From a virus, in the IMG/VR virus record IMGVR_UViG_3300035698_020937, positions 1 to 33,572 of that record: a stretch of DNA of 33,572 nucleotides, one strand, 5' to 3'. Shown here one piece after another: positions 1-33,572 of the stretch; the stretch's first letter is position 1; each line of letters starts with the position of its first letter. The notes under the pieces were generated by a model. That model was not told where the DNA came from, ran no database searches, and saw nothing but the letters and a program-made list of their open reading frames with translations. A program made the translations under genes and the position numbers.

Positions 1-2
1 CT

Positions 3-911
3 TTTTTAACAATTGAACAACAGGCCACAACAGTAAAGCAATTAGAACGTATGAAAGTACCGTTTGTAGAAATTGGTGGTATATTACATATTGTTGGAAG
101 ACAGGCGTATGAGTACGCTCAAATCTTTGCAACAGCTGAATTAAAGAGACCTATGTCTCAAGGATTGCTGAACCCTACAGAACAAAATGCCTTACCGGTT
201 CTTAGACTTATTATTGGCGGATTGCTTGAATCACCGGAAGAAAAAAATGTGGACGAAGTGGTATATTGTATTCCCGGGAGTCCTCTGGATGAAGATAGAG
301 AAACTAATTATCATTCAGATGTTTTAAAGAGTATTATAGAAAGTTTTGGATATAAAGCTCGTGCTATTAATGAAGCAGTTGCTTTAGGTTCTACAGGATT
401 GGAAGACAACCAGTTGACAGGTATAGCTATAAGTATGGGTGCAGGTATGTGTAATATTGCTATTATGTATATGGGAATGAGTGCACTGCAGTTTAGTGTA
501 GCTAAAGGTGGAGATTGGATAGATAATCAAGTATCAGCAGATTGTGGTATACCAAAGGCTAAAGCTCAATTTATAAAAGAGAAGGGGGATTATACAATAG
601 ATCCCACATCTTCTGTACAACGTACTAGAGAGCAACAGGCCATAAAGAGTTATTATGAAGCTTTGATCAGATACTTATTATCTAATATTGCAAGTCAATT
701 TGAGTCAAAAGAGATGCCAAATTTTCCTAATGAAGTTCCTATCGTAATAGGCGGAGGCTCTTCTATGGTAAATGGATTTATTGAGGTATTTAAAGAACAG
801 TTCCAACAGAAACAATTTCCATTGAATGTTGGAGACATTAATATAATAGATGAACCACTCACAGCAGTTGCTAGAGGGTGTTTGTTAGATGCGGAACTGG
901 GAGAAAAGTAA
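3..911 (+). CDS. Actin-like ATPase (MreB/ParM superfamily), 5' end outside window
   Basis: The frame is open to the window edge, so the N-terminus, which would carry the phosphate-1 loop, is missing. The first in-window ATG is at 51. The visible part has actin-fold marks: a small-residue-rich phosphate-2-like loop (AISMGAGMCNIAIM) followed by a conserved Gly-rich turn, and near the end an adenosine-type segment (IVIGGGSSMVNGF) followed by a DEPLTAVARG segment typical of this superfamily. Such proteins polymerise with ATP. In phages and plasmids they segregate or position DNA or the replication compartment. The stop overlaps the next start (TAATG), so it is part of the plus-strand operon leading to the portal. 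Family confident; subfamily (MreB, ParM, PhuZ-independent phage actin) not resolved. Confidence 0.72.
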   Translation, partial: FLTIEQQATTVKQLERMKVPFVEIGGILHIVGRQAYEYAQIFATAELKRPMSQGLLNPTEQNALPVLRLIIGGLLESPEEKNVDEVVYCIPGSPLDEDRETNYHSDVLKSIIESFGYKARAINEAVALGSTGLEDNQLTGIAISMGAGMCNIAIMYMGMSALQFSVAKGGDWIDNQVSADCGIPKAKAQFIKEKGDYTIDPTSSVQRTREQQAIKSYYEALIRYLLSNIASQFESKEMPNFPNEVPIVIGGGSSMVNGFIEVFKEQFQQKQFPLNVGDINIIDEPLTAVARGCLLDAELGEK

Positions 912-1390
912 TGAACGATCTTATAAATTTAGAAGAACCGCTAGAACCCGAAACAATTAAAAGATTTTATCCATTTATGGATGACGTTAGTCGTGAACAA
1001 ATAATGGTGTTGAAGGTACTTAAAGACACTAGAGCGGCTTACGAAGATATGGATGTATTCGAAAATACTGTATTGGTTCTAAATGGAATTAGTCCAAACA
1101 TTACTGAGACTGAAGGATCTACACCAGAGTTTATATGGAAGGCCCTTGACATTATCTACCGGATTCATCCGGATGTAGAAATGGCATGGGAGATCTTAAT
1201 GTATATTAAGTTTATCTGTAATGACCAAGGTTGTTACTTTTATCATCCTAAACTCGGAATAGAAAATAACCCTCTTGAAGAGGTAACCTCACGCTCAGAA
1301 GATGGACCTTTCCCTTTAGACGAAGACTTTATTGGAATACAAGCCATGAAATATTTACAAATTGAAGATTACCTGAGAAACGGAGGATGA
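911..1390 (+). CDS. Hypothetical acidic protein upstream of portal
   Basis: About 159 residues. I chose the ATG at 911 because a GGGAG Shine-Dalgarno lies 9 bases upstream and the ATG overlaps the previous stop. An earlier in-frame ATG at 878 lies inside the actin gene and has no such site. The protein is acidic, with no signal peptide, membrane segment or recognisable motif. It sits between the actin-like gene and the portal gene, 4 bases before the latter, so it is likely co-transcribed with morphogenesis genes. Function unknown. Confidence 0.75.
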   Translation: MNDLINLEEPLEPETIKRFYPFMDDVSREQIMVLKVLKDTRAAYEDMDVFENTVLVLNGISPNITETEGSTPEFIWKALDIIYRIHPDVEMAWEILMYIKFICNDQGCYFYHPKLGIENNPLEEVTSRSEDGPFPLDEDFIGIQAMKYLQIEDYLRNGG

Positions 1391-1394
1391 GCAA

Positions 1395-3263
1395 ATGGCT
1401 GTACGACCTTTAGGGGTTAGCGATGTTACCAGTATTGGAGATAGCGTTACTAAATATCCAAACCCATTTTTTGATTTAAGTAAGAATTATGTTCCTAAGA
1501 ATATAAAAACATTATTTAAATTCTGTAGAACATTTTTTTATACAAACGCATTTCTTAGAAATGTAGTTTCTAAATTAACAGAATACCCTATTACAGATAT
1601 TTTATATGAGTCTACTATAGACTCTGATACAAGAGATAAATACCAAATTGCCTTTCATAAAAAACTAAAGATTAAAAGCCTCTTGATAGAGATAGGATTA
1701 GACTTTTTTACCTATGGTAATTGCTTTGTGTCTACCTATTTAAAACCCAGAAGGTTTTTAAAATGTAAACAATGTAATGCATTAACTCCTATAGAAGTAG
1801 TTACTTATAAACTAGTTAAATTTACTTTTAGAGGGATTTGCCCTTCTTGTGAAACTAATAATGTTGAATTTACAATAGAAGATTCATTTGTAAAAACAAT
1901 AGATAATTTTAGATTAATTCGTTGGGCACCAGAAAATCTAGAAATAGATTTTAATCCTTTGTCGGGAACTTCTAGATATTACTATTCCATACCACAGAAG
2001 ATTAAAAGTGGAATCATAAAAGGGGATAAAAATATTTTAAAGGAAGTACCAAAGGTATTTCTAGACTCACTTAAGGAAAAGAAAGAGATAGAGATAGATC
2101 CTAACAATCTGTATCATTTTAAGAGACCTACTTTGGCAGAAGATGACATGGGTTGGGGAAAACCTATTATTCTACCGGCGCTTAAGGAGATTTATTACCT
2201 TCAGACATTGAAGAGGGGCAATGAAGCCATAGCAAACGAACATGTTGTTCCTAAGAAAAGTATCTTTCCAGCCAATACTACATCGTTAGATCCATACACC
2301 CAAATGAACCTCGGTAAATGGAAGACACAGATACAAGAACAGCTTTTAAAGTGGAAAACGGATCCTAATCACATTGGTGTGTTTCCTATACCTATCGGCT
2401 ATCAAGAATTAGGAGGGAATGCTAGATCTTTACTTTTAACTCCAGAAATGAAGTTCATTGAAGAATCTATTATTAACTCGTTAGGGGTACCGCTAGAATT
2501 TATAAAAGGAGGAACTTCTTGGACAGGTTCTAGTATATCTTTAAGAATAGTTGAGAACCATTTTTTAACATATAGAGAACTTTTGCTTGATTTTATGAAT
2601 CACTTTGTCATAGATAAGTTAAACTCTCTATTGAAGTATCCAAAGGTTGAAATTTCATTTAAGAAGTTTAAAATGTCAGACGATGCTTCTGCAAAAGAGC
2701 TTGCTATAACTCTGAATGAAGCTGGTAAAATATCTGATCCTAAGCTATTAGATGAGTTTGGATTCCAATACGATGAAGAGGCAGAGGCACTAAAAAAATC
2801 TCGCGCTACTTGGTTAGATGAACAGATTAAGCAACAAACAGCACAAGCAGAATCTCAAGGACAGGCTATGGTTATCCAGGCTAGATACCAAACAAGAGCT
2901 AGAGTTGCCGCAGCTCAAGAAGAGATTAGACTGCAAGCTGAATTATTTCAAGAAGAGCTTGCTAAAGAAAATATGGGAGTTCCGGAAGATCCTATTAAAT
3001 TGATAGAACGTATGGCATTAGAATTATTAGCAATGCCTGTAGAGGCACAGGTCATGCAGTTAGAGATTATGTCCCAAAAAATGCCAACTACCTATAATTT
3101 AGTTATGCGTAGGATGCAAAGCATGCAGCTACAGCAAGCACAGGACCAAGCAGCTGTTGGATTTTCATTAGAACCTCCAGAAGAAGAAGAAGAGGAGGCG
3201 CCACCTGCAAAATCTAAAACTACTAAAGAAAAAACTAAGGGGCAGACCCGTGGTACTCCTTGA
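1395..3263 (+). CDS. Portal protein (large-phage type, with zinc-ribbon insert)
   Basis: 622 residues behind a GGAGG SD. The order of elements fits a tailed-phage portal: an N-terminal alpha/beta region, a long middle domain with the GWGKP and SIFPANTTSL segments, a segment GVPLEFIKGGTSWTGSS resembling the stem/clip region of large portals, and a long Gln/Glu/Ala-rich helical C-terminus (about residues 460-590) like the crown or barrel. An acidic run of Glu precedes a Lys-rich tail. An unusual insert carries two CxxC pairs (CKQC near residue 122, CPSC near 151), which should bind zinc. The portal forms the dodecameric DNA gate of the head. Assigned by architecture, not by a unique motif; terminase and capsid genes are not in this window to confirm it. 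Confidence 0.68.
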   Translation: MAVRPLGVSDVTSIGDSVTKYPNPFFDLSKNYVPKNIKTLFKFCRTFFYTNAFLRNVVSKLTEYPITDILYESTIDSDTRDKYQIAFHKKLKIKSLLIEIGLDFFTYGNCFVSTYLKPRRFLKCKQCNALTPIEVVTYKLVKFTFRGICPSCETNNVEFTIEDSFVKTIDNFRLIRWAPENLEIDFNPLSGTSRYYYSIPQKIKSGIIKGDKNILKEVPKVFLDSLKEKKEIEIDPNNLYHFKRPTLAEDDMGWGKPIILPALKEIYYLQTLKRGNEAIANEHVVPKKSIFPANTTSLDPYTQMNLGKWKTQIQEQLLKWKTDPNHIGVFPIPIGYQELGGNARSLLLTPEMKFIEESIINSLGVPLEFIKGGTSWTGSSISLRIVENHFLTYRELLLDFMNHFVIDKLNSLLKYPKVEISFKKFKMSDDASAKELAITLNEAGKISDPKLLDEFGFQYDEEAEALKKSRATWLDEQIKQQTAQAESQGQAMVIQARYQTRARVAAAQEEIRLQAELFQEELAKENMGVPEDPIKLIERMALELLAMPVEAQVMQLEIMSQKMPTTYNLVMRRMQSMQLQQAQDQAAVGFSLEPPEEEEEEAPPAKSKTTKEKTKGQTRGTP

Positions 3264-3976
3264 TATATATCTATGAATGGCATTTTTTTAAATCAAATAA
3301 ATACTATATTGGACAAAGTAATAATATTATTAGAAGAATAAAAGAAGAGTTACGTTGTGCTGATAATACTAACTCAAAAGAGTATAATTATGCCATTAGT
3401 AGAGCAATACGAAAATATCCTAATGAATACTGTGTACGGATAATAGATGAAGTAGAATCAAGAGAAATAGCAGATGAATTAGAAAAAATGTACATAGCTA
3501 CTCGAAGCTCTTGTGGGAAAGGTGGTTATAACTTAACAAGTGGTGGTACTAGTGGGTTTAAATGCTCAGATGAAGTTAGAAAGAAATTGTCAAAAATTCT
3601 GAAAGGAAAACCTAAGCTCTCTAGAAGAAATAAAACAACAAATATTAAATCTAAGAGGCCAGTAATTCGTTTATCATTAGATGGAAAACCTTTAGAACTC
3701 TTTGTTTCAATAAATTCTACCGGTTGGCATAATGTTTATAGAGCAAAATCTGTTGCTAGAGTTTGTAATGGCCAAAGAAAAACATATAAAGGATATAAAT
3801 GGGAGTATTACGACATGGAAAAATACGGAACATATATTGTGTTCAAAAACACTGAGACTGGTGAAATTAAACGTTTGCCGATTGGAACTAAATTAGATGA
3901 TTTAATTAAGACTGCTGAATTAAGTAATTGGATTGAAATTAATTACGACCCAGAAGAGGAAAAAGGTAATGAGTAG
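3260..3976 (+). CDS. GIY-YIG homing endonuclease with NUMOD-type DNA-binding repeats
   Basis: 238 residues. The GIY-YIG catalytic module is at the N-terminus: IYIYEW, then KYYIGQSNN, a basic RRIKEE helix, and the Glu of ELEKMYI, ending with YNLTSGG. A NUMOD3-like helix follows (SDEVRKKLSKILKGKP, near residue 110), then a second modular segment of NUMOD1 type (RPVIRLSLDGK...KSVARVCNG). These enzymes cut a specific site and spread their own gene. The start is the TTG at 3260, because the GIY strand begins right there; TTG overlaps the portal TGA stop. No good SD is visible, so translation is probably coupled to the portal. A free-standing mobile gene inserted between morphogenesis genes. Confidence 0.85.
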   Translation: MIYIYEWHFFKSNKYYIGQSNNIIRRIKEELRCADNTNSKEYNYAISRAIRKYPNEYCVRIIDEVESREIADELEKMYIATRSSCGKGGYNLTSGGTSGFKCSDEVRKKLSKILKGKPKLSRRNKTTNIKSKRPVIRLSLDGKPLELFVSINSTGWHNVYRAKSVARVCNGQRKTYKGYKWEYYDMEKYGTYIVFKNTETGEIKRLPIGTKLDDLIKTAELSNWIEINYDPEEEKGNE

Positions 3977-4166
3977 TGTTTATGATCCATTTAGTGATGG
4001 AAGGAGAAAGGTAGAAACTTTTCATTTAGAGGATCCGGTTGAAAAGGAAAATTACGAAAATGTCTTAAATAATGTTTTTTGTACAATTGAGAAAGAAGAA
4101 TTCATGTACTCTGGGCATACAAAAGATCAACCTGTAATAACTGTTTGGTACATTGACGAAAATTAA
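3969..4166 (+). CDS. Small hypothetical protein
   Basis: 65 residues starting MSSVYDPFSDG. The ATG at 3969 has an AAGG SD and overlaps the end of the endonuclease gene. An in-frame ATG at 3933 lies inside that gene and is less likely. Charged, soluble, ending in an aromatic strand (ITVWYIDEN). It is the last gene of the plus-strand operon and is followed directly by a strong terminator. Function unknown. It may originally have followed the portal gene before the endonuclease arrived. Confidence 0.65.
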   Translation: MSSVYDPFSDGRRKVETFHLEDPVEKENYENVLNNVFCTIEKEEFMYSGHTKDQPVITVWYIDEN

Positions 4167-4170
4167 GATA

Positions 4171-4199
4171 AAAAAAGGGAAGATTGCTCTTCCCTTTTT
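4171..4199. terminator. Bidirectional terminator between convergent genes
   Basis: Inverted repeat AAAAAGGGAAGA / TCTTCCCTTTTT with loop TTGC. A-run on one side and T-run on the other let it end both the plus operon (stop at 4166) and the minus gene ending at 4200. Confidence 0.85.
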
Positions 4200-4766
4200 C
4201 TATGTCATAAGTAGATAACCAGACAAACCAAATTTTAGTTGTTTATGATATACAGTCCATCCATTTTTTTCCGCTATACTTGAATGGAGTTTAGAGAACT
4301 CTAAAAATTCTCTTTCCCATTCCTTGTTATTTAAATTTGTAAGCATTCTATATAAAATTTCTTCACATCGTCTTTTTAAAACAATATTTATAGGACCTTT
4401 TACAGGACTATATTCTAATGTTTCAAATAATGTACAAAAAAGTCTATCTATAAATGCCCACGTTACTGGGGTATACATAGCGGCAAACCTGTTATCTAGC
4501 GACATACCCTTATAGTAATTAATACAGTGTTTTTTGAATACACTATTTGGGAGAAATTCGCTCAACATTAAGTCTAAGGTACACATATAGTCCACAGTAT
4601 ACACAGCCCTACCAAGAGAAATTCTTCTATTTAATCTTTTATTTTCTCTTAATTTTGCTTCTGTACATGGAAACACTGACCCCAATAATCCATTATCTAC
4701 CATTACCTCTAAAATAGACAATTCTTGTCGTTGACTTAATGTTTGAGTATGTTCTTGTGAAAGCAT
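4200..4766 (-). CDS. Hypothetical protein
   Basis: 188 residues. The N-terminus is rich in Gln, Ser and Thr (MLSQEHTQTLSQRQEL), faintly like the Gln-rich activator-contact region of sigma-54, but no other sigma motif is visible, so I do not assign a function. The rest is basic and apparently all-helical, without membrane segments. The gene has its own copy of the conserved TATAAGAAT promoter-like motif about 35 bases upstream and a strong terminator at its stop, so it looks like a single-gene transcription unit. Confidence 0.65.
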   Translation of the reverse strand: MLSQEHTQTLSQRQELSILEVMVDNGLLGSVFPCTEAKLRENKRLNRRISLGRAVYTVDYMCTLDLMLSEFLPNSVFKKHCINYYKGMSLDNRFAAMYTPVTWAFIDRLFCTLFETLEYSPVKGPINIVLKRRCEEILYRMLTNLNNKEWEREFLEFSKLHSSIAEKNGWTVYHKQLKFGLSGYLLMT

Positions 4767-4796
4767 AAAACCCCCATAAATTATAAGTTAGTCTAT

Positions 4797-4812
4797 CACT
4801 ATTCTTATACCA
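4797..4812 (-). promoter_or_regulatory. Conserved phage promoter-like motif, copy 1
   Basis: Minus-strand reading ATGGTATAAGAATAGTGA, 35 bases upstream of the ATG at 4766. It matches the consensus TTGGTATAAGAATAATGA shared by seven sites in this window. The TGGTATAAG core resembles an extended -10 element (TGnTATAAT). Confidence 0.7.
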
Positions 4813-4837
4813 TTTATAGGGGCAAAAAAATATAATA

Positions 4838-6142
4838 TTACTTTAAAATATCTGTAAAAACCTTCTTTAGAAACTCTACTTTATCAGTCCATAGAAATTC
4901 CTTTTTTGCCCTCTCTACACAATCCAAATCTACTAATTTTTCTTCCCCCACTTCTTTCCAAGATTTATATTCCTTTTCAAGAGCTTGTACATACTCCCAT
5001 ATATTTACAATAGGTCTCATATGTCCACTATCCATAGCTTGATTCATAAGTCCAACATTAGGAATTAAATGGCCAGTGTTCCCAAGCATTTCTGGAACTG
5101 CGCTATTTTTTGGAGCAATACTTCTCGTCCCGGCCGCCATAGATTCAATAAGACTTAAACCACACCCTTCCCCTAAAGTAGTCGTAAGATTTATATTTGC
5201 CGCATTATAAATTTGGTTTACCATCTCATTAGTTATAATTCCAGAATAGATATTCGCAGCATTTACGCTTATAACCTTATTATATACATCCTCATCTGTA
5301 AACCCAGCATTAAGTATGTGATTCTGTAAAATATTTGTACGACCTGGACCCATTGGAACTTCATTACTCATCATATGTAGGTACAAATGAACATCTAATT
5401 TTGGTTTATCCTGTAGCTCAACTACGTCGTCTGGCCCACACATATTTAGATCACAGTAAGTCTTGAATAGTGGATAAGCATTTCCGCATTTACATAGTTT
5501 ATATCCTTTAGCAAATAAGTTGTAGGCTCGTAGCGTAAAAGGTATCGCCTTCCTTGGTTGGAATCTATTTACATTAATAGCAGTAAATTTTCCATTCCAC
5601 CCGAATGAAGTTCTATGGCTTAATATTTCCTTATGTGGTAAAGGTTTATAAGTATCTGTATCTACTCCATGATACAATTTTTTGATACCTTTAACTTGTG
5701 GGAATCTTTCTTTGATTATTTTTATAGCCCAATCCGAATAAGTTATTACCGCATCTGCTTGATTAAATACATTTCCCCAAGCCTTAGAGAACGGATTACC
5801 ATCTACTGGGAAGTATACAACAATCTTTGTTTTAGGGTGAACTTCTCTTCTGACTACGTCTATAATATCAGAAATATGAAATATATCCTGAAACAGGAAT
5901 ATCAAATCTGGGTTTTCTTTCTTTACTAGGTGAATCAGTTTTTTATTTCCTAACATGTCGTCTCTACTAACAGGATATACAAAGTAACGTGATGTGTCGT
6001 ATTTTTTATCCCCATGGTAATTTATACCAAGAACGGTTACATCATAATCTTCATGCATATCTTTTAGCAAATTGTCTGCTACTTGGCCAAACCCCGTTGG
6101 TACCAAAAAGTCACACCAACAGAATAATTTCTTCTTTTCCAT
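4838..6142 (-). CDS. GT-B glycosyltransferase (GT4-like) with Cys-rich insert
   Basis: 434 residues. N-terminal Rossmann domain with a PTGFGQVADN glycine turn, a linker with LYHGVDTDTY, and a C-terminal donor-binding domain with GEGCGLSLIESMAAGTRSIA, the classic E-x7-E signature of retaining GT4 enzymes, followed by AVPEML. They transfer a sugar from a nucleotide-sugar. In phages the acceptor may be modified phage DNA, a virion protein or the host surface. Around residue 225 there is a Cys-rich insert (CKCG...C...C) that may bind zinc and is not standard for the family. A short gap separates it from the gene at 4766. Acceptor unknown. Confidence 0.85.
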   Translation of the reverse strand: MEKKKLFCWCDFLVPTGFGQVADNLLKDMHEDYDVTVLGINYHGDKKYDTSRYFVYPVSRDDMLGNKKLIHLVKKENPDLIFLFQDIFHISDIIDVVRREVHPKTKIVVYFPVDGNPFSKAWGNVFNQADAVITYSDWAIKIIKERFPQVKGIKKLYHGVDTDTYKPLPHKEILSHRTSFGWNGKFTAINVNRFQPRKAIPFTLRAYNLFAKGYKLCKCGNAYPLFKTYCDLNMCGPDDVVELQDKPKLDVHLYLHMMSNEVPMGPGRTNILQNHILNAGFTDEDVYNKVISVNAANIYSGIITNEMVNQIYNAANINLTTTLGEGCGLSLIESMAAGTRSIAPKNSAVPEMLGNTGHLIPNVGLMNQAMDSGHMRPIVNIWEYVQALEKEYKSWKEVGEEKLVDLDCVERAKKEFLWTDKVEFLKKVFTDILK

Positions 6143-6164
6143 ATTATCAATTGATTTTTAACGT

Positions 6165-6217
6165 AAAAAAAATGCTAGTAATTATATGTATATACATACT
6201 ATAATATAAGCATTTTT
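6165..6217 (-). terminator. Terminator after the small membrane-protein gene
   Basis: On the minus strand AAAAATGCT pairs with AGCATTTTT around an AT-rich inner repeat, and the 3' arm runs into eight T. It lies just after the stop at 6243 and before the glycosyltransferase start at 6142. A glycosyltransferase promoter may lie in the same AT-rich stretch but I cannot define it. Confidence 0.65.
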
Positions 6218-6242
6218 CTTGTTAAAATCAAACTTTTTCTTA

Positions 6243-6530
6243 CTAGGCCGCAGCTCTTTTTGCATCTGCCTGGGTATCGGTGTAGTAGTTGAAGAATTTT
6301 AACATTATACCTATTGCAAATGAACTAGATGCTATCAATACTTGGAGTACATTTGGGCTACCAAAGTAGCCTAAGTAGCCCAACGGTAGGGCGACAACCA
6401 ATATGAAGCCCATTAATAACGCATCAAACATACTTGCTTTTTTACACTTAGACAGCAATTCCACTGTCCAAAAAGGTTTTAATCCCATGATGAAAAATGG
6501 GATCGCCAAATATAAATTTGGATTCAGCAT
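6243..6530 (-). CDS. Small membrane protein, about three transmembrane segments
   Basis: 95 residues from the ATG at 6530, which has an AAGGAA SD about 5 bases upstream. The longer frame reaching 6647 would run into the terminator of the upstream RNA gene and is rejected. Three hydrophobic segments are visible: YLAIPFFIMG, ALLMGFILVVALPLGYLGYF, and VLQVLIASSSFAIGIML, with a short basic C-terminus ending AKRAAA. Size and layout allow a holin-like or superinfection-exclusion role, but nothing in the sequence decides between them. Confidence 0.7.
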   Translation of the reverse strand: MLNPNLYLAIPFFIMGLKPFWTVELLSKCKKASMFDALLMGFILVVALPLGYLGYFGSPNVLQVLIASSSFAIGIMLKFFNYYTDTQADAKRAAA

Positions 6531-6559
6531 CTTATTCCTTTCCTTGATTAAGATGAAAT

Positions 6560-6600
6560 AAAAAAATGCGGGTGACGGTACGATATAGTACCGCACACCC
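6560..6600 (-). terminator. Rho-independent terminator of the large RNA
   Basis: Minus strand: GGGTG..CGGTAC, loop TATATC, GTACCG.CACCC, then GCA and seven T. A strong GC stem with a perfect U-tract marks the 3' end of the 0.88-kb RNA. Confidence 0.88.
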
Positions 6601-7445
6601 TTGCCCAATTTACACTTTATATTGCGGTGAAACGCGGAGCGTTTCAACCAGAATTAACTGCGGTCCGTTGTCCCCCTCGGGAGGTGGGTTGGGGCGAATT
6701 TACCCCAGACCTTTATATTGTTATATATCAGATACCTACGGACTGGATCTATACTGCAGATATCCTGCAGGTGTCTCCGGGTCTTGGTACCCTGAGGGGA
6801 GACCCCCATGGGAAGATCAAATATAAGGCTTAACCCTGAAAATACGAATTACATTTAAGGTTAACGCCTGAAGAAGGTCCCTTTGAGGTCGCCGTACCCC
6901 GCCGGCCGATCGAACTCGAGCTGAGCGCTCGAATCTCGGCGGACGGAGCCGTCGTCTAAACTAGTCTGCCTGGTTGGGCGCCCGCCGGTCGACATATTAA
7001 TCATAACCCAAAATAAAAGGGAGATTAATGTCCGCCGGAGAATACCTGGCTAGGCCTGTCTGGCTAGTCCGCCGGGTGCACGCCCGGGCCCGCGGGCCCG
7101 GAAGGCGGCGCTTGCCCGACGTTGCCTGCAATGGCAATCTTTTCTTTGGTGGTCCTGAGGACAGTGTTGTTTTGGCCGAAGGCCCATCTTTGGAAAGATT
7201 GCTAGAATCTATAAGAACGAAACGTTCTTAAAAAAAAGGATTCTGTAAATTGGGTCCTATGAAAAACTTTCTATACTGTGAATAGGATCTCTTTTGTTGA
7301 AGGTTTAAACGCGCAAAATCCTGTGGTTTCTTCGAGGGATACACCCTTCGAACAAAGACAATCCTTTGACTTTTGAGGAGGGGGGAGCCCAAGAATAAAC
7401 CTGTGGTTTTTGTCTGCGTGAAATCGTCAACATAAGATCTCGTAT
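6560..7445 (-). ncRNA. Large structured non-coding RNA, about 0.88 kb (GOLLD/ROOL-class candidate)
   Basis: A GC-rich island in an AT-rich genome with no credible coding frame, but a complete transcription unit on the minus strand: promoter motif at 7451-7463 and a strong terminator at 6560-6600. It is full of local helices: AAGAACG/CGTTCTT closed by TTT, a UUCG-capped GGCC hairpin, GTCCTCAGGAC, TTCGA...TCGAA, GAAACGC/GCGTTTC, CTGCAG/CTGCAG, a perfect 18-base GC palindrome at 7084-7101, and a 9-bp helix joining 7194-7202 with 7134-7142 that encloses two hairpins. AAACCACAGG occurs twice near the 5' end. Size, ornate folding and phage location fit the giant phage RNAs GOLLD or ROOL. That class assignment is inference. 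Confidence 0.75.
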
Positions 7446-7450
7446 TCATT

Positions 7451-7463
7451 TTTCTTATACCAA
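7451..7463 (-). promoter_or_regulatory. Conserved phage promoter-like motif, copy 2 (large RNA)
   Basis: Minus-strand TTGGTATAAGAAAAATGA. It directly follows the terminator of the upstream operon and starts the 0.88-kb RNA, with transcription expected to begin near 7445. Confidence 0.75.
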
Positions 7464-7464
7464 G

Positions 7465-7493
7465 AAAAACATCTACGGGTACGTTCCGTACCC
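7465..7493 (-). terminator. Terminator of the retron/radical-SAM operon
   Basis: Minus strand GGGTAC GGAAC GTACCC followed shortly by a T5 run. It lies just after the stop at 7514 and abuts promoter copy 2, so one unit ends where the next begins. Confidence 0.6.
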
Positions 7494-7513
7494 AAATTGG
7501 CGCCTATAGCTAG

Positions 7514-8188
7514 CTAATCATGACACTTGTTACAATAACTGCAACTTGCGTTGCGAGTTATTTTCCCTGAATCGCAGGGACATGCTTCCTTAAAATTTGC
7601 TGATTTGATTTGTTCTACTCGCTTTTTACTAATATTAAAGAATATATCGAATTTATTATTAACTCGAATGGCTCTAAAGTCATCAGCAGTGCCAGTAAAA
7701 CAAAACTTTACTTTTGGGTTTTGTTTATATTTCTCTATCAAATTATAATTTAATAGGTTGTTCATGTCCAAACTAAACACCAGTGAAGTTAAGTTTTTTA
7801 ATTTCAGCAATTTAAGTATATCGCTATCAGAATCTGATGTTAAATTTTTTGATATTATAAAATATTTAAAATCTAAATTTGAAATAAATTCAAAATGTCC
7901 TGGGATATAGTCACCCGATCCATACATTCTGACAGGCAACTTAGAGAGTCTAGTAAGATCTTTTGCCTTACTACGACTTAGTTTTCTGTATTCTTTGTTT
8001 AATGTTTCCGCAAACAGTTTCCCGTTTTCTAAAGACAGTAAATTATTTTGTTTAATTTTAGCAACGTATGCTTTATAGATTCGCTCCATTGTGTTTACAT
8101 AACAATAGGAACAAAAATTTTTGCAAGTACCTTCTCTAAAGAAGTCTATTGATAAAATGGTTTTACTGTTTCTAGTAAACACATTCAA
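7514..8188 (-). CDS. Radical-SAM-like iron-sulfur protein
   Basis: 224 residues. Near the N-terminus is CKNFCSYCY, the Cx3Cx2C triad (Cys 22, 26, 29) that holds the 4Fe-4S cluster of radical SAM enzymes, here followed by aromatic Y as in the family. The middle looks like a shortened beta/alpha barrel (PVRMYGSGDYIPGHFEF as an SAM-binding-type turn). The C-terminus carries a second group of Cys (CPCD..., CSYCNKC) that could bind another cluster. Small for the family, resembling compact phage and plasmid radical-SAM proteins rather than a named enzyme. Substrate unknown. Last gene of the minus operon that includes the reverse transcriptase; no clear SD is visible. Confidence 0.7.
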   Translation of the reverse strand: MNVFTRNSKTILSIDFFREGTCKNFCSYCYVNTMERIYKAYVAKIKQNNLLSLENGKLFAETLNKEYRKLSRSKAKDLTRLSKLPVRMYGSGDYIPGHFEFISNLDFKYFIISKNLTSDSDSDILKLLKLKNLTSLVFSLDMNNLLNYNLIEKYKQNPKVKFCFTGTADDFRAIRVNNKFDIFFNISKKRVEQIKSANFKEACPCDSGKITRNASCSYCNKCHD

Positions 8189-8209
8189 AATTATTTGCGG
8201 TTTATACTA

Positions 8210-8398
8210 TCAATCGTATTTTGACGATACTCCTGCATCATACTCTCTTTGAGTAATTTCATCTATACGATCTAATTTTGCTTCTCTAATCTTGTTACTT
8301 ATATCTAGGGCTCCAATAATGTCCTTTTGTTTAGTGTACAAAGTTCTACTATTACTTCCCTTCTTCCCTGTTTCTATTTCAATTTTGTAGTAGTTCAA
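8210..8398 (-). CDS. Small hypothetical protein
   Basis: 62 residues, best start a TTG at 8398 with only a weak GAGAAAA upstream. The sequence is charged and ends REYDAGVSSKYD. The pattern of an N-terminal strand (YYKIEIETG) followed by a helix with Lys/Arg/Glu repeats is common in small phage proteins. It lies between the small membrane protein and the radical-SAM gene in the same orientation. Function unknown; start uncertain. Confidence 0.55.
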   Translation of the reverse strand: MNYYKIEIETGKKGSNSRTLYTKQKDIIGALDISNKIREAKLDRIDEITQREYDAGVSSKYD

Positions 8399-8440
8399 AT
8401 TTTTCTCTGTGTCCGGTTAGGGAATGTCTCTGGCTAGGTT

Positions 8441-8566
8441 TTATCTTTTTCTTGGTTTTCTTACTTTTTTTGTTTCTTCTTCTGCTTTCCAGCTTGCCCA
8501 AAAAGAAATTACTTGGGTTGTCGCAGCTATAGCAGCGTATCCGATAATGATTCCTAGCTCTTTCAT
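8441..8566 (-). CDS. 41-residue single-pass membrane protein
   Basis: Short frame MKELGIIIGYAAIAATTQVI..., one hydrophobic segment (about residues 4-24) followed by a strongly basic tail (KKVRKPRKR). AGAGGAAAA lies about 13 bases before the ATG, a long but possible SD spacing. It fits tightly between the stop at 8587 and the start at 8398, and the N-out/basic-in layout is coherent. A 60-residue plus-strand frame over the same bases is the likely shadow. It could be a small toxin, holin partner or retron-associated membrane peptide; no direct evidence for any. Confidence 0.5.
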   Translation of the reverse strand: MKELGIIIGYAAIAATTQVISFWASWKAEEETKKVRKPRKR

Positions 8567-8586
8567 ATTTACAATAAGGTTTTCCT

Positions 8587-9075
8587 CTAGAATTTTAGCA
8601 AACTAAAATAGAAATTAACAGCTTCCATTAGAAGCAATTTTGCTTGCTTTTCTACTATTGAGGGTTTTAGTGATCCAAGTAAACGCGATATAAACACTTT
8701 ATCTTTATAAATTCGATAGTTATACCCAAATTTATATTTGTATTTTCTACCACTATTGGGTAATACAAATTCTTGCTTCAGATATATCCGTGTTACACCA
8801 TTGTTTCTATTAATGTATAATTTCATTACATATATGCCCTTTAAAGTATGTAAGGGTGTTTCGATAATGTCAAATACATTTCTAAGATCGGTAAACCATG
8901 GAAACTTACTATGTAAATATTCTGGTGTTAAACATCCGAATGGTAGAAGCACACTTTTGTGGTCATGGGTATTTAATAAAGTTCTTATTACCCAGTTTGA
9001 ATAGGAACTCTCTCCAAATTGTAAAGCTGCGTTAATAAACGGTCCCCTTTCGTTGGATTGAGTTGTCGTATCCAT
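8587..9075 (-). CDS. Protein translated with the reverse transcriptase (possible retron accessory protein)
   Basis: 162 residues. The ATG at 9075 has a GAGG about 10 bases upstream, inside the end of the reverse transcriptase gene, and the two genes overlap by 88 bases. Tight overlap implies joint translation, as for retron effector proteins. The protein is rich in Tyr, Lys and Phe with many short strands (KYKFGYNYRIYKDKVFISRLL) and a hydrophobic C-terminal helix. I recognise no known retron effector domain. If the reverse transcriptase is a retron, this is the first candidate for its effector. Confidence 0.65.
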   Translation of the reverse strand: MDTTTQSNERGPFINAALQFGESSYSNWVIRTLLNTHDHKSVLLPFGCLTPEYLHSKFPWFTDLRNVFDIIETPLHTLKGIYVMKLYINRNNGVTRIYLKQEFVLPNSGRKYKYKFGYNYRIYKDKVFISRLLGSLKPSIVEKQAKLLLMEAVNFYFSLLKF

Positions 9076-9935
9076 TCTATGTAGCCTCTAAGCTTTATGT
9101 ATTCATCATAAGATAGCTTTTTACCATCCCTTATATAATTATGTAATTGCGCTCGTAGATTTCTCCATTTATATTTTGGTACTCCGAGTATGTCGTTTAC
9201 AACAACTCCTGTAATTACCTGTCTTCTATGTGGCCTCATTATACGAGTTTTTTTCTCATTTATTTCTAAATCAACGTTATTAATTTCTTTAACAATTAAT
9301 TTATATATCGCATCCATATTAAAATCTAATTCTTTATGTGACAAAGTAATATCGTCTGCGTACCGAGTATACGTTAATTCGTACTCGTCTGCGATTTCCT
9401 GGATATTTTCGTCCGTCTTGTGCATATAAAGATTTGCTAATGCTGGACTTGTTGGGGCTCCCTGTGGGAGTTGTCCCTTATACAGAGTTAGGTCTGCTAA
9501 CAATTTTATAACTTCTGCACGATCTTCTACACTAGTTTCCAACCATCCGATTGTATTAGCTCTGTGTACTAAATGGTGCCATAATCGCATTATATGGTTT
9601 CGTTTAATACTATTGAAGAAGTTAGAGATATCTGTGCTCAGATAAAGTTTGTTATCTAAGTGCCTCCGCGCCCCTTCCTTCGGACTCATTCCAACTCTAA
9701 AGCCAACTGCGGCTGGATGTACAGAAAACTTATATAATAGTTTATGTAAAATAAATTTTTGAATTTCTTTCAATTCACCAGATGGAGCATCAATCCATCT
9801 AGTCTTCTTACCTACTTTTTTAAGTGGGTACGATAAATATCTTTCTGGAGATTCAATTATCTCCTGAAGCCTTATCGGAGGCTTTTCTGTTAATTCATAT
9901 ATATTCAATGTTTTTAAATGGTTGGAGGGGAACAA
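8988..9935 (-). CDS. Retron-type reverse transcriptase
   Basis: 315 residues, the normal retron length. Motifs in order: HPAAVGFRVG and the GARRH variant of the retron NAxxH region (about 72-92), first catalytic Asp in STDISNFFNSI (about 100), LPQGAPTSPALANLYM (about 155, the PQGxxxSP of retrons rather than the group II or DGR form), the YADDITLS active site (about 191), ITGVVVND (the VTG thumb motif), and a C-terminal WIRQLNPTKGDRLL typical of retrons. It makes multicopy single-stranded DNA from an RNA usually encoded just upstream. The best start is the TTG at 9935, with GAGGGG 9 bases upstream locked in a hairpin. No DGR repeats or maturase domain. Confidence 0.87.
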   Translation of the reverse strand: MFPSNHLKTLNIYELTEKPPIRLQEIIESPERYLSYPLKKVGKKTRWIDAPSGELKEIQKFILHKLLYKFSVHPAAVGFRVGMSPKEGARRHLDNKLYLSTDISNFFNSIKRNHIMRLWHHLVHRANTIGWLETSVEDRAEVIKLLADLTLYKGQLPQGAPTSPALANLYMHKTDENIQEIADEYELTYTRYADDITLSHKELDFNMDAIYKLIVKEINNVDLEINEKKTRIMRPHRRQVITGVVVNDILGVPKYKWRNLRAQLHNYIRDGKKLSYDEYIKLRGYIEWIRQLNPTKGDRLLTQLYNLERVPIQTG

Positions 9936-9950
9936 AATATCGTTCCCCTC
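9925..9950 (-). promoter_or_regulatory. Hairpin covering the SD and start codon of the reverse transcriptase
   Basis: GAGGGGAAC (9950-9942) pairs with GTTCCCCTC (9933-9925), nine base pairs around an eight-base loop. The 5' arm is the likely SD and the 3' arm begins at the TTG start, so folding should block ribosome entry. It could also be the 3' boundary hairpin of the upstream RNA. Confidence 0.65.
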
Positions 9951-9954
9951 GCCA

Positions 9955-10136
9955 TGGTCATACTTTGCCCATCGAGGCTAGGGAACTAGACCGATGATGG
10001 TTATGCGTCGAGTGGCGGCAAGAAGGCCGCTACCCAGAGAACTGTGACGACACGAGACTTCTCCTCACGCATATAACTAAACAACGCTGGCGATTCGCCA
10101 GCTAGCTTAATTTTCATTAAGCATATACTATGACCA
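9955..10136 (-). ncRNA. Candidate retron msr-msd RNA
   Basis: About 180 bases ending 20 bases before the reverse transcriptase. An 8-bp end helix joins TGGTCATA (10136-10129) with TATGACCA (9962-9955), as expected for the a1/a2 repeats. Inside are two hairpins of msr type, GCTTAAT-GAAA-ATTAAGC and GCTGGCG-ATT-CGCCAGC, then a larger stem (GTTATATGCGT with ACGCATAAC, two-base bulge) that encloses GCGGC/GCCGC and would be the msd part. AGC occurs next to the hairpins as a possible branch site. Position, size and layout fit a retron; the branch G and cDNA ends cannot be fixed from sequence alone. Confidence 0.55.
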
Positions 10137-10164
10137 GTTACATGTAACTTAGTACAAAAATTGT

Positions 10165-10533
10165 ACAATTTATGATTAGGCCAGGCCCCTACAAGGATTA
10201 GAAGGCCGGGTATCGAAATTCAGGAAGATTTACATTTTATCCGGAATTTTGTAACGGACGTGCTTTCCTGGGGGTTAACTCTAATCTTATTTCGCCGGGC
10301 CAAGGACCGGAGAGATAAGATTTGTGGTACGCCCTGGGAAGGCGACGGCCGTGAGAAATTCAGAAGATAAAAAGTAAAGTTCTCTGAACTTCGTAACCGG
10401 CTTACCTGGCCTTAATCATCCATTCATATGTCCTGAAAACATTCAGAACGTACAACGTGGACGAAACGTCCACAGTATTACTAGTGTCTACAATTAGATG
10501 GGAGTAACCCACCTTAATGCAACTAAGTTACAA
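10165..10533 (-). ncRNA. Second structured RNA domain upstream of the retron
   Basis: About 370 non-coding bases rich in helices. A long-range helix, ATGATTA(A)GGCCAGG at 10419-10405 with CCTGGCCTAATCAT at 10185-10172, 14 pairs with one bulge, encloses a 220-base domain. In it AATCTTAT/ATAAGATT (10322-10315 with 10290-10283) forms an 8-bp stem around a CCGG repeat. Outside it, GTGGACG-TTT-CGTCCAC (10473-10457) and GGG-TTACT-CCC are clean hairpins. Together with the retron part this makes a 0.6-kb RNA, about the size of ROOL. It could be an extended retron RNA, an independent ornate RNA, or both. No group I or II intron core is evident. Confidence 0.55.
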
Positions 10534-10544
10534 ATTCTTATAAA
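10534..10544 (-). promoter_or_regulatory. Degenerate promoter-like motif at the head of the 0.6-kb RNA
   Basis: Minus strand TTTATAAGAATTTG keeps the TATAAGAAT core of the conserved motif but not the TTGG before it. It sits at the end of the upstream gene, exactly where transcription of the structured RNA could begin. Confidence 0.35.
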
Positions 10545-10547
10545 TTA

Positions 10548-10910
10548 TTAAAACAGTTTTAATTGCTTCTTTAATGCTTCCACTTTAATTTTTTCTAATG
10601 AGATAAATGTGAAAGCATCTTTTACCATACTTTTGGTACACGGCGCTATGTCAGCTGGACTTTGTATTGCCCAAGGATACAGTTTTTTATGATACTCGGC
10701 ACCGATTTCCATTATTGATATAAAATAAAATCCTACAAACTGTAATATCCCATATGTGTTAAAACGAGATTCTATATTTACTTCTTTAATTAGATTAGAA
10801 TGGACCGGTATCGTCGTCGAGTGCGCTGTCTTCATCGTCAACAACGAATCCATCGTAATCGTCAATTGGCTCTGCAGCCACTTCTCCAATTCTCCCTCGG
10901 AGATATCCAT
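10548..10910 (-). CDS. Hypothetical protein overlapping the preceding gene out of frame
   Basis: 120 residues. ATG at 10910 with GGAG 8 bases upstream. Its first 116 bases overlap the 71-residue frame ending at 10795, in another reading frame. The part after the overlap, with FVGFYFISIMEIG and a helical Lys-rich C-terminus (IKVEALKKQLKLF), has the look of normal coding sequence. The overlapped N-terminal part is rich in Thr, Ser and Leu and is less convincing, so the true start may be different. Function unknown. It directly precedes the structured RNA of the retron region. Confidence 0.5.
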   Translation of the reverse strand: MDISEGELEKWLQSQLTITMDSLLTMKTAHSTTIPVHSNLIKEVNIESRFNTYGILQFVGFYFISIMEIGAEYHKKLYPWAIQSPADIAPCTKSMVKDAFTFISLEKIKVEALKKQLKLF

Positions 10911-11010
10911 TTTTTTTCTCCATAGCTTCAGGAATCAACGCTGAAGCGAGTAAATTTATAAATTTATCAACAAGGGTGATAATTTGCTTACCCAGTTCTT
11001 TTTTTTCCAT
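10795..11010 (-). CDS. Small acidic-tailed protein (SSB-like C-terminal tip)
   Basis: 71 residues. A helical N-terminal half (MEKKELGKQIITLVDKF) is followed by a basic patch (KKNGYLRGRIG) and a very acidic tail ending DDEDSALDDDTGPF. The tail resembles the acidic Pro-Phe tip of bacterial single-stranded DNA-binding proteins (DDDIPF), which binds many repair enzymes, but there is no OB fold in so short a protein. Promoter copy 3 lies 57 bases upstream, so this is the first gene of the operon containing the reverse transcriptase. The SSB-tip mimic idea is inference. Confidence 0.6.
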   Translation of the reverse strand: MEKKELGKQIITLVDKFINLLASALIPEAMEKKNGYLRGRIGEVAAEPIDDYDGFVVDDEDSALDDDTGPF

Positions 11011-11066
11011 AAATTTTTTTTACTTGATTAAATATAAAATTATACCTATATTAAGTATAATATCAT

Positions 11067-11080
11067 TTATCTTATACCAA
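11067..11080 (-). promoter_or_regulatory. Conserved phage promoter-like motif, copy 3 (retron operon)
   Basis: Minus strand TTGGTATAAGATAAATGA, upstream of the genes starting at 11010. It lies in the divergent gap before the RNA polymerase gene, which starts 22 bases away on the other strand. Confidence 0.75.
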
Positions 11081-11101
11081 GAAATGGAGAAATAAGTCGA
11101 G

Positions 11102-14100
11102 ATGAAAAATATATTTTTACCAACATTCCAAAACAAAATTATTAAGGATGCAACAGTTAAAGCCTTTAGCGATCTATTTCCTATAGAGCATAAGGGGAGG
11201 AAAGTGTTGGTATCTAATGTTACTGTGGACGATACTCTAAATGATGAGGATTTTCCACTACAACGAGAAATAAAACTTAATAGACAGACTTGGCATTATC
11301 CTATTTATGCAGACGTTGAAATGATAGATTCTGAAAGTGGAAGAGTAATCAGCTCTGCAAAGAAAGTCAAACTAGCTTCTATCCCTAAAGTGACTAATCG
11401 GTTTACCACACTAATTGACGGTAATGAATATCAAACAATAAATCAATTACGTCGTAAAGCTGGTGTATATTCACGTATAAAAAAGAATGGTGAATTGGAA
11501 AGTGAGTTTAATCTATCTAAAGGAATGAACTTTAAAATGCAGCTGGATCCAGTATCTCAAGCATTTAGTATTACCATAGCTGGAAGAAATTACAAATATA
11601 AATTATGGTCTTTATTGAAGATATTAGGAGTTACTGACGATGAAATGACAAAAGTTTGGGGAACCAGGTTACTTAATGTTAATAAGCAAAAATCTATTAA
11701 CACTGAAGCTTCTGAGATGACCTCGCTGTACAAAGTTATATTCGGTAAGGATGCTAAAGACTATAACGAAGTTATGTCTGGTCTAAGTCAATACTTCAAT
11801 GAAGAGACTGAAATAAATCCAGAAATAACAAAGATTACTCTTGGAGAAGCTCTAGATAAGGTAAATTCAAAAACTCTACTTAAGGCATCTCAAAAGCTAC
11901 TTAATATTACTAAAGAAAAGGACGTTCCGGATGAACGTGATAGTCTAATCTTTAAAAAGATATATTCGGTAGATGACTTACTCTTAGAACATTTAAATAA
12001 GACTAGTGCGGGAATTGCTGAAAGAATAAAAAGAAATATGGAGCTTAGAGAAAAGGTTAGAGAGATAATCCCTTCAAATACATTCACTAAGCCTATCAGA
12101 GATTTCTTTACAACAGGAGATTTAACAGCTACTCCACCACAGACAAACCCTATAACTATGGCTACAGATTGGCGTAAAACTACGCCTATGGGGACCGGTG
12201 GTATTCAAAGTAGTCACTCTATCACCATAGAAGCCAGAGATCTTCAACCAACGCATTTAGGATTCTTGGACCCTACAGCTACTCCGGAATCATTAAAGGT
12301 AGGGGTAAATGTCGGACTTAGCTCTGAGACAAGTAAAAGAGGAAACGATATTGTAACTCCTACATATAATAGAGAGGGCAAAGTAAAATGGTTAACTCCT
12401 TTAGAATTCTATTCAGCTAAAGTGGGATATCCCGATCAATTTAAATTGAAGAAAGGGGTTATTGTGCCGAGTTATGATATTGTAAATGCTATGTACAAAG
12501 GAAAGCCGATGAGAGTAAAGGCAAGCGAAATTGCCTATTGGCTTAGATCTCCGAGAGTAATGTTTGCTCATAATACAAATTTGGTTCCATTTTTAGCTAA
12601 TGTTCAAGGCAACAGAGCTTCTACTGGGGCACGTATGTTAACTCAGGCTTTACCTATAGATGAAAAAGAAGAACCATTGGTACAAACTTGGAGAGATAAT
12701 TCATCTACTTATGAAAAAAAACTTGGAGGATTTTTGAATCCTCAATTACCATATGGTGAAAAAGATACAATTAGAGAAGGCACTATAACAAAAGTAGATA
12801 AAGATTATATCCATGTAGATGTGGATGGAAAATCTGAAAAGATAGGATTATACAAAAATTTTCCACTTAACCAAGATGGTTATTTAGATTCAACTCCAAT
12901 AGTAAAAGCTGGAGATAAAGTAAAAAGTGGGGAACCCTTAGCAGAGACAAATTATTCAGTAAACAAAGGTACTCTGGCGCTGGGGAAGAACCTTAATGTG
13001 GCTTATATGACATATAAAGGATATAATTTTGAAGATGGTGCTGTTATTACGGAAACTGCTGCTAAGAAAATGTCCCATACTATGTTACATAGGGTAAACG
13101 ATTTCTTTAGTCCAAAGATTTCCATATTTGATATTAAAAAGTTTAAAGCATGGTTTCCCGACATCTTAACTCCGGATAATTCTAAAAAGTTAGATGAAAA
13201 AGGATTCCCAAGAATTGGTCAGACTTTTCAACCTGGAGAAGCCGTATTAGTATACCTGAAAGAGAAAGAAATGGATAGTGCTGAAAGGGCACTAAAGAAA
13301 TTAGATAAATTTACATTTGGCCAATATGATAAGGTAGTGAAGTTGTGGGATGAAGATGAAACTGGGGTAATAACTGATGTTAGAGTTTCTGGACGTAACA
13401 TCGATATCTACCTAAAATCTACTCATCCTTTTAAAGAAGGGGATAAACTGTCTGGGCGTTACGGTAATAAGTATATTGTTACTAAAATTATACCAGATAC
13501 TACTGCCCCACATAGAAAAAATGGAACAGCAATAGACGTTATGTTAAATGCCCACGGTGTTCCGGGTCGTATGAATGTAGGGCAACTTCTTGAAACAGCT
13601 GCTGGAAAAATAGCAGAAAAAAAAGGTAAACCTTATGTTGTAAAAAATTTTGATAATCCAGATGAAGATATGTCCAAAAAAATACTCGAAGAGCTTAAAG
13701 AGGAAGGTATTGAGCCGGATGAAGTTTTATATGATGGTAAGGGTGGAAAAGCTTTTGAGAAGCCTATATTTACTGGTAAACAATACTTCTTAAAATTAAG
13801 ACACATCGTTAAGAAAAAGATGGGTTCTCATAATTATGGAGTTTATGATATAGATGAGGTTCCAGGAGGTAAAGGAGCACAGTCTACTGGTATCCTTGAT
13901 ACATATACTTATCTAGCTCATGGAGCTAAAGAGAATCTTAGGGAAATGTCAGAGATAAAAGGTAGACGTAATGATGAATATTGGAGAAACCTTCAGTTTG
14001 GACTACCTCCAGGAAAACCTAATAGAAGTTTTGTATTTGATAAATTAGATACATACCTAAAAGGTATGGGAGTAAATACAGAGAAAAAGGGAAATAAACT

Positions 14101-17100
14101 CAGAATCTTTCCATTAACAGATACTGAAATGACTAGAATGAGTAACGGGGAGATTAAAGATCCTGGAGCAGTTCTAGTGGGTAAAAATTTAACTTCTAGG
14201 AAAGATGGTATATTTGATAATACTATAACCGGGGGCGCTAGAGGTACTCACTGGTCACATGTAGATTTAGCAATACGTATTCCAAATCCAATGTACGAGG
14301 CAACTATTAAAAGAGTTCTTGATCTTTCTGAAAAAGATTATGACGCTATTATATCTGGTACTAAGGAGTTGGATGGGAAAACTGGAATAGATGCTATTGT
14401 GGAAAAAGTTAAAACATTAGATGTAAAAAAAGAATTAGAAGGTTTAAGAGATGAATTAAAGATAGCTCCAAAAACAAACGTAAATAAACTTAATACAAAA
14501 ATTAGGTATTTAGAGGCATTAAACAAGTTAAACATAGAACCTTACGATGCCTACACAACAACCAAAATGCTTTTAATACCACCAATGTTTAGACCAGCAT
14601 ACCCACTCCCATCGGGAGATATAATGGTCAGTCCTATAAACAAGCATTATAAAGACGTAGGTTTGGTAAATAAAGGCTTGAAAGCTGCGTTAGAAAGAGA
14701 AGACATACCGGAAGCAGATATCCTAAAAGCCAAAAAAGCTCTTTATAATAGCTATAAAGCTATGCAGGGGTTTACAGATCCTATAAACTTTACAGGTGAA
14801 AAGTACAAGGGCTATTTACAAGAAATGGGTGATCTTAAACGTGGACTTATCCATGGTAAGAATTGGTCAAAACGACAAGACATTAGTGCAAGAAGTACAA
14901 TTACTGTTGAACCTTCTCTTGGTTTAGATGAAGTTGGGATTCCTAAAAAAATGGCTTATAAAATGCTTAAGCCTCTTATAATACGTGAACTTAAAGAATC
15001 TGGAATTAAGGCAACTCAGTCTCTTAAGGAGTACGAAGAAGAGTCTCCTTCGGCAATGAAAGCACTGCAAAGGGTATTAGAAGTGAGACCTCTTATACTT
15101 AACAGAGCTCCGTCATTACACAAACACGGTGTGCAGGCGTTTAAACCTGTGTTAATGGATGGAAAAACTATACGTCTAAATCCTCTTATTGTAAATGGGT
15201 TTAATGCTGATTTTGATGGGGATACCATGTCTGTTATGACTCCCATAAGTAAAGAAGCGGTAGAAGAAGCTAAAGGGATGATGCCAAGCAGAATACTATT
15301 TAAACATGGTGGAAACAACTTAGTGCCAAGTTTAGGACAGGACTATGTATTTGGATTACATAGACTTAGTAAAATAGAAGCTAAATCTGATAAGAAGTTT
15401 AAGTCTTTTAATGATGCTAAAAAATCTGGTATAAAATGGACAACCAGCTTTGATCTAAATGGAACTAAGGTAACTATTGGTCAGTATATGATTAATGCAG
15501 AGCTTCCGGAAACCTTACGTGACTACGAAAGAGAAATGACCGCGAAAGAGACTGAAAGGTTGCTTGAATTACTTGGAAGAAAGTATTCATCTTATTTTAG
15601 AGAAGTGATAGATAGTTGGAAAAATTTGGGATCTATGTATGCTTACACTCGTGGAAATACACTGTCATTGACTGATATGTCTATCGATAGAAGCTTTAGG
15701 GATTCCCTCTTAAAGAAAGAACTTCCTAAGATTGAGGCTATGAAAACTCCAGAACAAAGAGCTGTTGCTAGAGAAGCTTTAACTGCTAAGATACAAGCAA
15801 TGCAGGATAAAAAACTATCTGGAACTACTAACAGTTTCTATGAGATGATCGATTCTGGATCTATTTCTAAAGGTAAAGCGGGGAATGTTAGACAAATCTT
15901 AACATCTCCTGGAGTTCTAAGAGATACAAAAGGTGTTCCAATAGATGTATTTTTTGATAAAGGTTATGCTGAAGGTATGGGTACCTTTGATTACTTTAAC
16001 TCTATGTATGGTGTTAGAAAAGGTGTTGTAGATAGAGCTGTAAATACAAGAGAGTCTGGTGCGTTAAATAAGTCTTTATTGAATGTTACTAGAAGAATGT
16101 TAATAAGCGAAGAGGACTGTGGTACGATTAAAGGGCTAGTATTTGGAATTGAAGATAAAAATATTCAAGGAAGAGCCGCATTAAAAACCAGAGACGGTGT
16201 TGTAAAAAGAAACGAAATAATAACTGGTGAAGTTATAATAAAAGCTAAACAACGTGGAATAAAAAAATTGGAAACTAGAAGCCCGCTAACTTGCGAAACT
16301 GTGGACGGGCTTTGCCAGGTATGTTACGGACTTCTTCCTCATGGGGAATTACCACATGTTGGCACAAATGTTGGAATTTTAGATTCTCAGGCTGTCACTG
16401 AAAGAGCTACACAACTCACTATGCAGACTTTCCATACCGGAGGAGCGGGTGGAGGAGGCATTACTGCTGGATTCCCTAGGCTAGAACAGATACTTAAAGT
16501 ACCTGAAAAACTTTCTGGAAAAGCTACATTATCCTCTGTTAGGGGTAATATTAAGAGTATTAAGAGAAATGAAACTGGAGGACACGTAGTAACAGTGGAC
16601 ACTGGTAAAACAGAAAAAGTTTTTATAGTTCCTCCTGGTAGAAAAGTAATTATAAAATCAGGTGCTAAAATCAAGAAAGGGGATCCATTATCTGATGGAA
16701 TTTTGAAACCTCAGGAATACAGTGAATTTAAAAGCCATTTAGAAGCTCAGAAGTATATGGTTAGAGAAGCTTCTAATGTATATGGTGGTGGGTTTTATGA
16801 TAAAACTTTTGAAACTATTATAAAAGGAATATCAGATAATGCGGAAGTTACAGAAGCCCCAGATGACAGTGGTTTCCTAAGAGGAGATAAAGCATCAATA
16901 TCTTATATTTCTAGTATGAATAAACAACGTAAAGCGAAAGGACTTAAACCAATAACATTTAAACCATATTTTAAGACAATTGATTTATCAAATCAAGATG
17001 TGGAAGACTGGATGACTGGTATAACAACTAATAGAGTCAAGGCTGGCCTAATTACAGGAGCGTCTAAGGGACTTTACGCTAATTTAAAAGGTAAGGATCC

Positions 17101-17170
17101 AGTTCCTGCCTATATTTATGGAAATAACTTTGGACGAAATACTAACTACGAAAAGGGAGAGTTTTACTAA
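11102..17170 (+). CDS. Fused RNA polymerase beta and beta-prime subunit
   Basis: 2022 residues, the catalytic core of multisubunit RNA polymerase in one chain. Beta marks in order: NRASTGARMLTQALP (about 500), GYNFEDGAVITE (about 640), GRYGNKYIVTKI and HGVPGRMNVGQLLE (about 780-830), and the C-terminal GGKGAQSTGILDTYTYLAHGA. Beta-prime marks: DGIFDNTITGG, IPPMFRPAYPLPSG, KRQDISARSTI, LILNRAPSLHKHGVQAF, the NADFDGD metal-binding loop (1368), the second zinc site (EEDCGT plus CETVDGLCQVC near 1731), and the trigger-loop region TQLTMQTFHTGG. The first beta-prime zinc finger and part of the clamp are missing, replaced by a short link. Closer to bacterial enzymes than phiKZ-type phage polymerases. 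Alpha and sigma are not in the window. It transcribes phage genes, perhaps from the conserved motif. The SD (GGAG) is 12 bases upstream. Confidence 0.95.
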   Translation: MKNIFLPTFQNKIIKDATVKAFSDLFPIEHKGRKVLVSNVTVDDTLNDEDFPLQREIKLNRQTWHYPIYADVEMIDSESGRVISSAKKVKLASIPKVTNRFTTLIDGNEYQTINQLRRKAGVYSRIKKNGELESEFNLSKGMNFKMQLDPVSQAFSITIAGRNYKYKLWSLLKILGVTDDEMTKVWGTRLLNVNKQKSINTEASEMTSLYKVIFGKDAKDYNEVMSGLSQYFNEETEINPEITKITLGEALDKVNSKTLLKASQKLLNITKEKDVPDERDSLIFKKIYSVDDLLLEHLNKTSAGIAERIKRNMELREKVREIIPSNTFTKPIRDFFTTGDLTATPPQTNPITMATDWRKTTPMGTGGIQSSHSITIEARDLQPTHLGFLDPTATPESLKVGVNVGLSSETSKRGNDIVTPTYNREGKVKWLTPLEFYSAKVGYPDQFKLKKGVIVPSYDIVNAMYKGKPMRVKASEIAYWLRSPRVMFAHNTNLVPFLANVQGNRASTGARMLTQALPIDEKEEPLVQTWRDNSSTYEKKLGGFLNPQLPYGEKDTIREGTITKVDKDYIHVDVDGKSEKIGLYKNFPLNQDGYLDSTPIVKAGDKVKSGEPLAETNYSVNKGTLALGKNLNVAYMTYKGYNFEDGAVITETAAKKMSHTMLHRVNDFFSPKISIFDIKKFKAWFPDILTPDNSKKLDEKGFPRIGQTFQPGEAVLVYLKEKEMDSAERALKKLDKFTFGQYDKVVKLWDEDETGVITDVRVSGRNIDIYLKSTHPFKEGDKLSGRYGNKYIVTKIIPDTTAPHRKNGTAIDVMLNAHGVPGRMNVGQLLETAAGKIAEKKGKPYVVKNFDNPDEDMSKKILEELKEEGIEPDEVLYDGKGGKAFEKPIFTGKQYFLKLRHIVKKKMGSHNYGVYDIDEVPGGKGAQSTGILDTYTYLAHGAKENLREMSEIKGRRNDEYWRNLQFGLPPGKPNRSFVFDKLDTYLKGMGVNTEKKGNKLRIFPLTDTEMTRMSNGEIKDPGAVLVGKNLTSRKDGIFDNTITGGARGTHWSHVDLAIRIPNPMYEATIKRVLDLSEKDYDAIISGTKELDGKTGIDAIVEKVKTLDVKKELEGLRDELKIAPKTNVNKLNTKIRYLEALNKLNIEPYDAYTTTKMLLIPPMFRPAYPLPSGDIMVSPINKHYKDVGLVNKGLKAALEREDIPEADILKAKKALYNSYKAMQGFTDPINFTGEKYKGYLQEMGDLKRGLIHGKNWSKRQDISARSTITVEPSLGLDEVGIPKKMAYKMLKPLIIRELKESGIKATQSLKEYEEESPSAMKALQRVLEVRPLILNRAPSLHKHGVQAFKPVLMDGKTIRLNPLIVNGFNADFDGDTMSVMTPISKEAVEEAKGMMPSRILFKHGGNNLVPSLGQDYVFGLHRLSKIEAKSDKKFKSFNDAKKSGIKWTTSFDLNGTKVTIGQYMINAELPETLRDYEREMTAKETERLLELLGRKYSSYFREVIDSWKNLGSMYAYTRGNTLSLTDMSIDRSFRDSLLKKELPKIEAMKTPEQRAVAREALTAKIQAMQDKKLSGTTNSFYEMIDSGSISKGKAGNVRQILTSPGVLRDTKGVPIDVFFDKGYAEGMGTFDYFNSMYGVRKGVVDRAVNTRESGALNKSLLNVTRRMLISEEDCGTIKGLVFGIEDKNIQGRAALKTRDGVVKRNEIITGEVIIKAKQRGIKKLETRSPLTCETVDGLCQVCYGLLPHGELPHVGTNVGILDSQAVTERATQLTMQTFHTGGAGGGGITAGFPRLEQILKVPEKLSGKATLSSVRGNIKSIKRNETGGHVVTVDTGKTEKVFIVPPGRKVIIKSGAKIKKGDPLSDGILKPQEYSEFKSHLEAQKYMVREASNVYGGGFYDKTFETIIKGISDNAEVTEAPDDSGFLRGDKASISYISSMNKQRKAKGLKPITFKPYFKTIDLSNQDVEDWMTGITTNRVKAGLITGASKGLYANLKGKDPVPAYIYGNNFGRNTNYEKGEFY

Positions 17171-17367
17171 TGAAAGCACAAAATGTATTTAATAAAATAG
17201 CAGGTTTAGGTTTTAAAGGTATAGGAAGGGGTGGTTTTCCTAAAAGTGATATAGAAAGAGTAATGACTCACTATAATGTATCACAAGAAGAAGCTATAAA
17301 ACTAATTGAATCGGGAAAAGTTAACTTACCCAAGAAAGGGACAAGGGTAGCAGGGAGGTTGAGTTAA
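17170..17367 (+). CDS. Small protein with shared N-terminal peptide
   Basis: 65 residues, starting within the TAATG overlap with the polymerase stop and behind GGGAGA. The first residues, MKAQNVFNKIAGLGFKG, match a pattern (KAxxVFxKIA) also present at the start of the genes at 17564 and 18084. The rest has a helix with Glu/Ile (SDIERVMTHYNVSQEEAIKLIESG), which looks like a short ubiquitin-associated or helix-turn-helix-like unit, and a basic tail. Function unknown. Co-transcribed with the polymerase. Confidence 0.72.
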   Translation: MKAQNVFNKIAGLGFKGIGRGGFPKSDIERVMTHYNVSQEEAIKLIESGKVNLPKKGTRVAGRLS

Positions 17368-17567
17368 TGGGTTTCTTTTCAAATTGGTTTAGTGGGGGAA
17401 GTGGTAATTCAGGTTCCTCTACTGATGTAAATATTAAAGGACTAGAAATAAATCCTGAACTACAACCCGAAAGTCTACTGGAAGATATGAGTAAAATTTC
17501 TGGTACAACTAAATTTCTAGGAGTAGAATCCGGAGGTTCTGGGAAAAAAGGAGCTCCAAAGAAGTGA
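17367..17567 (+). CDS. Small Gly/Ser-rich hypothetical protein
   Basis: 66 residues. ATG overlaps the previous stop (TAATG), with GAGG just upstream. An N-terminal MGFFSNWFSGG, then a flexible Gly/Ser stretch, an acidic middle (NPELQPESLLEDM) and a Lys/Gly/Pro-rich end. Apparently largely disordered. Its short aromatic start followed by a disordered linker suits a structural or peptide-adapter protein, but nothing specific is recognisable. Confidence 0.65.
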   Translation: MGFFSNWFSGGSGNSGSSTDVNIKGLEINPELQPESLLEDMSKISGTTKFLGVESGGSGKKGAPKK

Positions 17568-18082
17568 TAGATAAAAATGACAAAGCTGCGGTTGTCTATG
17601 AAAAGATAGCCGCATACGGCGCTGACCTTGGTGACTATTGGGACTACTTTAAGAATGTTGGAAGACATAAAAAAGAAGTTTACGAGCATGGAAGGAAATT
17701 AGATATTCCTAGATGGACCTTACTAAAACATGATATAGATAAGTATAAGCCAACTCGATTTAAACGTTATGCTGAGTGGTATCATGGGCCTGAAGGGATA
17801 ACTGGTACGAAAAACCCAGAACTTAAAGCAGAGCGTAGAGCTGAGGCTATGAAACATTTTGTTAGATCACAACATCATGGGTATAAGATGGGAGTTCGCC
17901 CAGATGCAGAACATCAATTAGAGACAATTGTGGATTGGTATTCTGCTATGAAGCGAGCTAAGGGATACTCAAAAGGTGGAACTTCCTTTAAAGAATATAC
18001 TTCTAATGTTATAGCAAAGGATAAAGAAAAATTTAGTCCAGAAGTAAAGAGTTATATAAGAAAAAAATTACGGGAACTATAA
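17564..18082 (+). CDS. DUF5662-like protein with shared N-terminal peptide
   Basis: 172 residues from a GTG start at 17564, which overlaps the previous TGA and has AGGAG about 10 bases upstream. After the shared N-terminal peptide (NDKAAVVYEKIAAYG) comes a helical domain with NVGRHKKEVYEHG, LLKHDIDKY, RYAEWYHG and HFVRSQHHGYK. The spacing of the HK, HD-x-DK and HH motifs fits the DUF5662 family, which is common in phages and bacteria and probably metal-binding; its biochemical role is not established. Overlapping starts place it in the polymerase operon. Confidence 0.72.
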   Translation: MIDKNDKAAVVYEKIAAYGADLGDYWDYFKNVGRHKKEVYEHGRKLDIPRWTLLKHDIDKYKPTRFKRYAEWYHGPEGITGTKNPELKAERRAEAMKHFVRSQHHGYKMGVRPDAEHQLETIVDWYSAMKRAKGYSKGGTSFKEYTSNVIAKDKEKFSPEVKSYIRKKLREL

Positions 18083-18083
18083 A

Positions 18084-18494
18084 ATGAATAAAGCAGAAAT
18101 AGTATTTAATAAGTATGCATACATGGCAAAAGTTATACCGAAGCAAATGAAACGTACAAGAAACTTTCTTGCAGGGGCTTCAAAAATGGTAAGAAATGAA
18201 TTAGATTTATTACCAAATGCAAGTTTAGGGAGTACACACCCATATATAGAGGGGGCAGCCATTGGATTAAATAAAGCAAAAAGAACTTTAAGAGCCACTT
18301 TAGGTAAAGCGGGTACAGATCCAGATATAGCAGCTGTTGCTGTAGCATCTACCCTTACCGCTCATATAGCTCCTGTTCCTATTACTGAACCTTACGCTTT
18401 TATAAAAGCATATATCCCTAAACTTAAAAGAGAACATTATCCAAAATTAAAAAGTGGGGTATTAGGGCTTAAGAAAAGACTTACAAAAAATTAA
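18084..18494 (+). CDS. Hypothetical basic protein with shared N-terminal peptide
   Basis: 136 residues, 1 base after the previous stop. Begins MNKAEIVFNKYAYMAK, the third copy of the KAxxVFxKxA peptide in this operon. The rest is strongly basic (RTRNFLAG, KAKRTLRATLGKAG, KLKSGVLGLKKRLTKN) around a hydrophobic Ala/Val-rich middle (DIAAVAVASTLTAHIAPVP). It may bind nucleic acid or be a head-associated protein. Last gene of the operon, followed by a strong terminator. Function unknown. Confidence 0.7.
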   Translation: MNKAEIVFNKYAYMAKVIPKQMKRTRNFLAGASKMVRNELDLLPNASLGSTHPYIEGAAIGLNKAKRTLRATLGKAGTDPDIAAVAVASTLTAHIAPVPITEPYAFIKAYIPKLKREHYPKLKSGVLGLKKRLTKN

Positions 18495-18517
18495 GGTAAA
18501 GAAAGTTAAGGGAAAAT

Positions 18518-18547
18518 AGGACAGACCAATTTGATCTGTCCTTTTTA
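18518..18547. terminator. Bidirectional terminator after the polymerase operon
   Basis: AGGACAGA / TCTGTCCT with a short AT loop and a T5 tract; the A-rich left flank gives a usable T-tract for the convergent minus gene ending at 18551. Confidence 0.85.
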
Positions 18548-18550
18548 TTC

Positions 18551-18976
18551 TTATTTTTCTATTTGAGAAACAAAATATGTATAAGCTCCATCTATGTATA
18601 TTGCATGATATGGAGAATACTTTATTGTAATATTAAAGTATTCATTCAATACAAAATAAATATCTATTAGAATAGAAAATGCGTATTTACCTTGTACATA
18701 AAGATCAGTAATATGTTCAAAGCGATTAAAATCATTTAATGATTTAATACCATGATGGTTCAGAAATCCGGCGTGTAATCCACGTCCCGAATTTGATCTA
18801 CCTCTTTGTGTTGTTCTGAAATGGTCTAAAGCATCATAAAACATTTCTAATGTGTATGGTGGTTCAAATAGCATTGCTATCTCTTCCACTGGAGTTAGCT
18901 TTTTTACTAACTGTATTCTTCTTGCCTCTAAAACAGTTTGAGTACCATTTGAGTCAGTTACTAAAAATTTCGGCAT
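18551..18976 (-). CDS. Hypothetical protein
   Basis: 141 residues with an AAAGGA SD before the ATG at 18976 and promoter copy 4 only 27 bases upstream. Starts with a strand-rich module (KFLVTDSNGTQTVLEARR) like a short N-terminal recognition domain, then a His/Gly-rich middle (GRGLHAGFLNHHGIKSL) and an aromatic C-terminus with many Tyr and Ile. No known domain recognised. A single-gene unit between a promoter and a bidirectional terminator. Confidence 0.65.
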   Translation of the reverse strand: MPKFLVTDSNGTQTVLEARRIQLVKKLTPVEEIAMLFEPPYTLEMFYDALDHFRTTQRGRSNSGRGLHAGFLNHHGIKSLNDFNRFEHITDLYVQGKYAFSILIDIYFVLNEYFNITIKYSPYHAIYIDGAYTYFVSQIEK

Positions 18977-19002
18977 CTTATAAATCCTTTCGTTTTAAGT
19001 TC

Positions 19003-19019
19003 ATTATTCTTATACCAAA
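19003..19019 (-). promoter_or_regulatory. Conserved phage promoter-like motif, copy 4
   Basis: Minus strand TTTGGTATAAGAATAATGA, the best match to the consensus, 27 bases upstream of the ATG at 18976. Confidence 0.78.
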
Positions 19020-19036
19020 TCAAATAAGTAAAAATT

Positions 19037-19561
19037 ATGCCACTATTTGCACATACAGACATATCTATAATAACATATAGACGTTATGAATTTAATACGG
19101 AATACTTAGATGGTAAGTTAGAGCTTATTGCTGATGAAGTTCAATGTTGTATAATGTCGCACCATCCAAATAAGAAGTTTGGGTATAACGTTGGAGTTCT
19201 GCGGGAAGTTGCAGCAGAACAAGGATGGGAAGAAGTTGAAAGGTTGGGTCATTATAATGAGGATAATCCGGCTAGTATCTTTTATGAGCTTGTGCCAAAA
19301 GATAAAGTAGAACTTTACCTTAAGCAACCTAACTTTACCGTGATAGACTTTAAACAAGATAAGCCCACAATAGAGAAGCCGGAGGTAAAGCCTAATGTAA
19401 TTAAGCTACCTTCAAGTGGGACACCGGAACAACCTAAAACAAACAAACCTACAAAAGTTATTAATAAAATGCCAAGAGTATTAAGAGATCCTAGGCTAGT
19501 TAGAGATTCAGAGAAAGCTATTTATAGATATAGAGCGCCGGGGCAACGGTTTAATTCTTAA
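19037..19561 (+). CDS. Hypothetical protein with Pro/Lys-rich linker
   Basis: 174 residues, the only plus-strand gene in the right half. The N-terminal half (to about residue 100) looks folded, with VGVLREVAAEQGWEEVERLG. The C-terminal half is a Pro/Lys/Thr-rich linker (KPTIEKPEVKPNVIKLP) ending in a basic, Tyr/Arg-rich tail (RYRAPGQRFNS). No clear SD is visible, so the start is uncertain, though the reading frame ends at a proper terminator. Function unknown. Its promoter must share the 60-base divergent gap with promoter copy 4. Confidence 0.6.
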   Translation: MPLFAHTDISIITYRRYEFNTEYLDGKLELIADEVQCCIMSHHPNKKFGYNVGVLREVAAEQGWEEVERLGHYNEDNPASIFYELVPKDKVELYLKQPNFTVIDFKQDKPTIEKPEVKPNVIKLPSSGTPEQPKTNKPTKVINKMPRVLRDPRLVRDSEKAIYRYRAPGQRFNS

Positions 19562-19565
19562 TGTA

Positions 19566-19594
19566 AAAAAGTAGATATTTAAACTCTACTTTTT
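19566..19594 (+). terminator. Terminator of the plus-strand gene
   Basis: AAAAAGTAGA / TCTACTTTTT with an AT loop, 5 bases after the stop. Symmetric flanks mean it would also stop transcripts entering from promoter copy 5 on the other strand. Confidence 0.8.
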
Positions 19595-19603
19595 CGATTG
19601 CTC

Positions 19604-19619
19604 CATTATTCTTATACCG
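19604..19619 (-). promoter_or_regulatory. Conserved promoter-like motif, copy 5, between two terminators
   Basis: Minus strand ATCGGTATAAGAATAATGGA. It lies between the terminators of two convergent genes and no gene follows it; any transcript would meet the symmetric hairpin at 19566-19594 after about 15-40 bases. Confidence 0.65.
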
Positions 19620-19630
19620 ATTTTAAATGT

Positions 19631-19661
19631 AAAAAATAGGAAGCCCGCAATAGGGCTCCCT
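19631..19661 (-). terminator. Terminator after the 79-residue protein gene
   Basis: Minus strand GGAGCCC, loop TATTGC, GGGCTTCC, then TATTTTTT. Lies 8 bases past the stop at 19669. Confidence 0.78.
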
Positions 19662-19668
19662 ACATTAC

Positions 19669-19908
19669 CTAATGGTACATAGGTATGCAAGTATTTTCTG
19701 CCGCTTCATAAGCTGCGCATATAGCACCGAACTTTGTTTCCCCAAGTACTTCTTTTGCTTTGACTATTATATCAGGAGTTTTTATTTCTGGAGCATTAGG
19801 CTTTTGTAGTTCCATATACGCAGTTAATGAGTCGAATAATAGTGGAATATTTTCAACAATTACTCCATTCTCCGCAGCTAGTCGCCATACAGTAAGCTGT
19901 TTGGGCAT
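19669..19908 (-). CDS. Small hypothetical protein
   Basis: 79 residues, MPKQLTVWRLAAENGV..., with a GGGG-rich SD region (AAGGGGGG) about 10 bases before the ATG. Mostly helical; ends AAYEAAENTCIPMYH. Promoter copy 6 lies 69 bases upstream and a terminator follows the stop, so it is a single-gene unit. Its C-terminal region resembles that of the neighbouring protein ending at 20018 (both have an Ala-Ala-x-Glu-Ala segment), which may reflect an old duplication, but the match is short. Function unknown. Confidence 0.62.
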   Translation of the reverse strand: MPKQLTVWRLAAENGVIVENIPLLFDSLTAYMELQKPNAPEIKTPDIIVKAKEVLGETKFGAICAAYEAAENTCIPMYH

Positions 19909-19976
19909 TATAAGTATCCCCCCTTAATTAGTGTATAATATAGTATACAGTAACTGAGTGCTAAATGCAAGCACTC

Positions 19977-19992
19977 TTTATTCTTATACCAA
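19977..19992 (-). promoter_or_regulatory. Conserved phage promoter-like motif, copy 6
   Basis: Minus strand ATTGGTATAAGAATAAAGA, located just after the terminator of the upstream gene and 69 bases before the ATG at 19908. Confidence 0.75.
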
Positions 19993-20002
19993 TTCTGAAG
20001 GT

Positions 20003-20029
20003 AAAAAAAAGCCAGCGTTACACTGACTT
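20003..20029 (-). terminator. Terminator overlapping the stop of the upstream gene
   Basis: Minus strand AGTCAG, loop TGTAACG, CTGGCT, then eight T. The TAA stop at 20018 lies in the hairpin. Confidence 0.75.
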
Positions 20030-20362
20030 TTTGGTGGTGCTATGAGTATAAAAATTTAAGAATTTTGGTCTAAAAGCCTTGGCCGCTTCATGAGCCGCTA
20101 TTAAAATAAATCCATACATAGCTGGATCAGTAGTAGAAATACTACCCTCATCTGTTATAAATGATTCTTCTTCATCCAAAACAAAATCAGGATCATATAG
20201 TTGATAGATCGCTTGCGCCCTTTCGAAGACCTGCTCAGTCATCGATTCAGCATCTTGATTAATTTCTAGTGTAAACTCAACTTGAGTTGGAGAGTTTAGG
20301 CCGGTCCAAATTGCTATTAACGTTCTTCCGGTTATTCCTAACGGCAGCAAATCACCATTCAT
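20018..20362 (-). CDS. Hypothetical acidic protein
   Basis: 114 residues from the ATG at 20362, which has a strong AAAGGAGA SD 6 bases upstream; the longer frame back to 20461 overlaps the previous gene and is rejected. N-terminal strands (GRTLIAIWTGLNSPTQVEFTLEI) lead into an acidic region (DPDFVLDEEESF) and a helix with HEAAKAF. No recognised domain. It follows the DHH-like gene in the same operon. Confidence 0.62.
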   Translation of the reverse strand: MNGDLLPLGITGRTLIAIWTGLNSPTQVEFTLEINQDAESMTEQVFERAQAIYQLYDPDFVLDEEESFITDEGSISTTDPAMYGFILIAAHEAAKAFRPKFLNFYTHSTTKKSV

Positions 20363-20391
20363 AGAGATTCTCCTTTCGAGAGTGAAAGTTA

Positions 20392-21180
20392 TCATTTGAA
20401 CGAACTTACATACTCTGCAATTCGTTCTACGGATTCTCCGCAGTGTACTTCTTTTGGACATTTTACTGTTCCATAACTAAATATAAAACCAGCCGGATGA
20501 TTAAACCAATAAGGTAACATCCATTTAATTTTATCACCAATGTGAGTAGTCTCCCTCGGACTACGCATTATGCCCATAGTATTTCCTCGTTCATATACTA
20601 TAAAACGAGCGCCTCTATCAAATAATAGTGTAAATACCTGTTGAGGGACTTTTCCGACAACTAAGGCTGTATGGTTAGGCTTTATCCATCTAATCTTATC
20701 ATTCCCATTAATAACCATCTTTTTGGCTTTTTGGTAATCCTGATTAGACAACCAGACCCCTCGTATGTAGCTAAACCACACTCTCAGCACTTCTGCATCT
20801 TTTCCGGAATGTGCTCTTTGAAAGCCACGAAAAAAGTCTAATATCGTTGGTACATTAAAACTTTTTGGTAGTCCATATTGAGCTTTCCAATCTCCGCTTG
20901 AATCATGAGCATCGATAAAGACAGACATTGGCTTAAAAGCTGAATTATATTTTTTACTAATTATAGCAAGTATTTCTGAGAAAGCAGAGGAGGTGTGCCC
21001 TTTAATGCCCCGTCCTCCTGCAAATATATCAATAGCTATGTCATTCGCTTCCATATCTTCATTAAACTCAGCAGATACAAAATTTACATTGCTTATATGA
21101 TATTTTTGATTCGCTAATAAAAATAAGGATACAGCACTCGCTGCATCTAGATCCAAATGTTGGTGTGTAAATATTTTCAC
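20392..21180 (-). CDS. DHH/MYG1-like predicted phosphoesterase
   Basis: 262 residues from a GTG start with AAAGG upstream. The N-terminus THQHLDLDAASAV resembles motif I of DHH-type phosphoesterases (His and spaced Asp that bind metals), AIDIFAGGRG gives a second Asp, and FIDAHDSSG near residue 88 a third His/Asp motif. FDRGARFIVYERG and a late GRN-type substrate region are weaker matches. DHH enzymes cleave oligonucleotides, cyclic dinucleotides or pyrophosphate. If this holds, the protein may degrade host signalling nucleotides (an anti-defence role), but that is inference. A medium-confidence family call. Confidence 0.5.
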   Translation of the reverse strand: MKIFTHQHLDLDAASAVSLFLLANQKYHISNVNFVSAEFNEDMEANDIAIDIFAGGRGIKGHTSSAFSEILAIISKKYNSAFKPMSVFIDAHDSSGDWKAQYGLPKSFNVPTILDFFRGFQRAHSGKDAEVLRVWFSYIRGVWLSNQDYQKAKKMVINGNDKIRWIKPNHTALVVGKVPQQVFTLLFDRGARFIVYERGNTMGIMRSPRETTHIGDKIKWMLPYWFNHPAGFIFSYGTVKCPKEVHCGESVERIAEYVSSFK

Positions 21181-21236
21181 AAGTTATTTACCTTTCGTAT
21201 GATAGTATCGTAGCTATCAGCTAAGTTATTATTGCC

Positions 21237-21261
21237 AAAAACCCTTACCAATTCAGTAAGG
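21237..21261 (-). terminator. Terminator after the charged coiled protein gene
   Basis: Minus strand CCTTAC TGAATTG GTAAGG followed by GTTTTT. Lies about 30 bases past the stop at 21292 and separates this operon from the DHH-like gene. Confidence 0.65.
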
Positions 21262-21291
21262 ATCCCTTGGCAAGTAATAAAGAGTAAAACT

Positions 21292-21804
21292 TCACTTCCT
21301 TGGTCTTTGCAAAAAGATAGAAGGAAGTTTTTTCGAATCATTTGAAAGAGGAAAGTCTCTTATGAATGCGAATTTCCATCCCTCTTTACCAAGTTTATTA
21401 AGTAAAGATAAACGGAATTCCTTGTCTACTGGGACTTCTTTCCATTCCCATGTAGATTTCCCTATTTCTTCCAATATGATTTGTTGTACAGATTTTTCTG
21501 TACCTTCTATTCCAATAATACGTATAATTTCTTTTACCGGTAAGGGAGGTTCAGGATCTTTTTTGATAGACATTGTACGAGTGCGGTCAACTTCTTTACT
21601 AAGTTCTTTTTTCTTCGCCTTTTCTTCTCGTTTTTTGTCTTTTTCGGCTTCAATCACTTCTGTACCTATTTCCCTTAAGGTCTTTCTTTTTTTGGAGCCT
21701 TCTTTAGATTGTAGTTTATCCTCTAAAGTTATTCCGCTCTTTTTTTCTTGGACCGTGAGTCCTGCTTTCTTTTCTTCGTTTGTTAAGCGCGTTCTTCCAA
21801 TCAT
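21292..21804 (-). CDS. Highly charged hypothetical protein
   Basis: 170 residues; ATG follows the ClpP stop without a gap (TAAATG). The first 90 residues are almost all Lys, Glu and Arg (KDKKREEKAKKKELSKEV), likely a long charged helix or coiled coil. The last 80 residues look folded: VKEIIRIIGIEGTEKSVQQII and LSLLNKLGKEGWKFAFIRDF, the latter like a small strand-helix-strand module common in phage proteins. Coupling to ClpP hints at a substrate or adaptor role, but I see no adaptor motif. Confidence 0.62.
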   Translation of the reverse strand: MIGRTRLTNEEKKAGLTVQEKKSGITLEDKLQSKEGSKKRKTLREIGTEVIEAEKDKKREEKAKKKELSKEVDRTRTMSIKKDPEPPLPVKEIIRIIGIEGTEKSVQQIILEEIGKSTWEWKEVPVDKEFRLSLLNKLGKEGWKFAFIRDFPLSNDSKKLPSIFLQRPRK

Positions 21805-22404
21805 TTAAGTGCACTTGATTAATATATCTGCAAGACCCAATTCTACACTGTCCGCAGCCGTCATATAAAAATTCTTTGAACATGACTTTTTCCAGAAGTC
21901 CTTTGGCATCTTTGTAAATTGTCCCAATAATGTATAGATTTTATCAGTTAAATTTTCAATGCTTTTGGCTTCTACAACTACGTCTTCTGTGGATCCTGCC
22001 ATATAACCACTAGCGGAGTGTAACATAACGAATGTATTTTCTGTTATAGTTCGATCCCCTGTAGCTGCGGCCATTATCAGGGCCCCTGCAGACATAACAG
22101 CACCTCTAGCTAATATATTAATCGGTATATTAAGTACACCTCTCATTATATCTATCGTGGCTAGGGCGCCGTAGGCATCTCCCCCGAATGAAGTTAATTC
22201 CAAAGTTATTGGACCATCGTTTCCTGTTATCGCTTCTATCATTGCCGCTCGTTCTTGGATATAACTGGGAGTCGTTAGGTCTATTTCTCCTTCCAGTGTA
22301 ATCGTACGAGCAAAAGAGCTAAACCCTTTCTCATATTCTTCGAACATAAGGTCGGCTTTTTCCAAATATTTTTTAGCTTCTTTTAAGTCTTTGGCTTCAT
22401 TCAT
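21805..22404 (-). CDS. clpP: ClpP-like serine protease
   Basis: 199 residues, the normal ClpP length, without a signal peptide. Nucleophile Ser 105 in GAVMSAGALI, His 129 in VMLHSASG, and the oxyanion-loop pattern SFGGDAYGALATIDIM are all present, as is the final ELGLADIL. The third catalytic residue, normally Asp in the segment before MSAxEA, aligns with Asn 178 (SKNFYMTA). ClpP forms a barrel that degrades unfolded proteins delivered by ClpX or ClpA; in phages it can also act as a head maturation protease. With tmRNA on the same genome a proteolytic role for tagged peptides is possible. No Clp ATPase is in the window. Confidence 0.88.
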   Translation of the reverse strand: MNEAKDLKEAKKYLEKADLMFEEYEKGFSSFARTITLEGEIDLTTPSYIQERAAMIEAITGNDGPITLELTSFGGDAYGALATIDIMRGVLNIPINILARGAVMSAGALIMAAATGDRTITENTFVMLHSASGYMAGSTEDVVVEAKSIENLTDKIYTLLGQFTKMPKDFWKKSCSKNFYMTAADSVELGLADILIKCT

Positions 22405-22413
22405 TTTATATAG

Positions 22414-22611
22414 TTACTGATTTTTAATATGTAATGCTTTATCATTTTCCCCTGGTATAAAAGATACGGGCTTTCCCTTGTGTAAAGTTCTATATGCTCC
22501 CGGAACTACAACATCTATATTTGTGTAGTGTGCAAGATAGTCCCTCTTATCGTCACCTATTATGAAACCCCAACCTTTCCATGGAATAAAGAATTTTACT
22601 ATACCTTCCAT
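22414..22611 (-). CDS. Cold-shock-domain-like protein
   Basis: 65 residues, the size of a bacterial Csp. The N-terminus GIVKFFIPWKGWGFIIGDD and YLAHYTNI follow the cold-shock pattern (GxVKWFN, KGFGFI, D..FVH.S.I), with KGWGF as RNP1 and LAHY as the RNP2 equivalent. The later strand PVSFIPGENDKALHIKN matches the usual VxFxxxxGxKGPQAxxV end. Such proteins bind single-stranded RNA or DNA and melt secondary structure. The ATG has an AAGG SD and overlaps the preceding stop (TAATG), in the operon with ThyX and ClpP. Confidence 0.75.
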   Translation of the reverse strand: MEGIVKFFIPWKGWGFIIGDDKRDYLAHYTNIDVVVPGAYRTLHKGKPVSFIPGENDKALHIKNQ

Positions 22612-23108
22612 TATTTACCTTGTGGAAAAATAGGTGTTCCATTAAATCCCGATTTTCCTGGGGTGTAGCCTTCTAATCCATTGACCTTTATTGCAGCATA
22701 CCCTTTAGTTAATCCTGGGCTTACCCAAGACCATCCATAATCTACTCCTTTATGGATAGCTAACTTATTCATCATTCTAACAAACATACTTCGTTTGCTA
22801 ACACCCCATGTTAAGTATTCTTTTTTACATACTCCAATTCTTACCCAACCTCGAGTAACATAAGGGAATAAAGGTGTTATTTTTCCGAAGGTTGTTGATC
22901 TTTGAATTGCTACTAAAGCTCTGTCTAATATAGACATAGCTACTGGATGGGCTTCAACCGCTGCTGGAGACTCGGAAATTCGTTTCATAGAACCCATGTA
23001 TGCTGAATAAGTATTTAAGGTAACTCTTTGAATTATTCCAAGTGTACCATCTGTTAAACGGCCTTCAAATCCTTTTTTATTACTTCTAACGTATTCTTTC
23101 GTTTTCAT
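22611..23108 (-). CDS. Hypothetical basic protein
   Basis: 165 residues, rich in Lys, Arg and Gly, with many aromatic residues (GVDYGWSWVSPGLTKGYAAI) and a Gly/Pro-rich C-terminus (GKSGFNGTPIFPQGK). No membrane segment or known motif. The pattern suggests an RNA- or DNA-binding protein, but this is only composition. Lies between ThyX and the cold-shock-like gene, overlapping the latter's start by TAATG. Confidence 0.6.
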   Translation of the reverse strand: MKTKEYVRSNKKGFEGRLTDGTLGIIQRVTLNTYSAYMGSMKRISESPAAVEAHPVAMSILDRALVAIQRSTTFGKITPLFPYVTRGWVRIGVCKKEYLTWGVSKRSMFVRMMNKLAIHKGVDYGWSWVSPGLTKGYAAIKVNGLEGYTPGKSGFNGTPIFPQGK

Positions 23109-23121
23109 TTTTTTGTTTTGA

Positions 23122-23826
23122 TTAATTAAATAACCATATATTCGTAATTCTCGGAAATAACTTTACCATCATTTCTTGAACTACGATGGCATAATCTCTT
23201 ATTTCTTTTTGAGCATGCTCATGATTACGTAATTCTATAAAATTCATTATGGCCTGGAAACTGGCAGTCCAGTATACCTCCGTGTAAATATTTAAAGGGA
23301 GTAGTATACGGGCTTGTTCTTTTGCTACACCTAATCGTATAAGTTCTTTATAGTCCTCTTCAATTCTTTTCATTGAAGATTCAAATAATTTTCTTACTAG
23401 ATCCTGGTGTTCAACCATTCCTAGGCTTGCTTGTTTATTATTCCCCGATTGTCCTCTCCAGATGCCAGGTACGTAATACTCTTTTACTTCTGTGTAACGA
23501 CCGCTAATTTCATTCCAAGCATGGTCTTTTGTAGGATATGAACTTGTTGTCTCAATTCCAACAACATGTTTGTACCATTGTCTCATTACAAATTCTGGAG
23601 CTTTAATTCGGAACTGTACCATTATGTGTCTAAAGGGTGAATAGTGTTTATTATCTTTTAAATACTTTACAAGGATTTCGTCTTTTTCATCGAAGCTATG
23701 TTTCTTTTTTCCAAAAGAAACTCTTGCGGCATTTACTGGAGTTAAATCAGATCCAAGATAATCAATCACTTCAATTTCTCCTTTATCCAGCACTTTCCTC
23801 ACTTGTAATGACGTTTTTAATTTCAT
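23122..23826 (-). CDS. thyX: FAD-dependent thymidylate synthase ThyX
   Basis: 234 residues. Flavin-dependent conversion of dUMP to dTMP using methylene-tetrahydrofolate and NADPH. Visible: ARVSFGKKKH near the start, SPFRHIMVQFRIKAP, the signature region RQWYKH...DHAWNEISGRY where the usual RHRxxSxNE-S-RY motif is split by an insert of about 17 residues, and PLNIYTEVYWTASFQAIMNFIELR near the C-terminus with the substrate-binding Arg. The split motif occurs in a subset of phage and bacterial ThyX. The ATG has a GGAGGG SD 8 bases upstream and overlaps the zinc-ribbon gene by 44 bases. Supplies dTTP for phage DNA synthesis. Confidence 0.92.
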   Translation of the reverse strand: MKLKTSLQVRKVLDKGEIEVIDYLGSDLTPVNAARVSFGKKKHSFDEKDEILVKYLKDNKHYSPFRHIMVQFRIKAPEFVMRQWYKHVVGIETTSSYPTKDHAWNEISGRYTEVKEYYVPGIWRGQSGNNKQASLGMVEHQDLVRKLFESSMKRIEEDYKELIRLGVAKEQARILLPLNIYTEVYWTASFQAIMNFIELRNHEHAQKEIRDYAIVVQEMMVKLFPRITNIWLFN

Positions 23827-24067
23827 CAGTTACGCCCTCCTCGTAAGTTTTTACAAAGTCATCATTAATTTCTGTCCCACATTTTCTACAAATTAATGAA
23901 TCTACTGGAATTACTAAGGCTTTTCCGGTATGGGATAGTATAGGGGACATGTAGCGTAGTTTTACAGCAGGGATAAAGAAGGCATTTCCACATTCAGTGC
24001 ATACCATTTCTTTTGTATTACGTAAATCGATTTTTGGCTGTTGCGGTTGATCGATAGGTTTTTGCAT
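23783..24067 (-). CDS. Zinc-ribbon protein
   Basis: 94 residues. Two CxxC pairs (CTEC near residue 22 and CRKC near 60) about 35 residues apart form a classic zinc ribbon; the strands between (FFIPAVKLRYMSPI, ALVIPVDSLI) fit. Many phage zinc-ribbon proteins bind nucleic acid or act as transcription or replication cofactors. An acidic C-terminus follows. The ATG overlaps the RNA ligase stop (TAATG), so it is co-translated with the RNA repair cluster. Confidence 0.75.
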   Translation of the reverse strand: MQKPIDQPQQPKIDLRNTKEMVCTECGNAFFIPAVKLRYMSPILSHTGKALVIPVDSLICRKCGTEINDDFVKTYEEGVTDEIKNVITSEESAG

Positions 24068-25131
24068 TATTTATGTATGATTTTGCCATCTTTATAGATA
24101 GCTAGTGAGTCACCATGAGGACGTACCATTTTAAATATATAATCACGCCATCTATCAAGTTTACCATCTATCATGGATAGTATAACTGGGTGATGTTTGT
24201 ATCTTAAGGTTTCCTGGTAAAGTGATTTTCTATCAGTAATTCCTTTTTTATGTATTTCAAAAATTGCCTGCTTACAACAAGTCTCGATACTTTTGAAACA
24301 CTTCTTAATACTTAATATCGTATTCTTAATATCTTCGTGAGCTTCATCTGGGATGTCCTTAAGGTTTGGGAATTCTAACCCGTCTCTTAAATGTTCCCAT
24401 ATAGCAACCTTGCTTAGATTAAATAATATTTTATGTATACGAACATATTCTGGAGATTTTAGTTTTACTTGGAAACCGCCTACAAAGGTTAGTACGTAAC
24501 CTTCTCTATTTTCCCATTTACCAGTATCAATAGACTCCTTTAATTTTCTTATGGGGATGCTAGTTCCATAACATTCTATTGTTGGGAAAGAATTTTTAGT
24601 CCAGGTACTCTGGATTTTACCGGTTTCGTTATTTATAACTCCTAATGCATAAAGATCTCTTATGCCTTTATACTCTACTACGATTTTGTTCTCTGGATGA
24701 ATTAATTCAAATAGTATAGTATTATTATTATAGGCATAGTCCTTCATGTAATCGTATTTTTCTTTCCAAATTTCTCTTGCCCACTCAGCTTGGTCAGATT
24801 CAAAGGAGCCACGGGAAGAAATAATAACTTCATCGTTATACTTTGTCGTTATTATAAGAGACCCATCCATCTTTTCATGAACTTGGTAAGGAGCTGCTGG
24901 TATCCGATCCGAATCAATTTCATCATAATTAAAAAACTTTGGAAACGGCCTAGCTATTATATTTCCATATTTATCTAAAATCAAGCCTCTACACATTGTT
25001 GTATAGTAATCCCATAACTTTTCAAATTGCACTTCTGGAGTATAGTTATATATCCACAAATCAAGTTTTGGGTGTTTACGTCTTGTGATAAGACCTTCAA
25101 CTAGATAAGATTTTGGTATATTTAGTATCAT
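24067..25131 (-). CDS. RNA ligase, T4 Rnl1-like
   Basis: 354 residues, near the length of T4 Rnl1 (374). Nucleotidyltransferase motifs are complete: motif I HEKMDGSLI with catalytic Lys 87, motif III-type FELIHPENKIVV, motif IV REGYVLTF, and motif V VKLKSPEYV. The N-terminal CRGLIL and FPKFFNY patterns are also Rnl1-like. It joins 5'-phosphate and 3'-hydroxyl RNA ends with ATP, in T4 to repair tRNA cut by the host anticodon nuclease PrrC. It neighbours a second ligase, a kinase/phosphatase and a nucleotidyltransferase. The start ATG overlaps the upstream stop (CCATGA). Confidence 0.9.
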   Translation of the reverse strand: MILNIPKSYLVEGLITRRKHPKLDLWIYNYTPEVQFEKLWDYYTTMCRGLILDKYGNIIARPFPKFFNYDEIDSDRIPAAPYQVHEKMDGSLIITTKYNDEVIISSRGSFESDQAEWAREIWKEKYDYMKDYAYNNNTILFELIHPENKIVVEYKGIRDLYALGVINNETGKIQSTWTKNSFPTIECYGTSIPIRKLKESIDTGKWENREGYVLTFVGGFQVKLKSPEYVRIHKILFNLSKVAIWEHLRDGLEFPNLKDIPDEAHEDIKNTILSIKKCFKSIETCCKQAIFEIHKKGITDRKSLYQETLRYKHHPVILSMIDGKLDRWRDYIFKMVRPHGDSLAIYKDGKIIHK

Positions 25132-25403
25132 GGCATTTTGATAGAGTTCCTAAATTGATCTATTTTATTTTGGAGTTGATCGGTAATGATTATTGTGGAA
25201 GTATTTTTCTTAAGTTCTATTTTGACGAATGTAGCCACTTCCTCAATAAAGTCTTCTACTTTTTGTATCAAGCCATACTCTTCTTCAGTTTCTACTACAC
25301 AACTTAATGGAGATTTTACGTCAAAAGGGTAGCCCATCACTCCAACACATACCTTATATTTCATGCGCCAACATGTTATACATTCTTTATTTACTGTAGC
25401 CAT
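25128..25403 (-). CDS. Hypothetical protein between two RNA ligases
   Basis: 91 residues. A CxxC (CITCW near residue 8) plus two further Cys (C19, C35) in the N-terminal half may bind a metal; the C-terminal half is an amphipathic helix with NTSTIIITDQLQNKIDQF. Start and stop both overlap neighbours (TAATG and CCATGA), so it is translated in step with the two ligases. No known domain. The position makes a role in RNA repair likely but not shown. Confidence 0.65.
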   Translation of the reverse strand: MATVNKECITCWRMKYKVCVGVMGYPFDVKSPLSCVVETEEEYGLIQKVEDFIEEVATFVKIELKKNTSTIIITDQLQNKIDQFRNSIKMP

Positions 25404-26359
25404 TAAAAATTTCCCTCATTTTTATTTATCTGTTGATACATCCAATTCTGGTCTGTTTTTACATGGTTTCTACGAACAAATTTAGCATAACACTTAGCGT
25501 GATAGTCAAATTCAATTCTACCTTCTTGTCGCATTACGTATCCTTCTTGTTCTGAGTCTTCAAATACAGACTTTTTAGTATATAATGATCTTACTTTAAT
25601 TTCATCGTATACTCCTCTGAACAAGACCGGAACTGTCTCAAGTCCTAAGATTTTTGCTACGGTCTCTGTTTCATCCCAACTTAGGCAGGTATTGTATTCA
25701 TTAAATACAGAGAATAGAAAGAAAGCTGAAGGAAGATTCTGGTATTTTATTGAATGTTTAGCATAAACATTTTCTCCACAAAGTCTCCAACCATTTGGAA
25801 TTAAATAGCTGATCTGTCCATGAAGGTTATTTACCCATTCTCTAGACATATGGTATCCAGAGTCCAATGACCTGGCATGTATATGATCGCGATACATGTT
25901 AGTATTTTCGCCATCTAACTGCTCAGTTATTACCACTCTTTCGTCCTTAAACCACATATCTACGCGCGGCTGTGTTAATGTCCGATCGTTTTCATCTAAA
26001 CCTCGTGACCAGGGAAAATGCCATATCTTTGGGTACTTTTTGTAAGTATGATTTATAACAATGGCTTTTCCCCACTTATCATAAGTCTTATTTACATCCC
26101 AGTATGCTGGCAATATTATTATCATTATGTCAGAAAGTTCTCTAAGCTCACTACAGGTTATTTCACCCTTTTCTGCGAGAATGTGACAAGCACTGCATAA
26201 TGATACCCCGTTACTTAAGTAGTATCCTCCATCGTCAAATAGGGATCTATCCAATATATGATGTGCATCAACTGCTGGAGTACTGCAGCAAATACACTTG
26301 TTATTATCGCGTTTAAATACGGCTCTCTTAAACTCTGGCCGTGATAGTAAAAAATCCAT
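25403..26359 (-). CDS. HNH-type domain fused to an RNA ligase-like nucleotidyltransferase (catalytic Lys replaced)
   Basis: 318 residues. The N-terminal 70 residues form an HNH-like zinc module: CICC, DAHHILDRSLF, the Asn-Gly of YYLSNGVSLC, and CSACH. From about residue 130 comes an RNA ligase domain: motif I at ITEQLDGENTNMY, then HARSLDSG, motif III-type CGENVYAKHSI, motif IV EGYVMR, and motif V KFVRRNHV. Motif I normally reads K-x-D-G; here the Lys position is Gln 147 (codon CAG), so standard lysyl-AMP formation should fail unless another Lys serves. Either an inactive or altered enzyme, or a sequence error. The domain fusion could couple cutting or recognition to sealing. Confidence 0.72.
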   Translation of the reverse strand: MDFLLSRPEFKRAVFKRDNNKCICCSTPAVDAHHILDRSLFDDGGYYLSNGVSLCSACHILAEKGEITCSELRELSDIMIIILPAYWDVNKTYDKWGKAIVINHTYKKYPKIWHFPWSRGLDENDRTLTQPRVDMWFKDERVVITEQLDGENTNMYRDHIHARSLDSGYHMSREWVNNLHGQISYLIPNGWRLCGENVYAKHSIKYQNLPSAFFLFSVFNEYNTCLSWDETETVAKILGLETVPVLFRGVYDEIKVRSLYTKKSVFEDSEQEGYVMRQEGRIEFDYHAKCYAKFVRRNHVKTDQNWMYQQINKNEGNF

Positions 26360-26368
26360 TTTAATTAC

Positions 26369-26845
26369 CTAACTAATTGGTGCAAATATTATAGCTAACT
26401 CTCCATTTTCTATAGGACCGTCTGGTATCTCATATACTTCTCCGGAACCTTTAGTTTCTGGCACATATAGTCCAGACCACACATCAGCTAACGGAGAATA
26501 CCCATTCCCTTCTGGATCGCTTTGTAGTATTACTTTTGATTCTTTTGGAAAAGTTTGTAAGTACTGTATAAGCTCTCCGGCTGTCCCAAGTGCTTTATCC
26601 TTCATCTTATTTTGTGGTTCGTCTTGTGGTTCATCATCTTTATTCAATCTATATAAATCTGGAAGATACCCACCCATACCTCTAACATGTTCTATCTCTT
26701 CCTCAGTAGCTAGCCTAACTAATCTAAGGTTACGTTTACCGTTTTCTAAAGCTTCTTCTTTAGTTGCGGTATCAATATCTGTATAAGCTCTTATACCGCA
26801 TCCATAGATATATTCACAATAGAATAGTTTAAATTTTCCCTTCAT
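26369..26845 (-). CDS. Hypothetical protein
   Basis: 158 residues. An N-terminal strand-rich module (KFKLFYCEYIYGCGIRAY) is followed by a helix and a charged linker rich in Asp, Gln and Pro (DDEPQDEPQNKMKD), then a C-terminal module with AGELIQYLQTFPKESKVILQSDPEGNGYSPL. That second module resembles a short domain seen at the ends of many phage and plasmid proteins. The stop-start overlap with the kinase gene (TAATG) ties it to RNA repair. No catalytic motif recognised. Confidence 0.62.
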   Translation of the reverse strand: MKGKFKLFYCEYIYGCGIRAYTDIDTATKEEALENGKRNLRLVRLATEEEIEHVRGMGGYLPDLYRLNKDDEPQDEPQNKMKDKALGTAGELIQYLQTFPKESKVILQSDPEGNGYSPLADVWSGLYVPETKGSGEVYEIPDGPIENGELAIIFAPIS

Positions 26846-27788
26846 TAGAACTCCATAAAGCCTTTATCTTGATAGCATGAAAATACAAAAATACCTTCAT
26901 CTATCCACATACGTCGTACTTGCGGTCTATCGTCAAATACACCAAGTACGTGATATTTTCCTTTAATGTGAAGGTGATATAATTCTTTCTTTATAACAGA
27001 GTCTTTACGGTCATCTCCCTTATCTCTCATATATAGGTGATCGTAGTGAACATGATTATCTTCTAACCAAGCTTCTGTTTTATCTCTGTACTTCCCGTCT
27101 CTTCCGCTTAAAAGGATAATTTCATTTCCAAGTTCTTTAAGGGACAGATGGTTAATTATACACCAAACTGGTTCATTAATTAAATCTTTATCACATGTTG
27201 ATGCATCATACGGATTTCTTCCATTTAGCAGGGAAAGAGTTCCGTCTAAGTCAACTATGTAAGCTCCGGAAGAATAACCTTCACAAAATGAATCTCCCCA
27301 AACATCTATCCATTGGTATACTGGTTTCTCTGTCCAAATAACTTCTGACTTAGTTTTACCGTGTTTAATCCATTGACTTGCCATTCTTTTTATTACAGCT
27401 TCGCCAACACTGTTATCTCTGTTTTTGTCTCTTTTGATGCATTCTGTTGCTGGAGCATCGAATTCTTTAATAAGAACTTCAACAGTCGTGCCGGTAGATT
27501 CTTGGAAGGATTTTGCTATTTCTAACATCCGTTCCTGGTGTTTAGGATTAATGTTAGTATCGTCGATAATTACACTTTTTCCCTTATGGAGAGATCGTAT
27601 AGTTATCTCATCGCGTATACCTTCAATGAAATTTTCATTGGGTTTAGTAAAGACATCCTCGTCTAGCATTTGCCGAAGCATGTCTTTATTTACCCTTTTA
27701 AATTTCTCGGGATGTTCCCGGATTTGGGCCTTTGCCCAAGTTATTTACCGGATGCCGGTAAACCTTTAAGTACAAATATTTGTATCAT
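26845..27788 (-). CDS. Polynucleotide kinase/phosphatase (T4 Pnkp-like), frameshifted in the P-loop
   Basis: T4 Pnkp heals RNA ends: 5'-kinase plus 3'-phosphatase. The intact start is the ATG at 27788 (MIQIFVLKGLPASGK), overlapping the upstream gene, but after GGTAAA the frame hits TAA. The continuation TWAKAQIREHPEKFKRVNKD lies in the -1 frame, and adding one base would give GKSTW, the P-loop. The frame open from 27681 carries the rest: IIDDTNINPKHQ (kinase), then IVDLDGTLSLLNGRNPYD (phosphatase DxDGT), LLSGRDGKYR and GVFDDRPQVRRMW. Either a one-base deletion, a sequencing error or, less likely, recoding. If the deletion is real, only the phosphatase half may work. Confidence 0.8.
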
Positions 27789-28536
27789 AAAATTCCTTAT
27801 GAATTTTTATTAATAGCTTATTTATTTTAGTTAAATCTGGATTATGTGGTAATATAGAATTCTCATACACTTCTTCTAAGTCTTTGTCTAATGCGTATAC
27901 ATATTCATAAAACTCCTCAGCATGTAAAAACCCAAGACCGTTTCTGATATTCTTTATAAAAGTAAGATCATCATTCTGCATCCTAACAGTTAACGTCCCT
28001 TTTTCTAAAAGTTCATTACCATTGATCATAAGCCTACAGGTATGTCCTGCAAATTTTGAATCATATGGATCCTTTACAGATCCTGCTAAATACTTTTGTC
28101 TAAGGGTTCCGTGGGTAGTCTTATTCTTACAACGTTTAAGTTGTGCCATGGCGTAACCAGAGTATGTGTGTTTCACCTTTGTTGAAAGGAATATCTCTTT
28201 ATTTTCAATATAATGATCAAACAAAGGATGAATATAAATAATACAATCTCTTGGTAGGTATAGTAACTCTAAAATATTAGGGTTAGCATTCTTTGCTAAA
28301 TATGTAAACTTTCTAAGGGAATGTAAAATTGTGTCCCCTTCCCCTGTATAAGATTCTCTCTTATTTAGACCAAAGACCTCTTCCGGAGTATTGATAAAAA
28401 TTCCTCTTAGATCGTAATCAGAATCTTCATTATGAATACCATATGCCCTTGATCCAGTAACTGCCAAAAATAATAAACCAGGCTCATCTCTAATTATACG
28501 TTGAGCCTGGTTGTCTACAGCTTCTGGTAAATACAT
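27766..28536 (-). CDS. Predicted nucleotidyltransferase (RlaP-like)
   Basis: 256 residues. The DNA polymerase beta-type nucleotidyltransferase motif is clear: TGSRAYGIHNEDSDYDLRG near residue 28 (GSR plus DxD), followed by KFTYLAKNANPNILELLY. Sequences of this kind (RlaP/YcgL-type) occur next to RNA ligases in bacteria and phages and are proposed to add nucleotides to RNA ends during repair. Here the neighbours are exactly an RNA kinase/phosphatase and two ligases. Its end overlaps the kinase start by 23 bases. The added nucleotide is not known. Confidence 0.82.
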   Translation of the reverse strand: MYLPEAVDNQAQRIIRDEPGLLFLAVTGSRAYGIHNEDSDYDLRGIFINTPEEVFGLNKRESYTGEGDTILHSLRKFTYLAKNANPNILELLYLPRDCIIYIHPLFDHYIENKEIFLSTKVKHTYSGYAMAQLKRCKNKTTHGTLRQKYLAGSVKDPYDSKFAGHTCRLMINGNELLEKGTLTVRMQNDDLTFIKNIRNGLGFLHAEEFYEYVYALDKDLEEVYENSILPHNPDLTKINKLLIKIHKEFYDTNICT

Positions 28537-28549
28537 TTTACTTTACCGG

Positions 28550-29107
28550 TTAAGTATTTGTCATTAGCATTCTTTGGGCTTTTTTCCATTCTGGAGAAAA
28601 AGGTTCTCCATACAAGGGAACGCCAGCCTTTTCGCGGAAAGTGTTAATTCTTTTAACTCGTTCAAGGTGAGCATCTTGCGCTTGTGCGACAAGGCTCTCT
28701 TTAATTCCAGGAGAGTCTTCCCATACTACAGAAAAGGAAGCTTGCCTTGCATAGATTGCGCGCCGGTAGGATACTTTTCTTCCTTCGCTCCGACAGAAAG
28801 AGTCTTTACTGCTGCGAAGTGATACTCCATAATAAAGCTCACAATTTCCGTTTCCAGGTTCAGTTACAGAAATCTGACAAAGAGTGATTCCAGAGATTTT
28901 TTGAGGAAGTTGAATACCGAGATGCTTTAACCACATCAGGGTACGCCTAAATTCGGAAATTTTGGAAACTCTGAATTGTCTTGGAATTGGTTGATTCAAT
29001 TTTTCAAGAAAATCAATTGTCCCTTCAGCTTCCGAAACGTCTATATCCTCACGATAGTGGCGAAAAGAGGTTGCGATCCTCTGATTGCCTTCTTTAGTAA
29101 TTTCCAT
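28550..29107 (-). CDS. Hypothetical protein
   Basis: 185 residues. I prefer the ATG at 29107 (MEITKEGNQRI) because GAGG lies 9 bases upstream; another ATG at 29122 has none. Basic, with ISEFRRTLMWLKHLG and QDAHLERVKRINTFREKAG helices and a strand region with CELYYGVSLRSSKDSFCRSEG. No known domain. Its upstream hairpin separates it from the Hsp20 gene, so it likely heads the RNA-repair operon. Confidence 0.62.
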   Translation of the reverse strand: MEITKEGNQRIATSFRHYREDIDVSEAEGTIDFLEKLNQPIPRQFRVSKISEFRRTLMWLKHLGIQLPQKISGITLCQISVTEPGNGNCELYYGVSLRSSKDSFCRSEGRKVSYRRAIYARQASFSVVWEDSPGIKESLVAQAQDAHLERVKRINTFREKAGVPLYGEPFSPEWKKAQRMLMTNT

Positions 29108-29136
29108 GATATAATACCTCATGTTATATTAAACAT

Positions 29137-29170
29137 AAAAAGGCCGTCAAGCGAACCTGACGACCTTTTG
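29137..29170. terminator. Terminator after Hsp20 (bidirectional shape)
   Basis: AAAGG.CGTCA / TGACG.CCTTT around a CGAA-type loop, with A- and T-rich flanks. It follows the Hsp20 stop at 29195 on the minus strand. Confidence 0.75.
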
Positions 29171-29194
29171 TGAATTCTTTAATTCCAACTCTTC

Positions 29195-29560
29195 TTAGCC
29201 AATTGCCAATTCGACTGGTTTTCTGTCGTCTGGAATTGATGTGCTGATAGATAGAATTCCGTCTACATACGTGATGTTTGTGGATTCTGCGTCCATCGTT
29301 AAGAAGCGTTTGTGGTCTTTTTCTCGCTTGTTCAATTGAAATTCGAAACCTTGAGCATACAAGTTAAAAGGGATTCCCTCTTTTCTGTCTGCACGTACTA
29401 CAATTTTTCCACCTTGTACGGTGACTTTAATGTCTTCCTTGTCGTATCCTGGAACTACGGCAATAATGTCAATTGAATCGCCTTCGTTATTGAAGGTACG
29501 AAATGCTGGAGCTGGATATGAAACTTGTTCTTGTTGTGTAATTTCAAATTGGTCTGTCAT
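29195..29560 (-). CDS. Small heat-shock protein (Hsp20/alpha-crystallin)
   Basis: 121 residues, short for the family. Alpha-crystallin domain: DIIAVVPGYDKEDIKVTVQGGKIVV (the P-G-x-x-x-x-D-I-x-V pattern), an extended middle, and YVDGILSISTSIPD, matching the DGxLxIxxP end. The C-terminal IXI anchor is not obvious (ELAIG). ATP-independent holdase chaperone; some T4-like and cyanophages carry it. Located in the minus-strand block, with an SD GAGG and its own terminator. Confidence 0.88.
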   Translation of the reverse strand: MTDQFEITQQEQVSYPAPAFRTFNNEGDSIDIIAVVPGYDKEDIKVTVQGGKIVVRADRKEGIPFNLYAQGFEFQLNKREKDHKRFLTMDAESTNITYVDGILSISTSIPDDRKPVELAIG

Positions 29561-29584
29561 TGTTTCTTTTAACCTCGGTTAACG

Positions 29585-30043
29585 TTAGTTGTTTTGATCT
29601 ACATCTGTTTGGTCTACAATTGTAAATCCTGAAGGAGCTTTTCCATTTACTATGCTCTTCCAGTATAGTCTTAAATGGTCTGGCACGTCATTATTACGGT
29701 CTAATAAAATACGTGCTTCTTCTTGAAGCATCTGGAATACTTCTGGAGTGAGTGATATATGACCAGTCGGTAGCTCAGAATTTAATGCATGCTTAATTCT
29801 TAGCATTGCTGGAAAAAACGCATCACTTCCAGAAAACTTTTCAATAAGATTCCATAGGACTGGACCTATTGGGCTCTTATCTGCTTGATACTTGGTGGTA
29901 TTTGAGATGGCTACTATTGTTCCGTATGCAGCAATTGCTAACATTTCCTGTTTATTTAAACCGGGGTCTGTGTTTACAATCTCTGCTAAGAACTTCTGTA
30001 ACCCATCAAAAGTTAAACTGCTCGCTCTATTAAAAAGTTCCAT
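29585..30043 (-). CDS. Hypothetical protein
   Basis: 152 residues, ATG behind GGGTGG. Helical, with LAEIVNTDPGLNKQEMLAIAAYGTIVAISNTT and HLRLYWKSIVNGKAP; no zinc, membrane or nucleotide-binding motif. Lies between Hsp20 and the PARP operon genes on the same strand. Function unknown. Confidence 0.6.
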   Translation of the reverse strand: MELFNRASSLTFDGLQKFLAEIVNTDPGLNKQEMLAIAAYGTIVAISNTTKYQADKSPIGPVLWNLIEKFSGSDAFFPAMLRIKHALNSELPTGHISLTPEVFQMLQEEARILLDRNNDVPDHLRLYWKSIVNGKAPSGFTIVDQTDVDQNN

Positions 30044-30059
30044 TAGCCACCCAATCGAC

Positions 30060-30305
30060 TTAAAGATGAATATATAGCGGTTCTATCTCATCTAGCCATA
30101 CTTCTGGTATTTGTATTTGTCCGAACATGAAGAGGTCTTTTACTGTATCATACCTTATAGCGATCATTGTATCCTCAAACTGTATTAATCTATTCAAGTA
30201 TGATACCCGTAGGCCCCCTCTAGACATTGCAAATTTTTCAGAATCTCCAGAAATGTCTTCACGAGATAGTAATCTCGCTACATATAATTTATTATTTTCG
30301 TACAT
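30060..30305 (-). CDS. Small hypothetical protein
   Basis: 81 residues, MYENNKLYVARLLSRED..., mainly beta strands with a hydrophobic core (YLNRLIQFEDTMIAIRYDTVKDLF) and an acidic end. Lies 4 bases downstream of the PARP stop at 30310, so co-translated with PARP. Small strand-rich partner proteins next to ADP-ribosyltransferases are often regulators or immunity proteins, but there is no direct evidence here. Confidence 0.6.
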   Translation of the reverse strand: MYENNKLYVARLLSREDISGDSEKFAMSRGGLRVSYLNRLIQFEDTMIAIRYDTVKDLFMFGQIQIPEVWLDEIEPLYIHL

Positions 30306-30309
30306 TACG

Positions 30310-31509
30310 TTAATTCAACTCCACGATGTAGTTAACAGTACACTGCTGTTCTTTATAAACAATATACTCATTATTATATAGATCAATCCCACCTTCGGCA
30401 TATAGTGAGTCATACTCCCCTTTTTGCCTTATGGAATCGTAATTGTATCTTGTCATTTCCCAAGAATGTTTTCGTACACGGTAAGGGTTTCCAAGATGGA
30501 CTTTAAATAGTGACATGTAGCCAATATTTGCACTCCCTCTTGCCCAGTAACTTCCTCGTAAAGACGTATAACCAAGGGACTTCTTTGCCTTATCAGCGAA
30601 GTACAACCCGTAGCCAAACATCTTACCAGTTACTACTGCATTAGTCGGTCTTAGTACTAAGCCACCGCCTAGGATAGACCACCAATTTTCATTACGACTA
30701 CCATGCCAAAATAGTTGAGAATGTGTGTTAGACGCCTTCTTTAAATACCCATCAAAGGTCTTCTGTGTCCGATTATTTAGTACTTTGAAGCTCTGTCTAT
30801 ACCTGGAACCTTGGTCTCCAAGAAGTTCTATTATTTCATCTTCTTCTATTTGTGATACCCTTTCCATGGTAAGCCCAGCCACCTCAAGTATAGAAATTTC
30901 ATCTAAGTCTTCGATCTTATCGGATTGTTCCGCTAAACTGACTTGACCCCGCATAACATCCAAAGTATCTTGTTCGCTGGAAATAATGGAACTAGATTTG
31001 TCTCCAGGTTCAATAATTCCTGATACGTTTTTTGATAATAGATGGGCACCTACAGATTGCATTTTTCTTGGGATTACAGTGAATAGCATTTCTAGTTGCT
31101 CATTAAATTCGTCCACGTCAGATAAACTCTGTAAGGAGTTTAGTATTTTCTGGGCTTCATCAATTTGTTTTTGAGTAACTGCGTCTGCACTTACTGTATA
31201 ATTATCTTTAATGGAGTGATTAGCGTATTGTTGCAGGGTGGTTACTATAGCAGCTATATCTGTGTCGGAGATATTTTTGTATTCTCTAACTGTTTTCTCA
31301 GCCATAGCTAGTTCTGTAACGTCTTTGTATCCCTTACGAAGTTTAGAATTAAATACTGTATTCCATTTTTTTATTGGATATGTTGTATGCTGGGGATCAT
31401 ATCCGACTCTTCCCCACTTAGCGGTGAAGGTGTCTCCACCTTCGATCATCTCGTAATATTTATTGTTATTTGCATCTCCGCTAATCTTAATCAGTTTTAA
31501 ATGTCTCAA
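30310..31509 (-). CDS. Poly(ADP-ribose) polymerase with WGR domain
   Basis: 399 residues. The N-terminal WGR domain (about 1-75) shows KWGRVG at 31-36 and later PIKKWNTVFNSKLRKGY, the DNA-end sensor of PARP1. After a helical linker (110-250) comes the catalytic domain: FWHGSRNENWWSIL with His 269, MFGYGLYFADKAKKSLGY with Tyr 303, and NEYIVYKEQQC with Glu 381. This is the full H-Y-E triad of true poly(ADP-ribosyl) transferases. It uses NAD+ to modify proteins or DNA ends. The start is a TTG at 31509 overlapping the Nudix stop (TTGA), so translation is coupled. Rare in phages; could sense DNA breaks or block host defences. Confidence 0.92.
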   Translation of the reverse strand: MRHLKLIKISGDANNNKYYEMIEGGDTFTAKWGRVGYDPQHTTYPIKKWNTVFNSKLRKGYKDVTELAMAEKTVREYKNISDTDIAAIVTTLQQYANHSIKDNYTVSADAVTQKQIDEAQKILNSLQSLSDVDEFNEQLEMLFTVIPRKMQSVGAHLLSKNVSGIIEPGDKSSSIISSEQDTLDVMRGQVSLAEQSDKIEDLDEISILEVAGLTMERVSQIEEDEIIELLGDQGSRYRQSFKVLNNRTQKTFDGYLKKASNTHSQLFWHGSRNENWWSILGGGLVLRPTNAVVTGKMFGYGLYFADKAKKSLGYTSLRGSYWARGSANIGYMSLFKVHLGNPYRVRKHSWEMTRYNYDSIRQKGEYDSLYAEGGIDLYNNEYIVYKEQQCTVNYIVELN

Positions 31510-31935
31510 TTATACGTTCTGATTTTTTGATCTGTAAAGACTCCATCTAAAAGCATATTGTTGATTGGAATAAAAAGAGGCTGAGGGAATTCATGTGGAC
31601 GAAACCACTCCCACTCTTCACATTTATTCGGTTCTTTCACTTCGGCTTTTCCAGAGACATGTATAGCTATCATAAATATTGTCACATAGTGTTTATTTTC
31701 GTTTTTAAACAAATCATTTGTTGCTGCAAAAAAAATCTAAGTTACTTATTCGCAACCCAGTTTCTTCCTTTGTTTCTCTAACTGCGCAGTCTTCCCAAGA
31801 TTCATTAAATTCTAAATGCCCTCCCGGGAAACACCATGTGCCGTCTCCATGGGATCCTTTTCTTTTTCCTAGTAGGATTTTGCTATCTTTATTTAAAATA
31901 ATTATAGCTAACCCCACTCTTGGTATTTTTTTCAT
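31506..31935 (-). CDS. Nudix hydrolase with a frameshift in a T8 tract
   Basis: The Nudix box is intact: GGHLEFNESWEDCAVRETKEETGL (G-x5-E-x7-REx-x-EE-x-GL). The protein starts MKKIPRVGLAII at 31935. After NLDFF the frame shifts and stops (codons TGC AGC AAC AAA TGA), because the T-run at 31726-31733 has eight T; with seven, it reads on FFAATNDLFKNENKHYVT through to the stop at 31506, completing a normal 140-residue enzyme. So the two halves are one gene with a homopolymer indel, real, sequenced in error, or fixed by slippage. Nudix enzymes hydrolyse nucleoside diphosphates such as ADP-ribose, NADH or capped RNA. Coupled to PARP by TTGA. Confidence 0.8.
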
Positions 31936-31964
31936 ATTAAGTATAAAACGTTTCCTCTTAATAA

Positions 31965-32121
31965 TTATAAATGTAAAAATATGTTTTCGGCGGGCGGGGG
32001 TCTTAGCATAGAAAGTATGAATTGATTGAGCATCTGACGAGACAAGAAGTTTAGCAGTCTCTACAGTAGCACACGTTGATTCATTATTCTCTGACCATAT
32101 TTCATATTTTACTTTTTTCAT
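31965..32121 (-). pseudogene. Remnant of a small phage gene upstream of Nudix
   Basis: The open frame from the ATG at 32121 runs for 62 residues and then straight into the Nudix frame. The first 45 residues (MKKVKYEIWSENNESTCATVETAKLL) have the look of a small phage protein, but after HTFYAKTPA the residues become an unlikely RRKHIF run. Removing one C from a C5 tract gives AENIFLHL and a stop at 31965, before an AGAGGAA that may serve Nudix. It starts 10 bases after the tmRNA 3' end with no SD. Frameshifted, fused or a sequencing error; low confidence. Confidence 0.4.
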
Positions 32122-32130
32122 AACTAAAAA

Positions 32131-32489
32131 TGGAGACGCCGGGAGTCGAACCCGGGTCCTAGATCAGATTTCTGTAAAAAGGTCTTTTACAAGGTTAGTT
32201 GATTATGCTCTAATATACGGGCTCAATCAACAAAGCCCTGCCTAGTTTCGCGCGTATAGGGCTACCGCTTCTGTTTAGGTTATCATAAAGCGGTCCAAAC
32301 CCTCGGTGTTTATGTCTGTCCGAGTGAAGACTACTTCTATTCTCTGTTGCATTAAACATCAGCCAGCGTTACTGGCGCCTTATATCCTTACCGTCTTAGC
32401 TTACGCCGCGACGGCGATTCTATAATTATCATTTGTGTTTTGTCCTTGGTCTCTTTACCCTCTGTCCCAGTCGAAATCCTGTCGTCCCC
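32131..32489 (-). ncRNA. ssrA: tmRNA (ssrA)
   Basis: 359 bases. The 5' end GGGGACGACAGGATTTCGAC and the 3' end GGGTTCGACTCCCGG...CTCCA are the standard tRNA-like halves, with encoded CCA at 32131. The tag frame reads ACA AAT GAT AAT TAT AGA ATC GCC GTC GCG GCG TAA: TNDNYRIAVAA, ending with the AA that ClpXP recognises. Pseudoknot-like GC segments (GGCGCCAGTAACGCTGGC) follow. tmRNA rescues stalled ribosomes and tags the unfinished protein. It is known in a few large phages. Promoter copy 7 lies about 60 bases upstream. Confidence 0.95.
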
Positions 32490-32546
32490 AAAAATCTTAA
32501 TCTAAATAAACAACGCGTATTTTATGTAAAAAGCCGCATCATCATA

Positions 32547-32560
32547 GATCTTATACCAAA
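32547..32560 (-). promoter_or_regulatory. Conserved phage promoter-like motif, copy 7 (tmRNA)
   Basis: Minus strand TTTGGTATAAGATCTATGA, about 60 bases before the tmRNA 5' end; the leader would be trimmed by RNase P. It places tmRNA under the same promoter class as the other units. Confidence 0.72.
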
Positions 32561-32568
32561 ATATTTTA

Positions 32569-33048
32569 CTACGAGATGAAAGAGCCATTAGGTTCTTCCA
32601 CTAAGTCATCTATAAAGGTGGTACATGGGAGATGTCTTGGAATGCTTGGAGAATCTTTAGCTACCATTCCACCATCAGTTAGCATTTCCCCAGGAACCCC
32701 CATAGAAGCTGAAACTTCTTTTGCAACTTTGGAAAAACCAGAAATACAAGTATCACGTAGAGATGGCATTGATGGCCTTGAAATGAACCTCAGGTCTTCT
32801 CTTTCTCCTTCTCGTAGATTTAGCTTGAATCCCTTATCCTCTAGTGGGTTTTCTTTGAACCCCGCGTTTTTTTTGAACCCCATATCCTCTCGCAGCTCCT
32901 CTTTGGTTTCTATACCAAATATTGTTTTATAAGCTATTTTCTTTTTAATATCTTGTCGTCTTCTTCTTTCTTTATCTACGACATGTTTGACACTGTGTCT
33001 CATTTCCCACACATTTTTCATACTATCATCTATATTATCATTGATCAT
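32569..33048 (-). CDS. Hypothetical basic/acidic protein with GFK repeats
   Basis: 159 residues, ATG with a GAGGAAAG SD 6 bases upstream. Starts with a charged region (DKERRRRQDIKKKIAYK), then three spaced GFK-type repeats (GFKKNAGFKENP, GFKLN), and a Ser/Gly/Pro-rich acidic end. Apparently disordered. A plus-strand frame covers the same bases but has no SD. Located between tRNA-Cys and tmRNA on the same strand. Function unknown. Confidence 0.55.
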   Translation of the reverse strand: MINDNIDDSMKNVWEMRHSVKHVVDKERRRRQDIKKKIAYKTIFGIETKEELREDMGFKKNAGFKENPLEDKGFKLNLREGEREDLRFISRPSMPSLRDTCISGFSKVAKEVSASMGVPGEMLTDGGMVAKDSPSIPRHLPCTTFIDDLVEEPNGSFIS

Positions 33049-33074
33049 TACTTACTTTCCTCATTAATTGTAAA

Positions 33075-33147
33075 AGGCCAGGGTGGGATTTGAACCCACA
33101 GATTACGGATTTGCAGTCCGCACCCTTAGCCGTTCGGGAACCTGGCC
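33075..33147 (-). tRNA. tRNA-Cys (anticodon GCA)
   Basis: 73 bases. Acceptor stem GGCCAGG/CCTGGCC, anticodon loop CTGCAAA with anticodon GCA, T arm GTGGG-TTCAAAT-CCCAC. The 3' CCA is not encoded, so it must be added by host enzymes. It starts 2 bases after the transglycosylase stop, so it is cut from a shared transcript. Phage tRNAs offset codon use or replace tRNAs that host nucleases cut. Confidence 0.95.
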
Positions 33148-33149
33148 AT

Positions 33150-33572
33150 CTAACTTGACCTGTTGATGGGTCTTTCATATATCTTCATTATAGCAGGAAT
33201 ATAGCCTCGAGTTTCGTCTTCGAGGTATTCCGCGTCGATACCGTGTTTCACGAACATATATCCGGCTTTTGGTCCGCCATTATATGCGGCTAGTCCACCT
33301 TCTACTCCGTAACGGTTAACCATTTCGTTTAAATATTTACAGCCCAGTCTTATATTTATATGTGGTAGTTTTAGAAGGTTTTCCATCAACTCCCACTTTC
33401 TTCTATCCTTCGGAAGGTATATGCCAACATCGTTTGACATTGACAGTGCTGTGCTTCTCATCACCTGCATTAACCCAACCGCGTGAGCTGGAGATATTAT
33501 CTCCGGATCCCATGTACGGGCGCTTTCATGCGAAATAGTTGCGCAAATAAACTTTATATTAAGGTTATCATA
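33150..33572 (-). CDS. Lytic transglycosylase (SLT domain), 5' end outside window
   Basis: The frame is open to the window edge. Visible: ATISHESARTWDP with the catalytic Glu of the SLT fold (HES), ISPAHAVGLMQVM (standard GLMQVM), NIRLGCKYLNEM and GLAAYNGGP, ending YIPAIMKIYERP. It cleaves the glycan strands of peptidoglycan, as a tail-tip or internal virion enzyme that opens the wall during DNA entry, or as an endolysin. Length and N-terminal fusion partners are unknown because the start is missing. Confidence 0.9.
   Translation of the reverse strand, partial: YDNLNIKFICATISHESARTWDPEIISPAHAVGLMQVMRSTALSMSNDVGIYLPKDRRKWELMENLLKLPHINIRLGCKYLNEMVNRYGVEGGLAAYNGGPKAGYMFVKHGIDAEYLEDETRGYIPAIMKIYERPINRSS

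What the first reader, a model, noticed from the sequence alone, without database searches (positions are those of the whole stretch)
6560..7463. Free-standing 0.88-kb structured RNA gene with promoter and terminator
A GC-rich island with many hairpins, a perfect 18-base GC palindrome, long-range helices, no coding frame, a promoter motif at its head and a strong terminator at its end. Size and phage context fit GOLLD or ROOL, the giant phage RNAs whose role is unsolved.
Basis: partly seen in the sequence, partly recalled or inferred. Interest (0 to 1): 0.85.

Follow-up and report, generated by a model that had tools for sequence, protein, structure and literature searches.

The report
Phage retron RNA carrying restriction-site array
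This phage makes a long non-coding RNA, laid out like a retron RNA that a reverse transcriptase would copy into DNA, whose copied part is a natural polylinker of about two dozen mostly different 6-bp restriction-type sites; unrelated versions occur in at least 17 related phages, so it may be a decoy against bacterial restriction enzymes.

Summary
In detail: window 6560-7464 is an ORF-less, strongly folded RNA gene on the MINUS strand, with a phage promoter (7464-7446) and an intrinsic terminator (6600-6560). It is not GOLLD or ROOL: no Rfam hit. In 10 of 18 related phages the unit has retron ncRNA anatomy: terminal repeats a1/a2, a candidate branch G right after a1 (A|G in 16 of 33 top stems against 5.8% at random positions, p=7e-12), a CG-NNN-CG msr hairpin with varying stem, and a nearby retron-type RT (closest solved relative: Ec86 RT). 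The surprise lies in the msd: an array of perfect 6-bp palindromes, 428 in 18 phage arrays against 136 expected. The length is exactly six (4->6 extension 0.54, 6->8 back to 0.27). G-U near-palindromes are not enriched, so the signal is at DNA level. Sites are rarely repeated within an array (47 against 94 expected). Arrays share no sequence and turn over completely while flanking genes stay 75% identical. I found no description in the papers I could search. Best explanation: a phage retron whose cDNA is a collection of restriction sites acting as decoy for host type II enzymes. Array and layout are shown by computation; cDNA synthesis and decoy function are inferred.

The parts
7446..7464 (-). 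phage promoter motif CTTGGTATAAGAAAAATGA
   Evidence: 5 copies in window, 0.13 expected; conserved upstream of RNAP-divergent gene in relatives
7255..7445 (-). leader domain of the transcript (own closed fold, AACCACAGG twice), role unknown
7244..7254 (-). a1 repeat CCCAATTTACA, followed by candidate branch G at 7243 (CA|GA context)
7213..7229 (-). msr hairpin AAGAACG-TTT-CGTTCTT
   Evidence: same CG-NNN-CG cap in relatives
6615..7212 (-). msd (presumed cDNA template)
   Evidence: 24 six-bp palindromes, 21 distinct, 10.5 expected
6722..7099 (-). palindrome array core: GGGCCC CCGCGG CCCGGG GTGCAC AGGCCT GTCGAC GGCGCC ACTAGT AGCGCT CTCGAG CGATCG CGGCCG GCCGGC GTTAAC CCATGG GGTACC CTGCAG GATATC and others
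6604..6614 (-). a2 repeat TGTAAATTGGG (pairs a1, 11 bp)
6560..6600 (-). intrinsic terminator with 7 T
8988..9935 (-). retron-type reverse transcriptase (RYADD, ITG region Y, xAxxH region X)
8587..9075 (-). accessory protein overlapping the RT 3' end; homologues follow the RT in about 15 phages; no family or fold match
10143..10533 (-). second retron ncRNA candidate of the locus (a1 TTGTAACTTA|G, hairpin GTGGACG-TTT-CGTCCAC, a2 TAAGTTACA); no palindrome excess
9955..10136 (-). third retron ncRNA candidate (a1 TGGTCATA|G, hairpin CTGGCG-AAT-CGCCAG, a2 TATGACCA), immediately upstream of RT; weaker, its A|G stem ranks third

Best explanation
The RNA is a retron ncRNA (msr-msd) of a phage-encoded retron with several ncRNAs and one RT. 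The RT, primed at the G after a1 in the a1/a2 stem, would copy the msd into DNA during infection. In this ncRNA the msd has evolved into a polylinker: a dense, hypervariable set of mostly different 6-bp palindromes. The cDNA (as duplex after second-strand synthesis, or through palindrome-palindrome duplexes) presents recognition sites for many type II enzymes in many copies and competes with the phage genome for host restriction endonucleases. Shown here by computation: transcription unit, retron anatomy, adjacent retron-type RT, selection for exactly 6-bp, DNA-level, rarely repeated palindromes inside the msd, rapid turnover. Inferred: cDNA is made, it is or becomes double-stranded, and it acts on restriction enzymes.
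For: Retron anatomy: a1|G..a2 brackets the array in window, L034, L007, L009, L016, L028, L105, L098, L218 and L233; A|G junction 16/33 against 5.8% at random, p=7e-12; msr hairpin with variable stems and fixed CG-NNN-CG cap, almost only in these gaps; RT like Ec86 RT, E=6.7e-35, with retron motifs; in L105 the order is a1, hairpin, array, a2, RT start. Array: 428 sites against 135.7 in 18 arrays; by maximal length 4-bp 0.94x, 6-bp 2.92x; 4->6 0.541, 6->8 0.272; confined to msd, not msr; Watson-Crick 279 against 125, G-U 166 against 149, A-C 233 against 203, so not RNA pairing; repeats within arrays 47 against 94+-7, while other 6-mer repeats are not depleted. L233 has 32 sites, all different, in 411 nt. 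Palindromes with no type II enzyme I know of: 16 against 12.9; the rest 323 against 104. Only two marginal windows besides the arrays passed the same threshold in the RNAP-anchored loci; bacterial retron loci show no array of mostly distinct sites. Turnover: L104/L109. Size logic: a ~200-kb genome has about 50 copies of any 6-bp site, which a multicopy decoy can outnumber, but about 800 of any 4-bp site, which it cannot.
Against: No cDNA or msDNA was observed. The msd here (about 600 nt) is far longer than in classical retrons. A retron cDNA is single-stranded, and single-copy palindromes cannot pair within one molecule, so restriction enzymes would need second-strand synthesis or dimers. The array-bearing ncRNA is 1.5 kb from the RT in the window, with other ncRNA candidates nearer. 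For 8 of 18 arrays the bracketing A|G stem was not the top hit or was not found (L012, L078, L099, L109, L008, L234, L238, L104). Several RT-bearing relatives lack an obvious array (L010, L014, L020, L049, L106, L112). The list of palindromes without known enzymes is from memory.
Confidence: 0.55

Rival explanations
1. Retron ncRNA is right, but the msDNA with its sites is a sensor or bait, not a competitor: cutting or methylating it by a host (or rival phage) enzyme triggers a response through the accessory protein.
For: Bacterial retrons are RT/msDNA/effector modules; a conserved protein overlaps the RT gene in about 15 phages.
Against: The accessory protein matches no effector family or fold; a trigger on the infected cell would seldom help a phage.
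Confidence: 0.15
2. The array works in the phage genome itself (sacrificial or recombinogenic restriction island); its lying inside a retron ncRNA is incidental.
For: Signal is at DNA level; the rest of the loci is not depleted of 6-bp palindromes.
Against: Arrays lie in the msd, not the msr, inside a1/a2 in 10 phages, with terminators and in some a phage promoter; a cut in the genome is harmful wherever it falls.
Confidence: 0.12
3. Palindromes act in RNA (or cDNA) as kissing-loop or dimerisation sites that assemble a multimer, as loops do in GOLLD and ROOL cages.
For: Self-complementary 6-nt loops are typical kissing elements; RNA is strongly folded.
Against: G-U self-complementary hexamers not enriched; palindromes are not preferentially paired or unpaired in RNA or cDNA folds, are not set in hairpin loops, and often overlap in tandem.
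Confidence: 0.06
4. A new GOLLD/ROOL-like giant phage RNA.
For: Size, phage context, free-standing gene with promoter and terminator.
Against: No Rfam hit; retron features; no conserved sequence among relatives.
Confidence: 0.03

Closest known systems
Retron-Eco1 (Ec86) and bacterial retrons
   Same: RT of the same kind (E=6.7e-35 to the solved Ec86 RT) with region X/Y motifs; a1/a2 terminal repeats with the priming G at the end of a1 (the CAGA context seen here is that of Retron-Eco2, PMC6868368); msr stem-loop with a 3-nt loop closed by G-C (Ec86 msr recalled from memory)
   Different: Encoded by a large phage as a conserved gene block; several ncRNA candidates for one RT; msd about 250-650 nt; msd is a hypervariable palindrome array; accessory protein unknown; no recognised toxin or effector
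GOLLD and ROOL RNAs
   Same: Phage-borne, 0.6-0.9 kb, highly structured, own transcription unit
   Different: No covariance-model hit; no tRNA inside; neighbouring retron-type RT and a1/a2 anatomy
Phage anti-restriction DNA mimics (Ocr, ArdA; from memory)
   Same: Proposed purpose: occupy host restriction enzymes
   Different: Here the mimic would be nucleic acid with real recognition sites, specific to 6-bp type II sites, made by reverse transcription
ICP1 0.8-kb abundant non-coding transcript (PMC7567579)
   Same: Large unexplained phage ncRNA
   Different: The passages read mention no RT or palindrome array; not tested here

Membership tests
Retron | RT with retron region X (NAxxH) and region Y (VTG) | tested here: met
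   Alignment A3: region X with invariant H and region Y [VI]TG in all 14; RYADD nearly invariant; PADLOC and PDB retron hits. In the window N->G and V->I; variants at these positions are known among retron RTs
Retron | Complementary a1/a2 ends of the ncRNA with priming G at the end of a1 | tested here: met
   11-bp a1/a2 in window; 16/33 A|G against 5.8%, p=7e-12; new arrays L233, L218, L098 fit
Retron | msr stem-loop bound by the RT | tested here: met
   CG-NNN-CG hairpin with varying stem in the gaps of nearly all relatives; presence only, binding itself not testable here
Retron | ncRNA next to its RT | tested here: inconclusive
   Window array 1.5 kb downstream of RT with two other ncRNA candidates directly upstream; directly upstream of RT in L105, and within 1 kb upstream in L238 and L233
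Retron | Production of branched msDNA | not testable with these tools
   Needs experiment
GOLLD / ROOL | Match to the Rfam covariance model | tested here: not met
Restriction decoy | Enrichment of palindromes of one type II length, at DNA level, as a non-redundant set | tested here: met
Restriction decoy | Relief of restriction in vivo | not testable with these tools
   Needs experiment

The most novel reading that the evidence does not exclude
Large phages use reverse transcription to make a nucleic-acid decoy: a retron cDNA that displays a rapidly evolving, non-redundant library of type II restriction sites, so that one small locus counters dozens of restriction specificities at once.
Probability: 0.5. 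Interest if true: 0.97.

Novelty: new variant of a known kind. Interest (0 to 1): 0.93.

Why it matters
A natural polylinker inside a phage retron would be a new use of retrons (known so far chiefly as bacterial anti-phage modules) on the phage's side, and a new class of anti-restriction strategy: competition by site-bearing DNA instead of protein mimics or site avoidance. The arrays would also record which restriction specificities these phages meet, and could serve as long, hypervariable natural msd templates for DNA production. Even if the decoy idea is wrong, selection for exactly 6-bp, mostly non-repeated palindromes in unrelated sequences at one locus needs an explanation.

Tried and rejected
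GOLLD/ROOL and any other Rfam family. DNA similarity to known phages (none) and to relatives (only the promoter). Diversity-generating retroelement: RT has retron motifs, and no near-repeat pair like a template/variable repeat was seen in 6000-11100. Kissing loops: flanking-stem matrix flat, G-U test negative, pairing test negative. Repeat avoidance as the reason for non-redundancy: other 6-mer repeats not depleted. AT-repeat false positive in L127 and a marginal hit in L003 inspected and discarded. Single-protein scans of the viral collection gave nothing; alignments were needed. Structure of the accessory protein: a decent model (pLDDT 81) but no significant fold match. Cloning-vector contamination: rejected because arrays differ in every phage, sit inside a1/a2, and an identical one (L099-L103) comes from five separate metagenome records.

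Full report
WHERE IT LIES. The window is a 33,572-base IMG/VR virus contig of a large phage with a 2022-aa fused RNA polymerase (11102-17170; 29-32% identical to Vibrio phage D69 and Salmonella phage Arash), a tmRNA and a tRNA-Cys. Nothing similar at DNA level is in 50,697 phage records.

THE OBSERVATION. 6560-7464 is an ORF-less GC-rich island with a fold far more stable than shuffles on either strand. Strand: a motif CTTGGTATAAGA occurs five times in the window, 0.13 expected, always on the minus strand, among others just upstream of the tmRNA and at 7464-7446. It is also found upstream of the RNAP-divergent gene in relatives, so it is most likely a phage promoter. A 7-T intrinsic terminator on the minus strand ends at 6560. 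The RNA is thus about 0.88 kb, minus strand. Rfam finds nothing there, so GOLLD and ROOL are not supported.

RELATIVES. Single-protein scans failed, but an RNAP alignment gave 80 loci, a glycosyltransferase alignment 31 and an RT alignment 43 viral and 80 bacterial loci. In the nearest phages the gene order glycosyltransferase - gap - GP88-like - small ORF - RT - gap - RNAP is kept. The first gap holds an ORF-less, mostly GC-rich unit ending in a terminator, yet the gaps share no sequence beyond promoter and terminator scraps.

THE ARRAY. Reading the gaps showed runs such as AGATCTCGAGCTC or GTTAACAGCTGAGGCCTGGTACC, like a laboratory polylinker. Counts against dinucleotide shuffles: window 28 against 13.6, L028 34 against 11.1 (z 8), L016 33 against 12.5, L012 38 against 15.4. 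With a fixed 400-base window and p<1e-5, the eight gap arrays and two marginal windows are the only hits in all RNAP-anchored loci. New arrays were then found in loci fetched through the glycosyltransferase and the RT: L105 (35 sites where 5.0 are expected, p=2e-18), L099, L233 (31 sites in 400 nt, all different, p=1e-12), L234/L259 and L238; L218 is weaker (p=4e-4). The closest bacterial retron loci have no comparable array: their best windows are dominated by repeated sites.

WHAT THE ARRAY IS SELECTED FOR. (1) Length exactly six: the chance that a 4-bp palindrome extends to 6 is 0.541 (0.25 in shuffles), from 6 to 8 it is 0.272; palindromes of maximal length 4 are not enriched (0.94x) and those of 6 are 2.9x. 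(2) DNA, not RNA: Watson-Crick 279 against 125; hexamers with one G-U pair 166 against 149, with one A-C 233 against 203; palindromes are not favoured in or out of helices of RNA or cDNA and are not framed by stems. (3) Non-redundancy: 47 repeats within arrays against 94+-7 if types were drawn at random, while other 6-mers are not depleted in direct or inverted repeats. All 64 palindromes occur somewhere. (4) Types for which I recall no type II enzyme (ATATAT, TATATA, AAATTT, TAATTA, CTATAG, TAGCTA, TTGCAA, CGCGCG; from memory) are at 16 against 12.9, the others at 323 against 104. AT-only palindromes are less enriched in general (24 against 13.6), so this point is partly confounded. (5) Fast turnover: L104 and L109 are about 75% identical through terminator and glycosyltransferase, but the arrays cannot be aligned. 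Between the near-identical L234 and L259, 3 of 12 substitutions in 10.8 kb fall in the 306-nt array, one destroying CAGCTG and one creating CTGCAG (small numbers, seen after the fact).

THE RETRON. RT 8988-9935 carries retron motifs, hits PADLOC retron RTs and is closest among solved proteins to Ec86 RT. All 15 relatives tested have it. In the ORF-less gaps near the RT, and almost nowhere else, lies a hairpin with cap CG-NNN-CG and freely varying stem: window AAGAACG-TTT-CGTTCTT, L007 GGCTAGCG-TAT-CGCTAGCC, L009 CCCTAACG-CTA-CGTTAGGG, L105 AAACG-ATT-CGTTT and others. These hairpins were found by their pairing, so the varying stems illustrate covariation and are not an independent test of it. 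Upstream and downstream of it are complementary repeats whose upstream arm ends in A directly before a G: window CCCAATTTACA|G..TGTAAATTGGG, L034 AGCCAGCTCGCA|G, L007 GATGTTCGTA|G, L009 CTAACTCATA|G, L016 ATTTGTTTATA|G, L233 GCACTTCTATA|G, L218 GCGCAAGCTCACA|G, L098 ATAGTGTTTCTATA|GC. The A|G junction is at the best stem in 16 of 33 cases against 5.8% at random places (p=7e-12). This is the layout of retron msr-msd: terminal repeats with the priming G at the inner end of the 5' repeat, in TAGC, CAGA and similar contexts (PMC6868368). The array lies between hairpin and a2, that is in the msd, and the msr is not enriched. The window has two more such ncRNA candidates upstream of the RT (10143-10533 and 9955-10136); the second is weaker. 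Other phages have up to five hairpins (L049). In L105 everything is in classical order: a1, hairpin, array, a2, RT.

HOW IT MOST LIKELY WORKS. Transcribed from a phage promoter, the ncRNA is copied by the RT from the branch G into array cDNA. Many copies of many different 6-bp sites then compete with the phage genome for type II enzymes. Six is the length at which a decoy pays: a 200-kb genome has about 50 such sites but about 800 4-bp sites. Shown: unit, anatomy, selection pattern. Inferred: cDNA, duplex form, effect. An early retron study reports double-stranded DNA synthesis by a retron RT (Lampson 1990; I saw only its title, in the reference list of PMC6868368). The ssDNA problem is the main weakness.

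LIMITS. Arrays were delimited by eye after discovery, so the fixed-window scans and the RT-guided finds are the cleaner tests. Several RT-bearing relatives have no array in what I could read. The literature search covered open PMC papers only and found no such description; a preprint or closed paper may exist.

Noticed in passing
window 7446-7464, 11063-11081, 19001-19019, 19975-19993, 32542-32560 (-): Phage promoter motif TTGGTATAAGAnnAATGA, all on the minus strand, conserved upstream of the RNAP-divergent gene in relatives.
   Followed up: partly
window 9955-10533: Two further retron-like ncRNA candidates in tandem directly upstream of the RT; relatives carry up to five hairpins (L049 1693-2655), so one RT seems to serve several ncRNAs.
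   Followed up: partly
window 8587-9075: Unknown protein overlapping the RT 3' end, conserved in about 15 phages; model with helices, six strands and a long C-terminal helix, no fold match.
   Followed up: yes
window 32128-32489 (-): Phage-encoded tmRNA with tag AKLGRALLIEPVY; tmRNA genes also predicted in L012, L014 and L016.
   Followed up: no
window 7476-7494 (-): A hairpin TGGGTACG-GAA-CGTACCCG with the same CG-NNN-CG cap just upstream of the promoter; terminator of the upstream gene or another retron element.
   Followed up: no
window 7255-7445 (-): Leader domain before a1 with its own closed fold and AACCACAGG twice; unexplained.
   Followed up: no
L234 and L259, about 7985-8110: 29-base tandem repeat containing CCTAGG next to the array, 4 copies in one and 5 in the other near-identical genome.
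   Followed up: no
window 24067-26359 and 30310-31509: Two RNA ligase-like genes and a further polymerase-like gene (phrog_23333) in the same contig.
   Followed up: no
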